DNA of 53,260 nt from Saprospiraceae bacterium (GTDB lineage: Bacteria; Bacteroidota; Bacteroidia; Chitinophagales; Saprospiraceae), in the NCBI GenBank assembly GCA_020848995.1, contig JADLHA010000004.1, forward strand, positions 1-53,260. Direction: 5' to 3'. The notes beneath the pieces are model-generated. The model worked only from the letters and a program-made list of their open reading frames with translations. It searched no databases and was not told the DNA's origin. This document shows positions 1 to 53,260 of the stretch, in pieces. Within the stretch, counting starts at the first letter, position 1; each line of letters starts with the position of its first letter. Made by a program: the position numbers and the translations under genes.

Positions 1-152
1 CAAGCAAAACAAGACGAGGCGCAGCGAAGGAAGCTATGTGGAACGATAACTGACTGAGCTGCAACGAAGGATTGTGAAGCTAAATTCATTGAGTGGGTGA
101 GACTGTGCGGGCTGGCTGGCGCAAGAGAGGGGGGGGGGGGAAGAAGTGCCCT
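1..152 (-). repeat. Dispersed repeat element, left copy, truncated by window edge
   Basis: The reverse complement of this stretch aligns base for base, with scattered mismatches, to 8735-8880. It ends in the same terminal motif AGGGCACTTCT (here 142-152 on the minus strand). A run of 12 G at 129-140 replaces the shorter C/G run of the other copy. No reading frame is shared between the copies, so this is probably a non-coding, MITE-like or REP-like element. The rest of this copy lies outside the window. Confidence 0.8.
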
Positions 153-677
153 TAAATGGGTTAAAAATCAGGGTTTTCCACTACGCAGAATCCGGGTTTA
201 CACCCTTGTGCAACTGTCCGCCCGGAACCTACCTTGCACCAGATTTCGACCCGTGTAGTACGGAAATTTTCATCAGCCTTCAGGCAGCGAATCTTCAACA
301 ATACAGGTCTAATCAAATGAACCGATTGCGAACGCTTTAATTTTTATTCTATGAAACCGGCCTCAAACGAATTCCGCGACGAATTTAGAAATGAAAACCA
401 GACGAACCAATTTTCCCATGAGCAAAACTGGCTCGGAGACTTTCGCAAAAAGCTAAGCTGGATCAAACCCAGAAGCGAATCATCCGAGGACCAGCTTACA
501 GGAGAAGTCGCACGCGGTTGATGGAGTCGTTGGCAACAGGAAATCTTCTTACTGCTCTGCCCGGGGTGGCTTTATGCCCAGTTTAACCAGGCACCCGATG
601 CGGTTCGCGTCACAGTAGCCGGACATTTCTCCACGGGCCGGATTTAAGCCCGATCAGGAAAGCAATAGGGTAAGTAA
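153..677. other. Intergenic region, mostly empty
   Basis: Between the repeat and the rhomboid gene only one short plausible frame (351-521) is visible. The remaining sequence shows no long open frame, no clear terminator and no RNA gene. Confidence 0.5.
351..521 (+). CDS. Possible small hypothetical protein (56 aa)
   Basis: An ATG at 351 follows an AT-rich stretch and opens a 56-residue frame ending in TGA. The product is strongly hydrophilic, rich in Asn, Glu, Gln, Arg and Lys, with a Trp-containing centre, and has no signal peptide or membrane segment. I do not recognise a family. It could be a chance frame or the remnant of a longer gene; the amino-acid composition is the only support. 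Confidence 0.25.
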   Translation: MKPASNEFRDEFRNENQTNQFSHEQNWLGDFRKKLSWIKPRSESSEDQLTGEVARG

Positions 678-1421
678 TCACTGGTTAAGATTCGCTTGGT
701 CCTCTTCTGCTGCTTTTCTTTCCGCTTCCACTGCATCCTTGCGCCGCTGTTCCAGGGTCTTTTCAAACACGTCTCTTGGGAAGAAAAACTCAGTCTGTCT
801 GTTGCCGCGGTGGGTGATGTCGTCTTCCAACACTTGTTGTTTTTCGTCCGGCTCTCTGAAGTTGCGAAACACAAAAGCCGTCCAACCGCCTGCAATGGCA
901 CCAAACAGATGACTCTCCCACGATACGCGCTCTTCCGTGGGAAAGAAGCCAGCCAGATACCCGCTGTACATGATGACCATTACGCCCATCAGTGCAATGG
1001 ATTTGACGTTGCGCCGGAAGATGCCTGAGAAAAAGACAAATGCGATCAATCCATAAACCAAACCGCTTGCCCCGATGTGCGAATAGTTTCTGCCAAGTAC
1101 AAATACCATCAGGCCGGTTGCGCACAGGATCAGAAAATAGGATGCCCAGCCGATGCTGCGGTAGAAATAGAACAATACAAACGTAGTAATGATGAGCGGT
1201 GGGAGGTTGGAAAACAGATGACCCCAGCTCGCGTGAATGAACTGCCCGGTAATGATGCCGTACCATTGCCCGGGATCGCGAGGGTAAATGCTCCAGTTGT
1301 ACTTGGGAACTGGGAAGATCAGAAAGACAATGTGTACAAGCAGCATCAACAGGGCGATCACCGCCGCAACAGAAAACGCATTGCGGATGTGCTCCTTCTC
1401 GCGCTGCAACAGAAACGTCAT
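678..1421 (-). CDS. Rhomboid family intramembrane serine protease
   Basis: Rhomboids cut transmembrane substrates inside the membrane with a Ser-His dyad. The 247-residue protein has about six hydrophobic segments between residues 15 and 187. The signature GASG (117-120) supplies Ser119, and His171 in a later helix completes the dyad. The conserved H-x4-H-x3-N pattern is at His63, His68 and Asn72. The C-terminal 55 residues are charged and presumably cytoplasmic. The start codon overlaps the stop of the upstream gene by 4 bases (ATGA), so the two are co-transcribed. The substrate is unknown. Confidence 0.9.
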   Translation of the reverse strand: MTFLLQREKEHIRNAFSVAAVIALLMLLVHIVFLIFPVPKYNWSIYPRDPGQWYGIITGQFIHASWGHLFSNLPPLIITTFVLFYFYRSIGWASYFLILCATGLMVFVLGRNYSHIGASGLVYGLIAFVFFSGIFRRNVKSIALMGVMVIMYSGYLAGFFPTEERVSWESHLFGAIAGGWTAFVFRNFREPDEKQQVLEDDITHRGNRQTEFFFPRDVFEKTLEQRRKDAVEAERKAAEEDQANLNQ

Positions 1422-1990
1422 GCGTAACGCCTCCTGATCAGTTTAACAAAGATCTGGGCGTTTTTGAGTTTGTTGTCGTCGGTCCAATGGTATTTCCCGA
1501 TTACAGACTGACAGAGGTATTGCTTTGCTTCGTCGTAACTTTTTAGCTCGTCGAGTTTGCCAACCGCACTGTCAAATTGCTGTTTATCCCCATCGAATAA
1601 AATGTTCTGAAAGAGAATTCTCTCGTTGAGGCCAAACGCATTGGCCAGACGGGCTATGGGCGTGGCTTCCAGCTTTCCGGAAAGGTCTCCGGATTCCTTT
1701 ACCTCAAGCAGTTCTGGGTATTCCAATCCTGAGGCGGCAGGAGTAGGAGCTGCAACATTTTCCTCCACCTGAGCCAAACCGGAGTGGGATTCCTGGCTGG
1801 AATCCGTTGCCCGGGATTCTTCCTCCGCAAGCCTGTTTTCGAGTTGCAGGTTCAGGATCGCCTCCCTGATCCGGAGGTTGTAATCGAGCAGGAGGTTTTT
1901 CTCGGATTGGGTAAAAGCTTCCTCGCTGGCATAGACTTCGAGGATGTTGTTCATTTTCTGCATCCACTTCCGGATATTGCTAAAATCCAT
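1418..1990 (-). CDS. Conserved hypothetical protein, rhomboid operon partner
   Basis: A 190-residue soluble protein. Residues 1-65 are helical and charged, and a Ser/Ala/Pro/Glu-rich linker follows. The C-terminal domain (about 110-190) carries the pattern NERI-x-F-x3-LF-x-GD ... YL ... W, ending in basic residues. I recall this C-terminal domain as a recurrent Bacteroidota protein of unknown function, often downstream of a flexible linker; that is memory, not a search. It overlaps the rhomboid start by 4 bases and is first in the operon. It could be a cytoplasmic partner or regulator of the protease, but nothing in the sequence proves this. Confidence 0.75.
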   Translation of the reverse strand: MDFSNIRKWMQKMNNILEVYASEEAFTQSEKNLLLDYNLRIREAILNLQLENRLAEEESRATDSSQESHSGLAQVEENVAAPTPAASGLEYPELLEVKESGDLSGKLEATPIARLANAFGLNERILFQNILFDGDKQQFDSAVGKLDELKSYDEAKQYLCQSVIGKYHWTDDNKLKNAQIFVKLIRRRYA

Positions 1991-2044
1991 TTTCCCTGAT
2001 TTGAGTGATGTGCGATAAACGCCAAAGCGCCCTAATTATTGGCG

Positions 2045-2052
2045 CAAAGTTA
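2045..2052 (-). promoter_or_regulatory. Promoter -7 element TAACTTTG
   Basis: On the minus strand this reads TAACTTTG, an exact match to the Bacteroidota -7 consensus TAnnTTTG. It lies 54 bases upstream of the ATG of the gene at 1418-1990. No clear -33 TTG was found at the usual spacing. Confidence 0.5.
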
Positions 2053-2122
2053 GTCCCTTTTGCCTTTGAGCTCTTATTACAAAAATGAATATATATAATT
2101 TTTGCGGATATTTGCCGCAGGA

Positions 2123-2707
2123 ATGTTTATAGAGCCCATCTACAGATCGCAGCGCAGCGGATGGATTGAAGTCATCTGTGGCTCCATGTTCAGTGGAAAA
2201 ACGGAAGAGCTCATCAGGAGGCTGAAGCGGGCCCGGATCGCCAATCAAAAGGTGGAGATCTTTAAACCCGCAAAAGACACGCGTTACGACGAACGACGCG
2301 TCGTATCCCACGATGAAAACGCCCTGCTTTCGAAGCCCATTTTGAAATCTGCCGATTTGCTGTTGGTAGCCCAGGAGACTGAAGTGATCGGCATCGACGA
2401 AGCGCAGTTTTTCGACGATGACCTCACCCGGTATTGTCAGGAGCTCGCGCTTGCCGGCAAGCGCATCATCGTCGCCGGACTGGACATGGATTTCCGGGGC
2501 CAGCCATTTGGTCCCATGCCTGCTCTGATGGCCGTTTCGGAATACATTACCAAAGTGCATGCGATCTGTCCGCATTGCGGCAACCTCGCCACGCATTCCT
2601 ACCGCCTTTCCGAATCCGAGGAGACCTTTCTGCTTGGGGAGACGGACCATTACGAACCCCGTTGCCGTTACTGCTTTTCCCTCGGAGCCATTCTCCACTT
2701 CCCCTGA
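2123..2707 (+). CDS. tdk: Thymidine kinase (type II)
   Basis: This enzyme phosphorylates thymidine with ATP in the pyrimidine salvage pathway in the cytoplasm. The 194-residue product has the Walker A loop GSMFSGKT (20-27), the catalytic DEAQ motif (92-95, Glu93 as base) and a zinc ribbon made by Cys149, Cys152, Cys181 and Cys184. Length and motif order are normal for the family. ATG 2123 is chosen because homologues begin MF-x-EP; a TTG at 2102 would add seven residues. The gene is divergent from the rhomboid operon, and purH follows 10 bases later. Confidence 0.95.
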
Positions 2708-2717
2708 ACTCCAAACC

Positions 2718-4217
2718 ATGGAAAATAAACGCATCCACGCAGCACTGCTGTCCGTTTACAACAAACAGGGCCTCGAAGAAATTGCCCGGCAGCTCCATGC
2801 CATGGGCATCGTCATCTATTCGACGGGCGGCACGCAGCAACATCTGGAAGACAAGGACATTCCGGTCGTTGCGGTCGAAGCCATTACCGACTATCCCTCC
2901 ATCCTCGGCGGAAGGGTAAAGACCCTTCACCCAAAGATCTTCGGTGGCATACTGGCCATGCGCAACGAAGATCACCTGGGGCAACTCGCACATTTTCAAA
3001 TACCCCTGATTGACCTGGTGGTCGTAGACCTCTACCCGTTTCAGGAAACCCTTGCCCAAACCAGAGAGCACGACGAACTGATTGAAAAAATCGACATCGG
3101 CGGCATCAGCCTGATCCGTGCTGCAGCAAAGAATTATCAAGACGTCGTCGTCATCCCCTCTTTTCGCGAATATGGCTTGTTGAAAGGAATTTTGGCCAAC
3201 AATGCCATTTCCTCCATAGAGCAGCGACGACAACTGGCTGCCCGTGCCTTTTCGGTAAGCCAGGCATACGATCACAGCATCCACACCTACCTTGCGGAAT
3301 TGATGCCCGAAGGCTCCATGCCCTTGCGGTACGGCGAAAACCCCCATCAAAGCGCACGCTTTTTGGGGAACCTCGACGAATGCCTCGACGTGCTATGTGG
3401 CAAGGAGCTGTCGTACAATAACTTATTGGACATTGACTCCGCTTTGGCGCTGATGTCAGACTTTCATAAAGGGCCTCCCTGCTTTGCTGTGCTCAAACAC
3501 ACCAATGTCTGCGGGATTGCCGTGCGCGAACGGTTGAGCGATGCCTGGGCTGCAGCCCTTGCGGGCGATCCGGTATCTGCCTTCGGCGGCATCCTGATCT
3601 GCAATGCCCCTGTCGATGTAGCGACTGCAAAAGCCATTCACCCCCTGTTCTTTGAAGTATTGCTAGCACCCGAATTTGAAGAAGATGCATTGAAGTTGCT
3701 GAAAACGCGCAAGCAGCGCATACTCGCTCGCCTCCGGCACCTGCCCTATTCCCGCACCCAGGTGAGAAGCGCAATCAATGGATTGCTAGAGCAAGACCCC
3801 AATGAACACCATACCCGCCGCGAAGCCCTCAAGCCGGTGACGCGCCAATTGGCAGACCAGGGCCTGACAGATGACCTGATCTTTGCCATTCATTGCGTCA
3901 AACACCTAAAGTCCAACGCCATTGCCCTCGTTAAAGGTCAACAGCTCATCGGCATGGGCTGTGGACAGACGTCCCGCGTCGATGCCTGTCGCCAGGCCAT
4001 TGAAAAAGCCCGGGCCATGGGATTCGATCCGGCCGGGAGCGCAATGGCTTCAGAGGCATTTTTTCCCTTCCCGGATTGCGTTGAACTCGCCGCAAAAGCA
4101 GGTGTCGGGGCCATTGCCCAACCTGGGGGATCGGTAAATGATGGCCTGAGCATACAGGCTGCTGACGATCGAGGAATCGCCATGGTCTTCACCGGTGTTC
4201 GCCATTTCAAACACTGA
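2718..4217 (+). CDS. purH: Bifunctional AICAR formyltransferase / IMP cyclohydrolase
   Basis: PurH catalyses the last two steps of IMP synthesis. The N-terminal MGS-like cyclohydrolase domain shows SILGGRVKTLHPK at 61-73, and the C-terminal transformylase domain shows RYGENPHQ, the Lys-His pair in LKHTN, SEAFFPFPD and QPGGSVND. At 499 residues it is about normal length. The frame stays open upstream, but ATG 2718 (MENKRI) matches the usual start and avoids tdk. The codon after KHTN is Val where most homologues have Pro, a minor variation. The stop overlaps the next start as TGATG, implying translational coupling to coaX. Confidence 0.95.
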   Translation: MENKRIHAALLSVYNKQGLEEIARQLHAMGIVIYSTGGTQQHLEDKDIPVVAVEAITDYPSILGGRVKTLHPKIFGGILAMRNEDHLGQLAHFQIPLIDLVVVDLYPFQETLAQTREHDELIEKIDIGGISLIRAAAKNYQDVVVIPSFREYGLLKGILANNAISSIEQRRQLAARAFSVSQAYDHSIHTYLAELMPEGSMPLRYGENPHQSARFLGNLDECLDVLCGKELSYNNLLDIDSALALMSDFHKGPPCFAVLKHTNVCGIAVRERLSDAWAAALAGDPVSAFGGILICNAPVDVATAKAIHPLFFEVLLAPEFEEDALKLLKTRKQRILARLRHLPYSRTQVRSAINGLLEQDPNEHHTRREALKPVTRQLADQGLTDDLIFAIHCVKHLKSNAIALVKGQQLIGMGCGQTSRVDACRQAIEKARAMGFDPAGSAMASEAFFPFPDCVELAAKAGVGAIAQPGGSVNDGLSIQAADDRGIAMVFTGVRHFKH

Positions 4218-4954
4218 TGTCAGAAAGGCTGTGCATCGACTTGGGAAATTCCCGCATCAAGCTGGCGCGAGTCCGCAATGGCCTCATTCAGGATTTCGCG
4301 GGGTATCGCTATGACGACCAGCCCCTGGTCGAGCGCTGGTTTGGCGCACAGACCGTTTATTCAGGGATCTATTGCAGCGTAATCGAATCGGAGCCGGAGT
4401 GGCTATTGGCCTTGTTTGACCGGCACCGCATCCTCCGTCTCGACACCCGGTGGCCTCTTCCCATCCGCATCGACAGATACCAGACACCCCAGACGCTGGG
4501 TGGGGACCGCATTGCCGCAATTGCGGGTGCCCGGCAGCTTATCCGTGACCACCCCGTTCTAGTGGTCAACGCGGGAACCTGCGTCACCTTTGACTTGCTC
4601 AATGCAGAGGGGGAGTTTTTAGGTGGCAATATCTCCCCCGGGCTCGAGTTGCGCTGGAGGTCTATGCATGCCTTTACGGGTCGCCTTCCCCTGGTGCATG
4701 CGGTCCCGGCAGAAGGCAGCGTTTTAGGACTCAGCACGCAGGAGGCCCTCGAGCGGGGAGGATTCCAGGGCTTACTGTTCGAAATCTCCGCTTACCATTT
4801 TGCGATGTGCGAAAAATACCCGGAGATAAAATGCGTTCTCACCGGCGGCAGTGCTCATCAATTGGTGAACCGCCTGAAATTCGACATTTTTGCGGAACCG
4901 TACTTAGTCCTTAAAGGCCTTAATTACATTTCGGAGTACAATGAATCTCAATAA
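4217..4954 (+). CDS. coaX: Type III pantothenate kinase
   Basis: CoaX phosphorylates pantothenate, the first step of coenzyme A synthesis. The 245-residue protein has the ASKHA-fold phosphate loop DLGNSRIK (8-15), the pantothenate-site GGDR with catalytic Asp97, and the adenosine-site NAGTCVTFD (118-126), all typical of type III enzymes. It is translationally coupled to purH (shared A of TGATG), and its end overlaps the next gene by 14 bases. A second CoA gene, coaBC, lies at 12007. Confidence 0.93.
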   Translation: MSERLCIDLGNSRIKLARVRNGLIQDFAGYRYDDQPLVERWFGAQTVYSGIYCSVIESEPEWLLALFDRHRILRLDTRWPLPIRIDRYQTPQTLGGDRIAAIAGARQLIRDHPVLVVNAGTCVTFDLLNAEGEFLGGNISPGLELRWRSMHAFTGRLPLVHAVPAEGSVLGLSTQEALERGGFQGLLFEISAYHFAMCEKYPEIKCVLTGGSAHQLVNRLKFDIFAEPYLVLKGLNYISEYNESQ

Positions 4955-6284
4955 AATAAGCTTCCAACTGGTGATGACGGCCGTATTGCTGTCCAGAGTC
5001 CAGGCTCAAAATACTGAAAACTCCCCCCTTTCGCGCTACGGTCTGGGCGACCTTCGCAGTGGCACGCCCGTATGGATATCTGGAATGGGGCAGTCGGGCA
5101 CCGCCTTCAGCTCTCCCAACCTGTTTTCAGGACAAAACCCGGCCAGTGCCGCCTATCTGCTTCAAACCGATGTTGAGATCGGACTCGTTGCGCGCCAGCA
5201 TACGCAAGAGGACAGCCGGGGCGAGCAGTACGGGGAATGGACGGGAGGCATTCAAAACATCCTGGTCGGCATACCCCTGCAAAATGCGATCAACGATCTG
5301 CTGGAGCGCAGGTCGCGCAAACACTATTCCAGTTTGTACTTTGGCCTTAACCCGTTTTCCGGCATGGGCTATAACGCCGTGGTGGATAACGACAACGACA
5401 CCACCAACATCATCCGCCGCAACCTGCAGGGCGATGGAGGGATCACTGCCTTTAAGTTTGGACTGGCCCACCGATATAAAGGACTGGCATTCGGAGCCGG
5501 TGCAGACTTCTTGTTCGGCACCTTGACGCATAACCAGTCCCTTCTGTATCTAAGCCAGGCGGGCAGTCACGATTCCTACCTCACCGATCAACAACACATC
5601 AAAGGCTTGCGGCCGGTATTTGGACTTCAATACCAGAGAACCCTCAACCAAAAGCAGGTTCGTTCCGACGAAAATGCCCGAAAAAACATCCTGGGAGCTG
5701 GCCTTCAGTTGCATGTACCCACAAATTACACGGCGAGCTATTCCGCTATCCACCTTACGCGTTACGACGAGTTTTCCGTAGGCAATGTGAGCGACACCAT
5801 TCTCAACGTCAGCGAGCAGAAGACCTCCGGTGGTTTTCCCCTCAGCATCAGGGCCGGCCTGAACTATTTACACCAGGAAAAATCGGGGTGGGTAGCTGAT
5901 GTTCAATACGACGCCTGGGCTTCGAGGTCATTGCCCCAGGGGCTCTCGGGAGCTTACGCCGACGCTCTTGGCTTCAGTTTTGGGGGGTGGTACCGAAGCG
6001 GAAGACATCCCTATGATCCATTCTTAAAAAAATCGACCTTCCGTGCCGGCATCTATTACCAGGAGGATTATCGTCTCATTCGCGACGAACAGGCCTTTCG
6101 CTATGGCTTGAGTTTAGGATGGTCTTACCCAATCTCCTTCCTTCGCCAGGACGCCATGATCCATCTCAGCCTCGACGCAGGAAAGAGCAAACTGGGGGAT
6201 TTGTTTTCCGAGAACTATTTCCAGATCCACTTCGGCGTGAGCATCAACGACAACGAATGGTTCCTGAAAAGGCGCTACAACTGA
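4941..6284 (+). CDS. Putative outer-membrane beta-barrel protein
   Basis: A 447-residue protein with a signal peptide (residues 1 to about 22, ending AQA-Q-like) followed by NSPLSRYGLGDL, a start I recall from a Bacteroidota outer-membrane protein family often placed after coaX. The body is rich in alternating aromatic and small residues with Tyr/Phe-ending strands, as in beta-barrels. It overlaps coaX by 14 bases, so it is the last gene of a tdk-purH-coaX-OMP run. Its function is not known to me; a FadL-like channel is possible but unproven. Confidence 0.7.
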   Translation: MNLNKISFQLVMTAVLLSRVQAQNTENSPLSRYGLGDLRSGTPVWISGMGQSGTAFSSPNLFSGQNPASAAYLLQTDVEIGLVARQHTQEDSRGEQYGEWTGGIQNILVGIPLQNAINDLLERRSRKHYSSLYFGLNPFSGMGYNAVVDNDNDTTNIIRRNLQGDGGITAFKFGLAHRYKGLAFGAGADFLFGTLTHNQSLLYLSQAGSHDSYLTDQQHIKGLRPVFGLQYQRTLNQKQVRSDENARKNILGAGLQLHVPTNYTASYSAIHLTRYDEFSVGNVSDTILNVSEQKTSGGFPLSIRAGLNYLHQEKSGWVADVQYDAWASRSLPQGLSGAYADALGFSFGGWYRSGRHPYDPFLKKSTFRAGIYYQEDYRLIRDEQAFRYGLSLGWSYPISFLRQDAMIHLSLDAGKSKLGDLFSENYFQIHFGVSINDNEWFLKRRYN

Positions 6285-6302
6285 TCGCCAAGTTGGCTGG
6301 AG

Positions 6303-7877
6303 TCAGTGCACCCCGATCGGGATGACACCGCGGTAAGCTCCCGAAATCCATCTGATGAAATAAAGCCCGGCAGTCCTGCCCTTTCCGCTAAAAACATCCC
6401 ATTCCAAGCTGCTTTGCCCAGCTGGTTTTACCCGCTGGCACAGAAATCGTCCGCTGATGTCGCGGCATTCAAGTTGGATTTCGCGATCGACCAAATCCCC
6501 TTCAAACATGAGTACGAGCTGATTCGCCGTTGGATTTGGCCAGACGCGAACCCCAAGAGTCCCGTTCCGGGAAACGTCTTCATGGTCAACAATGAGGTCA
6601 TTGAGCCATCGGATGAGCAGGAGATTGGTATTCTGGCCGTCTTTGTAGTTGGCAACCATGACCACCTTTCCATCTTTTTGGATCGTAAAATGCGGGGTTT
6701 GATCCGTGAGAATGTTGACTGCATCGAATGATGCCATGCCGCGGTTTCCAAAAGTGGTGTCTACGGCACCGGAAACCAGGTAGCGCATTACGACGAAACG
6801 GTTATGGGTCAGTTCATTGTTTTCTCCACAGACCAGGTACTTGTCGTCGGGCTGGCGGATGAGGTATAAGCCATAGTCAACCGGGCCACCCAGATCGTAG
6901 GTCAGCATCCCACCATTGCCAAAACTCGCATCCAGTTCGCCATTCCGGTCGTAGCGGGCCAAGCCAAAGTCGTAATTGGTGATCGAATCGCGCACAGTAC
7001 CCGAAACAAAGTATTTTCCATCTGCGGTGATGGCGGTGCCGTAGGCAACATCCTGGTTCCCGGCAAAGTCTGTTTCGAAACTGCCGTTGCTTCCAAAATC
7101 GGGATCTCTGGTCCCATCGGGCCTCAGGCGCAAAAAGGCGAAGTTTGCCTTCGGGTAAACCCCTGCACACCCGGTAACGAGTATGTGACCGGTTGGTTCG
7201 ATCAGGATGTCAAACGGGATATCCTCCCGCGTCAGGAAATTGTGGTACATCCATCCCGTGCCATTGAAAGTCGAATCGGGAGTTCCATCCGGGGTAAATC
7301 GACTTACAAACCAGTCTATGTCAAATGAGTCGACAACACACACGCCGCTAACGCAAATGCGGCCCAATTCATCCACTGCGGCCACAATCGGTCCTGTCGA
7401 CCTCCCATATCGAAACTGAAGTATCCCGTGGTCGGCAAAGCTGCTGTCTTCTTTCCCATCGGGAAGCAAACGCATCAGAATCCCTGTCGTATTGGGGTTG
7501 GGGCCTGAGAATCCACCTGCAAGGATCTTTCCATCCGCGAGAACCCTGACGAATTCGAGGTTTTCCTGCTGGGAACCAAAATCCCAGAAGCGGAAGCCGC
7601 CATTTCCAAATGATGAGTCGATTTGCCCGTTTTCCAGGTAACGCACAAGCAGAAAATCGTAAGCAGCAGTTTGGAGAGCGATGCGCCCACCGGCAAGAAT
7701 TTTGCCATCTGCCTGAATGTCCGCCGTTCCACCCTGTTCCTTACCTCCCAGGTCGGTGTGCTGCCAGCCCCCGAGTCCAAAGGCGGGGTCGAGCTGTCCG
7801 GCCTGGGCCAACAACCCGCTACATAAAAGGCACCCAAGCATCAGGATGCAACCAACACTTAGCACTTTTAGATTCAT
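6303..7877 (-). CDS. Delta-60 repeat protein with T9SS type A sorting domain
   Basis: A 524-residue secreted protein. The start at 7877 gives a clean signal peptide (MNLKVLS...LLAQA); an ATG at 7925 would add 16 hydrophilic residues in front of it. Seven or so repeats of about 55-60 residues follow, each with the delta-60 pattern LDPxFGxGG ... DGKILxxG ... VRYLxxGxxDxSFGxxG, expected to form a beta-propeller. The last 80 residues start VWPNPTANQ and end in a short basic/hydrophobic tail, a type A T9SS sorting domain. It is convergent with the OMP gene, with an 18-base gap. The ligand or target is unknown. Confidence 0.85.
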   Translation of the reverse strand: MNLKVLSVGCILMLGCLLCSGLLAQAGQLDPAFGLGGWQHTDLGGKEQGGTADIQADGKILAGGRIALQTAAYDFLLVRYLENGQIDSSFGNGGFRFWDFGSQQENLEFVRVLADGKILAGGFSGPNPNTTGILMRLLPDGKEDSSFADHGILQFRYGRSTGPIVAAVDELGRICVSGVCVVDSFDIDWFVSRFTPDGTPDSTFNGTGWMYHNFLTREDIPFDILIEPTGHILVTGCAGVYPKANFAFLRLRPDGTRDPDFGSNGSFETDFAGNQDVAYGTAITADGKYFVSGTVRDSITNYDFGLARYDRNGELDASFGNGGMLTYDLGGPVDYGLYLIRQPDDKYLVCGENNELTHNRFVVMRYLVSGAVDTTFGNRGMASFDAVNILTDQTPHFTIQKDGKVVMVANYKDGQNTNLLLIRWLNDLIVDHEDVSRNGTLGVRVWPNPTANQLVLMFEGDLVDREIQLECRDISGRFLCQRVKPAGQSSLEWDVFSGKGRTAGLYFIRWISGAYRGVIPIGVH

Positions 7878-8018
7878 ATCCGGTCCGTTTTGTTCGTTAT
7901 TTGCAAGATTCCCCTTCGCATTCACTTATGGAGTACAACAATTTATTTTAACCAATAGTTAACAATAATTGAGTAATGGTACCCCGGGCTCAACTGTTTT
8001 AGCAAGAAATACCACCCA

Positions 8019-8651
8019 ATGCAAAACCTCTTGTTGTGTTTATCCTTTAGTCTGATTGCCGGAGTGGACTCGGATCCCAAGGCAACGCGCCTGCTCGACA
8101 AACTTGCGGCGTCATACGAAAAACTGGGTGGCTTTGAATTGCGTTTCCGCTACGAACTCGAATTCGACGGCCGGGTCGAACCCTCCCAGGCGGGAAGGCT
8201 ATGGTCTAAGGGAGATCTGTATCGCCTGGAGTTGCCAGATCTCGAGCTATACTGCGATGGGGAAAACCAGTATGCACACCTCAAGAAAAACCAGGAAATA
8301 CAGATCAGCCGCCCGGACCCTTCGGACCGGCGCTATCACCCGGCCACGCTGGCGCGCATACACGAATCTGGCAAATTTGAATATCGCGTCCTGAATGAAC
8401 GCAATGCCAAAAATCCCCTGAGCGTCATCGAATTTAAGCCACAAAACCATTCGGACCCCATTTTCAAGATCCTGCTGCACATTTCCGAATCGAGCAACCG
8501 CATTGTCAAAGTCCAATGGTTCGAGAAATCGGGCAGAAGAACGACCGTTCATTTTGAGCAAACCCAGTCAAGGAGTTTTGAGACCGGCTTCTTTGCACCC
8601 AAGCTGGAGTCCATGCCCGGAATTCACGTCGAGGACCTCCGGGAAGATTGA
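8019..8651 (+). CDS. LolA-like outer-membrane lipoprotein carrier
   Basis: LolA shuttles lipoproteins through the periplasm. The 210-residue product starts with a short hydrophobic signal (MQNLLLCLSFSLIAG), then a helix (ATRLLDKLAASYEKL) and a concave-sheet pattern with G-x-LWSKGDLYRLE and DGENQYAH, as in LolA-like proteins. Length fits. It is divergent from the delta-60 gene, with 141 bases between them. No -7 element with an exact match was seen there. Confidence 0.75.
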   Translation: MQNLLLCLSFSLIAGVDSDPKATRLLDKLAASYEKLGGFELRFRYELEFDGRVEPSQAGRLWSKGDLYRLELPDLELYCDGENQYAHLKKNQEIQISRPDPSDRRYHPATLARIHESGKFEYRVLNERNAKNPLSVIEFKPQNHSDPIFKILLHISESSNRIVKVQWFEKSGRRTTVHFEQTQSRSFETGFFAPKLESMPGIHVEDLRED

Positions 8652-8734
8652 CTTCCTTGGATTCCGCACCCCACCAATCCCCTGCTGATGTTTCTGTTGG
8701 AGCATCTCGCCTCCGTCCAACCCGGTTAAAATTT

Positions 8735-9045
8735 AGGGCACTTCTAATAACCCCCTATTGCGCCAGCCAGCCCGCACAGGCTCACGCGCTCAATGAATTT
8801 AGCTTCACAATCCTTCGTTGCAGATCAGTCAGTGATCGTTCCAAATAGCTTTCTTCGCTGCGCCTCGTCTTGTTTGGCTAAATTCATTCTGGCATCAACA
8901 GGGACATGGAGGGAGGCAGCCCTTTTCATTCTGGCATCAACAGGGAGTGCAGGGAGGCAGCCCTTTTCATTCTGGCATCAACAGGGAGTGCAGGGAGGCA
9001 GCCCTTTTCATTCTGGCATCAACAGGGAGTTTTTAGAAGTGCCCT
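8735..9045 (+). repeat. 311-bp MITE-like repeat element with 12-bp terminal inverted repeats
   Basis: The left end AGGGCACTTCTA (8735-8746) and right end TAGAAGTGCCCT (9034-9045) are perfect inverted copies. The left half (8735-8880) is repeated in inverse orientation at 1-152. The right half is filled by a 41-bp tandem repeat. No conserved reading frame is present, so it is non-autonomous if mobile. The gene-free stretch 8652-9112 consists of this element, 83 bases after lolA and the GH3 promoter. Confidence 0.75.
8883..9029 (+). repeat. 41-bp tandem repeat (about 3.6 copies)
   Basis: Copies start TTCATTCTGGCATCAACAGG at 8883, 8925, 8966 and 9007, giving periods of 42, 41 and 41 bases; the last copy is partial. 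Copies 2 and 3 are identical over the unit. The array lies inside the 311-bp repeat element, so copy number may vary between strains. Confidence 0.9.
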
Positions 9046-9098
9046 TTAAGGTCGTGACCGCGATGCAGGTTGGTGTATTCTGCGATTGGCGAATTCGC

Positions 9099-9106
9099 TA
9101 ATTTTG
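9099..9106 (+). promoter_or_regulatory. Promoter -7 element TAATTTTG
   Basis: Exact match to TAnnTTTG, ending 6 bases before the ATG of the GH3 gene, which suggests a leaderless or very short-leader mRNA. An ATT at 9077-9079 sits 19 bases upstream where TTG would be expected. Confidence 0.5.
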
Positions 9107-9112
9107 TAGCCG

Positions 9113-10615
9113 ATGTCCTTCCGGAAAAAGTTAATACACCGCGTCGCGCGAACACTTACCCACATCCAGCAGCGGGATTACCAGCGCGCGCCGCAATGTC
9201 AAAGCCGCATTTTCCGGCAATTCATCGCCAAGGGAATGGCGACCCGGTTCGGGAGAGAACACGATTTTGCAGGCATTCGCCATTACAGCGACTTTGCGGA
9301 TCGGGTACCCGTGCGGGATTACGAAGATCTAAAGCCCTGGATTGACGAGATTCGCAAAGGCGCAAAAGACGTACTTTGGCCTGGGCAGCCACGGTATTTC
9401 TGCAAAACCTCAGGAACCACTTCTGGAGCCAAATACATCCCCATCACCCTGGAGAGCATGGGCAACCAGATCCGGTCTGCGAGGACAGCTCTATTTCATT
9501 ACATCAGCAGAACTCCGGATACCGATGTGTTTGGCGGTAAGATGTTTTTTCTTTCGGGGAGTCCACGACTGGATCAGGAAGGCATCATTCCGGTTGGAAG
9601 GTTGTCCGGGATTGTAAACCACGAAATTCCATCCTGGTTCCAGTCGAATAAGCTACCGGATTATGCCTTAAATTGCATTGAACCCTGGGAAGCCAAAATC
9701 GATGCACTGACCGATTTCGTTTTGGGGCAGGATATCCGGGTGATCAGTGGCATTCCGCCCTGGGTGCAGATGTTTTGCGAGCAACTGCTGCTCAAGACCG
9801 GAAAAGACAACTTGAGTCAACTGTTTCCCAGACTAGAATTGTACGTCCACGGTGGCGTCAACTACACCCCATACGGCGGCCGGCTGCGCAGCCTCTTTGG
9901 CAAAGACATAGCCTTGTTGGAGACTTATCCGGCCAGCGAAGGCTTTATTGCCTTCCAGGACGACGAAGGCGACCCTGGGCTTCAGCTCGTTGTTAACGAC
10001 GGCATCTTTTATGAATTCATTCCCAAATCGGAGGTCCACCTGCCCAATCCCAAGAGGCTCCAGTTGACCGGCGTGTCGACCGGCGTTGACTATGCGGTAG
10101 TGCTCACGACCAACGCCGGACTTTGGTCATACCTGATCGGCGATCTGGTGCGATTTACTTCTCTGAATCCCTACAAAATAGTGGTGAGCGGTCGCATCAG
10201 CCAGTTCATTTCTGCGTTCGGGGAGCACGTCATCGGTTCAGAGATCGACCAGGCCATCCGTTACGCCCAACAAGCCCACCAATTTGATTTTGTTGAATTT
10301 ACCGTAGCCCCTCAAGTCAGCCCGTCGGACAACAAGCACCCCTACCACGAATGGTACATCGAGTTTGCGGAGATTCCCAGGAACCTGCACGAAATCGCAC
10401 TGACCATCAACAGCCGGTTGTGCGAGCTCAACAGTTATTACAAAGACCTCATCGACGGGAACCTGCTCGACACCCTGCGCATTCGCCCCGTGAGGAAGAA
10501 TGCCTTTTTGAATTACATGAGACGGGTTGGGAGGCTGGGCGAACAGTTCAAAGTACACCGCCTGAGTAACGACCGGCACGTTGCCGACGCACTGGCCAAC
10601 GATATCCTGCCCTAA
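9113..10615 (+). CDS. GH3 auxin-responsive promoter family protein (acyl-adenylating enzyme)
   Basis: Members of this family adenylate carboxylic acids and, in plants, conjugate them to amino acids; bacterial substrates are not established. The 500-residue protein has the phosphate loop TSGTTSGAKYIPIT (99-112), a central YxASEG-like adenylation motif (TYPASEGFIAF), and a later GDLVRF motif followed by a small C-terminal lid. Length matches bacterial members. It stands alone after the repeat element and has its own promoter. No neighbour suggests a substrate. Confidence 0.9.
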   Translation: MSFRKKLIHRVARTLTHIQQRDYQRAPQCQSRIFRQFIAKGMATRFGREHDFAGIRHYSDFADRVPVRDYEDLKPWIDEIRKGAKDVLWPGQPRYFCKTSGTTSGAKYIPITLESMGNQIRSARTALFHYISRTPDTDVFGGKMFFLSGSPRLDQEGIIPVGRLSGIVNHEIPSWFQSNKLPDYALNCIEPWEAKIDALTDFVLGQDIRVISGIPPWVQMFCEQLLLKTGKDNLSQLFPRLELYVHGGVNYTPYGGRLRSLFGKDIALLETYPASEGFIAFQDDEGDPGLQLVVNDGIFYEFIPKSEVHLPNPKRLQLTGVSTGVDYAVVLTTNAGLWSYLIGDLVRFTSLNPYKIVVSGRISQFISAFGEHVIGSEIDQAIRYAQQAHQFDFVEFTVAPQVSPSDNKHPYHEWYIEFAEIPRNLHEIALTINSRLCELNSYYKDLIDGNLLDTLRIRPVRKNAFLNYMRRVGRLGEQFKVHRLSNDRHVADALANDILP

Positions 10616-10737
10616 ACCCGGGTCCGGGAGCACACTTGCCCCCCGCATTTTGCGTTAAGATTTGGCGACATCCGGTCCGGTGGGCCCCTCCAGGTCAACC
10701 GGGACCGTCTAAAATCGCCGAATTTGGTGTTATTTCG

Positions 10738-10745
10738 TATCTTTG
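10738..10745 (+). promoter_or_regulatory. Promoter -7 element TATCTTTG
   Basis: Exact TAnnTTTG match ending 8 bases before the chosen bamD ATG (10754). It also argues against the earlier possible start at 10724, which would lie upstream of the transcription start. Confidence 0.55.
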
Positions 10746-10753
10746 CGCCCTTC

Positions 10754-11587
10754 ATGAGTAGACTTTGCACATTGGCCTTTTGTGTAACCGTTTTTGCTGG
10801 TTCCGGCTGTAAGTCCAGCTTCGAAAAAATGAGGACCAGTGGAGACCCCGTTGCGATCCTTCAGGCGGCTGATCAATACTATGATGCAAAAGACTTCAAC
10901 CGCGCACGTGGTCTATACGAAATCGTCCTTACGGCTTTTCGCGGACAGCCCGAGGCCGAGGAGATTTATTTCCGCTATGCGAATGCCCATTTTGCTTTGA
11001 GGGAATACGATCTATCCAATTATCTGTTTAAGAATTTTGCAAATACCTTTTCCAACAGTCTTAAAAAAGAGGAAGCGGAGTTTTTGTCGGTGTTGTCTTT
11101 TTATAAGATGGCACCAGGCTACCGCCTGGACCAGTCGTCGACGATCAAGGCCATCGACGGGTTTCAGCTTTTTATCAACACCTATCCCAATTCGGACCGG
11201 GTTGCCGAATGCAATCAATTGATCGATGCATGCCGGTCCAAGCTGGAGCAAAAAGCTTTTGAGTCTGCGCGGTTGTATTACGACATGGAGCATTACCAGT
11301 CCTGCGTGCGCTCACTTCAAAACCTGCTGGCGGATTTTCCTGAAACGCCCAACGACCGCGAAGTCAGGCTGTTGATGTCGCGAGCCGCTTTCCAATTGGC
11401 AGAGCGGAGCATTTTTGAAAAACAAAAAGAGCGCTACGAAGAAGCCGCTGCCATCGCCGAAGAATTTCTCAAACGTTACCCCACCGGGAAGCAACGTTCA
11501 GAAGTGAAGACCATCCTTCAAAAAATCCAACGCAAACTAAAATCGACGAACTATGACGGATATCAAAACGCAAGTGCAGGGAATTAA
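10754..11587 (+). CDS. bamD: Outer-membrane protein assembly factor BamD
   Basis: BamD is the essential lipoprotein of the BAM complex that inserts beta-barrel proteins in the outer membrane. The 277-residue product has a lipoprotein signal ending in a Ser-Gly-Cys lipobox and then TPR-like helical repeats, with conserved stretches such as AADQYYDAKDFNRAR and YPNSDR typical of BamD. The start at 10754 gives the compact signal peptide and lies just after the promoter. The end overlaps the next gene by 35 bases. The order bamD, rpoZ, coaBC is a recurrent Bacteroidota arrangement, by memory. Confidence 0.9.
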   Translation: MSRLCTLAFCVTVFAGSGCKSSFEKMRTSGDPVAILQAADQYYDAKDFNRARGLYEIVLTAFRGQPEAEEIYFRYANAHFALREYDLSNYLFKNFANTFSNSLKKEEAEFLSVLSFYKMAPGYRLDQSSTIKAIDGFQLFINTYPNSDRVAECNQLIDACRSKLEQKAFESARLYYDMEHYQSCVRSLQNLLADFPETPNDREVRLLMSRAAFQLAERSIFEKQKERYEEAAAIAEEFLKRYPTGKQRSEVKTILQKIQRKLKSTNYDGYQNASAGN

Positions 11588-11897
11588 TCCCAATGTCAAA
11601 GCGCGAAACATTCAGGAATTCATCCGCGAGACCGGGAATATTTACGAAACCATCAATGCACTGGGCAAGCGGGCGAACCAACTGACCAACGACATCAAGA
11701 ACGAGCTGAAAGAAAAACTCGAAGAATTTGCAACCCAGTCCGACACGATTGAAGAAGTGCAGGAAAACAAAGAGCAAATTGAAATTTCCAAGTTTTACGA
11801 AAAGCTGCCGAATCCTGCTATCATTGCAACGGAGGAATACCTCTCTGGTAAGCTGTCCATGAGCTACCGCGGGGAGACCCCCGAAGCTGAATCCTGA
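11553..11897 (+). CDS. rpoZ: DNA-directed RNA polymerase omega subunit (Rpb6-like)
   Basis: Omega helps assemble and stabilise RNA polymerase. This 114-residue protein has the Bacteroidota form: an N-terminal helix with TGNIYETINALGKRANQL (the omega/Rpb6 core), an acidic coiled helix, and the tail QIEISKFYEKLPNPAI-ATEEYL. It overlaps bamD by 35 bases in a different frame. Identification rests on the core motif and on gene order. Confidence 0.88.
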   Translation: MTDIKTQVQGINPNVKARNIQEFIRETGNIYETINALGKRANQLTNDIKNELKEKLEEFATQSDTIEEVQENKEQIEISKFYEKLPNPAIIATEEYLSGKLSMSYRGETPEAES

Positions 11898-12006
11898 TTG
11901 GGCTTCATGAAACCTCATCTCAGGACTACCGTGCATCGGAGGTGGTCTCCGAATACCGGATGTTCCGTTTTTCATATTGGACCAATGCGCTTTTGACGTG
12001 GATGCC

Positions 12007-13206
12007 ATGCCTTTTAGCAATCGGAGGATCCTTCTTGGCATAACCGGTAGCATCGCCGCTTACAAATCTGCCATCTTACTGCGCCTGCTCGTAAAGGGCG
12101 GGGCTGAAGTTCAGGTCATCCAGACCGAAGCCGCAAGGGATTTCATCGGCCCCCTTACGTTGGCGACCCTCAGTGGCAAACCCGTACTTTCCGAAATGCA
12201 CCTCGACGATCAATGGGCCAATCACGTAGCCCTTGGGCATTGGGCTGACGCATTGCTGATCGCACCTGCAAGTGCAAACACTTTGGGGAAGATGGCGCAT
12301 GGCCTGGTAGACAACCTGCTCACCGCTGTGTACCTCTCCGCCAAATGCCCCACCCTCGTTGCCCCTGCCATGGACGCAGACATGTGGGATCATCCGGCAA
12401 CCCAGGACAACCTCAGCATCCTGAGTCGCCACGGTGTCGTCGTATTGCCGGTCGGCGAAGGCCCACTGGCCAGTGGCCTGGAAGGTCCCGGGCGACTCGC
12501 CGAACCCGAACACATCGTCGAAGAACTCCAAGCTTTTTTCCAACGGGACACCTCCTTGGCGAAAAAAAAAATCCTGATCACGGCGGGTCCGACGCATGAG
12601 GCCATCGATCCCGTCCGCTTCATCGGCAATCACTCCTCCGGAAAAATGGGCATCCGGCTCGCGGAGGAGGCCTTGCGCAACGGTTATGAGGTGGTGCTCG
12701 TTTTAGGACCCAGCTCGGAGCCCACCCCGGTTTCCAACCGATTGAACTTAGTGCGGGTGACCAGCGCTCTTGAGATGCAGGAGGCCGTGAGGCAGCACCT
12801 GCATGCGACCGATATTTTTATCCTGGCGGCGGCCGTTGCGGACTTTCGCCCCGACGTACCCGCAGCTCAAAAAATCAAAAAGGAGGGTCGTCAGTCCCTG
12901 GCCCTCAACCTCGTTGCGAACCCCGACCTTGCGGCTTGGATAGGCAACAATAAGAAGCCCCATCAATTTTTGTGCGGCTTCGCCCTGGAAACCGAAAACC
13001 TGGTGGAAAATGCCCGCGCCAAGATGGACAAGAAAAATATGGACCTCATCGTTATCAATTCGCCCAACGATGCCCAATCCGCCTTTGGTTACGACACAAA
13101 CAAAATTGCCATTTTGGACAAATCCGGAAAATTGATTTCCTTTGAAAGGCAATCCAAAAACGATGCTGCCCGTGCTATATTACAGGCAATCGCTGAACGA
13201 CTTTAA
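12007..13206 (+). CDS. coaBC: Bifunctional phosphopantothenoylcysteine decarboxylase / phosphopantothenate-cysteine ligase
   Basis: CoaBC makes 4-phosphopantetheine for CoA. The 399-residue product has an N-terminal flavoprotein domain (GITGSIAAYK 11-20, His73, ASANT 88-92, PAMD 120-123) and a C-terminal synthetase domain (TAGPTHEAIDPVRFIGNHSSG and DxAAAVADFRP-like motif). The residue aligned with the E. coli active-site Cys158 is Ser156 in ASGLEGPGR. ATG 12007 gives the canonical start (MPFSNRRILLGITGS); a TTG at 11977 is less likely. It works with coaX (4217) in the same pathway. Confidence 0.92.
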   Translation: MPFSNRRILLGITGSIAAYKSAILLRLLVKGGAEVQVIQTEAARDFIGPLTLATLSGKPVLSEMHLDDQWANHVALGHWADALLIAPASANTLGKMAHGLVDNLLTAVYLSAKCPTLVAPAMDADMWDHPATQDNLSILSRHGVVVLPVGEGPLASGLEGPGRLAEPEHIVEELQAFFQRDTSLAKKKILITAGPTHEAIDPVRFIGNHSSGKMGIRLAEEALRNGYEVVLVLGPSSEPTPVSNRLNLVRVTSALEMQEAVRQHLHATDIFILAAAVADFRPDVPAAQKIKKEGRQSLALNLVANPDLAAWIGNNKKPHQFLCGFALETENLVENARAKMDKKNMDLIVINSPNDAQSAFGYDTNKIAILDKSGKLISFERQSKNDAARAILQAIAERL

Positions 13207-13210
13207 CGCT

Positions 13211-14125
13211 ATGGTTAAGATTTTCCTGCCCACTTGTCTCTTTGTAGTGCTTGCATCGGTTTGCGCCACCGGGCAGGAACTGGATGCTACGGTTCGCGTA
13301 ATTGCTCCCAACCTGGGCCTGAGCGACAAGTCCATCGTTTCCCAGCTCGAACGCAACGTAAAAGATTTTCTCAACAACCAGCAATGGACCCAGGATGTGT
13401 TCGAACCCGGAGAGAAGATCAAGTGCAATTTTCAGATTGTGATCAGTGCAGACCGCGGAGACAATAACCTACTGATCGATCTTTCGGTACAATCTTCCCG
13501 ACCCGTTTATCATTCCAACTACGACTCGCCCATGCTGAACGTCAGCGACAAGGGCATTCCCGTTCAATTTGACCCTTACAAAAACCTCGAAAATTCGCGC
13601 GAGACCTACTACGACAACTTGTCGGCTGTACTCACTTTTTACGCCTACCTCATCATTGCCCTCGACTACGACAGCTACAGCCTGGAAGGCGGTGAGCCTT
13701 ACCTGCAGTTGCTAAACACCATGCTGAATGGCTTGCCTTCGAATGTCAGGGCCTCCGATGATGCCTGGTCTCCAGCCAGTGACAAGCGCAACAACCGTTA
13801 TTTCATCATTGAAAACCTCACCAATCCGCGCATGAAGTTGTTCCGCCGCGCATTTTACGAATACCATCGCCAGGGACTCGACTTGTTTGCTGAAAATGCA
13901 GAACGCGCTAGGGCTACTCTCACATCTGCTGTTGGGGACATCGGGACCAGCAATGCCAATTATCCGGATACGTACTTCATTAAAATTTTCGGTTTCACCA
14001 AGCAGCAGGAGATCATCGAGATCTATAAACAGGGCACCCCGGAAGAGAAAAAGCAGGTGCGCGAAATCATGACCCGTCTTGATCCGGCCAACAGCAGTCA
14101 ATACAACAATCAACTCAAATCCTGA
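13211..14125 (+). CDS. DUF4835 family periplasmic protein
   Basis: A 304-residue protein with a signal peptide (residues 1 to about 20, ending ATGQ) and the pattern ELDATVRVIAPNLGLSDKSIVSQLE, which I associate with the Bacteroidota family DUF4835, regularly found after coaBC. The chosen ATG (13211), 4 bases after the coaBC stop, begins the signal peptide; an in-frame ATG at 13142 lies inside coaBC. Function unknown; the link to bamD suggests envelope biology, which is inference only. Confidence 0.85.
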   Translation: MVKIFLPTCLFVVLASVCATGQELDATVRVIAPNLGLSDKSIVSQLERNVKDFLNNQQWTQDVFEPGEKIKCNFQIVISADRGDNNLLIDLSVQSSRPVYHSNYDSPMLNVSDKGIPVQFDPYKNLENSRETYYDNLSAVLTFYAYLIIALDYDSYSLEGGEPYLQLLNTMLNGLPSNVRASDDAWSPASDKRNNRYFIIENLTNPRMKLFRRAFYEYHRQGLDLFAENAERARATLTSAVGDIGTSNANYPDTYFIKIFGFTKQQEIIEIYKQGTPEEKKQVREIMTRLDPANSSQYNNQLKS

Positions 14126-14141
14126 TCCGCCAACCGATCCC

Positions 14142-14726
14142 ATGAAGAAGAGGAACATTGCCATATTCGCCTCCGGTAACGGTACCAATGCCCTCAGGCT
14201 CATCGAGTACTTCAAAAACCATCGCGAGGTTGCTGTGGGGCTCGTAGTCAGCAATTCCAATAAAGCGGGGGTGATCCACATTGCCCGCCAGCACAACGTT
14301 CCCGTATCCATCATCAATAAAACCCTGCTGGCAAACAATGGCTTCATGACCTCGCTGCTGAAACTCTACGACATCGATTTCATCGTGCTTGCTGGGTTCC
14401 TGCTGCTCGTGCCCCCTTTCCTGATCAAGGCATTCGACAGAAAGATGATCAACATCCACCCTGCCCTGCTGCCGCGGCACGGTGGCAAAGGCATGTTTGG
14501 ACTTGCTGTCCATCAACAGGTAATCGACGAGGGGGATCCCGAAACGGGCATCACCATCCATTACGTCAACGAGGTGTACGACCAGGGTAAGGTCGTTTTT
14601 CAGGCACGGTGTGCGGTCGAAAAGAAAGAAAGCCCAGAAAAATTGCAAAAGAAAGTCCAGGAACTGGAGCACAAACACCTTCCGGAGTGGACGGAAAAGC
14701 TCGTACTCCAAACGCGATTTCTCTGA
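14142..14726 (+). CDS. purN: Phosphoribosylglycinamide formyltransferase
   Basis: PurN transfers a formyl group from 10-formyl-THF to GAR in purine synthesis. The 194-residue product has the phosphate loop SGNGTN (11-16) and the catalytic residues Asn104 and His106 in NIHPALLPRHGG and Asp147. ATG 14142 is 16 bases after the DUF4835 stop; the frame is open further upstream but would overlap that gene. It complements purH at 2718; the two are in separate transcription units. Confidence 0.93.
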   Translation: MKKRNIAIFASGNGTNALRLIEYFKNHREVAVGLVVSNSNKAGVIHIARQHNVPVSIINKTLLANNGFMTSLLKLYDIDFIVLAGFLLLVPPFLIKAFDRKMINIHPALLPRHGGKGMFGLAVHQQVIDEGDPETGITIHYVNEVYDQGKVVFQARCAVEKKESPEKLQKKVQELEHKHLPEWTEKLVLQTRFL

Positions 14727-14802
14727 TCGGACCAATGGCATTGGCGGTTCTGCACCCTACCACCGCCATTTTATTTACCTTAGTGTTTCTTTATTTGCAC
14801 AC

Positions 14803-17800
14803 ATGGGTAGATTTCTCCTTGTTTTGTACATCACCGCATGGCTTCCCCTTTCCGGTCAGGGCCAGGGCTGTGCCGGTCTAAACGCAGATGCAGGACCCGA
14901 CCAGTTCAGTTGCGATCCCACCAACCCACCGCAGCTGCAGGGGAGTTATTCCGGAACGCCAGACAAATATTACTGGACGCCTGGCAACTACCTCAGCGAC
15001 CCGAATGCGACGGATCCGACGGTGAACGCCCCCGCTGGAAAATACACCTTCACGTTTACTGTGGAGGCCATGTCGTCGATCAATCTGATCAGCAACGGCA
15101 ACTTTGAAGCAGGCAATTCCGGATTTACCCATGAATACAGCTACGGCTTTCCCGGTGGAACGTTTGGTCCGGGCTGGCTCAGCGTGGGAACCAATCCACT
15201 TGGATACAACGGCTCCTGGGCTCCCTGTGGCGACCACACGAGTGGCAGTGGCAACCAGCTCATCGTCGACGGCCACACATCCGCCAATGCAAAAGTCTGG
15301 TGTCAGACGGTATCCGTTTCACCGGGTAAAACCTACCTGGTTCGCTTCTATGTGCAAAGTGTGTTTCCCGCCGCGCCTTGCCAACTCAATGTGCTTGCCA
15401 ACAACGTTTCCTTCGGCACGGTCCAGGGAGGTGCCCTGTGTGACTGGCAGAGTTTTGAAGAATGTTTTAAAGCCACTTCCGCAAGCGTAGAGATCTGCAT
15501 CCGCGAAACTTCGGGGATAGGATATGGCAACGACTTCGCCATCGACGACATCGAAATGTACGAAAAGTGTATGGATACCGACGAGGTTGTGGTTGAGGTG
15601 GTCGATCTAAAGGCACAGGCCGCCATCCCCCAGCCCCCCCGCTGCGCATCGGACGTATTTGACCTCAACGCACTCGGATCATCGACAGGTCCTAACATCC
15701 GCTACGAATGGCGTTCCGACGGAGGGACCATCGTTTCTTCATCAGGGCTTACGGCCAAAGGCAAAGGGCGCGGAACGTATTACGTCAAAGTAATCTATCA
15801 GAACGGCAACGTCTATTGCGAGAAAGAAGCTGAGGTACAAGCTGATCCCTCCGATGATCTCGAAGGGCTTCTCGAAGTCGAAGGCATAGCCAATTGCAAC
15901 TCCGACACCATCGAGTTGCGAGGGAGTGTGATCAACGGAAGTGGAGATTACACCTACCATTGGATTCCAGCCAACAAAATCCACCGGGGTCTGAACGAAC
16001 CAACCGCCTACGTCACCGAGGCGGGACTTTACAAACTCGTCGTCATCGATAAGCAGTCGGGTTGCGAGATCCAGCTCCAGGAAGTGGTTGCCTCCGATAC
16101 GACCAAGCCCAAAGTAGAAATTTCCGCCGACAGCCTGATTAGCTGTAAAAACCCGTTAGCTACCCTTGCCAGTACCCCCTTTGACACGAGCCGGTATCTG
16201 TACGAGTGGACCCTTCCTGACCTCACGCTCATTCGCAATGCCGATACGCTTCATGCCGCAGACACCGGGCTTTACCTGTTGCGTGCTACCGACAAATTCA
16301 ATAAATGCTATACGGAAACATCGCATGTGCTGCGCGCGGATACCACAATGCCCCTGGTGGCCCTGGGACCTGATGGCATCATTGATTGCCGCAACGAGGA
16401 ATTCCTGGTCCACGCACAAGACACGGGCACTGCCGGCACATCCCGGTATGTCTGGCTGCTTCCCACCGGACCATTGCCCCCTGATTCTGTCCTTGTGGAT
16501 CAGCGCGTCTCTCAGGGAGGATGGGTTGTGCTTACCGCCATCAACAATACGAACGGTTGTTCGCACACGGACAGTCTGTTCGTCGCAGATGTACGAAAAT
16601 TACCAGCCGCAATTGCAGGAAAAACCGACACACTCAACTGCTCAAAAACCCAACTTCAGCTCGACGGCAGCGCCAGCACCTCTGATTCGACAAAACTTGG
16701 GTGGTTTACGTACACGGGTAACATTATCGGTGATACCACTACGGCCTTCCCCAACATCGACAAGCCAGGTTGGTATTTTCTCCGGGTAACCGACACCACA
16801 AACCAATGCCGGCAAATCGATTCGGTTTTTATCCATCAGGATACCACCAGACCTTCGGCTGTGCTCGATGCAGAAACTACGTTCCGCTGCTCCGATACCC
16901 TGCGCTGGCTCGATGGAAGCGCGTCTTCATCCGGTGCATCGATCCGGTATTTGTGGCTCACCTCCGATGGAAGCATTGCATCCGGTCAAGGAACGCCAAA
17001 CATTTCCGTGAAGGGTCCGGGTCGTTACTTCCTCATTGTGGACAATCTGACGAACGGGTGTTCGGACACTGCAGAGATGCTCGTCAAGCCCGATCTGGGG
17101 GCTCCCACAGCACAGATAGATGTTCCGGATACCATTACCTGCAGCCTTCGCTCTGTTCAATTGAATGCAACCACTTCTTCACCGACCGGGAACCCGGTGC
17201 GCTTTGAATGGAAAGCAGACAGCGGGCAAGCGATCCAAAATGACCACACGCTCAGTCCCCAGGTAGATCGCGGCGGGTATTACACCCTTATCGTTACGGA
17301 TACGGTCAATGGGTGCAGCACGACCGTGCAGGTATTGGTGAGCGTGGATACCCTGTCTCCTTTGGCCGATGCGGGCGCAGACGCCATCTGGAACTGCGCA
17401 AGCCGTGTACTCCTGCTCGATGGCGCAAATTCCCAGGGTACACATGCGCTCAATTATACCTGGAGTACTTCTGACGGACGATTTTCAGGAAGGACCGATC
17501 AGCCACAAGCGAACGTCACGTCACCGGGAAGCTACCTGCTTACCGTGCGGGATGTGCGGACGGGATGCTACGCCATTGACAGCATCGCCGTCATCGCCGA
17601 TACCATCTACCCGGTTGTACGCATCGCCCTTCCCGACACCTTAAACTGTAAAGTGACTTCGCTTGTACTTGACGGTTCCGCATCCGGTTCCGGAACGCGG
17701 ATTCGCTATGAGTGGACGAGCAGCAACGGCCAGCTTTCCGGCAACACCATGCTTCCGGTCGCCACGGCCATTCGCGGAGGTACTTATTCCCTGTTGATGG

Positions 17801-19140
17801 TGGATACCATTAATTTTTGCCGCGATTCTGCATCGGTGCTCGTTGTTGAAGACTTGCGTGCTCCCTTGTTCAGCATCGCGGGTACCACCACCCTGAACTG
17901 TTCCGGAAATCCCGTCGAACTTTCCGCCGGCCTCAACTCCGCAAGAGGAGGAGAGTCCTTCACATGGTCCACACGCCTCGGATTGATCTCAGGCCGAACC
18001 GACAGTACAGGGATCCTGGGCGTTCGCAGGGGCTGGTACATGGTAACGGTGCTGGATCCGCACAATGGGTGCACTTCAACCGATTCCATATTTGTCGATC
18101 AGATCAATGATCTCGGAGTCGAATTGGTGGGAGGGGCAAACCTCACCTGCCTGGTCCACAAAATTGCCCTTTCAGGAATGGTACTCAGAGGCAGTGGTGC
18201 TGAGCTGCTCACCTGGACAACCCGCGGCGGGAATATTATAGCAAATGCTGCGACCGCGCAGATCGAAGCAGACCGTCCGGGGTGGTATTATTTCAGCGCG
18301 CAACAAGCAGGTAACGGTTGCGAGGCAATTGACTCCATTGAGATTTTAGAAAACACGAACGTTCCGGCAAGTTTGCATGCCAGACTGCACCAAGCCAATT
18401 GCCCCGGCGACCTTTGGGTACTTGAGATTGACAGCATAACAGGGGGAGAAGCGCCGCTGCGCTATGTCTGGAATGGCAAGGATTTTCAGGGAAGCCGCCT
18501 TTCAGGCGGGAATTTCGGCAGTCAGCACATCGAGGTGTTCGATCGAAACGGATGCTCCCTGTCTGTGACCTATACAACCATCGAACCGGTGGGGATCGAC
18601 GTTCAATTGATGCCGCTGGCCCGGATCGACCAGGGAAGTTCGCTTCCCCTGGACCCCGTGTACTCTCTGCCACCGGATTCAATCGCCAGCGTGTCCTGGA
18701 GCCCTGGCCGGTTCCTAAGTTGTTCGGATTGCCTCCAGCCCGTTGCTGAACGGGTCTCCGAAGACATCGAATATTTCTGCACCGTGGTTTCCAAAAAGGG
18801 GTGCTCTGCCACGGCACGCATCCGCATCGAGGTGATTCTACGCGAGGTCTGGGTTCCCAATGCATTCAGTCCTAACGGCGACCAGATCAACGACCGTTTC
18901 TTTCCCGTAATCTCCCCTGACGCCTTCCGCGAAATCCGCAATTTTAGGATCTTCGACCGCTGGGGTAACCTCCAATACGAACAGAAATTGCTGTCTCCCG
19001 GTCAGGTATACGATCTGGCCTGGGACGGCACGAGCAACGGAGAAAAACTCAATCCGGGAGTTTACCTGTATGCAATGGAACTCATATGGAACAATGGAGA
19101 CCGCCAACTGTTATCGGGAGATATAAGTCTGATCCGGTGA
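14803..19140 (+). CDS. Giant secreted repeat protein with T9SS type B (gliding-motility-associated) C-terminal domain
   Basis: A 1445-residue secreted protein. The start at 14803 gives a signal peptide (MGRFLLVLYITAWLPLSGQG). An Ig-like segment follows, then a jelly-roll/lectin-like domain (about 92-250, beginning near ISNGNFEAG). About ten repeats of 80 residues come next (about 360-1170), each with a Cys near its start (xxCxxxxxxLDGSxS) and an NGC or similar Cys near its end, Ig/PKD-like and probably disulfide-linked. The last 100 residues (VPNAFSPNGDQINDRF ... GVYLYAMEL) are the type B sorting domain. It is likely a surface adhesin. The next gene overlaps by 4 bases. Confidence 0.88.
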   Translation: MGRFLLVLYITAWLPLSGQGQGCAGLNADAGPDQFSCDPTNPPQLQGSYSGTPDKYYWTPGNYLSDPNATDPTVNAPAGKYTFTFTVEAMSSINLISNGNFEAGNSGFTHEYSYGFPGGTFGPGWLSVGTNPLGYNGSWAPCGDHTSGSGNQLIVDGHTSANAKVWCQTVSVSPGKTYLVRFYVQSVFPAAPCQLNVLANNVSFGTVQGGALCDWQSFEECFKATSASVEICIRETSGIGYGNDFAIDDIEMYEKCMDTDEVVVEVVDLKAQAAIPQPPRCASDVFDLNALGSSTGPNIRYEWRSDGGTIVSSSGLTAKGKGRGTYYVKVIYQNGNVYCEKEAEVQADPSDDLEGLLEVEGIANCNSDTIELRGSVINGSGDYTYHWIPANKIHRGLNEPTAYVTEAGLYKLVVIDKQSGCEIQLQEVVASDTTKPKVEISADSLISCKNPLATLASTPFDTSRYLYEWTLPDLTLIRNADTLHAADTGLYLLRATDKFNKCYTETSHVLRADTTMPLVALGPDGIIDCRNEEFLVHAQDTGTAGTSRYVWLLPTGPLPPDSVLVDQRVSQGGWVVLTAINNTNGCSHTDSLFVADVRKLPAAIAGKTDTLNCSKTQLQLDGSASTSDSTKLGWFTYTGNIIGDTTTAFPNIDKPGWYFLRVTDTTNQCRQIDSVFIHQDTTRPSAVLDAETTFRCSDTLRWLDGSASSSGASIRYLWLTSDGSIASGQGTPNISVKGPGRYFLIVDNLTNGCSDTAEMLVKPDLGAPTAQIDVPDTITCSLRSVQLNATTSSPTGNPVRFEWKADSGQAIQNDHTLSPQVDRGGYYTLIVTDTVNGCSTTVQVLVSVDTLSPLADAGADAIWNCASRVLLLDGANSQGTHALNYTWSTSDGRFSGRTDQPQANVTSPGSYLLTVRDVRTGCYAIDSIAVIADTIYPVVRIALPDTLNCKVTSLVLDGSASGSGTRIRYEWTSSNGQLSGNTMLPVATAIRGGTYSLLMVDTINFCRDSASVLVVEDLRAPLFSIAGTTTLNCSGNPVELSAGLNSARGGESFTWSTRLGLISGRTDSTGILGVRRGWYMVTVLDPHNGCTSTDSIFVDQINDLGVELVGGANLTCLVHKIALSGMVLRGSGAELLTWTTRGGNIIANAATAQIEADRPGWYYFSAQQAGNGCEAIDSIEILENTNVPASLHARLHQANCPGDLWVLEIDSITGGEAPLRYVWNGKDFQGSRLSGGNFGSQHIEVFDRNGCSLSVTYTTIEPVGIDVQLMPLARIDQGSSLPLDPVYSLPPDSIASVSWSPGRFLSCSDCLQPVAERVSEDIEYFCTVVSKKGCSATARIRIEVILREVWVPNAFSPNGDQINDRFFPVISPDAFREIRNFRIFDRWGNLQYEQKLLSPGQVYDLAWDGTSNGEKLNPGVYLYAMELIWNNGDRQLLSGDISLIR

Positions 19141-19889
19141 ATACGGAAATCATTAAAAAGCAGCCGTCCGAAGTCAACATCCGGGATTGTATCTTTTTTG
19201 AGAACGATGATTTCATCATTGCCCGCAAACCGGGCGGGCTGGTCTCAGAGGAAGACCCGGTAGGTTCAAAAAACCTGCGCTACATGCTCTACCGGTATGT
19301 ACGTGAAACGTATCCCTGGAAAAAACGCGCTATCTGCCAATTGGCTCACCGCCTTGACAAACCCGTAGCCGGATTGATCATTTGCGCAAAAAAACCCAGC
19401 ATTCTCAAGAATCTGCAACAGCAATTCTTCCACAGGGAAGTCAAAAAGCACTATCTGGCGGTCATTGAAGGTGTCCCCGAAGTAAAAGCGGCAACACTTA
19501 AGCAATTCATCAAAAAATCACAGGCTGAATTCCGCGCCCTGCCCGCTACAGAATACGAGGAGGATGCACGGGAAGCTGTATTGAACTACCGGGTGTTAGC
19601 CGAAAACGGCCACCATAGCCTGGTGCAGGTTGAACTGCTGACCGGAAAATTCCATCAAATCAGGTTTCAACTGTCTTACATGGGATGGCCTATCTGGAAC
19701 GACGAGTGGTACAGTGGCAAGAAAGTCAACCCCGAGAACAGGATTGGTCTGTACAGCTTTGCCATAGCGTTCTCAGACCCCAAAACCGGGGAGCAGAGGG
19801 AATTCGTTTCATGCCCACCCCTGGACCAGCAACCATGGGACCTGTTCCGGGATGCAATTGAGGAGGCGTTAGCCAACTTTGCATTCTAA
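19137..19889 (+). CDS. RluA-family RNA pseudouridine synthase
   Basis: Converts specific uridines in rRNA or tRNA to pseudouridine. With a GTG start at 19137 the product is 250 residues and overlaps the previous stop as GTGA; an in-frame ATG at 19086 would add 17 residues and a 55-base overlap. The catalytic motif HRLDKPVAG is at 71-79 (Asp74), followed by YLAVIEG and the C-terminal GKFHQIRFQLS. No S4 domain is present, so it is a short RluA-type enzyme. The exact target RNA cannot be told. Confidence 0.88.
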   Translation: MNTEIIKKQPSEVNIRDCIFFENDDFIIARKPGGLVSEEDPVGSKNLRYMLYRYVRETYPWKKRAICQLAHRLDKPVAGLIICAKKPSILKNLQQQFFHREVKKHYLAVIEGVPEVKAATLKQFIKKSQAEFRALPATEYEEDAREAVLNYRVLAENGHHSLVQVELLTGKFHQIRFQLSYMGWPIWNDEWYSGKKVNPENRIGLYSFAIAFSDPKTGEQREFVSCPPLDQQPWDLFRDAIEEALANFAF

Positions 19890-20164
19890 TCGCTTTCTTA
19901 CCTTGCAGAACGGTCGTTACCTGGAATTCATGTAAGTTCACAACCCCAAAAAAGATGCATGCTTTGCAGTCCTTTGCGCGAATTCCGGTCACCCGCGTTG
20001 ATGAGACTGAATTGGGGCCGCTCAAATCACACTCCGCTGCGGCAGTCTGACCGCTCAGTATTACGTGCTTAATGCCATTTGCCCCACAAAGCTTCGTTGC
20101 AATTCTGCACGTTGGCCTTCATCTGGCGGGGTATTCTTATTATTTTAATATGAACGAACGTTCG
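19890..20164. other. Intergenic region with 14-bp palindrome
   Basis: A 275-base gap between convergent genes. It holds a perfect palindrome AACGAACGTTCGTT at 20153-20166, which touches the stop codon of the S9 peptidase. No reading frame, RNA gene or strong terminator is visible. The palindrome could be an operator-like site or the tip of a weak terminator. Confidence 0.4.
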
Positions 20165-22117
20165 TTAGTTTATGGCGGTCGGCGATCGGTCCATTTTGCG
20201 CAATCGCTCCCTGACCTCATCGGGCATGGTCTCCTGAAACCGGCCACCGAGGTGCCTGGCCAAAAAGGCCTCGGCTGCCGCGAGGAAGGCCATGTTGTTG
20301 ACCGGATGAACAAACCCATGCCCCTCGTCTTCGGCACACAGGTACGCGACTTCTTTTTTGTTTTTGTGCAGCGCTTCGACGATCTGATCCGATTCAGCCT
20401 GCTTAACCCGTGGGTCGTTGGCCCCCTGTACGATCATGACGGGGCACCGGATCTGCTGGACTGAGTACAACGGCGAAGCCCTTTTGAGGTGCTCTTCGCC
20501 CTCGGGTGTGGTTGGATCGCCCATCCGCAGGTGAAACATCTTTCTCCCTGCCTCCCAGTAGGGAGGAATGGATGCAAGCAGCGTGAGCAAACTCGAGGGC
20601 CCAACCTTTGAGATCGCACATGCATAGACGTCGGGGGTAAAAGCCGCACCCGCAAGGCTGGCATAGCCCCCATAACTCCCCCCGAGAATGGCTACGCGTT
20701 TGGGGTCGACCAGGCCGGTGCTCACCAGATGATAAACGCCATATGTAATATCATCCTGCATTTTCAATCCCCACTCGCGGTTACCGGCATCGAGAAATGC
20801 CTTGCCAAAACCCGTCGATCCGCGATAATTCATCTGGAGCACTGCATATCCGCGATTTGCCAGAAACTGAGCAAGCGGATTGTACCCCCAGACGTCGCGT
20901 GTCCAGGGCCCACCATGCGGATGCACCACGAGAGGCAGCTGATTTGCCGTCCAGCCGAGCGGCAAGGTCAGGTAGGCCTGTATCTCCATACCGTCTGAAG
21001 AAGGATAGCGGACGACTTGCATCTCCGAAAGCACATTGGGATCTAATTGTGGCCTGGGGCGGTATTCAAATCGACATCGCCCCGAACGGCGAGAATAGGA
21101 ATAAATGCTCCCGCTGTCCCGGTCGCTGAAGACAGCCACCAGCCAACGGTTCTCGTCACGCGTCATCGACCGGATGGCCACTTCACACTTGGGAAATTTT
21201 TGCTCGAGTTTGCGATAATGCATCTCAAAGTCAGCATCTCTCCAGTAAATCCGCGTTTTGTCACCGGTATATTGGGTTGCTATGATACGGTTGTCAACAT
21301 CTGAAAAACTGACTGCGCCAAAGTCAACCTCCATTTCCGGATCCGACTCTACCAATTCTTCCTGTCCGGTTTCTATGTGAATGAATAGCAAACGCATCAG
21401 GTCGACCTGTGCACCGCGGTTGCTCACTGCGTAAACGCGATTGCCGTCCTCATGAAAGTTGACGCAATGTGCCGATTCAAGAGGACCGCAATGGTAAAAA
21501 GGGATCATTTTACCGGAGTCAAGGCGCAAAAATTCAGTAGATCCATCCTCGTTAGAACGCAAGGCTACTCTCAGCACATCGTTGCGATCAAATACCCACT
21601 GAACAATTCTCCCGGTATTTCTGTGCAAGCGCTTCAGTGTTCCGGTGCGCACGTTGAGCGCGTAAGGGTCGTGCCAGGAAGGATCGCGGTCGTTGATTCC
21701 TACGAAAATGACATTTGGTTTCTTTCGCGCCACGCCATAGAGGTAAACGCGAATGTTCTTTTGCTGGGTCAATGCACGTGCAATCGGAATGCCTTCTGCC
21801 TCAACTGCCTGTTTCAGATCGACGGCATAGACGGAATAATTTTCATCGCCACCCTGGTCCTGAACGAAAACGATATACCTGCCGCTGCGGGTCCAGAAAT
21901 AATCGCTGATCGGTCGCGCGGTCACGGCCGTGAGTGGCCTCGCGCGTTCAAATGGCTCCCGGAAGCGCTTGACCCAAATGTTGCGCACGCTGTTCAGCGG
22001 CTTGACAAAACTCATCCACTTTCCGTCCGGAGATACCTGCGCACCCGAAATCTCGGGGTCGCCAAAAAAGATTTCGCGATCGATCAATGGAGGAACTTCA
22101 TAAGCCATACGCATCAT
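20165..22117 (-). CDS. S9 family serine peptidase (acylaminoacyl-/dipeptidyl-peptidase-like)
   Basis: A 650-residue prolyl-oligopeptidase-type enzyme: an N-terminal beta-propeller (about 20-360, with DGKWMSFV and FWTRSGRYIVF blades) followed by an alpha/beta-hydrolase domain. The catalytic triad is Ser481 in GGSYGG, Asp568 in GANDPR and His600 in EGHGF. HGGPW (401-405) forms the oxyanion region. No signal peptide is visible, so a cytoplasmic peptide-degrading role is likely. Three Met codons occur in the first four positions, so the exact start is uncertain by a few residues. Confidence 0.92.
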   Translation of the reverse strand: MMRMAYEVPPLIDREIFFGDPEISGAQVSPDGKWMSFVKPLNSVRNIWVKRFREPFERARPLTAVTARPISDYFWTRSGRYIVFVQDQGGDENYSVYAVDLKQAVEAEGIPIARALTQQKNIRVYLYGVARKKPNVIFVGINDRDPSWHDPYALNVRTGTLKRLHRNTGRIVQWVFDRNDVLRVALRSNEDGSTEFLRLDSGKMIPFYHCGPLESAHCVNFHEDGNRVYAVSNRGAQVDLMRLLFIHIETGQEELVESDPEMEVDFGAVSFSDVDNRIIATQYTGDKTRIYWRDADFEMHYRKLEQKFPKCEVAIRSMTRDENRWLVAVFSDRDSGSIYSYSRRSGRCRFEYRPRPQLDPNVLSEMQVVRYPSSDGMEIQAYLTLPLGWTANQLPLVVHPHGGPWTRDVWGYNPLAQFLANRGYAVLQMNYRGSTGFGKAFLDAGNREWGLKMQDDITYGVYHLVSTGLVDPKRVAILGGSYGGYASLAGAAFTPDVYACAISKVGPSSLLTLLASIPPYWEAGRKMFHLRMGDPTTPEGEEHLKRASPLYSVQQIRCPVMIVQGANDPRVKQAESDQIVEALHKNKKEVAYLCAEDEGHGFVHPVNNMAFLAAAEAFLARHLGGRFQETMPDEVRERLRKMDRSPTAIN

Positions 22118-22137
22118 TGGTTTGACATGGAAGGGGG

Positions 22138-22145
22138 CAAAGTTA
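22138..22145 (-). promoter_or_regulatory. Promoter -7 element TAACTTTG
   Basis: On the minus strand an exact TAnnTTTG match, 20 bases upstream of the S9 peptidase ATG. It indicates that this gene has its own promoter rather than relying on the beta-helix gene upstream. Confidence 0.5.
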
Positions 22146-22271
22146 AATAATCAACCTGTGGGATCGCCGGAAAGGATCAGACACCGCGAACCGGTACCGT
22201 TACATGGCATAAAAAGGCCCTATTCTACCCCAGGCAGATAAAGCATTCAGAGGAGTGGTCGGTTCAGGCCA

Positions 22272-23681
22272 TTAGAGCCCGATCACAAGGTGTTGGTATC
22301 CGAAACCGGAAAGCAGCAGGTAATGTCCGCTTGCCCATCCCGCGGTAGAGAGGATCTCCCCTGTTCGCACTTTTCCTTCAAATACAAGAGTGCCGGAAAT
22401 GTGGATCAGGCGCAGGGGCACCGGTGTACCAGGCGGTACGGAAGCTGGCCAAGCCAGTACGATTCCGGAAACCGCCGGATCCCAATGTGCAAAGACCAAT
22501 CGCTTTTCTTTGTCCGGTGAATGAACATCCGTGAGCTGTTGCCTTTCAAATGCCCCTCTGTCGGGACTGCCATCGTAAAAACGCTCCTTGCCCCCTGCAG
22601 GATGTACGTATTCCCGCGTGGGCACAAATTCGTAACCGAGAAAGCTTCCATCCAGTTGTACGCTGCTGTCAATTGCCGGTGATTTGGCCTCAAGGTGATA
22701 GTCGTAATGATTTGCATCTGCAAATTGGATATCTGAAGATTGAAGCCGGATGCAATTTCCCACTTGATGGAAGGCATTGGGAATTCCATTGACCAGGGTG
22801 AGATTGCCCGCAACGATGTTGTTGGCAAACAGCAGGGTATCCATTTTGGACTGAACGTTGAAGAGCACTCCTTTATCTTCATTGCTGACCACCGTGTTGA
22901 ATAAAAAACACAATTTGTGCGGCCCTGGATTGTTCATCCCCTCGAGGCCGTAGGCAATGATGGTATTGTTGTCGGAGAATTTGCTCTGCTGGATGACGTT
23001 GCCCAGGACCAGTGCCTGCCCTCCGTTGGGAAAATCGATCTCATAACTGGCGTCGCCGTCTTCGTTCGTGATCCGGTTGTAAAGGATGACATTCTGCTGC
23101 GCCCGGCTTTTTACTTCATGACCGTAATAGGCATGATGAATGTAATTATACCGAAGCGTCAGAGAGCGCACACGGTTGACGTAGATGTTGTGGGTAAAAC
23201 CGTTGCCCGAACCGTTCGCCGCGAACTCGCAGTGCTCGACCAGGATGTCACTCAACGGGTTATCTCCCGCCAGAATGCCATTTTGGTTTTCGATAAATGA
23301 ACAGTACCGGACCGTCAGGTGTGTCCCCTCCAGACGTATGCCAGCTCCGTTGCGGTCGACCACTTCGCAATGAAGAAAGTCAACGTTTTCAATCTGCGTT
23401 TCGCTTCCTGCAATTACCCAGATGGCCTTGCCCCCAAAACCAGTTCTCTGAGCATCGAGGACGGCCCGCCCCCCTTTTCCGGCTATGTAGAGCTTATCGG
23501 CCGACCATTTACATCCATCTCCAGGATAGAGTCCGGCTTCAATCCATACGGTGTCGCCGCTTCCGACAAGGGAAGCCACCGCAGAAGGTACCTTATGGTC
23601 CCACTGGGGACCCACGTTCCAGGTTTTGCCCTCGGCACCAACGGCAAAATTCATCAACAGCAATGCAATGAGATATTTCAT
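22272..23681 (-). CDS. Secreted right-handed parallel beta-helix protein, probable T9SS cargo
   Basis: A 469-residue protein with a signal peptide (MKYLIALLLMNFAVGAEG). The middle (about 75-320) shows repeated short coils such as LTVRYCSFIENQNGI, ILVEHCEFAANGSG and LTLRYNYIHHAYYGHEVKS, the pattern of right-handed beta-helix/pectate-lyase-like proteins. The last 80 residues resemble a degenerate type A T9SS sorting domain (ending GHYLLLSGFGYQHLVIGL) but lack the PNP motif. Polysaccharide binding or cleavage is plausible; the active site was not identified. It starts 15 bases after the methyltransferase stop, so it is probably in the same transcript. Confidence 0.78.
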   Translation of the reverse strand: MKYLIALLLMNFAVGAEGKTWNVGPQWDHKVPSAVASLVGSGDTVWIEAGLYPGDGCKWSADKLYIAGKGGRAVLDAQRTGFGGKAIWVIAGSETQIENVDFLHCEVVDRNGAGIRLEGTHLTVRYCSFIENQNGILAGDNPLSDILVEHCEFAANGSGNGFTHNIYVNRVRSLTLRYNYIHHAYYGHEVKSRAQQNVILYNRITNEDGDASYEIDFPNGGQALVLGNVIQQSKFSDNNTIIAYGLEGMNNPGPHKLCFLFNTVVSNEDKGVLFNVQSKMDTLLFANNIVAGNLTLVNGIPNAFHQVGNCIRLQSSDIQFADANHYDYHLEAKSPAIDSSVQLDGSFLGYEFVPTREYVHPAGGKERFYDGSPDRGAFERQQLTDVHSPDKEKRLVFAHWDPAVSGIVLAWPASVPPGTPVPLRLIHISGTLVFEGKVRTGEILSTAGWASGHYLLLSGFGYQHLVIGL

Positions 23682-23696
23682 AAATCGGCAATTGGG

Positions 23697-24887
23697 TCAT
23701 TTCCATACCAGGCGAGCCATATAAAAACCGTCAAATCCGGTGGCTGCCGGGCTGATGGATAATTCTTCTTCTAAATGAAAATGTGGATGTCTGGCGCAAA
23801 AATACGCAATTTGATCGACATTTTCACGCCTGAGCATGCTGCAGGTTACGTAAATGAGCTTACCTCCGGGGCGCAACATTTTATGATACGTTTCGAGTAT
23901 CCCTTGTTGAACCTCGCATACGCGCTGTACATACTTTTCGTCGACCTTCCATTTTGCATCGGGGTTTCTTTTCAATACCCCAGTTCCGGAGCACGGAACA
24001 TCGAGTAACAGGCGGTCACAACTTTTTTCCAGTCGCTTGATGATTTTGTTGTTGCGGATCCACCGCGTTTCCACACAACCCACACCTGCCCGACGCGCAC
24101 GTTTGCGAAGCTCTTCGAGTTTCCATTCTTCTGTGTCCAGGGCAATGATCCGGCCCTTGTTGCGCATAGATGCAGCCAGATGAAGGCTTTTGCCTCCCGC
24201 TCCGGCACAGGCATCGATGACCCGCTGACCGGGTTGGACCTGCGCAAATCCGGCAACGCGCTGTGAAGAAACATCCTGCACCTCGAAGGCTCCGGTGCGA
24301 AAAAGCGGATCCTGAAATACGTTCCATTTTTGCTGTGCAACGAGCGCGTCCGGTGAGAGCTCTGTGCATTCCAGGTGGCGGCCGCTTTGGGTTAGGGCTT
24401 CCAACAGCCGCTTCTTATCCATTTTAAGGGTATTGACGCGCAACACCAACGGTGCCTGCTTGTTAAGAGCAATGAGTTCCTGTTGGTAGGTCTCCGGGTA
24501 ATCTGAACGGAACCATTCAACCCATTCGTCGGGATATGAATGCAGCAATGCAAAATGGCTGGCAGCCTCCTTCAATCGAATTTGCATTTGTACTTCATCG
24601 CACTGCGCAAAGAACTCCTGGACGGGAATGGCTTGTCCACGAATTGCGTACAGCGCTGCCAACAAATTCGAAGGATCCTTTGAATCACCTGCGAGATGGC
24701 GCACCAATCGGTAATTGCGAATGATGTCGTAAGAAGATTCGGCAACAAAGGCTCGGTCCCTTGAGCCCCATTGCGCGTTTGCTTTGAGTATGCGGCCAAT
24801 TTCGCGGTCTGCATACGCCCCTTCCTGCATAACCGCCCTGACAATGGCCCCGACAGCCACAACCAGGTTGCGATGGATCTTTGTCAT
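23697..24887 (-). CDS. RsmB/NOP family rRNA cytosine-C5 methyltransferase
   Basis: A 396-residue SAM-dependent methyltransferase. An N-terminal helical NusB-like region (1-130) is followed by the catalytic domain: SAM loop DACAGAGGK (225-233), the motif IV catalytic-release Cys299 in DVPCSGTG and the motif VI nucleophile Cys349 in VTCS. Two Cys residues of this kind define the RsmB/NSUN class. The start at 24887 fits the promoter at 24946-24953; an earlier ATG at 24923 would add 12 residues. Confidence 0.9.
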   Translation of the reverse strand: MTKIHRNLVVAVGAIVRAVMQEGAYADREIGRILKANAQWGSRDRAFVAESSYDIIRNYRLVRHLAGDSKDPSNLLAALYAIRGQAIPVQEFFAQCDEVQMQIRLKEAASHFALLHSYPDEWVEWFRSDYPETYQQELIALNKQAPLVLRVNTLKMDKKRLLEALTQSGRHLECTELSPDALVAQQKWNVFQDPLFRTGAFEVQDVSSQRVAGFAQVQPGQRVIDACAGAGGKSLHLAASMRNKGRIIALDTEEWKLEELRKRARRAGVGCVETRWIRNNKIIKRLEKSCDRLLLDVPCSGTGVLKRNPDAKWKVDEKYVQRVCEVQQGILETYHKMLRPGGKLIYVTCSMLRRENVDQIAYFCARHPHFHLEEELSISPAATGFDGFYMARLVWK

Positions 24888-25224
24888 ATTAACCTTCCAT
24901 TTCCGGATTTGCCTGGGAAGCATTTTTCTCCCGCAGCAGAAAGGACAAAATTATAAACAGATTCGTCAACCCGTTCAATCCCGCGTTCAGCGAAGAATGC
25001 GCGGCCAAAGACACCATCCAAAGCGGCGTTTCGAATTGCCCGAACATAGAATGACATGATTGAAGCAGCCCCTCCATTTTGTCAAAGACCTGATGCGGCC
25101 TCAACACCCGGATGATTTTCGTTCGATGGCAATTCAATTAATGCGCTTAAACAGACTAACTTGGCAGAGGAAGTATCTACCCACCGGAAGAAGCGAAAGG
25201 CAATCCGGATCTCGTCACAACACA
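24888..25224. other. Intergenic region between divergent rsmB-like and ompA-like genes
   Basis: A 337-base gap. It contains the rsmB-side promoter (24946-24953) and, on the minus strand at 24889-25047, a 52-codon frame with one hydrophobic segment that ends just before the rsmB-like start. Because the promoter lies inside that frame I treat it as chance. Nothing else is supported. Confidence 0.4.
24946..24953 (-). promoter_or_regulatory. Promoter -7 element TAATTTTG
   Basis: Exact TAnnTTTG match on the minus strand, 58 bases upstream of the methyltransferase ATG. No TTG at the usual -33 spacing. Confidence 0.4.
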
Positions 25225-26097
25225 ATGAAATCACCGCCGATGAAAAATTGGTACGGGCTGTTCGCATGGGTCATTGGGCTGTCAACATCCGGCATTCAGG
25301 GGCTATCCGGTTATGACTGTTGCGCAGAGTATGTCAAGCTTGCACGGTTTCATCCCACGGCAACCAATCAGGACCATGGAGCGCACGCTTGCGGGCAGAA
25401 CGAGTATATGGTGCATTCCTGTAATCGACCATTCTGGAAGGAGATTTCTACTTCCCGGCCGTTGCACCCGGGAGCGATGAATTTTCCCGACCGCGAAACA
25501 AAAAGAGGTACAGATGATGTCTACCCACGATCAAAGGTCTGCCTTGGTCAGGATGCCTTAGTCAGGCTCCACCCCTCCAGTGAAGCAGGGCTTTCCGGCA
25601 AAAACGACACCTGCCCGGCAGTTGCCGGTACATTTGGAAATTTGGGTAACTCGGATCGGAAACATGGCTTTCCAGATGGTGCCCGCACTCCCTCCCCTTG
25701 CCTTGGCGGGCCGGATGAAGCCATCCATGAGGTCCATTCAGAAGACCAAAAGGCAGTCGAACAAGTTATCCGGGCGGTCGAATTCCAAACGGGTAGCGCA
25801 CGTCTTCAGCCAAGAGCCCTTCAGATCCTCGACCAAATTGTCATCGTGCTCAAGCAATTTCCGGAGATGCATCTCAGCATCGAAGGGCACACCGATTCCG
25901 TGGGCGGTGAATTGCAAAACCAGGCACTGTCGCTCCAGCGGGCGGCGGTCTGCAAAACGTACTTTGCCATGAAAGGCATTGATCCTGAACGATTGGGCAC
26001 TGCGGGGTACGGAGAATCGAAACCCCTCGATTCCAACGACACCGCCCTGGGGCGCCAGAAAAACCGCAGAACTGAATTCATACCCATCTCCCGCTGA
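25225..26097 (+). CDS. OmpA-family protein with peptidoglycan-binding domain
   Basis: A 290-residue protein. The first residues (MKSPPMKNWYGLFAWVIGLSTS) form a likely signal peptide; ATG 25240 is an alternative. The C-terminal 110 residues are a clear OmpA domain: EFQTGSARLQPRALQILDQ, IEGHTDSVG, RAAVCKTYF and GYGESKPL-x5-TA-x2-RQKNRRTEF, with the Asp and Arg that bind diaminopimelate. The middle (about 30-180) is Cys-, His- and Thr-rich and resembles no family I know. It may be poorly conserved or partly degenerate. It probably anchors the outer membrane to the cell wall. Confidence 0.65.
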   Translation: MKSPPMKNWYGLFAWVIGLSTSGIQGLSGYDCCAEYVKLARFHPTATNQDHGAHACGQNEYMVHSCNRPFWKEISTSRPLHPGAMNFPDRETKRGTDDVYPRSKVCLGQDALVRLHPSSEAGLSGKNDTCPAVAGTFGNLGNSDRKHGFPDGARTPSPCLGGPDEAIHEVHSEDQKAVEQVIRAVEFQTGSARLQPRALQILDQIVIVLKQFPEMHLSIEGHTDSVGGELQNQALSLQRAAVCKTYFAMKGIDPERLGTAGYGESKPLDSNDTALGRQKNRRTEFIPISR

Positions 26098-26232
26098 TTG
26101 GGTCCCCAAATTTCAATCTGGTAAATTGCGCTGGAATCGGAAACGGACCCGCCCATCCTTGAGCCCTCTATTGCTATCCTTTCCCGCAAAACCTTGACCC
26201 CTGGCTTGTGCATCCCGGAAGCGGCATAAAGC

Positions 26233-26262
26233 TTGCCCATTAGAGCTCCGGTTATATCTTTG
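26233..26262 (+). promoter_or_regulatory. Promoter TTG-N19-TATCTTTG
   Basis: TTG at 26233-26235, 19 bases, then TATCTTTG at 26255-26262: both parts of the Bacteroidota promoter at the same spacing as the yfhO promoter (30998-31027). The last base of the -7 element is the G of the apparent GTG start codon of the next gene, so the annotated start and this promoter cannot both be used. Confidence 0.6.
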
Positions 26263-28076
26263 TGGACTTTTACCAAATTGCCGAGATTTTGCGTTCGACT
26301 GATATCCAGCACCCGGAGTATTTCCACAAAGTCATTGATTGCCAGTATGCTTGTCCGGCGCACACGCCGGTACCCGAATACATACGCCTGATCGCTGCCG
26401 AAAGATACACTGAAGCCTACCTGGTCAACTGGGAGTCCAATGTGTTTCCCGGGATCCTGGGTCGCACCTGCGACCGGCCCTGCGAACCTGCTTGCCGCCG
26501 GGGGCGTATCGAAGAGGAACCCGTTGCAATTTGCAGGCTCAAGCGCGTGGCAGCCGACAACAAAGGAGATGTCCGGAAGTATATGCTACGGGGGCCATTT
26601 GCCCCAAATGGCAAAAAGATTGCCTTGGTCGGGGCCGGACCATCTTCTCTGACGGTTGCAAGGGACCTTGCTCCGCTGGGATACGAAATACACTTGTTTG
26701 ACGAACAGGCACTCGGTGGGGGGATGATGCGCAGCCAGATCCCTTCTTTTCGCCTTCCTGCAGATGTACTCGATGAGGAAGTAGGCTACATTCTCGACAT
26801 GGGGATCCACACCCATTTCCGACAATACGTGAGCAGCCTCAAATCATTGATGGAAGCAGGTTACGACGCAATTTTTGTGGGCACGGGTGCACCCCGCGGC
26901 AAAGACCTCCCGGACCTTCCCGGAAGGTGGGACGCCAAAGCCAATATCCACATCGGAATAGAATGGTTGGCCAACGTAGCATTTGAACACACACACGCCA
27001 TTGGCAAAAAGGTCATCGTCGTTGGTGGGGGCAATACGGCCATGGATTGTTGCAGGACTTCACGCCGGCTCGGTGGAGAGACCGTTTCCGTAGTGGTTCG
27101 CAGCCCGTTCGACGAAATGAAGGCATCGCCATGGGAAAAGGAAGATGCGCTGCACGAAGGCATACCCATTTACGATTGCCATGTTCCCAAAGCCTTTGCC
27201 ATTGAGAACGGCACGTTGAAAGGAATGTATTTTGAAAAAGTTGAAGCAAGTTATGTTGACGGCCGCAGAAAGCTGGTTCCAACCGGGGAACCCGACGTGT
27301 TTTTTGAAGCCGACGATGTCTTGCTGGCCATTGGTCAGGAAAACAGCTTCCCCTGGATTGAGCGGGATCTCGGCATCGAATTCAATCAATGGCAGTTGCC
27401 CGTATTGAATGAAAAGACGTTCCAGTCCACCGAGCCTCGTGTATTTTTTGGAGGGGATGCCGCATTTGGTCCAAAAAATGTGATCACTGCCGTCGCACAA
27501 GGCCATCTGACCGCCATATCCATTGACCTCTTTTGCCAGGGCAAAGATCCGAACGAACGTTTGGCGCCAACTACCCAACGCATACCCCAGAAAATGGGAA
27601 TCCACGAATGGGCGTACGACAGTTATGTCGTCGACGATCTGCGGTATGCCGTACCCCAGGCAGACAAAGCAATCACGCTCAAAGACCGGAAAGTCGAAGT
27701 GGAGCTGGGATTTGACCGGGAAACGGCTTTCCGGGAAGCACAACGCTGTCTCAATTGCGACGTCCAAACGGTTTTTACCCTGAATAAATGCATCGAATGC
27801 GATGCCTGTGTTGACGTCTGTCCCACTTCTTGCATCTCCTTCGTACCCGATGGAGATGAGGCCGACCTGCGATCGCGGTTAAGCGCTCCCGCCAACAACC
27901 TCACCCAGGACCTCTATGTCTCCGGCCCGTTGCCCACAACCCGCATCATGGTCAAAGATGAAGACGTCTGCCTGCACTGTGGTCTGTGTGCTGAAAGATG
28001 CCCTACCGCTGCGTGGGATATGCAAAAATACCTGTACCAAGTCACTAAAGCCGGTTCATGCAAGCACATCCTGTAA
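26262..28076 (+). CDS. GltD-like FAD/NAD(P) oxidoreductase with C-terminal 4Fe-4S ferredoxin domain
   Basis: A 604-residue flavoprotein. The N-terminal domain carries the Cys pattern of the glutamate-synthase small subunit (CQYACPAHTP and CDRPCEPACRRG). Two Rossmann motifs follow (IALVGAGPSSL near 118 and VIVVGGGNTAMD near 250) and an FFGGDAAFGP FAD motif. The C-terminus adds two 4Fe-4S clusters (CIECDACVDVCPTSC and CLHCGLCAERCPT). It overlaps korA by 19 bases and probably exchanges electrons between NAD(P)H and the KorAB complex via ferredoxin. The extreme N-terminus is uncertain because the GTG at 26262 overlaps the promoter; TTG 26289 is a candidate. Confidence 0.88.
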   Translation: MDFYQIAEILRSTDIQHPEYFHKVIDCQYACPAHTPVPEYIRLIAAERYTEAYLVNWESNVFPGILGRTCDRPCEPACRRGRIEEEPVAICRLKRVAADNKGDVRKYMLRGPFAPNGKKIALVGAGPSSLTVARDLAPLGYEIHLFDEQALGGGMMRSQIPSFRLPADVLDEEVGYILDMGIHTHFRQYVSSLKSLMEAGYDAIFVGTGAPRGKDLPDLPGRWDAKANIHIGIEWLANVAFEHTHAIGKKVIVVGGGNTAMDCCRTSRRLGGETVSVVVRSPFDEMKASPWEKEDALHEGIPIYDCHVPKAFAIENGTLKGMYFEKVEASYVDGRRKLVPTGEPDVFFEADDVLLAIGQENSFPWIERDLGIEFNQWQLPVLNEKTFQSTEPRVFFGGDAAFGPKNVITAVAQGHLTAISIDLFCQGKDPNERLAPTTQRIPQKMGIHEWAYDSYVVDDLRYAVPQADKAITLKDRKVEVELGFDRETAFREAQRCLNCDVQTVFTLNKCIECDACVDVCPTSCISFVPDGDEADLRSRLSAPANNLTQDLYVSGPLPTTRIMVKDEDVCLHCGLCAERCPTAAWDMQKYLYQVTKAGSCKHIL

Positions 28077-29902
28077 TCAACGACTTTGTTGTCCGGTTTG
28101 CCAACGTGAACGGCACGGGAAGCGCCAGTGCCAACAACATGTTCGCCAAGGCGATCTTCCGCATGGGCATACCGGTTACGCCAAAAAATATTTTTCCTTC
28201 CAACATCCAGGGACTTCCTACATGGTATGAAGTGCGGGTTTGTGAAAAGGGCTACCTCGGCCGCCGGGAAGGAATCGACATTATGGTTTGTGTGAATGCG
28301 CAGACCATGAAAAACGACATAGCGATGTTGCCATCGGGGTCGTATTTTATTTACGACAGCACCAAAGCGCTCCACCGGGAACACATGCGCGAAGACCTGC
28401 ACTACCTCGGCATTCCACTTACCGCCATTACGCAACGCGAGTATTCAGATCCCCGGCAAAGGCTCCTGTTCAAAAACATCATCTACATTGGGGCGATGAC
28501 TGCGCTGATCCAGCTCGATATGGATATCCTCAAGAAAATCATCGTCGAGCAATTTCAGGGAAAGGAAAAACTGATCGCGCCGAACCATCAGGCTCTTGAA
28601 TTGGGCAACCGCTATGCCCGGGATCACTTCGAATGCCCATTGCGGTTCCGGCTTGAGCCCAGGGACCTGCTCGGTGACAAAATCCTGTTTGAGGGCAATG
28701 CGGCGTGTGCATTGGGAGCCATCTACGGCGGCGCAACTGTGGCGGCATGGTATCCCATTACCCCTTCGACTTCCGTGGTCGATGCATTTGGTGAATATGC
28801 CGAGCAATTCCGGATTGACCGCGAAACGGGAAAGAACCATTACGCCATCCTCCAGGCTGAGGACGAACTCGCAGCCCTCGGCGTCGTTATTGGCGCCATG
28901 TGGAATGGAGCACGCGCATTCACGGCCACCAGCGGACCCGGACTATCGCTCATGCAGGAATTCCTGGGCCTTGCGTATTTCGCAGAAGTCCCTGCCGTGC
29001 TCATCGACGTTCAGCGGGCGGGGCCATCAACGGGAATGCCCACGCGAACGCAGCAATCTGACTTGCTTTCTGCAGCCTATGCCTCGCATGGAGACACCAA
29101 ACACGTGCTGTTGTTTCCATCGACCCCTGCCGAGTGCTTCGACATGACGCGCATGGCATTTGACCTGGCAGAGCAACTCCAGACACCAGTTATGGTGATG
29201 TCTGACCTGGACCTCGGCATGAACGACCACCTTTCGGAACCCCTGCAAATCAAAGCGGAAACGAAGTTTCATCGTGGAAAAGTTCTTACAGCTCAGCAGC
29301 TTGAAAACATCGAACGCTTTGGTCGATACTTCGACATCGACGGCGACGGCATCTGCTACCGTACACTTCCCGGAACCCATCCGACGCGAGGCATGTATTT
29401 CACCAGGGGCTCGTCGAAAGACGAATACGCGAGTTATACCGAACGTGCCGATGCATACCGCCGTAACATGGATCGCCTTGCAAAGAAATGGGAAACGATC
29501 AAGACATACGTTCCTCCTCCCGAAACCTACCAGCCTAACAATTGTTCGCGCGACGGGATGGCATTCTTCGGAACGAGTTGCCATTCTGCCATAGAGGCCC
29601 GCGATGAACTCAACAATGCAGGTCTTACCCTTGATGTATTGCGCATACGCGCATTTCCCTTCCACGCAGAGGTGGTTGACTTTATGGATGCCCACGACCG
29701 CATTTTCATCGTAGAGCAAAACCGCGATGGACAAATGCGCAGCCTGCTGATCAACGAACTCGGCATCGACCCGCAACGCCTGGTCTCCATTTTAAATTAC
29801 GACGGACTTCCAATCACCGCCCAGAATATTTTGCAGCAGGTGCTTACTTCTGCCGGACACCAGGCGGTAACAAGTGCAAGCATGCCGGGTGTATCCTCAT
29901 AA
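28058..29902 (+). CDS. korA: 2-oxoacid:ferredoxin oxidoreductase, fused gamma-alpha subunit
   Basis: A 614-residue subunit with an N-terminal gamma domain (FANVNGTGSASANNMFAKAIFRMG, about 10-190) fused to the alpha domain that begins near AWYPITPSTSVVDAF (about 230), the PFOR N-terminal signature. Together with KorB it oxidatively decarboxylates a 2-oxoacid, most likely 2-oxoglutarate, to the acyl-CoA and reduced ferredoxin. It overlaps the flavoprotein gene by 19 bases; korB follows after 23 bases. The substrate is inferred from the fused family type, not shown by the sequence. Confidence 0.9.
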   Translation: MQAHPVINDFVVRFANVNGTGSASANNMFAKAIFRMGIPVTPKNIFPSNIQGLPTWYEVRVCEKGYLGRREGIDIMVCVNAQTMKNDIAMLPSGSYFIYDSTKALHREHMREDLHYLGIPLTAITQREYSDPRQRLLFKNIIYIGAMTALIQLDMDILKKIIVEQFQGKEKLIAPNHQALELGNRYARDHFECPLRFRLEPRDLLGDKILFEGNAACALGAIYGGATVAAWYPITPSTSVVDAFGEYAEQFRIDRETGKNHYAILQAEDELAALGVVIGAMWNGARAFTATSGPGLSLMQEFLGLAYFAEVPAVLIDVQRAGPSTGMPTRTQQSDLLSAAYASHGDTKHVLLFPSTPAECFDMTRMAFDLAEQLQTPVMVMSDLDLGMNDHLSEPLQIKAETKFHRGKVLTAQQLENIERFGRYFDIDGDGICYRTLPGTHPTRGMYFTRGSSKDEYASYTERADAYRRNMDRLAKKWETIKTYVPPPETYQPNNCSRDGMAFFGTSCHSAIEARDELNNAGLTLDVLRIRAFPFHAEVVDFMDAHDRIFIVEQNRDGQMRSLLINELGIDPQRLVSILNYDGLPITAQNILQQVLTSAGHQAVTSASMPGVSS

Positions 29903-29925
29903 TCAGCACCACACATCGAAACCCA

Positions 29926-30978
29926 ATGAGCTTTATCAAACCGAACTTCAGACACCCCGGCCTCTTGCCCAACGCGCTGGGTTTTTTGCCATCGGATTAC
30001 GAGGGATTACTTTCCACACTTTGTGCTGGCTGCGGACATGATTCCATCGGTGCGGCCATCATCCAGGCCTGTTTCGAATTAAACATCGAGCCCCATCGCC
30101 TCGCCAAACTTTCCGGCATCGGCTGCAGTTCAAAAACGCCGGCATATTTTTTGGGCAATTCACATGGCTTCAACTCCGTGCACGGGCGCATGCCCTCTGT
30201 GGCAACCGGAGCCAACTTAGCCAATCGCGACCTGATCTATCTGGGCGTTTCGGGAGACGGCGATACCGCATCCATCGGAATGGGGCAATTCGTACACCTG
30301 GTGCGACGCAACCTCAACATGACCTACATCGTGATGAACAACGGTTGCTACGGTCTGACCAAAGGACAGGATTCCGCCACCGCAGACAAAGGCTCAAAAA
30401 GCAAATCCGGAAATGTAAACGTATTCCAAAACATAGACCTCGCCGGTCTCGCCATTGAACTCGGTGCGGGATTTGTTGCCCGTAGCTTTTCGGGCGACAA
30501 AACGCAACTCGTTCCGCTCATTCAAGCCGCGTTAAGCCATCCTGGATTTGCCCTGATCGACGTCATCAGCCCCTGCGTGACCTTCAACAACAACCCGGGA
30601 TCGACGAAATCTTACGACTATGTCCGGCAACACATCGACGCAACGGCCACCGTCGATTTTGTCCCGCCTGCAGAAGCCATCGAAGTGAATTACGCAGATG
30701 GTGAAGAACTCGATGTCACCATGCACGATGGCTCTCAGCTCAGGATGAAAAAACTGCATCCGGGATGGAACCCCTATCAAAAAGACGCCGCCGTCAGGGC
30801 GCTGCACGAAGCAAGTGCAACCGGGGAAGTGCTCACCGGCCTCATCTACGTAAACGAAGTCCAGGAAGACCTGCATGCGATGCTGAATACCTGCGATAAG
30901 CCCCTCAACCAGTTGACGGAACGCGAATTGCTCCCCACCATACAGTCGCTCGAAGCGATCAACGCCTCCTTGCGCTGA
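29926..30978 (+). CDS. korB: 2-oxoacid:ferredoxin oxidoreductase, beta subunit
   Basis: A 350-residue thiamine-diphosphate subunit. CAGCGHD (33-39) and GIGCSSK (65-70) provide Cys33, Cys36 and Cys67, three of the usual 4Fe-4S ligands. The TPP motif is GDGDTASIG (110-118) ending in MNNGCYGLTKGQ (137-148). It pairs with KorA upstream. The gene ends 20 bases before the next promoter, so the operon has three genes: flavoprotein, korA, korB. Confidence 0.92.
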   Translation: MSFIKPNFRHPGLLPNALGFLPSDYEGLLSTLCAGCGHDSIGAAIIQACFELNIEPHRLAKLSGIGCSSKTPAYFLGNSHGFNSVHGRMPSVATGANLANRDLIYLGVSGDGDTASIGMGQFVHLVRRNLNMTYIVMNNGCYGLTKGQDSATADKGSKSKSGNVNVFQNIDLAGLAIELGAGFVARSFSGDKTQLVPLIQAALSHPGFALIDVISPCVTFNNNPGSTKSYDYVRQHIDATATVDFVPPAEAIEVNYADGEELDVTMHDGSQLRMKKLHPGWNPYQKDAAVRALHEASATGEVLTGLIYVNEVQEDLHAMLNTCDKPLNQLTERELLPTIQSLEAINASLR

Positions 30979-30997
30979 ACCAGATGCCACCTGGCAG

Positions 30998-31027
30998 TTG
31001 CCGGCGCAGTTCTTCTTCGTACATTTG
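30998..31027 (+). promoter_or_regulatory. Promoter TTG-N19-TACATTTG
   Basis: TTG at 30998-31000 and TACATTTG at 31020-31027 match both parts of the Bacteroidota promoter at a spacing of 19 bases. The yfhO ATG is 31 bases downstream. Confidence 0.6.
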
Positions 31028-31058
31028 AACCTGCACACACAAGGGCAACTTGTGTAAA

Positions 31059-33581
31059 ATGTTAACCGAAAATCACCCTCCGATGTCCGGCACCCGGTTT
31101 GCAAATTGGTTCACCCACCTCATTTCGATTGGACTCTTTATCGTCATCATCTCGTATTTTTTCCTGCCGCACTGGCAGGGAAAGGTCATCCCACAGGGCG
31201 ACGTGAGCTCCTGGGAAGGTTCTGCCAGAGAGATCATTGAATACAACAAGGCAAATCCCGGCAATCCCGCATTATGGACCGGTACCATGTTCAGCGGAAT
31301 GCCCTCCTACCAGATCTCTACACCTGTGCATTACAACCTGCTCAATTTCGTGCAACAGGTGCTCAGCCTTGGATTTCTGACGGGGCCAATTTCCATTTTC
31401 TTTCTATGCGCCGTTTCTTTTTATGTGTTGTTCCTGGTACTCGGCTTATCGGCCCCACTTGCATTTACCGGAAGCCTCGCGACCTTCATGGTCACCGGCA
31501 ACTTCATCGTCTGGGAAGCCGGGCACCTGCCCAAACTCGTCGTGCTGGGAATGGCGGGGTACATCCTGGCCGGCATCATTCTTTCCTACAGGGGGAAATG
31601 GCTCCAGGGAGCCGCCCTCTTTGGCCTGGGAATGGGAATCAACGTGTTGAACAACCACGTGCAGATGAGCTACTACCTCGCGTTGCTCACCCTGCCGCTG
31701 GTCATTTCTTATGCGTACTTTTTCATCCGGGACAAAAAGTGGAAATCCTTTTTGGTTCCATCGGCCATACTTGCCGGGGTACTCGCATTGGCCATGCTTG
31801 CCTCAGCCAGCACCCTGCTGCCCACGTTTGAATACGCACGGGAGACCATGCGAGGTGGACACATCCTGTCGCAGCGCGCCGACGACGCTCAGGCATCTGT
31901 CAACAAAGCCGGGCTGCAATGGGATTATGCCATGAATTGGAGCAATGGCTCGCAGGACCTCCTGGCATGCATCATCCCGGGTGCCGCCGGCGGCGGCTCG
32001 TCCGAGCCAATCGACCGCGAATCGGCATCAGCTCAGGCACTGCGCAAGAAAGGCTACCAGCCACCAAAACGTTTTCAGGCCCCGCTTTACTGGGGTTCGC
32101 TTCCCTTTACCTCAGGACCTTTTTACTTCGGAGCGGTAAGCTGTTTTTTGTTTGTGCTCGGCTTGTTCATCGTTAAAGGTCCCTTGAAATGGTGGATTGC
32201 CGTCGCAACTGCTTTTGGGGTGTTGCTCTCCATGGGAAAACACGCTGAAGTACTCAACCGACTGATGTTCGACTACATTCCGCTTTACAGCAAGTTCCGC
32301 GCACCGAGCAGTGTGCTTTCCGTAGTTTCCTATTTTGTTCCCATACTGGGGATGCTGGCGATATGGGAATGGCACCAAAAAAAAACCACTACCATTCAGC
32401 TCCAAAAGCATCTGTATGCCAGCGCAGGCATATCGGGTGGACTCTGCCTGCTGATTGCGTTCGTGGGCTCGGGGCTCTTCAGCTTTGAACATCCTTCAGA
32501 TCCTTCTTATGTGGGTCAAGGGTTCGACCTGGCCGCGCTGACCGAAGACCGCAAAGCGCTTCTTCAAAAAGATGCCCTGCGTTCAGCAGCCTTCATTGGT
32601 CTGGCTGCCCTGGCCCTTTGGATGAACCTGCGCAACAAGCTACCCATGCGGTACCTGCCCCTGGCCCTTGCCGTTGTAATCCTCGCTGACTTTGGCGGCG
32701 TTGCCACCCGCTACGTTCATCGCGACGACTTCGTATCAAAAAGCAAAAAAGAAGCCGGACATAAGCCACGCCCCGTTGATCAGCAAATCCTGGCCGACAA
32801 ATCCCATCACCGGGTGCTTGACCTCACGGTCAATACCTTTAACAGCTCTGCTCCTTCCTTTCACCACAAGCACATTGGAGGCTACCACCCCGCAAAACTG
32901 CAGCGCTACCAGGACATCATCGACCATTGCCTGGACGCCGAGATCCGGGAATTGACAAATGGCTTGCAGGGTGCCCAGTCCGATTCAGCGGTCAACCAGG
33001 TTCTCTCGGGTTTGCAGGTGATGAATATGCTCAACACCCGTTACTTTATCCTGGGGCAACCCGGCAAAGAGATCAGCCTTCCCAATCCTTTTGCGAACGG
33101 TCCGGCGTGGTTTGTAGAAAATGTACAATGGGTTTCCTCTCCGGATGAAGAGATCCGCGCAACGCAAAACGCCGATACCAAACGAACTGCCATCGTCCAC
33201 GACGAATTTAAAAGTGCCGTCGGTTCGGTTTCTGCCGGAGCCACTGGCGACATCCGGCTGAGCAGCTATTCCCCGAACCGGATGACCTATGCTTCTGAAA
33301 CCACTTCCGGCCAGCTCGCCATTTTTTCTGAAGTATGGTACGGACCCGATCTCGGTTGGAAAATCTACATCGACGGAGCCGAAGTGCCGCTGATCCGCGC
33401 GAATTACGTACTTCGCGCTGCAGTGATCCCCGCCGGAAAGCACGAAATTGTCTTGGAATTCAAACCGCGGTCATTTGCCCTGGGAAAAACCCTGTCGACC
33501 CTTTGTTCGGCTCTGCTCATCGGCTTGTTGGGATTTGCCGCCTTCAGACAATGGAGACCCCTTTTGGGGGAGCCTGCATAG
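31059..33581 (+). CDS. YfhO family multi-pass membrane protein
   Basis: An 840-residue integral membrane protein with about twelve hydrophobic segments between residues 20 and 570, a periplasmic region, and a last membrane helix near the C-terminus (LSTLCSALLIGLLGFAAF). The N-terminal loop with PQGDVSSWEGSAREI and WTGTMFSGMPSYQ is the pattern I associate with Bacteroidota YfhO proteins, GT-C-like membrane enzymes thought to glycosylate envelope polymers. ATG 31059 is preferred to TTG 31050. It lies next to polysaccharide genes, which fits an envelope role; the substrate is unknown. Confidence 0.82.
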   Translation: MLTENHPPMSGTRFANWFTHLISIGLFIVIISYFFLPHWQGKVIPQGDVSSWEGSAREIIEYNKANPGNPALWTGTMFSGMPSYQISTPVHYNLLNFVQQVLSLGFLTGPISIFFLCAVSFYVLFLVLGLSAPLAFTGSLATFMVTGNFIVWEAGHLPKLVVLGMAGYILAGIILSYRGKWLQGAALFGLGMGINVLNNHVQMSYYLALLTLPLVISYAYFFIRDKKWKSFLVPSAILAGVLALAMLASASTLLPTFEYARETMRGGHILSQRADDAQASVNKAGLQWDYAMNWSNGSQDLLACIIPGAAGGGSSEPIDRESASAQALRKKGYQPPKRFQAPLYWGSLPFTSGPFYFGAVSCFLFVLGLFIVKGPLKWWIAVATAFGVLLSMGKHAEVLNRLMFDYIPLYSKFRAPSSVLSVVSYFVPILGMLAIWEWHQKKTTTIQLQKHLYASAGISGGLCLLIAFVGSGLFSFEHPSDPSYVGQGFDLAALTEDRKALLQKDALRSAAFIGLAALALWMNLRNKLPMRYLPLALAVVILADFGGVATRYVHRDDFVSKSKKEAGHKPRPVDQQILADKSHHRVLDLTVNTFNSSAPSFHHKHIGGYHPAKLQRYQDIIDHCLDAEIRELTNGLQGAQSDSAVNQVLSGLQVMNMLNTRYFILGQPGKEISLPNPFANGPAWFVENVQWVSSPDEEIRATQNADTKRTAIVHDEFKSAVGSVSAGATGDIRLSSYSPNRMTYASETTSGQLAIFSEVWYGPDLGWKIYIDGAEVPLIRANYVLRAAVIPAGKHEIVLEFKPRSFALGKTLSTLCSALLIGLLGFAAFRQWRPLLGEPA

Positions 33582-33614
33582 ACGAACGTTTGTAAGTTAG
33601 CTTACGATCGTTTG

Positions 33615-34931
33615 TTAGTTGGTCTGTGAGACAGGGTTTTCATCGGATGCCGGCATCATTGAGTCGAGCAGACCTGCCATACGCATCGTGAGGTGCTGTC
33701 GCGAGTAGGAGTCGATGCAGGCGTCGTCGGGACAGAAGCCGCCGGACTCCAACCACCCAAATGCCTGATCCAGCATGAAGCGAATGCCCACGACGTCTTC
33801 AAAGCCTGCATTGACACCGGCGCGACAAGACTCCAGGATGGCTGCTGCATCGCCGCCGGGAGGTGATATCGAAAGAATGGGTTTGCGCAAAAACAGGTAT
33901 TCAAACAATTTGCCGGTGACCACACCCGGATCGTCGGGAACGCCAACCAGCAAAAGCAGGTCGGCCTCCCAAAGGCTTTCCTGCAATTGGGCATGAGGCA
34001 TCGCCGGAAGGTGGACGACGTGGCGCAATCCTGCAGCTCTGGCACATTCCGGGATCCCGGGATCTACTGTGCCAATAAAGGTTAGCTGGAAGCGATCGCG
34101 CATCGCCTGCCGTTTTTCCAATTCGGAGGCAAGCACCTCCCAAAACAAGCCAGGGTTGCGGTCCTGCGTGAGTACCCCTGCGTAAAGCAGGTGCACCTTA
34201 TCGCCCGTTCGCTGTTGTTCCGGTTTGGGAAAAGGCTCAAATCCGTTGGTGACCACGGAAACGGAGCGCCCAGACAATTCCTCAAGTCCCCGCTGGCAAT
34301 GCCGGCTTACGGTCACCACTGCAGAAGCCTTCCGGAGCACCTTTTGTTCGAGTCGCCGCTGCCGCCACCTGGCCAGCCATCCCGGCCGGAATTGTTCAAA
34401 AAGGAACATTTGCGTCCATGGATCCCTGAAATCAGCCATCCATGGGATCCCCGTGGCATCATGAAGCCGAAGTCCGATCAGGTGCATGCTGTGGGGCGGC
34501 CCCGTGCTGACGATGGCGTCAACGGGATGTGTCTCGAGGTACGTGTTCAAATACCGAACCGATGGGCCGATCCAAAAGCACCGGGGGTCGGGAATCAGCA
34601 GATTGCCTCGTACCCAAAGCGCCAGCGCCTGTCGCCAACCCACGGCACCCCCTGAACCCAGGACCGTGGGATCTATGCTTCCTCCGCGGCCCCGCATGCG
34701 GCGAAACCACCCGTAAGGTTCCCAAATGCGTCTCCGGATGACCTCCACGCCATCGGGAACAAGCGCGGCAAGTCCCGGGTCGAGATAGGGATACTCTCCA
34801 TTCGCAACGGTATAGACCACCGGTTCCCACCCAAACGCCCGCAGGTAGCGCACAAAATGCAACCACCGCTGAACGCCCGAACCTCCCGAGGGAGGCCAGT
34901 AATAGCTGATTACAAGAACCCGCTTGCGCAT
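33615..34931 (-). CDS. Glycosyltransferase family 4-type protein
   Basis: A 438-residue GT-B glycosyltransferase. The N-terminal signature VLVISYYWPPSGGSGVQRW is typical of a Bacteroidota GT4-like group. The donor domain carries LLYAGVLTQDRNP, FIGTVDPG, ADLLLLVG and GVVTGKLFEYLFLRKPIL, with the Glu of K-x-FEY that contacts the nucleotide sugar. ATG 34931 is 6 bases after a -7 element; ATGs at 34967 and 35003 are upstream of it and less likely. It is divergent from asnB, so it may share the surface polysaccharide function. Sugar unknown. Confidence 0.87.
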   Translation of the reverse strand: MRKRVLVISYYWPPSGGSGVQRWLHFVRYLRAFGWEPVVYTVANGEYPYLDPGLAALVPDGVEVIRRRIWEPYGWFRRMRGRGGSIDPTVLGSGGAVGWRQALALWVRGNLLIPDPRCFWIGPSVRYLNTYLETHPVDAIVSTGPPHSMHLIGLRLHDATGIPWMADFRDPWTQMFLFEQFRPGWLARWRQRRLEQKVLRKASAVVTVSRHCQRGLEELSGRSVSVVTNGFEPFPKPEQQRTGDKVHLLYAGVLTQDRNPGLFWEVLASELEKRQAMRDRFQLTFIGTVDPGIPECARAAGLRHVVHLPAMPHAQLQESLWEADLLLLVGVPDDPGVVTGKLFEYLFLRKPILSISPPGGDAAAILESCRAGVNAGFEDVVGIRFMLDQAFGWLESGGFCPDDACIDSYSRQHLTMRMAGLLDSMMPASDENPVSQTN

Positions 34932-34937
34932 GCGGCT

Positions 34938-34945
34938 CAAATTTA
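34938..34945 (-). promoter_or_regulatory. Promoter -7 element TAAATTTG
   Basis: Exact TAnnTTTG match on the minus strand ending 6 bases before ATG 34931, supporting that start and a very short leader. Confidence 0.5.
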
Positions 34946-35168
34946 AGGGCTCTACCAACAATTCCATTTTATAGTCAACACGAACAGGGGCCTCTTTCTT
35001 CATTGCCTGTCAAGGACAGCATGCAAGGCAAGTGCTCCCCGGATACCTCCCGCTTGCGCCAGTCTGCCCGCCCGGGCAGTAAAATGGTTACCACAGGATG
35101 CATTTAGCAGTAAACTTACATCAGTTCACTCCGAAGACGCAGCCACGGATCGATTCCCCTTCCGTGAT

Positions 35169-35176
35169 TACCTTTG
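35169..35176 (+). promoter_or_regulatory. Promoter -7 element TACCTTTG
   Basis: Exact TAnnTTTG match ending 10 bases before the asnB ATG. No TTG at the usual -33 spacing. The 237 bases between the two divergent starts otherwise hold only a short hairpin CTGCCC-GCCC-GGGCAG near 35063-35078. Confidence 0.5.
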
Positions 35177-35186
35177 TTCAACAACT

Positions 35187-37133
35187 ATGTGCGGCCTCGC
35201 CGGTATTTTCGACCCTGACGGCAAACCCGTCGACCTCAAACAGTTGCGCGCTATGACCGCCCAGATCCGGCACCGCGGGCCCGACGACGAAGGCTTCCTG
35301 CTCGCCCACGCGCACTCCGGGGACCTGAGTTCTTATGCGGGTGCAGATACCTTGCCGGAGCTGGCTTCCGCACTGCCTGCCCTTCCCGCCCATACCCATT
35401 GCAACCTCGGCCTCGGATTTCGCCGCCTCGCCATCATCGACGTGAGCGCTTCGGGTCACCAGCCCATGGTTGACCCTTCCGGGCGGTGTGCCCTGACGTT
35501 CAACGGAGAAATCTACAACTACCGAGAGATCCGTGCCGAACTCGAGGCGCGGGGCTGCTGTTTCACCACGCAAAGCGACTCGGAAGTGCTGCTGCAGGCA
35601 TATTGCGTTTGGGGAAAAGATTGCCTGCAACATTTTGTCGGCATGTTTGCTTTTGCCATCTGGGATGGTGCGAACAAACGTTTGTTCATTGCGCGCGACC
35701 GGCTGGGCATCAAGCCCTTGGTGTACACAAGGGTCGGGCATACCTTTTACTGGGCATCCGAAGAAAAGCAACTGGTCCGGGCGGCCCGACTTGCTTGCAC
35801 TCCCAATGAAGACGCTATCCTTCGCCTGCTTCGCGACAACGCTTTATTCGAACACCCGGATACCTTCTTCAATGAGATCCACCAATTGCCGGCAGCCTGT
35901 TATGCGACCATTGATGCTTCCGGAATGCGCATCGAGCGCTACTGGTCGATACCGCACCCTCAGGGCAGAGACCTTCAAGACGTGGGAACGGCTCAATCTG
36001 CTCTCCTGGAAATGCTCAACCAGTCGCTGGCCTTGCGGCTGCGGTCCGATGTCCCTTTGGGGATCGCCCTGAGCGGAGGCATCGATTCCTCGACCATAGC
36101 CTGTCTGGCCAGGTCGCTCAACGCTGCAGACATCAGAACGTTTTCCGTCTACTACGAAGGATCGAAATACGACGAAAGACCCTATATGGATGCGGTCATC
36201 CGCACCGGTGGATTTCAACCGGTTTATTACACCGCCCACTCCGGAGCCGATGCGACCGCTGTACAAGAGTGGATTTTCCATCAGGACGCCCCAACCTCCG
36301 GCGCGAGTCCATTCTCCTCTTACCAGAACTACAAAAACGTTCGAGATGCCGGCATCGTCGTTTTGCTCAATGGACAGGGAGGCGACGAATTGTTTGCGGG
36401 CTATCCGTATTATTTAAAATACCTGCTTGCACAACAATGCCGGAAAGACGGATGGCCGGTGGCCTTGCGCTCGCTATGGACGATGCTTGGGCACCAGGGA
36501 CCCCGCTTTACCGCAGCACAGGCCTATCTGGCCTGGCAGACCGGACGGTTGGAGCCGGCGCGGCTCCGGGCCCTGGAATACCGGAAATATGCGATGGCAG
36601 CCCTGTATCCGCCGGATGCCCCTTCAGAATTGCCGCCCCGCTGGTCGGATGATCTATTGGAAAACGCCCTGCACGCCTCTGTCGTGCGAACACACCTGCC
36701 TCACATGCTGCGCTGGGAGGATCGGAACAGCATGGCTCACTCCGTGGAAGCCAGGGTGCCTCTACTCGACCACCGGCTCGTAGAACTGGCCTTCCGCATT
36801 CCCGGCAACCTTAAAATTCACCAGGGGATTCAAAAATTCATCCTGCGGGAAGCCGTTCGCGGTCTGGTTCCTGAAGCAGTGCTGCAACGCACCGACAAGA
36901 TCGGTTTTGCAACCCCCACCGTAGATTGGACCCTGGGCTCACTTCGCGACGACATTGCCGACACGCTGCACTCTACGGGATTTCTTTCCAGAAGCTGGGT
37001 CCACGCCAGCGCAGTGCGCGACCAGTTTGACCGGAATCCCAGGGCCTTCGGGGAAAACGAGCTTTGGCGCATTGCCAACGTGGAATGGTGGTACCGCGCT
37101 TTTTTTGAAACGCCGTTGACCCCGAATCTATGA
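35187..37133 (+). CDS. asnB: Asparagine synthase (glutamine-hydrolysing)
   Basis: A 648-residue class II amidotransferase. The N-terminal glutaminase has the catalytic Cys2 (MCGLAGIF), RHRGPDDEG (28-36) and FNGEIYN (105-111). The synthetase domain has the pyrophosphate loop LSGGIDSS (295-302). In polysaccharide clusters such genes often amidate sugar acids rather than make free asparagine, and here it is coupled to a methyltransferase (ATGA overlap) and a flippase, so that role is possible. Which substrate is used cannot be read from the sequence. Confidence 0.92.
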   Translation: MCGLAGIFDPDGKPVDLKQLRAMTAQIRHRGPDDEGFLLAHAHSGDLSSYAGADTLPELASALPALPAHTHCNLGLGFRRLAIIDVSASGHQPMVDPSGRCALTFNGEIYNYREIRAELEARGCCFTTQSDSEVLLQAYCVWGKDCLQHFVGMFAFAIWDGANKRLFIARDRLGIKPLVYTRVGHTFYWASEEKQLVRAARLACTPNEDAILRLLRDNALFEHPDTFFNEIHQLPAACYATIDASGMRIERYWSIPHPQGRDLQDVGTAQSALLEMLNQSLALRLRSDVPLGIALSGGIDSSTIACLARSLNAADIRTFSVYYEGSKYDERPYMDAVIRTGGFQPVYYTAHSGADATAVQEWIFHQDAPTSGASPFSSYQNYKNVRDAGIVVLLNGQGGDELFAGYPYYLKYLLAQQCRKDGWPVALRSLWTMLGHQGPRFTAAQAYLAWQTGRLEPARLRALEYRKYAMAALYPPDAPSELPPRWSDDLLENALHASVVRTHLPHMLRWEDRNSMAHSVEARVPLLDHRLVELAFRIPGNLKIHQGIQKFILREAVRGLVPEAVLQRTDKIGFATPTVDWTLGSLRDDIADTLHSTGFLSRSWVHASAVRDQFDRNPRAFGENELWRIANVEWWYRAFFETPLTPNL

Positions 37134-38239
37134 GGCATTTGAATTTTAAGACCATCCGGAAGCATGCCCGAAAGCTTGAAGAGGACCTGCGCCAACTTCC
37201 GGTCGAGTCCCTGGGAGTTCATCCCAGCGTGCTGAGCTATTTTCGTTTTGACCTGCACAAGCTCCGCTATGTTTGCGACGTCAATGCACACCTGCTGTTT
37301 CATGCTCTTAAAGACCTGAATCCCGTAAACGAACAAACTTGCATTATAGACCACGGTGCAGGCATTGGATTCTTTTCCATGCTCGTTAAACGCTGTGGCC
37401 TGCATTGCATCAGCCACGACATTGCACCCGATTACATTGAGGGAATCAAAAAGTTAGGCCATGCCCTGAATGCACTGCCCGACCACTTTGTAACGGGCGA
37501 TACGGAAGCGCTCATTGAATACTGTGCACATTACAAACTGCAAATTTCTGCACTGGTCTCGCGCAACGTCATCGAGCACGTTCCCGACTACCTGAAACTC
37601 TTCAGGCAACTGGCGAGTCTGCCATCAGGGCAGGTCAACCTCGTATTTTCAACTTCCGCAAACACCCACCACCCGATGGTGCGGCGGCTTCATCACAAGA
37701 TCCACGCACGCTACGAAAAAGAAGGCAGCAATACCGATATGGACAATCCGGAGCTGAATGCTTCCAACTGTGGTATGCGCATCCGGGAGCAGATCATCCA
37801 AGAACGCCATCCCCAAATGAGTGAGGATGTCGTCAGACGCCTGGCCGAAAATAACCGGGGGTTTACACGCGAAGAGATCTTCGTTCGAGTAGAACAATTC
37901 CTCCATTCCGGTACGTTACCTCCTGTTCACAAACATCCCACCAACACCTGCGACCCCCTGAGCGGAGCCTGGGTGGAACGCCTCGTTGACGCTCGCGACT
38001 ACCGCCATGCTGCGCGTGAAGCAGGCTTCAGCTTTCAATTGCTCAATGGATTTTACAATACGCATTATTCCCGCGTCTGGATGAACCTGGTTGCGCATGG
38101 GCTGAATCTGCTATTGCGCCTTCTGCCACACGGCACGGTCTGGCTTTCTCCTACTCTGGTCATGAAACTCAGCAGATCAGGCAACATGCAGGCATCTCCT
38201 TCCGGGCCTCCAACCGAAACAGCCCATGAATTTTTATAA
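37130..38239 (+). CDS. Class I SAM-dependent methyltransferase
   Basis: A 369-residue protein with the SAM loop DHGAGIGFFSML (about 78-89), the acidic residue at the end of the second strand (SHDIAPDYI) and the post-motif SRNVIEHVPDYLKLFRQL. The long C-terminal extension (about 180-369) is not recognised. It starts within the asnB stop (ATGA) and ends overlapping the flippase by 14 bases, so it belongs to the polysaccharide operon and may methylate a sugar or lipid-linked intermediate. Confidence 0.8.
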   Translation: MRHLNFKTIRKHARKLEEDLRQLPVESLGVHPSVLSYFRFDLHKLRYVCDVNAHLLFHALKDLNPVNEQTCIIDHGAGIGFFSMLVKRCGLHCISHDIAPDYIEGIKKLGHALNALPDHFVTGDTEALIEYCAHYKLQISALVSRNVIEHVPDYLKLFRQLASLPSGQVNLVFSTSANTHHPMVRRLHHKIHARYEKEGSNTDMDNPELNASNCGMRIREQIIQERHPQMSEDVVRRLAENNRGFTREEIFVRVEQFLHSGTLPPVHKHPTNTCDPLSGAWVERLVDARDYRHAAREAGFSFQLLNGFYNTHYSRVWMNLVAHGLNLLLRLLPHGTVWLSPTLVMKLSRSGNMQASPSGPPTETAHEFL

Positions 38240-39497
38240 GACCAGCCTCTATAGCGCCAGCTTCTCCATCGTCAACCTCATCACGGGCATTGCCATTACA
38301 AAAATCACCGCCCAACTGCTGGGTCCCGTAGGCACAGCCTACATCGGCAAATTCGCGAACATTTCCGGATTGGTACTCGTCGTCTCCACTGCTTCCATTT
38401 CGGTCGGCCTCATACGCTATATTTCAGAATCCCGCGAGGATCCCTCCCGATTGCGCAAAATACTTCAGACGGCTTCTGCGCTGATCCTGGGAGGCAGCAT
38501 CCTTGGGTGCGCATTCATCTTTGCCTCCTATCGTTATCTGCTGCATGCCGTTTTCAACCAACAGGATTTTTCTCCAGCCTTCCTGGTATTTGGAATTTTT
38601 TTGCTCCTCATCTCTGCACAGGTCATGGTCAATGCAGTCCTCAACGGATTGGGGGCTATCCGAACCCTGGCCCTGGTCAACGCATTTGCTGCGGTAGCTA
38701 ACATGGTGGCAACGATTTATTGCGTCTACCGTTTCAACATCACCGGGGCCCTGATGACGAACTCTCTCTACGGCATCATCTACACCCTTACCGGGTGCAT
38801 TGCGCTTCGGCGCATGGGCTACTTTCGCTGGCATTATTTCAAACCCCGTCTGGATCGCACCCTGGCCATCCAGTTGTTGAAATACGGAACGTATGCTGCC
38901 ATCACCTCTTCGAGTTGGATGGTCTCCATGCTGCTCATTCGGGAAGATGTGGAAAGCCAACTCGATACAGCATCGGCCGGACTCTGGCAGGCCATGTTCA
39001 GCCTTTCAGACCGCTACCTCGGCGTGGTGACCAATGTGATGATGGTCTATTTCATCCCCCGCTTTTCCGGAATCCGCGAAGCAACTCCACTCATTCGAGA
39101 AATGCGAACCGCTTTTGTTCGCATTCTTCCAGCCATGTTTATGCTGTGTCTGATCATTTGGCTGCTGAGGGATTGGATCATTTACATCTTTTTAGCCAAA
39201 TCTTTTGAGCCCATGCGCAGCTTGTTTGGATTTCAGCTGGCGGGTGACTTTTTTAAAGTGGTTGCCAGTCTGATGGCATACCTGATTGCTTCAAAAGCCA
39301 TGTTCCGGACGGGCCTCAAGGCAGACCTCGGCTTCCACATCATGCTGGTCTTGCTCTCCCATGCAGGCCTGCATCTAGCTGGTCTCCCCGGTGCAAGTTG
39401 CGCATATGCCATTGCCTGCATATTCTATTGTTCGCTTTACCTGTATTTTTTCAGAGATCTGATCAAACAGGTAGGACGCAGTTTTACTTCGAGTTAA
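38226..39497 (+). CDS. Polysaccharide / O-antigen flippase (Wzx-like)
   Basis: A 423-residue MOP-superfamily exporter with about twelve membrane helices spread over its full length. The N-terminal ITKITAQLLGPVGTAYIGKF is typical of the O-antigen translocase group of Bacteroidota. It should flip undecaprenyl-linked oligosaccharides across the inner membrane. It overlaps the methyltransferase by 14 bases and ends the asnB operon; no polymerase or ligase gene is in the window. Confidence 0.87.
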   Translation: MNFYKTSLYSASFSIVNLITGIAITKITAQLLGPVGTAYIGKFANISGLVLVVSTASISVGLIRYISESREDPSRLRKILQTASALILGGSILGCAFIFASYRYLLHAVFNQQDFSPAFLVFGIFLLLISAQVMVNAVLNGLGAIRTLALVNAFAAVANMVATIYCVYRFNITGALMTNSLYGIIYTLTGCIALRRMGYFRWHYFKPRLDRTLAIQLLKYGTYAAITSSSWMVSMLLIREDVESQLDTASAGLWQAMFSLSDRYLGVVTNVMMVYFIPRFSGIREATPLIREMRTAFVRILPAMFMLCLIIWLLRDWIIYIFLAKSFEPMRSLFGFQLAGDFFKVVASLMAYLIASKAMFRTGLKADLGFHIMLVLLSHAGLHLAGLPGASCAYAIACIFYCSLYLYFFRDLIKQVGRSFTSS

Positions 39498-39599
39498 TGA
39501 ACAAAAAGGTCCTCGCTCCCGTTGTTGGATGCCCCGTTAAACATCTCTTTTGAAGTTCCCACGCAATTCGTACTGAGTCTGCCGGTCGGTTCATCCCTC

Positions 39600-40223
39600 T
39601 CAGGCGTGGCCGGTCAACAAGCCAAAAAGACCCGTAAACACCATGGTTAAACCCGTGATCATTCCGGCGTAGTGCTCCAGACGGTGGGTGTCGAATTGCT
39701 GGATGCCCTTGAGCGCCAGATAGACCCAAACGACCATTCCGGCAATGCTGATCAATGCATAACAGGCCACACACAAAACGAGAAGCGACGGGCCTATCAT
39801 CCCGGCATTGATGAAATAGGCCTCTATTTCCAGACAGGGCGCCAAAAACATATAGGCCAGCAGCGCATAGGCAATCTGCTTTTTCGTACGCGTTTGCTCC
39901 AGTATTTGTGCGTCGATGTGAAAGTGATGGTGCGTGTGGTGACGGTACAGGAAATATAGTCCTGCGCCGATGAGCAAAATGGGGCCGACCCACTCCAGGA
40001 GGAACTGGTACTGGTTGCTGATCCGGTGGAACACCCAGCCTAAAAGCAATCCCAAAAGGATCGTGCTCAGCACATGCGACAGCGCCAGGTAAAAGCTCAG
40101 GCGCATCGTCTCCCGCTGCGTCCAATTCTGCAAACGGGCCAGGGTTACCAGCGGAAGCCAGTGACTGGGGATGAGTGCGTGCAATAAGCTGATGATGATG
40201 GTGCCGGCTATGACCTCGTTCAT
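39600..40223 (-). CDS. Six-TM integral membrane protein with His-rich loop, NicO-like
   Basis: A 207-residue protein with about six membrane helices. Helix 1 contains HALIPSHWLP, close to the HAxxPDH motif of nickel/cobalt exporters and UreH/TauE-like proteins, but with Ser in place of Asp. A cytoplasmic loop around residues 92-101 is His-rich (RHHTHHHFH). Metal transport is therefore plausible but not shown. ATG 40223 opens at the first helix; an in-frame ATG at 40268 would add 15 residues. It is 72 bases downstream of a universal stress protein gene on the same strand. Confidence 0.65.
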   Translation of the reverse strand: MNEVIAGTIIISLLHALIPSHWLPLVTLARLQNWTQRETMRLSFYLALSHVLSTILLGLLLGWVFHRISNQYQFLLEWVGPILLIGAGLYFLYRHHTHHHFHIDAQILEQTRTKKQIAYALLAYMFLAPCLEIEAYFINAGMIGPSLLVLCVACYALISIAGMVVWVYLALKGIQQFDTHRLEHYAGMITGLTMVFTGLFGLLTGHA

Positions 40224-40295
40224 GTCGGCCAAATATCCGAAAAGATTCTTGCCCTTCGCGAAATTCACTTATAAAAACCTCGATTCCCCAGTGCC

Positions 40296-41132
40296 TCAGG
40301 CCTCATACAAAATCAATACCGGATGGGAAAGGTGCTTTACGAGCGGAAGGGTGTGCCCGCGAAAGAAAAGGTAATAGAGAAAGTTGCGCTGATGGGGCAA
40401 CAGGATGAGGAGTCTGGCACCGGAACTCCGCACATAGGTCTCGACGGATTGTTCAAATGCTCCGGAACAAATGTATTTGCGCTTCGTTTTGAGTCCACCA
40501 AACAGCAGATCTACCAAAGCAGCGTGTTTCTCCTCCTCAATTTCCTGCTTGCCCTCGTGCACATGTACAAATTCCAGGAGCCCCTTTCGAAGAAAATTGT
40601 ACTGCCGGAAAAGGTGCATGGAAACCCGGTTCAGTTTCAGATGGAAATCGGTTGCAAAACAAATGCGGTCATTGAAGCCGGCGAATCCAAAACCCGGCGG
40701 AATGAGCATCATGGGAATGTTGGATTGCGCAAGCACTTGTTGGCTAGTGCTACCGAGCAGTATTTTGGAAATGTTGCCACTTCCCCGGCTCCCCATAATG
40801 ATGAGCTGTGAACCGATTGCAGCGGCCTGTTGAATGATGATCTGGGCGGGGGCACCGCTGTCACAAAGCACTTGCAGCGACCTTTTTCGAATCCCGTGGT
40901 CCGCCATAAAGCGGTGCACGTATTCACCCAAAGCCTGTTTCTTCTCGGCCAGGTAAACGCCAAAGTCGTACACCGGACCGAAACGCTGCAGTCCACCCTC
41001 ATAGGGTGAGACCACATGGAGGATGATGACTTCCGCCCGCTCCCGCACTGAGAGTTGCAAGCCAAAACGCAACGCATCTTCCGCAGCCGGCGAAAAATCA
41101 ATGGGGATGAGCATCCGCTTGTCATTCTCCAT
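40296..41132 (-). CDS. Tandem-domain universal stress protein
   Basis: A 278-residue protein with two UspA folds. Domain 1 (about 4-150) starts RMLIPIDFSPAAEDAL and carries the ATP-binding GSRGSG-x9-GS motif near 115; domain 2 (about 155-278) is diverged and ends HPVLILYEA without the glycine motif. ATG 41132 is preferred to 41141. It is divergent from the second tandem USP at 41293, and a FixK/FNR-like palindrome sits between them. Likely role: ATP-binding stress protein for low-oxygen or growth arrest. Confidence 0.88.
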   Translation of the reverse strand: MENDKRMLIPIDFSPAAEDALRFGLQLSVRERAEVIILHVVSPYEGGLQRFGPVYDFGVYLAEKKQALGEYVHRFMADHGIRKRSLQVLCDSGAPAQIIIQQAAAIGSQLIIMGSRGSGNISKILLGSTSQQVLAQSNIPMMLIPPGFGFAGFNDRICFATDFHLKLNRVSMHLFRQYNFLRKGLLEFVHVHEGKQEIEEEKHAALVDLLFGGLKTKRKYICSGAFEQSVETYVRSSGARLLILLPHQRNFLYYLFFRGHTLPLVKHLSHPVLILYEA

Positions 41133-41158
41133 AGTCAACAACTCTTGAACCTTGCCCC

Positions 41159-41202
41159 TAAAGATAAAGATTGATGACGAATTGCTCCTTGATGAATGTC
41201 AA
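41159..41202 (-). promoter_or_regulatory. FixK/FNR-type box with promoter for the minus-strand USP gene
   Basis: The palindrome TTGA-TGAATG-TCAA (41189-41202) fits the FixK/FNR consensus TTGA-N6-TCAA exactly. On the minus strand TATCTTTA (41166-41159) resembles the -7 element with one mismatch. Centre-to-centre distance is 33 bases, which puts the box near -41 as in class II activation. The same 33-base distance is seen upstream of the CBS gene. Confidence 0.55.
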
Positions 41203-41245
41203 TGCTGCCATTGAGCAAAATCATGCCATTTTCGCCTACATTGGT

Positions 41246-41253
41246 TAACTTTG
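41246..41253 (+). promoter_or_regulatory. Promoter -7 element TAACTTTG
   Basis: Exact TAnnTTTG match 39 bases before the ATG at 41293. The FixK-like box at 41189-41202 would be centred near -63 relative to this promoter, a class I position. Confidence 0.5.
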
Positions 41254-41292
41254 TTTGAACTGCCACTCAAAAAGTACCGTTACTTACATAAT

Positions 41293-42138
41293 ATGCCCCC
41301 AGTAAAGAGGATTTTAGTTCCCGTCGATTTATCGGAAATGGCTCAGTGCCTCGTCCGGTATGCGGTCGGCATGGCCCGGGGCCTGGGGGCGGAATTGCAC
41401 TTTCTGCATGTCTACCAGGCGCCGGTGGTTTCTGCAGATGCCTTTGTATACGTACCCGACTCAGACACCCTGGAACACATGAGAAAAAACCATGTGGGCA
41501 GGTTGAGAAACCTCGTTCAATCCGAATGTACGGCACAGCAGGCAACCCTCGCCTTTACCATTGACGGGGTGTACGGGGTTGCAGCAGATGAGATCATCGC
41601 CACCGCCACGCGTTTGTCCTGTGACCTCATCCTCATGGGGCTTCAAGGTGCCGGGTACCTGCGCGAAAGACTGCTGGGCAACACGGCAACTCACCTCTTT
41701 CTGCACGCTCCCTTACCCGTTTTGGCCATTCATCCGGACATGGAATTTGCGCCATTTCGCAATGCTGTTTTTGCTTATGACCAGCGTGCGTTCCAAAACA
41801 AAGCCCTATTGTCGCCGCTTAGGGCACTGACAGATTTTTTTGAAACCAAACTCCATGTACTCAGCATTGTCGGTGAGTTGCGAGACTTCCCCATGCTTGC
41901 AGACAGTCTCAGAGCCAATGCATTGGATCCAGATTTTCCGCAGGACTCCACATCCTACCACATACTCCAAAACGAAGATGCGGTAGAGGGGCTGAGGGAG
42001 TATTGTGAGCACAACGCCATTGACCTTGTAACGCTCGTTGCAAGAAAGCACAGCTGGCTTTCCAATTTGCTATCCGAGCGGGTTAGTAAAAAAACGGCCT
42101 TCCGTCTGGAGGTGCCCGTATTGGCCCTGCACGATTAA
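41293..42138 (+). CDS. Tandem-domain universal stress protein
   Basis: A 281-residue protein with two UspA-like domains. Domain 1 starts VKRILVPVDLSEMAQ and has a nucleotide-loop variant GLQGAGYLRERLLGNTA near 115-131. Domain 2 ends LEVPVLALHD. ATG 41293 matches the usual USP start; the frame opens at 41251 but that is within the promoter. The orphan gene at 42157 follows after 18 bases and probably shares the transcript, which ends at the terminator at 42589. Confidence 0.85.
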   Translation: MPPVKRILVPVDLSEMAQCLVRYAVGMARGLGAELHFLHVYQAPVVSADAFVYVPDSDTLEHMRKNHVGRLRNLVQSECTAQQATLAFTIDGVYGVAADEIIATATRLSCDLILMGLQGAGYLRERLLGNTATHLFLHAPLPVLAIHPDMEFAPFRNAVFAYDQRAFQNKALLSPLRALTDFFETKLHVLSIVGELRDFPMLADSLRANALDPDFPQDSTSYHILQNEDAVEGLREYCEHNAIDLVTLVARKHSWLSNLLSERVSKKTAFRLEVPVLALHD

Positions 42139-42156
42139 CGTTCAAATTCAAGAAAT

Positions 42157-42567
42157 ATGCACCTTAAAATCGACGATGAACAGACCATTGAACAGGTTCA
42201 AAAGAAATTCAGTTCTAGGTATCCCTTTTTGAAAATTGAATTTTTTTCAAAACCTCACGACCTTCATTCCGGATCGCGCCGGGAAGACATGATGCCCGCT
42301 GAAATGCATTTTAGTGAGTGTCGTTCAAAGCACAGCGGGGGCAGTCTCGAAATCCGTCCCAGCACAACCGTCGCAGAACTCGAGAAAAGTTTCAAAGAGG
42401 CCTTCGGGCTTTATGCACAGGTTTTTCGAAAATCCGGCGATTTGTGGATTGAAACAACGGTTACAGACGACTGGACGCTTGAAAAGCAAAATTCTGAAGC
42501 TGAGCTTTTCTACAACGATCTTCAGGCCAAAGGTGGCAGCTACGACCGCGACGCCATCCTGAGTTGA
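42157..42567 (+). CDS. Hypothetical protein in stress operon (136 aa)
   Basis: A soluble 136-residue protein with no signal peptide or membrane helix. It begins MHLKIDDEQTIEQVQKKFS and has a second half with the regular pattern LEIRPSTTVAELEKSFKEAFGLYAQVFRKSGDLWIETT, suggesting a small alpha-beta fold. I do not recognise the family. It is 18 bases after a USP gene and directly before a strong terminator, so it is very likely expressed with the stress genes. Confidence 0.75.
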   Translation: MHLKIDDEQTIEQVQKKFSSRYPFLKIEFFSKPHDLHSGSRREDMMPAEMHFSECRSKHSGGSLEIRPSTTVAELEKSFKEAFGLYAQVFRKSGDLWIETTVTDDWTLEKQNSEAELFYNDLQAKGGSYDRDAILS

Positions 42568-42588
42568 TATCTCATTGATTTGCTTCAA

Positions 42589-42622
42589 AAAATAAAAGCC
42601 TCCATGAAGAGGCTTTTATTTT
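42589..42622 (+). terminator. Strong intrinsic terminator
   Basis: A perfect 14-bp stem (42589-42602 with 42609-42622) closes a 6-base loop, CATGAA. The stem is AAAATAAAAGCCTC with its exact complement, so the A/T tracts make it work in both directions: for the USP-orphan operon on plus and for Hsp20 (ending at 42706) on minus. Confidence 0.9.
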
Positions 42623-42705
42623 AATCTCAATATGCCGCCAGCCCTAACTTCCCAAGACGCTGCTTCGGTCAGACTTTGGTAAAATCGATGTTCTGCCCTT
42701 TCAGC

Positions 42706-43143
42706 TTACGACACTGGAATCTCTTTGGCTTTTCCCGTAGAATTCTGGTCGATTTTGGGAATGTGAATGCTGAGAATGCCCTTGTCGTAGGATGCGCCGA
42801 TATGAGCGGCATCAACATTGGATGGAAGGGTAAAACTGCGCGAAAAGGAAGTGTAGTTGTATTCGCGCCGCTTGATCTTGCCCTGCTCCTCTTCTTTGAT
42901 TTCGCTTTTGCGCTCTGCAGATACCGTCATGAGGCGGTCGTCAACCGAGATCTTGAAGTCGGATTTCTCCATTCCCGGAGCGGCCATTTCAATCGTATAG
43001 TGTTTTAACGATTCCCGCACATTCACTGCGGGAACGGTGGACTCGGAAGCGCGAAATCCATCATCTCCCAAAAAGTCATCCAACCAAATCGGAAGGTTCC
43101 CAAGAAAGGGAAATTCGCGGTTCAATCTGCTCAAATAACTCAT
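42706..43143 (-). CDS. Hsp20 / alpha-crystallin family small heat-shock protein
   Basis: An ATP-independent chaperone that holds unfolded proteins. The 145-residue product has a short N-terminal arm (1-40), the alpha-crystallin domain (about 41-132: VRESLKHYTIEMAAPGMEKSDF, YTSFSRSFTLP, A-S-YDKGILSIHIPK) and a short tail with PKID and the motif KEIPVS. The 30-base gap to the upstream USP gene contains a palindrome but no obvious terminator, so both may be in one transcript. Confidence 0.93.
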   Translation of the reverse strand: MSYLSRLNREFPFLGNLPIWLDDFLGDDGFRASESTVPAVNVRESLKHYTIEMAAPGMEKSDFKISVDDRLMTVSAERKSEIKEEEQGKIKRREYNYTSFSRSFTLPSNVDAAHIGASYDKGILSIHIPKIDQNSTGKAKEIPVS

Positions 43144-43152
43144 GGCAAAATG

Positions 43153-43166
43153 TTTTAACGTTAAAA
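43153..43166. promoter_or_regulatory. 14-bp palindrome TTTTAACGTTAAAA before Hsp20
   Basis: A perfect inverted repeat, 9 bases upstream of the Hsp20 start and between the two minus-strand genes. It could be an operator or part of the leader. No known regulator can be named from it. Confidence 0.4.
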
Positions 43167-43173
43167 AATTAAA

Positions 43174-43629
43174 TTATTTTACGATCAGTACCGGACAATT
43201 GGCATTTCTCAAAACGCCTTCCGCCACACTCCCCAAAAATACCCGGCGAATGCCCTTGCGCCCATGCGACCCGATGACGATCAGGTCTGCACCCGTCCGC
43301 TCCTGCACTGCAATCACCGCTTCACCGATGTCATTGTCCTCTTCAACGACAATGTCAACCGGGACCTGGGGGTGGCTTTTCGCAACCCTTGCCTTCAGTT
43401 CATCCAGATTCTTTTGCTCATCTTCGCGCATCTTGCCCAAAAGGTCGATGGCCAGGACATTATTCCGCAACAATGGACTCCCGCCTTCATACAGAAAGGG
43501 ATTGACCAATACGTGCACTACCGTCAATTTGTCGCCGCAGGCTGCACAGAGCTGCAAGGCGCGATCCAATGCCCGGTCAGCGTGCTCGGAAAAGTCATAC
43601 GAACACAGAATGTTATTGAATACTTTCAT
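43174..43629 (-). CDS. Single-domain universal stress protein
   Basis: A 151-residue UspA protein of normal length. It starts KVFNNILCSYDFSEHADRAL, and the C-terminal ATP-binding motif GSHGRKGIRRVFLGSVAE fits G-x2-G-x9-GS. It ends NCPVLIV. It is upstream of Hsp20 on the same strand; a GTGA-N6-TCAC palindrome lies 23 bases before its start. Confidence 0.92.
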   Translation of the reverse strand: MKVFNNILCSYDFSEHADRALDRALQLCAACGDKLTVVHVLVNPFLYEGGSPLLRNNVLAIDLLGKMREDEQKNLDELKARVAKSHPQVPVDIVVEEDNDIGEAVIAVQERTGADLIVIGSHGRKGIRRVFLGSVAEGVLRNANCPVLIVK

Positions 43630-43651
43630 AAAGTTTGATTATTGGTTTAAT

Positions 43652-43665
43652 GTGAAACATCTCAC
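43652..43665. promoter_or_regulatory. CRP/FNR-like palindrome GTGA-N6-TCAC
   Basis: GTGA (43652-43655) and TCAC (43662-43665) are perfect inverted half-sites with the 6-base spacer of CRP/FNR sites. It lies 23 bases upstream of the USP start, closer than for a typical activator site, so repression or a different start is possible. Confidence 0.4.
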
Positions 43666-43723
43666 TCTACCTAAAAACTTCCTGGCGTAGCCATTATTGT
43701 CATCCCTTCCCTGCACCCGCAGC

Positions 43724-44137
43724 TCACTTGCCGATATAGCGAAGAATGTCAAATGGCGTAACCAATCCAAGCAACTCCTTGCCTTGTACAACAGGCAGAC
43801 AGTGAAAATAGTTTGTCAAAAAGACCTCAATGGCAATTTCGATGCGATCGTCCGGATCCAGTTTTCCCAATCGCGTCACCATGATCTGTTTGACCTTTGT
43901 AAATTGGAGTTTCTGGTCTTCCTGAATGTCAAGACGTTCGGAATTGAGAACGGCGTTGCTGTATAGTAGCAGATCCGATTTGGAAACCAGCCCAACGAGA
44001 TCGCGAAAATGGACGACGGGAAGGTGATGAAAATTGTGTTGGTCGAAAATGTGCTTGACACTGAGCAGATCGTCTTCAGGAGTCACCGTCACCAGGTCCT
44101 TGGTCATGATTAAACTAACGGGTTGCTTTAGATCCAT
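43724..44137 (-). CDS. CBS-domain protein
   Basis: A 137-residue protein that consists of a pair of CBS domains: SLIMTKDLVTVTPEDDLLSVKHIFDQHNFHHLPVV (about 8-42) and VKQIMVTRLGKLDPDDRIEIAIEVF ... HCLPVVQGKELLGLVTPFDILRYI (about 81-135). Such pairs bind adenine nucleotides and act as energy sensors. It is divergent from the histidine kinase gene, with two FNR-like boxes between them. Confidence 0.92.
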   Translation of the reverse strand: MDLKQPVSLIMTKDLVTVTPEDDLLSVKHIFDQHNFHHLPVVHFRDLVGLVSKSDLLLYSNAVLNSERLDIQEDQKLQFTKVKQIMVTRLGKLDPDDRIEIAIEVFLTNYFHCLPVVQGKELLGLVTPFDILRYIGK

Positions 44138-44152
44138 AAATTGAATTTTTGG

Positions 44153-44218
44153 CTAAGCTAAGCCGTTTTTCGAGCAATTTTACTGATCTTTGTCAGCCAA
44201 AACCCTGATCCTTGTCAA
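44153..44218. promoter_or_regulatory. Tandem FNR/FixK-like boxes between CBS and sensor kinase genes
   Basis: Two near-identical sites, CTGA-TCTTTG-TCAG (44183-44196) and CTGA-TCCTTG-TCAA (44205-44218), have their centres 22 bases apart, two helical turns. For the CBS gene, TAGCTTAG on the minus strand (44160-44153) is a one-mismatch -7 element whose centre is 33 bases from the first box. The second box covers the apparent TTG start of the kinase gene (44212), suggesting direct feedback on its expression. Confidence 0.5.
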
Positions 44219-45534
44219 TTCCGGAGCATCCTGCATTTTTTGACGTTCAGTTCCAGAACAGCAGCTTTTTCAGGTCGATTTTTGAGACGGCCATAGACGG
44301 CATCATCATCATCGACAGCTCGGGGCGCATCCAGATGATCAACGCCAGTGCGGAAGCACTGTTTGGCTACCGCGACGGAGAGCTGATCGGCACAAACGTG
44401 AGCGGGCTGATGCCAGAACCGCATAAACACCAGCACGACGGCTACATCCGGAACTACCTGGCGACCGGAGCCAAGAAGGTCATTGGCATAGGAAGGGAAG
44501 TTCTGGGGCTCCGCAAAGACGGGAGTCTGTTTCCCATACGCCTTGCGGTAAGCAATTTTAACCTCGATGGGCAATCCTTTTTTACGGGGGTAGTTCACGA
44601 CCTCTCGGCGCAAAAAGAGGCCGAACGCAATCTTTGGTACCTCAACAAGAACCTGGAAAAGATGGTCGATTCCAGGACGGGGCAACTCCGGGAAAGCCTC
44701 AATCAGCTCAACGCCATCAACCGCAATCTGGAGTTTGAAATACAGCAACGCGCCATCGCCGAGGATAAACTCAAAGAGCGCGAACAGGAGTTAGTAGATG
44801 CCGTGGAACGGGAACGCAGCCTTCACCTGCTCAAATCGCGTTTCATCTCTGTGGCCTCCCACGAGTTTCGCACCCCTCTGGCCAACATCTTGAGCTCCCT
44901 GAGCCTGATTGACCGCTACTACGCCGACGAACACATCGATAAGCGCAATAAGCACATACAGAAAATTAAAAATAACATACACTACCTCAACGGCATCCTC
45001 AATGAATTCCTGAGCCTTACACGCATCGAGGAAGGCCAGTTCACCTTGAAAGTTGAACCCTTTTCCCTCCGGGAATTCATCCGAGAGCTCGTGGAAGATT
45101 TCAATTACCTCAAAAAGTCTGGCCAGAGTCTGCATTTCGAAGTGGAAGACCCCGAAGGAACCTACCTGATCAGCACCGACAAAACCTGCGTGCGGCACAT
45201 TCTGAGCAATCTCATTTCCAACGCCATCAAGTACAGCGGCGATCAGGCCGACATCCGCGTTCAACTCAGTCTCGCCAACGAACGCTTTGTGATCGACGTC
45301 GTCGACAATGGAATTGGCATCCCGGAAGAGGAACAAAAATTTATCTTCGATATCTTCTACAGGGCCTCCAATGTGCTCAATATCCAGGGCACCGGACTTG
45401 GCCTGAACATCGTTCGAAAATACCTCGACGTCATCTCAGGCACCCTCGTATTCAAATCGCGCGAAAACGAAGGAACCCATTTGCGCATCAAACTTCCAGA
45501 GCATGTTGAAAAAAGCCAAGGTCCTCATCATTGA
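44212..45534 (+). CDS. FixL-like PAS sensor histidine kinase (predicted heme oxygen sensor)
   Basis: A 440-residue soluble kinase without membrane segments. The PAS domain (about 18-135) matches FixL closely: His75 sits where FixL has the proximal heme ligand (BjFixL His200) and Arg95, exactly 20 residues later as in FixL (Arg220), sits in GIGR, followed by RKDGSLFP. A coiled coil (138-205) leads to the H-box with His217 in SHEFRTP, N-box Asn337, DNGIGIP (365-371) and GTGLGL (393-398). The start must be TTG 44212, because a stop lies just upstream and the next Met is inside the PAS domain. It overlaps the regulator gene by 32 bases. Confidence 0.85.
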   Translation: MSIPEHPAFFDVQFQNSSFFRSIFETAIDGIIIIDSSGRIQMINASAEALFGYRDGELIGTNVSGLMPEPHKHQHDGYIRNYLATGAKKVIGIGREVLGLRKDGSLFPIRLAVSNFNLDGQSFFTGVVHDLSAQKEAERNLWYLNKNLEKMVDSRTGQLRESLNQLNAINRNLEFEIQQRAIAEDKLKEREQELVDAVERERSLHLLKSRFISVASHEFRTPLANILSSLSLIDRYYADEHIDKRNKHIQKIKNNIHYLNGILNEFLSLTRIEEGQFTLKVEPFSLREFIRELVEDFNYLKKSGQSLHFEVEDPEGTYLISTDKTCVRHILSNLISNAIKYSGDQADIRVQLSLANERFVIDVVDNGIGIPEEEQKFIFDIFYRASNVLNIQGTGLGLNIVRKYLDVISGTLVFKSRENEGTHLRIKLPEHVEKSQGPHH

Positions 45535-46549
45535 GGACAACGCAGAAATGCGGGAAAACATCCACGAAATTCTCGAATTGTCCAATTACGAAGTGTATGC
45601 CGCGGCAGATGGGCTCCAGGGAGTGCAAGCTGCACGACAGCACCGGCCGGATCTCATTCTATGCGACATCATGATGCCTAACCTCGACGGATTCGGCGTT
45701 TTGAAAATTCTGAGTCAGGACGAACAACTTCGGACGACGCCTTTCATTTTTCTCACGGCAAAAGCCGAGAAAGAGGATTTTCGAAAAGGAATGAACCTGG
45801 GGGCCGAAGACTACCTCGTCAAACCATTCGACGACGCCGACCTCCTTCACATCATAGGCAACAAACTTTCCAAATACGAAGAACTGTCGAAGACCAAAGC
45901 TACCCGCGCTCTTGCCGGCATTCTGCCCTTTGATACGCTCTACACCTTCCCAAAAGTTCAGGCGCTGATCGAGTCATCAGAAGTCAGGGAGTATGGTAAA
46001 AAAAGCAAACTTTGGGTGAGTCGTGAAAAGGTCAACCATTTGTATTTTCTGGAAACGGGCCTCCTGAAAGAAGGAATTGAAACCGTGGGCGGAAAAGAAT
46101 TCATTTTTCAATTTTATTCCGGCCCGGGGCTAGTGGGCGTTCAACACCTCTTCCAGGCAACGTATCACAGTTTTTGCGAGGTCCTAGAACCTTCGGCAGT
46201 TCGCGCCCTGCCGAGAAAACAACTCGAAGACATCATCCTCCGGGAAAATCTCTGGACTTCCTTTCAGCACCATTACGCATCCCTGTGTCAGGAACACCTC
46301 TCCCGGCTTGCCATCAACTCCTTTGGCAACGTGCGCGAGAAAGTAGCTTACCACCTGTATTTGCTGTCGGGCAACCTCAAACAGGATACCCTTCACCTGA
46401 GCCGTGAAGACCTGGCCGCCTTTTGTGGCATTGCCAAAGAAACCCTTATCCGCAACCTGACGGAACTCAAAGAGGACAAAGTCATCCAGGTAGACAACGA
46501 GGGCATCCACATTCTGAATTTACCTAAGCTTCAGACGCTCTTTGTCTGA
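45503..46549 (+). CDS. Response regulator with CRP/FNR-type effector (FixJ-FixK-like fusion)
   Basis: A 348-residue protein. The receiver (1-122) has Glu11, Asp12, the phosphorylation site Asp55, Thr85 and Lys107. A cNMP-binding-like beta-roll follows (about 145-245). It lacks an obvious N-terminal Cys set for an iron-sulfur cluster, so the signal probably comes by phosphorylation. The winged helix is at about 278-340; its recognition helix KETLIRNL keeps Glu313 and Arg317, equivalent to FNR Glu209 and Arg213, which read TGA half-sites. It is coupled to the FixL-like kinase and is the likely binder of the nearby TGA-N6-TCA boxes. Confidence 0.88.
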   Translation: MLKKAKVLIIEDNAEMRENIHEILELSNYEVYAAADGLQGVQAARQHRPDLILCDIMMPNLDGFGVLKILSQDEQLRTTPFIFLTAKAEKEDFRKGMNLGAEDYLVKPFDDADLLHIIGNKLSKYEELSKTKATRALAGILPFDTLYTFPKVQALIESSEVREYGKKSKLWVSREKVNHLYFLETGLLKEGIETVGGKEFIFQFYSGPGLVGVQHLFQATYHSFCEVLEPSAVRALPRKQLEDIILRENLWTSFQHHYASLCQEHLSRLAINSFGNVREKVAYHLYLLSGNLKQDTLHLSREDLAAFCGIAKETLIRNLTELKEDKVIQVDNEGIHILNLPKLQTLFV

Positions 46550-46593
46550 AGATCATTTACGTCGTCCGGAAATGATAACCCGCAAAAATTGTG

Positions 46594-46601
46594 TACTTTT
46601 G
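46594..46601 (+). promoter_or_regulatory. Promoter -7 element TACTTTTG
   Basis: Exact TAnnTTTG match, 182 bases upstream of the broken T9SS gene. The gap 46550-46783 holds no other feature. Whether it still drives transcription is unknown. Confidence 0.3.
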
Positions 46602-46783
46602 AAACTACCGAATCCAAGCCCGCACAATGAATGGCTGATGTGTGCAAGTCGCCCCGTAACAGATGTTGCTGCCACCTGGAAACCAGGCAGCAACAGACCC
46701 TCGACCTCCAATTCTGGCTCTTCCTCTGCCCCAAAAGGAGGTTCTTTATGAATGATCTTGTTGTCTGCTAATCTTCTGAATCC

Positions 46784-47909
46784 ATGAATACAATCGTTTG
46801 TGCTCTTGCCGCATTTCTTTTGTCGCTGGGTCTGCTTTTGGAAATCAAATCGACGTGATCAACCCCAATGACATCGAATTGTTCTCCCAAATGAAACTGA
46901 CACCAGGCAACACCTTAACTCAAGGCCTGCCGGCATCCGTAATCCTTGACTTTTTGAATGCGGGCAACAACACTTTTTACGGAACGTACTCAATCGATTT
47001 ATAAGACCTCGACGGCGAATGGGTGGAAAATATAGCTCAAATTACAGAGACCAAGGGACTTCCCGCCGGCTACCACTATTTGTCCCCTTTCTTGACTTTT
47101 ACCAAGGCCGCAGTAGAGCCTGATGCTGGGACGTATTTGCTGGCAGCAACCTTTCGCCCCAATGGTGACGACTGGGCCCTGAACGGATCGACAAAATTTC
47201 AAAATCCGGTTTACGTAACGGTTCAGCTTCCCGATATCTTTCCAGACATTTATGAATCCAACAACACTGCTGCACAAGCATACCCCCTTCCCATTACGTT
47301 CACCGGAAACAAGGCTCACCGGAAGAACCAGGGGGCCAACTGCCATGTCGGGGATGATTTCAATAATTACCGCCTCTCACTGCCTTCCGCTTCAATTACT
47401 CAATCACCGCACGTCTTCAGGACTCTTACAACAGCAACGATGGCAAAGAATACACCCTCAATGCGTAGTTGACCTATTCGCATAACGGTTCTTCCTGGTC
47501 TGACTCATACGACGATGTCTTGTCTCAGCCCATCAACGTATTGAATGGAGGCAACTTGTACTTTTTTGTCTCGCCCTTTTTTCTTGGAAATACCGGTACG
47601 TATGCGCTAGAAATCAACATCAGCCGGTCGACAACCAAAGTCGTTGAACATTCCGGTATGGAGAACCGAATCGTTGTGTACCCCAATCCCGCTGGCGAGT
47701 ATGTTGAGGTGGATTTGGGCGAAACTGCCTGCGAAATCGGATCACTGGAATTGGTCAACGCAGAGGGAAATCTTTTGCTTGCGATGAAAGCTGCTGAGAT
47801 ACAGAATTCCATACGGATACCGCTGCATGACTTGCCAGCAGGTGTTTACTTCATTTGCCTCCACTGCGATCGCGGCCCCATCACTCAAAAATTCATACAC
47901 AAACCATGA
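46784..47909 (+). pseudogene. Broken gene for a secreted CARDB/PPC-type protein with T9SS type A sorting domain
   Basis: Pieces of one gene can be followed through two frames. A signal peptide starts at ATG 46784. A frameshift at about 46835-46850 leads into an Ig/CARDB-like part. An in-frame TAA stops it at 47002-47004; the same frame then continues to a pre-peptidase C-terminal (PPC) domain (YESNNTAAQAYPLP). A second frameshift near 47390-47415 splits that domain, and an in-frame TAG follows at 47466-47468. The last part ends in a type A T9SS domain (VVYPNPAGEYVEV ... GVYFICLHC). At least four lesions make assembly error unlikely. Confidence 0.8.
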
Positions 47910-48217
47910 AGAGAGGAATGCTGTTTTTAGTATGTCTGTTTGTCGCCTGCACTTGCAAGACCCGCCAAACCATGGAGCTGCTCGACCACCGCGGCATTAG
48001 CCCGAATGAAGCCTTTTTAACAGTGAGCTACGAAACATATTCCAAACCGAAAAGCGCTCCCTCCCCCGGGGAACTGCTTGCGTTGATCTCAGACAAGCAC
48101 CCACTGACTGAATTGTGCGATTGTGGAAACAGACAAGCATTCCAGGATGCAACCAAGCAACTTAACAAACTCATAGACAACAAAAGCCTCCGGACAATAT
48201 GCAGGGTGCTGAAATAG
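47906..48217 (+). CDS. Small putative lipoprotein
   Basis: A 103-residue protein whose ATG overlaps the stop of the broken gene (ATGA). The N-terminus MKRGMLFLVCLFVACTCK resembles a lipoprotein signal with Cys after FVA; the lipobox is imperfect (Phe at -3). The mature part has three further Cys residues (CDC and a late C) and no recognised domain. It was probably the second gene of the operon with the former T9SS protein. Confidence 0.55.
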   Translation: MKRGMLFLVCLFVACTCKTRQTMELLDHRGISPNEAFLTVSYETYSKPKSAPSPGELLALISDKHPLTELCDCGNRQAFQDATKQLNKLIDNKSLRTICRVLK

Positions 48218-48575
48218 GGGAACGAATTCCCTCCACCTCATTGGGAGACCTGCCGGCTGGCGCGCCGGAACAAGCATCCGCAAACGAGAAACCGTGCGAC
48301 AAACATTAAATTGATAGCAAGCACTCCGTTCACCCCAGCCTCTCCCCAGGAAGCCCTTGCCGGCCAGACGATCAGGGCAAAGAGTGGAACGGCATCTTGC
48401 TCCAGCACGGCGGCAAATAAAGTATATGCCATTTCTTTTGGCAGCAACCGCGAAATGACGGCTTTTAAAATAATGATCTCACATCATATCAATGATTGCC
48501 TGGTTGATCAACTTCGGCAATTGCAACCGGAGATTATTGATAAGTTCTGTTGCAACTATATTGGTGAAATAGTAT
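48218..48575. other. Gene-poor region with possible remnants
   Basis: Two weak frames are seen: minus 48238-48447 (69 codons, two hydrophobic stretches, Arg-rich end) and plus 48453-48589 (44 codons). Neither has a start context or family I know. A GC-rich palindromic stretch lies at 48249-48270. I consider the region degenerate sequence next to a transposase gene. Confidence 0.35.
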
Positions 48576-49337
48576 TCATGGTTTCCTAGAATTTAACCGG
48601 TCTACAAACCAATTCGCCGGATTATTATGGATATAATCAGATATGGCGTGAAATGAATGATCGTTCCGGATAATGTGTTCATAATAATTGCGTTGCCATA
48701 ATTTTCCATTAAATGGTTCCCAACCAAAATTTTTGACACCCCGGATATATTCATTTGTAGTCATTGTTTTGAACCATTGTACCACACGCTGTAGGGGCGA
48801 ACCTGCGTGTTCGCCCAATAAATTATCGTGTTCACCCAAACCCGTGTGTTCACCCAAACCCGTGTGTTCGTCTAAACCCGCGTGTTCGCCAAAATCCGCG
48901 TGTTCGCCTAAACCCGCGTGTTCGCCAAAACCCGCGTGTTCGCCAAAATCCGCGTGTTCGCCAAAACCCGCGTGTTCGCCAAAATCCGCGTGTTTGCCAA
49001 AATCCGCGTGTTTGCCCGTTGGGGAATCGGGGCAGACACGCAGGTCTGCCCCTACCGGGATGGTACCGGTATTTTCAATAATGCAATGGAAATGGTTGGG
49101 CATCACAATCATTTCATGGCATTGAATGTCCTTAAATTTATTTTCCAATTCGCAATACCATTTTTCAACCATTTCACCTGCGGCGTTCAATATCATTTGA
49201 CCGTTTTCAATATAACCAAATAAACAAACCCTGTTCTGCACGCAAATCGTAATAAAATACAACCCAGGCTGTGAATAATCATAACCGTGTAATCGTATGG
49301 AACGGCGGTGATGTTTCCGGGGATTGTATTTATCCAT
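48576..49337 (-). CDS. REP-associated tyrosine transposase (RAYT / Y1 family) with internal repeat insertion
   Basis: A 253-residue single-strand DNA transposase. The N-terminal half has GLYFITICVQNR and the HUH motif in MPNHFHCII (metal-binding His-x-His). The C-terminal half has VVQWFKTMTTNEY, whose Tyr is the likely nucleophile, then YYEHIIRNDHSFHAISDYIHNNPANW. Between them about 80 residues are encoded by two REP-like hairpins and an 18-bp tandem array (GEHADF/GEHAGF hexapeptides). The frame is intact through the insertion. Without it the protein would be about 175 residues, normal for RAYTs. Confidence 0.88.
   Translation of the reverse strand: MDKYNPRKHHRRSIRLHGYDYSQPGLYFITICVQNRVCLFGYIENGQMILNAAGEMVEKWYCELENKFKDIQCHEMIVMPNHFHCIIENTGTIPVGADLRVCPDSPTGKHADFGKHADFGEHAGFGEHADFGEHAGFGEHAGLGEHADFGEHAGLDEHTGLGEHTGLGEHDNLLGEHAGSPLQRVVQWFKTMTTNEYIRGVKNFGWEPFNGKLWQRNYYEHIIRNDHSFHAISDYIHNNPANWFVDRLNSRKP
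48795..48816 (+). repeat. REP-like hairpin inside the transposase gene (left)
   Basis: GGGCGAAC, loop CTGCGT, GTTCGCCC: a perfect 8-bp stem with a 6-base loop, preceded by GTAG. The same loop and flank occur, inverted, in the right hairpin at 49029-49052. Confidence 0.85.
48827..49006 (+). repeat. 18-bp tandem array, 10 full units
   Basis: Ten contiguous units of consensus CGTGTTCGCCAAAAYCCG run from 48827 to 49006 with a partial eleventh. Each unit is the right arm of the REP-like hairpin (CGTGTTCGCC) plus a short spacer. On the minus strand each encodes one hexapeptide (G-E-H-A-D/G-F/L), so expansion keeps the frame. Confidence 0.92.
49029..49052 (-). repeat. REP-like hairpin inside the transposase gene (right, inverted)
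   Basis: GGGGCAGAC, loop ACGCAG, GTCTGCCCC: a perfect 9-bp stem with a 6-base loop. Read on the minus strand the loop is CTGCGT and the flank GTAG, as in the left hairpin, so the two form an inverted pair around the 18-bp array. Confidence 0.85.
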
Positions 49338-49919
49338 TATTCGGCGTCTGGTTATCCAATACCCTAACCAGCGGATAACCCAAACGCTGCATGGAGGGTA
49401 CAGGAACGTGCTGCAGCAAAAGTTCTCTCATTGGTTTCATTCTGGCGGGATTTTGGGCTTTCAGGATTTACTCACGGGTCTATTCCTTGGATGTTAAAGG
49501 TATTCGTGATTCCTTTCAAGAATTTAAGGAAACCGAAGAAGTCTACGCGTTTGGTCTATACTTTCCATAAAACGCTGAGTTTCCATGGCGTTGGGACTCT
49601 TGACATGGAATGGTCTTGCTTTTGCTATGGGTCAGCCCCCATTCGCAAAAGTTTGCAAAACTTGTACAAATTTACACAACTGAGCTGGGTCTATTTCAAG
49701 CAAAGGGGGTAAGGCAACAATCAGGATCCAAACAAGAGCGCGCCAAATCAGCTAAAACCCAACAAAAAAAAGCATTTAGAAAAAATCGGAAAACAAATTA
49801 CTTTCCGATACAAAAAGTATAGTACCCTTGTGTATCAAGGCTTTAAGCCGATTGGGCAACAAATAGGCAACAAAGTTGAATGAAACAAGGGAAAACTGGT
49901 AACAAAATAGTGCTTCTGA
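49338..49919. other. Gene-free boundary region
   Basis: A 582-base stretch with no convincing gene; the longest plus frame (49431-49712) has no family resemblance. The composition becomes AT-richer from about 49690, with A-runs and the tandem words GGCAACAAAT-AGGCAACAAA at 49855-49874. It probably contains the edge of the island that follows, but no att site can be demonstrated. Confidence 0.45.
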
Positions 49920-50414
49920 TTAAAAGTCGTTGACTGTTTGGTACAGTCCTTTTCGATTCGACTTTGCAAATATATTGATTTGCTGAAAATCTGCTAACGC
50001 TTCACAATAATACCTGCTGTAAGGCTTTGCAAAGCCCTCCTTAATCATCAATTCATTTAAGCATGTACCATCAGGAAGAAACACATAAGCCAGTGTACGG
50101 CCAAAAGAATCAATGCTGTGAGGCTTTTCAAGTTGGATCGTAACAGACGTTCCAACTGGTGCAATTGAGTTCAGAAAATCTTTTGACTTCTTACCCAACA
50201 ATAACAGAAGCTGGCCGGGTAAGTGTGATTCTCTTTCATCCTGTTGCAGCTTTTTAGACCTTCTTATTTCAGGTGCATCAATGCCCAGGAAACGAATTTC
50301 TTCTTCCTGTTTGTTGAAAGGGTTCGCAACAAACAAGCCATCCCCATCAACCACTTTAGTGATTTTGAGGTGTGTTTTGATTATTGCTTGTCTGTATGCT
50401 TTGAATTGCACCAT
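49920..50414 (-). CDS. Thermonuclease (SNase-like) family protein
   Basis: A 164-residue nuclease-fold protein. The core has VVDGDGLFV (first strand, metal Asp), IRFLGIDAPEI (Arg and Asp of the active site), a strand with DSFGRTLAYVFL (active-site Arg) and LNELMIKEGFAKPY. No signal peptide is visible, unlike many secreted SNases, so it may act inside the cell. It lies at the start of the AT-richer island. Codon use is more AT-rich than in the chromosomal part. Confidence 0.9.
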   Translation of the reverse strand: MVQFKAYRQAIIKTHLKITKVVDGDGLFVANPFNKQEEEIRFLGIDAPEIRRSKKLQQDERESHLPGQLLLLLGKKSKDFLNSIAPVGTSVTIQLEKPHSIDSFGRTLAYVFLPDGTCLNELMIKEGFAKPYSRYYCEALADFQQINIFAKSNRKGLYQTVNDF

Positions 50415-50505
50415 TTTGCACTGCGTAAACTGCTGTATATCAATGTAATAGAATGTAAATTTGCTAAAGATATTTGAATTTTCAAACTCTTAAAAAAATA
50501 GCAAA

Positions 50506-51312
50506 ATGGCAAGACAAACTGGTCTCGTTCGTTACTCCGGCACAATGGGCGGTGTACGACATTTCAAAATCAAAGGACTGCAAGGCGACTTCGCAGGACT
50601 TGTAGGCGGTCCCAATGGTGACCAAATCTTAACTGCTCCCGAATTTGAACGTACTCGTGAAAACATGAACGAGTTCGGAGGCTGTGCAACAGCCGGTAAA
50701 TCTGTTCGGGTTGCCCTCTCACAAATCATTAAGCAAATGAGTGACCCTCAAATGACAGGTCGCCTAACTGCGATAATGAAAAAAATCAATCTGGAAGATC
50801 AGACTGAAGCAAGGGGTTACCGTGCAATTCTGATTTCGCAGCAAAGCCAGTACCTGAACGGATTTGCGTTTGACAAAAACGTGAGCTTGGAAGGTGTGTT
50901 TGTTGCTCCGTTCACTCTGTCCCACACTCCAGGTCGTGACAGCGGTACTTTAACCGTTCCAGCTTTCAACCCTGCAAACTTGGTGAATGCTCCTGCTGGT
51001 GCTACTCATTTTCGCCTAATCCATGCTCTGGCTTGTGTATCGGATTTTGCGTACAATGACACTACCGGAGTTTACGAACCGATTGATGCAGCCAATAATG
51101 AACTTTCAGACGTTCAGTATTCCGGCTACATTGATTTGTTCTCACCCGTTGCAACGTCAACTGTTGTAACTGCTACCCTGCCGGGTTCTCCAACCCTTAC
51201 GGCTGATGCAAGTGTGTTGCAGTGTATCGGAATCGAGTTCTATCAGCAAGTTGGTTCCAACTATTACCTGTTCAACTCAGGTAATGCGTTGAAGATTCAG
51301 GAGATTTTCTAA
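50506..51312 (+). CDS. Conserved Bacteroidota protein of unknown function (268 aa)
   Basis: It starts MARQTGLVRYSGTMGGVRHFK, followed by FERTRENMNEFGGCATAGKSVR and a helical part. The second half is beta-rich with VPAFNPANLVNAPAGATHFRLIHA and ends in IEFYQQVGSNYYLFNSGNALK. I recall similar proteins as small families in Bacteroidota genomes, often near mobile genes; their function is not known to me. There is no signal peptide, and a good terminator follows. The regular beta-strand pattern and N-terminal basic arm would also fit a virion or surface-lattice protein, which is speculation. Confidence 0.8.
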   Translation: MARQTGLVRYSGTMGGVRHFKIKGLQGDFAGLVGGPNGDQILTAPEFERTRENMNEFGGCATAGKSVRVALSQIIKQMSDPQMTGRLTAIMKKINLEDQTEARGYRAILISQQSQYLNGFAFDKNVSLEGVFVAPFTLSHTPGRDSGTLTVPAFNPANLVNAPAGATHFRLIHALACVSDFAYNDTTGVYEPIDAANNELSDVQYSGYIDLFSPVATSTVVTATLPGSPTLTADASVLQCIGIEFYQQVGSNYYLFNSGNALKIQEIF

Positions 51313-51335
51313 GGATTGAATTATTTGCTCCATTG

Positions 51336-51364
51336 AAAAAGCCTCGGTTCATCCGGGGCTTTTT
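51336..51364 (+). terminator. Intrinsic terminator
   Basis: AAAAAGCCTCGG (51336-51347), loop TTCAT, CCGGGGCTTTTT (51353-51364): a 12-bp stem with one G-U pair and a T-run, 24 bases after the stop of the 268-residue gene. Confidence 0.88.
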
Positions 51365-51462
51365 TGTTGGCATAGTTGCCAGTATTTTTACGCTAAGAGG
51401 CGAATCATCTTGCCTTCTTCCTTGCTTCATGGTTGGGATAAAGGCGAAACAGGCGGAAGCGA

Positions 51463-51888
51463 TTAACGCCTCCGCATGAACTTGTAAAACACTGCCCTTT
51501 TTGCATCAGCTATAAGAAGCAAATTTTGCTTGTATAGCTTTTCAAGCTGCTGCAACTTTTGAAGGTCGGAAACCATTTTTTGCTCCTTTGGTTCGTTGCC
51601 GATTGCCTGGGCTGCTGCCTCTGCAAAAATCTTTCTAAAATCATTGATGCGTAAAAATGGAATGACTGAGCCGCACAAGTGAGGGTGAAAGGCTTTAGAC
51701 TGCCATAAACCGAAACAAAGCCAATAGTAACGCTTCATTTCTTCTTCGCTTTCGCATAACATTACAAAACAGTTGGCGGTTGGTTGCTCCAGAGGCTTAC
51801 CACTATTTAAGCCTTTGCAGAGAATGAAAAATGAGTGCTGCGAAACTTCATTTTTGGGGCTGTACGTTTGAATTTTTGCTGACTGCAT
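51463..51888 (-). CDS. Conserved hypothetical protein, DUF6943-like
   Basis: A 141-residue soluble protein with HSFFILCKGLNSGKPLEQPTANCFVMLCESEEE, YYWLCFGLWQSKAFHPHLCGSVIPFLRI and a C-terminal coiled helix LQQLEKLYKQNLLLIADAKRAVFY. I recall this pattern as the Bacteroidota family DUF6943, common in conjugative elements and islands; the number is from memory. Function unknown. It faces away from the structured element at 51991-52110. Confidence 0.75.
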   Translation of the reverse strand: MQSAKIQTYSPKNEVSQHSFFILCKGLNSGKPLEQPTANCFVMLCESEEEMKRYYWLCFGLWQSKAFHPHLCGSVIPFLRINDFRKIFAEAAAQAIGNEPKEQKMVSDLQKLQQLEKLYKQNLLLIADAKRAVFYKFMRRR

Positions 51889-51990
51889 ACACGTAGGGAT
51901 TTAAAATTTTGCTCCGCTACGCTTCGCACACATTTTTAAAAGAAAACAGAAAAAAAACCGGAAAAAAAAGAAAAAAGAAAGCCTCTTGAC

Positions 51991-52110
51991 AGGGCGGCAA
52001 GGGCAAAAAACCAAAAGGAAACGGAATAAATGATAGCCTTGTGCGTTGGCCTTGTGTTTATGCCGTAGTCTTTTGGTTTTTTATCAGCGTGGGCTTGTGC
52101 GTGCCGCCCT
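51991..52110. ncRNA. Candidate structured RNA / nested inverted repeat
   Basis: Within the 330-base gap 51889-52218 three nested pairs of arms fold onto each other: AGGGCGGCA (51991-51999) with TGCCGCCCT (52102-52110), AAAAAACCAAAAG (52005-52017) with CTTTTGGTTTTTT (52070-52082), and ACGGAATAAA (52021-52030) with TTTATGCCGT (52057-52066, one mismatch). The rest of the gap is A-rich on its left side (51935-51980) and T-rich on the right. Strand and function unknown. Confidence 0.5.
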
Positions 52111-52218
52111 AACTTTGCTGCCTTTTTTATTTTTTAAAAGTGGGCTTCCAAAATATTTTTTGATAAAAAGTGATTTTTTCTCAATTCCGACATATTTATA
52201 ATAAACAACATTATATCT

Positions 52219-52434
52219 ATGGTTTACAATTACAACAAACAATCAATCCTAACTCCATTGGAGAACGGACAACCTCACATTTTTGAGGAATTAAAAAGGA
52301 CTATGCAAGACCAAATCAATGAAGGTCATCAAATCAAAATCACCAATCAGATTGAAGGATTTCCAATTGAGGATGAAGTATTACTCAGATCCATTCAGGA
52401 GGTAGATACCTGGTTTGAAGGATACGGATTTTAG
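52219..52434 (+). CDS. Small hypothetical protein (71 aa)
   Basis: A 71-residue acidic, soluble protein: MVYNYNKQSILTPLENGQ, then a helix (FEELKRTMQDQINEGH) and a segment QIKITNQIEGFPIEDEVLLRSIQEVDTWFEGYGF. No family is recognised. The composition looks coding and the frame follows an AT-rich promoter-like stretch. It is sandwiched between two structured non-coding elements, so it may be part of the same island module. Confidence 0.6.
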   Translation: MVYNYNKQSILTPLENGQPHIFEELKRTMQDQINEGHQIKITNQIEGFPIEDEVLLRSIQEVDTWFEGYGF

Positions 52435-52460
52435 TAGGTCGGCAATGGGGTAAACAAGTC

Positions 52461-52886
52461 GCAGAAAAAATAAAGCATACCCCTTTCAATTGTGCGGTGG
52501 GTCAAGGGCAAATGCAATGACGTAACGGAGTGTAGCAAATCGGGTTGGCGGCTTGGAGTGGCATGAGCAATTTGCTTAGAAGCATTGGGGGCTTTTGTAA
52601 ATTATCCAAACACAAAAGCCATTGCAGCGTGGGTTAAGCAAATGCCATGACACGGAAAGCCAGTGCGGTTGCTTTGCGAAACGTAGAGAAGGAATTGCTT
52701 TTGCCGTGCGGTGCTGAGGTGAGTGAAATGAACGGAGACGAAATGAAGTGAAGGATAGTGTAGTGAATGAAGAGAAGCGGAATGAACGGAACGCCTGAAC
52801 GAAATGGAGGCGAAGAGAATGAACTGACCGCAAGCACATGGCCATAAAACAAATCATGCTTTATTTTTTTCTGCACCGCTGAAAGG
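52461..52886. ncRNA. Candidate large structured RNA region
   Basis: Part of the gene-free stretch 52435-53154. GCAGAAAAAATAAAGCAT (52461-52478) is the complement of ATGCTTTATTTTTTTCTGC (52856-52874, one extra T). CCTTTCA and GCGGTG (52482-52499) are complementary to CACCGCTGAAAGG (52874-52886), giving a second, crossing pairing. A 9-bp hairpin lies inside (52590-52598 with 52612-52620), and GCAAATGC[A/C]ATGAC is directly repeated at about 52508 and 52638. A purine-rich tract fills 52720-52830. Open frames here are low-complexity and rejected. Confidence 0.45.
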
Positions 52887-52973
52887 TTGGCAGGGTGTAG
52901 GGGTTCTTCGGGTGGGGTGCGTAGGCAAAAAGCACGGCTACACTTTTGATAAAAAGTGCTATGGTGTTGGCTA

Positions 52974-53076
52974 CTTAACATAATGGCGACTTATGTGACA
53001 GTCACTGCGTTGGGATGCTTGCATAAGCGTGGGGTGGCTGTGCGAAGCGAACACATAAGACCGCATTATGTTTAAG
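52974..53076. repeat. Imperfect 25-bp inverted repeat
   Basis: CTTAACATAATGGCGACTTA onward (52974-52997) pairs with 53052-53076, whose complement begins CTTAAACATAATGCGGTC; only one gap and a few mismatches separate the arms, with 54 bases between. A 7-bp hairpin CACTTTT-GATA-AAAAGTG stands just before it (52941-52958). The word TTTTGATAAAAAGTG is also found at about 52158-52172. It could be a mobilisation origin, an RNA hairpin or an end of the island. Confidence 0.5.
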
Positions 53077-53154
53077 TATGCTTCCGCCAATTTTTATACT
53101 GGCATAAGCGGAACGGTGGTGGTGGTTGGAGTGAATGTAGATTCCTGACCATGT

Positions 53155-53260
53155 TGACCCATCATTCCTGTTTAAGGTGACCCACCATTCCTGTATGTTG
53201 ACCCGACCCTTTGGAGGTCTCAGCAGGGGTATTCCCTGGAGATTCTTGGATGCTGACCCA
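53155..53260 (+). mobile_element. Probable end of an IS21-type insertion sequence (cut by window edge)
   Basis: The words TGACCCATCATTCCTGT (53155-53171) and TGACCCACCATTCCTGT (53178-53194) are tandem near-copies, followed by TGACCC at 53199-53204 and again TGACCCA at 53254-53260. Repeated transposase-binding words of this TGACCC type near the end of the element are what I associate with IS21-family termini in Bacteroidota. The transposase gene would lie beyond the window. Confidence 0.45.

Follow-up and report, generated by a model that had tools for sequence, protein, structure and literature searches.

A candidate heme-PAS kinase and receiver-CRP fusion regulator with a predicted tandem operator in Bacteroidia

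Introduction

The window analyzed here, a stretch of 53,260 nucleotides from a Saprospiraceae bacterium, carries a sensor kinase gene that overlaps a response regulator gene, and it raises the question of whether a FixL-type sensor can be wired directly to a FixK-like output in the Bacteroidota. O2 sensing by Bacteroidia is little described in the literature that we found, and no description of a receiver-CRP fusion was found in the open-access literature (PMC). We computed the domain identity, residue register and fold of the two proteins, the conservation of the pair, the geometry of its putative operator, the tie between operator and fusion, and the positions of target genes.

The gene pair and its surroundings

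The original prediction described a kinase and a regulator in reading frames overlapping by 32 bases, a fusion of receiver and CRP-type module in the regulator, and universal stress protein (USP), Hsp20 and CBS genes around the pair. The ORF coordinates and Pfam matches agree with this description in each respect (Table 1). The start of the kinase is uncertain, since an in-frame stop (44206–44208) precedes the TTG at 44212 and the ORF has no in-frame ATG ahead of the PAS coding region. Both the stop and the TTG lie within a predicted operator, and this overlap with the start leaves the kinase promoter unexplained.

Table 1. Features of the kinase-regulator locus and neighboring genes, in window coordinates.
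Feature	Position	Strand	Remarks
222-aa protein	39600..40268	-	no Pfam or NCBIfam family; relatives in 3/40 fetched loci (L031-L033)
USP	40296..41141	-	Pfam
Predicted tandem operator	41190..41223	.	in the interval of a divergent USP gene pair; distances to the ATGs 58 and 70 bp
USP	41251..42138	+	Pfam match in first half
136-aa protein	42157..42567	+	no Pfam or NCBIfam family; relatives in 10/40 fetched loci
Hsp20/alpha-crystallin	42706..43143	-	Pfam
USP	43174..43629	-	Pfam
Two-CBS-domain protein	43724..44137	-	Pfam; first gene of predicted CBS-USP-Hsp20 operon (inferred from spacing)
Predicted tandem operator: TGATCTTTGTCA, 10 bp, TGATCCTTGTCA	44184..44217	.	CBS-kinase interval; 47 bp to the CBS ATG, overlaps the kinase TTG
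Sensor kinase	44212..45534	+	440 aa, TTG start; FixL-type PAS, linker, HisKA, HATPase_c; ORF list and Pfam
PAS domain, residues 19-130	44266..44601	+	FixL is best match by sequence and fold
His75 codon	44434..44436	+	FixL proximal heme ligand position (Bj His200/Sm His194); alignment, invariant in 28/28 rows
Arg95 codon	44494..44496	+	FixL distal Arg position (Bj Arg220/Sm Arg214); alignment, invariant in 28/28 rows, a figure affected by selection of the rows as FixL-like
His217 codon	44860..44862	+	predicted phospho-accepting His of HisKA; Pfam and residue check
Overlap of kinase and regulator genes	45503..45534	+	32 bases; ORF coordinates
Receiver-CRP fusion response regulator	45503..46549	+	348 aa; Response_reg, cNMP_binding, HTH_Crp_2 (Pfam)
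Asp55 codon	45665..45667	+	predicted phosphorylation site; invariant in 41/41 aligned regulators
cNMP_binding-fold domain	45986..46243	+	Pfam
HTH_Crp_2	46337..46537	+	recognition helix with E313 and R317, invariant 41/41; Pfam and alignment

The PAS domain of the kinase

The PAS domain matched 27 PDB sequences, headed by seven FixL sequences, which are the closest (4e-33 to 3.8e-27), and then by six of E. coli DosP. When an AF2 model of the domain (pLDDT 90) was used with Foldseek, ranks 1–20 were all FixL, with an rmsd of 0.8–1.4 Å in 19 of the 20. By both sequence and fold, the solved structures nearest to the domain come from heme proteins, first FixL and DosP and then the PAS of FG214.

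Residues 75, 95 and 217 of the translated kinase are His, Arg and His. The first two, 20 residues apart, had been predicted from this spacing to correspond to His200 and Arg220 of FixL, and they fall on exactly these residues: the three PAS/FixL alignments shown have no gaps through the His and the Arg, and the folds match to about 1 Å. Alignment with FixL structures, proposed earlier as a check, places His75 at the heme-ligand position. The distal residues Ile209, Ile210, Leu230 and Val232 of SmFixL (PMC10765370) align with V90, I91, L111 and V113 of the kinase. On the proximal side, R200 of SmFixL (Bj R206), which is tied to stabilizing the inhibited oxy state (PMC10765370), is replaced by Asn81, in a column with Asn in 14 and Arg in 12 of the 28 rows. 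The kinase scores 157.6 bits against the NCBIfam FixL_Rhizob equivalog, far below the cut-off of 850 bits of this model, which was built for rhizobial FixL. In the source genome, His75 and Arg95 do not appear to be a widespread, non-specific PAS motif, since a search of this whole genome with the PAS domain (E≤0.001) matched only itself.

Distribution of the pair and two classes of kinase

Conservation of the gene pair, another check proposed earlier, was surveyed in 120 loci (40 from relatives and 80 from named genomes), for which the regulator was the sole criterion of choice; the 80 named records may share genomes with the 60-genome set used for site counts below. A kinase lies within 600 bp of the regulator in 109 of the 120 loci (upstream and on the same strand in 106) and is absent from this distance in 11, so the pair is conserved. 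Of 49 genomes sampled at the level of the same class or below, 32 were found to carry the fusion, and the system is thus not special to the Saprospiraceae source organism.

The heme-position His is retained in 98 of the 109 partner kinases, comprising 49 of FixL type, 48 with Met at +16 from the His, and one other; eight kinases have no PAS match and three have a PAS domain without the His. One of these three lies in a genome of the same genus (G001, locus L036), where a tandem site and USP genes are still present. About half of the partner kinases belong to a different PAS class than the window kinase, marked by the motif MGxGxDL and the Met at +16. We dropped this motif as a mark of non-heme kinases after a test of one member, which matched both FixL and the heme PAS of FG214; in the latter, His156 has Met172 or His175 as its partner (PMC13060918).

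These data bear on the possibility that the PAS domain is without heme, its His and Arg being kept for structure while the kinase responds to some other cue. The ligands of PAS domains are many, heme is unprovable by sequence alone, and the three kinases without the His would fit such a reading; nevertheless, we consider it highly improbable, given that the nearest solved relatives are heme proteins and that the His persists across two PAS classes.

The receiver-CRP regulator

Residues D12, D55, K107, R301, E313 and R317 are invariant in all 41 aligned regulators. A Glu and an Arg in the recognition helix are the rule for the CRP/FNR superfamily, and the regulator combines them with a cNMP-binding fold and a Crp-type HTH. 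This output (cNMP_binding and HTH_Crp_2 in Pfam) is not the LuxR-type HTH that is joined to the receiver in FixJ, nor the NarL/LuxR-type output of DosR. FNR proper carries a set of four Cys Fe-S ligands in its N-terminal part; the linker joining the receiver to the CRP domain here has no Cys in its sequence. The position aligned with what we take to be the phosphate-binding Arg of CRP is occupied by Ser223 in the window protein and by Glu or Asp in 24 of the 41 regulators. Control of the regulator by cAMP or an Fe-S cluster was set aside on these two grounds.

A predicted tandem operator

The predicted operator, new here, consists of tandem TGAY-N4-RTCA palindromes 22 bp apart. In two locus sets, 49 and 56 pairs were found at 22 bp, and no more than five at any other spacing up to 60. 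The reversed motif gave no pairs at 22 bp, a lenient control since single TGA-N6-TCA is itself about four times as common as this motif (456 vs 110 and 589 vs 155). Pattern searches of 60 genomes gave 283 tandem sites, compared to 7 for the reversed pattern and 93 for one wrong-spacing control (N15), so part of the 283 may reflect chance or coding bias; the reversed form of N15 gave 8. The spacing spectrum, obtained from loci picked without regard to sites, is the cleaner evidence. Within the window, a scan for single sites resembling TGATCNTTGTCA with two mismatches gave 18 matches against 17 expected, no better than chance, and only the tandem form of the motif stands out.

At the sequence level, these predicted sites have the TGA(T/C)-type half-sites of CRP/FNR proteins and track the fusion. 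Of 38 genomes in which the fusion was found, 33 have at least two tandem sites, versus 3 of the 22 others (Fisher 2e-8, a value that overstates independence since the genomes are related). Three of the 38 fusion-bearing genomes have no tandem site, and three genomes without a detected fusion carry 4–9: G035 (1040 contigs), G008 (66% complete) and G053. In the last of these, one of the four tandem sites adjoins a gene for a free CRP-type protein, and TGA half-sites are common to CRP-family proteins, as would be expected if the sites belonged to a separate CRP/FNR protein and the fusion, merely co-occurring, controlled something else. We regard this as very unlikely. Besides the tracking of the fusion by site number, a tandem pair precedes the kinase-regulator operon in 19 of 37 loci of relatives, and three sites lie ahead of two REC-CRP genes. 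The CRP half also finds nothing better than 3.8e-5 in nine of ten fusion-less genomes, by a search that is weak for distant CRP proteins.

Genes behind the tandem sites

The 172 genes flanking tandem sites include 21 USP, 17 kinase, 10 CBS, 7 cytochrome c, 5 ccoN and 5 P-type ATPase genes, and 102 of them start 30–90 bp from the site. In relatives, the sites precede genes for ccoN (cbb3 oxidase), CcoI-like ATPase, cytochrome c, USP, CBS and Hsp20 proteins, a set predicted to be a FixK-like regulon. Two members of the P-type ATPase group were rejected as CcoI-like: L061 is a cation-ATPase and L132 is without the CcoI-type N-terminus. A HemN-like protein was identified by a Pfam Radical_SAM match and reading by eye. 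No ccoN above the cut-off was found in the Saprospiraceae source genome, and the oxidase arm of the regulon is thus absent there.

The cbb3 oxidase and CcoI-like ATPase genes in relatives are typical low-O2 targets, and the window kinase retains Arg95 on the distal side as well as the hydrophobic cover seen in FixL, all of which argue against a kinase that reads NO, CO or the heme redox state, or that is active when O2 is bound, as has been reported for the globin kinase AfGcHK. We consider such a kinase unlikely, although the heme position settles neither ligand nor sign, Asn81 replaces the Arg that is tied to the inhibited oxy state in SmFixL (PMC10765370), O2 stimulates AfGcHK (PMC8697598), and about half of the partner kinases are of the His/Met class, whose tested member matches FG214 (PMC13060918).

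Proposed mechanism

Our best explanation, which we hold to be probable as a whole, is that the pair forms a heme-based O2 sensor that switches stress and respiration genes directly via the fused regulator. We infer heme binding, O2 as the signal, the direction of switching, phosphotransfer, DNA binding and the sign of regulation. Most likely, the kinase is an O2 sensor in which His75 ligates heme b and Arg95 acts as the switch residue on the distal side. At low O2, it would autophosphorylate on His217 and transfer the phosphoryl group to the fusion protein at Asp55, and the receiver so phosphorylated would bring the CRP module into an active DNA-binding form, with no cAMP or Fe-S cluster required. 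The tandem sites may then be occupied by two adjacent dimers, separated by two turns of the helix. The predicted activated targets are the CBS-USP-Hsp20 operon and the divergent USP operons in the window, and two cytochromes c and a macro-domain gene elsewhere in the source genome. Feedback at the kinase promoter would more likely be repression, since the site overlaps the kinase start codon. The direct connection of a FixL-type sensor to a FixK-like output, the core of the original prediction, gains support from the register-exact sequence and fold match to FixL, the conserved pair, and the CRP/FNR-type operator before FixK-type targets (ccoN, CcoI-like ATPase) in relatives.

We give an even chance to a broader proposal, in which receiver-CRP fusions and their heme-PAS kinases, either FixL-type (His/Arg) or FG214-like (His/Met), are a main low-oxygen switch of Bacteroidia, the FixL-FixJ-FixK cascade is collapsed to one step, and the cbb3 oxidase and a DosR-/NmpR-like set of USP, CBS and Hsp20 genes are under a tandem operator that is phase-locked for two dimers at 22 bp. 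The sensor, regulator, operator and gene list are concrete and testable in culturable relatives (Mucilaginibacter, Pedobacter, Chitinophaga and Flavobacterium records). A phospho-controlled CRP module without apparent ligand would illustrate how switching of a CRP fold can come from outside it, and would also explain the exact two-turn operator pairs. The existence of the second kinase class makes it possible to compare, in a natural setting, His/Arg with His/Met heme sensing into the same regulator.

Comparison with known systems

In the DosS/DosT-DosR system of Mycobacterium, a heme kinase controls USPs, Hsp20 (HspX) and a CBS protein (Hrp1). The pair described here shares the kinase type, with heme predicted, and the USP, Hsp20 and CBS genes. 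It differs in that DosS/DosT hold heme in a GAF rather than a PAS domain, DosR is a NarL-type regulator, and the DNA motif is another one.

With FixL-FixJ-FixK of Bradyrhizobium and Sinorhizobium, the pair has in common a kinase with a FixL-type heme PAS (heme here predicted), a CRP-type output without Fe-S, predicted half-sites like those of FNR/FixK, and, as candidate targets in relatives, genes for the cbb3 oxidase and a CcoI-like ATPase. FixJ is a separate REC-LuxR response regulator, whereas receiver and CRP module are one protein here, so that one transcription step is missing. Unlike in FixL-FixJ-FixK, the operators are tandem pairs 22 bp apart and many targets are USP, CBS and Hsp20 genes. 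The only known conserved target of FixJ is fixK (PMC4999443). The hFixL-FxkR-FixK system of Rhizobium likewise feeds an alternative FixL-type sensor into a FixK protein (PMC4999443, PMC7888657), but response regulator and FixK are still separate proteins.

NmpRSTU of Myxococcus xanthus (PMC11841059) also has a heme kinase (heme here predicted). NmpR-regulated genes include CBS-domain, USP, and P-type ATPase with cbb3 oxidase, hemN and hemerythrin, nearly the set seen behind our tandem sites; the system differs in its protoglobin sensor, multi-component relay and NtrC-like regulator (PMC11841059). FG214 of Fimbriimonas (PMC13060918) is a heme PAS with His at the same position, and its Met172 at +16 matches the second class of partner kinases, but it is a one-component HTH-PAS protein with no kinase. 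Within the Bacteroidota, a FixL system has been named in a Chitinophaga genome note, which predicts FixL-FixJ (PMC5646412). The gene pair described here is a variant of FixL-J-K signaling that is new as far as the literature we found.

The kinase-regulator locus

The source genome comprises 3.14 Mb in 52 contigs, one of which, C4, is the window. The ORF coordinates and domain matches bear out the original prediction of a sensor kinase gene overlapping a receiver-CRP fusion gene by 32 bases. Domain matches likewise place CBS, USP and Hsp20 genes around the pair, as had been claimed; these lie on the minus strand, with a divergent USP gene pair beyond them. No Pfam or NCBIfam family was assigned in our search to the neighboring 136-aa and 222-aa proteins.

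Coordinates of the gene pair, tandem sites and other features (window positions unless a contig is named)
Feature	Location	Strand	Description
Kinase	44212-45534	+	440 aa; PAS, HisKA, HATPase_c
Regulator	45503-46549	+	Response_reg, cNMP_binding, HTH_Crp_2
Predicted operator	44184-44217		Spans an in-frame stop and the assigned TTG start codon of the kinase gene
IS200-like (Y1) transposase ORF	48576-49337		Holds an in-frame array of 18-bp repeats
18-bp repeats	48827-49016		10.6 copies, inside the transposase ORF; encode a repeated GEHA-type peptide
41-bp direct repeat	8883-9030		3.6 copies, 97%; directly ahead of GH3-family gene at 9113
PKD protein	14611-19140		1509 aa; CHU_C type IX secretion signal
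Tandem site, source genome (G000)	C6:20890-20923		Macro-domain protein downstream
Tandem site, relative G004	C29:21773-21806		Macro-domain protein downstream
Free CRP-type protein, relative G053	C6:231119-231646		Adjoins tandem site (loci L174, L283)
Tandem site, relative G053	C6:231681-231714		

The sensor PAS domain

In a search of PDB sequences, the kinase PAS domain matched FixL of S. meliloti (4e-33) and B. japonicum (1.2e-29). The alignments are ungapped, so that His75 and Arg95 sit at the proximal histidine and the distal arginine, confirming the predicted FixL register. FixL (seven entries) and E. coli DosP (six) make up the top 13 of the 27 matching PDB sequences. Among the best 50 Foldseek matches listed for an AF2 model of the domain (28 sequences, pLDDT 90), ranks 1–20 are all FixL, 19 of them at an rmsd of 0.8–1.4 Å, followed by DosP and the heme PAS FG214. 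The predicted fold thus best matches FixL.

One SmFixL study lists the pocket residues His194, Ile209, Ile210, Arg214, Leu230 and Val232 (PMC10765370), which align with H75, V90, I91, R95, L111 and V113 of the window kinase. Proximal R200 of SmFixL corresponds to N81, a position occupied in 28 FixL-type sequences by N (14), R (12), E (1) or K (1). This correspondence indicates that the O2-contact side is retained and that one proximal contact is not. No second match to this PAS was found within the source genome at E≤0.001, and the kinase did not reach the NCBIfam cut-off for rhizobial FixL. Based on the alignments and the model, we propose that the domain would hold heme through His75 and act as an O2 sensor.

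The regulator

All 41 aligned regulators, one from the window and 40 from loci of relatives, share the receiver residues D12, D55 and K107 and, in the DNA-binding part, R301, E313 and R317. The position aligned with the CRP arginine that holds the cAMP phosphate is Glu in 19 of 41, Asp in five and Ser in the window, and no cysteine was found in the linker. We therefore read the CRP module as probably driven by its receiver alone. The best 60 of 285 PDB matches span only the receiver, or the receiver and linker; the domain arrangement in the AF2 model (pLDDT 86) is uncertain, given a pTM of 0.57.

Distribution and kinase classes

The full-length fusion is present in 38 of 60 relatives' genomes (E below 1e-50, a cut-off of our own). 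In a phylum sample (E≤1e-40) it occurs in 32 of 198 genomes: 32 of the 49 of the same class or closer, and none of the remaining 149, the kinship of 146 of these being taken from sort order. We combined the 40 relatives' loci with the top 80 of the 585 detected in named genomes (Dyadobacter, Mucilaginibacter, Pedobacter, Chitinophaga, Flavobacterium and others). The gene pair proved conserved, with a kinase within 600 bp of the regulator in 109 of these 120 loci, upstream on the same strand in 106.

The PAS domains of the 109 partner kinases are FixL-type in 49 and of a second class, with the His kept and Met at +16, in 48; one other retains the His, three lack it (L036, L213, L274) and eight gave no PAS match. 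Four of these eight loci (L204, L221, L225, L244) have a FixL-type PAS kinase 1.7–2.5 kb upstream. Locus L036, which belongs to the window's own genus, lacks the His yet retains USP genes and a tandem site, indicating that a different sensor can serve the module. The kinases of L039 and L047 contain two consecutive FixL-type PAS domains, with His and Arg in both.

At +20, the second class (e.g. L050, L056, L062) has R (21), M (13), L (6) or other residues. The one member tested matched FixL (2.6e-15) and FG214 (8.3e-15). In FG214, the proximal ligand is His156, and Met172, 16 residues later, is its partner in one crystal form (PMC13060918). These matches and this pairing lead us to suspect heme binding in both classes; the second may be a His/Met heme sensor.

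The predicted operator

Read by eye, the gap between the CBS and kinase genes contains TGATCTTTGTCA and TGATCCTTGTCA, 22 bp apart. A TGA-N6-TCA pair lies near the upstream ORF start in 19 of 37 relatives' loci, at 22 bp in 17 and 23 bp in two. In loci picked by regulator and not by sites (660 kb from relatives, 912 kb from named genomes), a spacing of 22 bp accounts for 49 and 56 such pairs and one of 23 bp for 5 in each set, with no other distance up to 60 exceeding 4. The reversed motif gave 0 and 2 pairs in all, its single sites also being about fourfold rarer (110 vs 456 and 155 vs 589). All fetched loci together contain 202 unique tandem sites, with a preference for Y following TGA and for R preceding TCA. 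A tandem site (10–11 bp spacer) is held by 34 of 49 FixL-type, 25 of 48 second-class and 3 of 12 other loci.

Across the 60 genomes there are 283 occurrences of the exact 22-bp pattern, 7 of the reversed pattern and 93 of the pattern with 5 bp added to the spacing. Of the 38 genomes that carry the fusion, 33 have at least two tandem sites, against 3 of the 22 that lack it; the genomes being related, the P value of this contrast is only a guide. Three of the 38 have none. The three exceptions without the fusion are one fragmented genome, one that is 66% complete, and G053; a free CRP-type protein adjoins a site in G053 and, with no receiver fusion detected for it, is possibly a split or ancestral form. 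This predicted operator code is testable.

The predicted regulon and proposed mechanism

The regulon sample, a subset of all sites, consists of 148 distinct sites in fetched loci; the presence of a site was the reason for fetching some of these loci. Nineteen sites have no gene start within 300 bp, eight of them lying within an ORF. The 172 flanking genes, which are not independent events because the window and its sister genome are both counted, include USP (21), kinase (17), CBS (10), cytochrome c (7) and ccoN (5, backed by a COX1 match) genes, five P-type ATPases, three bearing a CcoI-type N-terminus, and four of the 136-aa family; REC-CRP accounts for three sites and two genes. Pfam supports single cases of ferritin-like, hemerythrin, Rrf2, Hsp20 and rhodanese proteins, and of a radical-SAM protein, read by us as HemN-like. 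Start codons, as placed by a simple ORF caller, lie 30–90 bp from the site in 102 of 172 cases (USP mostly 48–79, ccoN 184–222). At many promoters this would put the proximal site at about −41 and the distal one at about −63.

The source genome has five tandem sites, which lie before the two USP operons, CBS and kinase, a macro-domain gene and two cytochrome c-type genes (one, for a cytochrome c, adjoins moeA; the other encodes a cytochrome c-like protein). Macro-domain proteins follow tandem sites in two genomes. Among 12 genomes tested, ccoN scored above the cut-off in 10, and not in the source genome or its sister G006.

In the proposed mechanism, the kinase would be active in its deoxy-heme form and would pass phosphate to Asp55 of the regulator; two fusion dimers would occupy the tandem sites and activate stress and respiratory genes. 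The tandem site in the window covers the kinase start codon. Seven of 17 kinase-linked sites, including those of the window and sister, are within 11 bp of the start codon, whereas ten are 38–142 bp away; feedback on the kinase may thus be negative in the window's clade and positive in others.

Relation to known systems

The FixL matches, the conservation of the pair, and the predicted operator code and regulon support and widen the reading of a FixL-type sensor wired to a FixK-like output. The pair would work like FixL-FixJ-FixK without the middle step; the regulator is not FixJ, which has a different output domain. No description of a receiver-CRP fusion was found in the literature searched. 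The DosR regulon has a gene set resembling the one predicted here. A Chitinophaga genome note predicts FixL-FixJ (PMC5646412). The predicted regulon resembles even more the gene set of NmpRSTU of Myxococcus, in which CBS-domain, USP, P-type ATPase, cbb3, hemN and hemerythrin genes are among those regulated by NmpR (PMC11841059).
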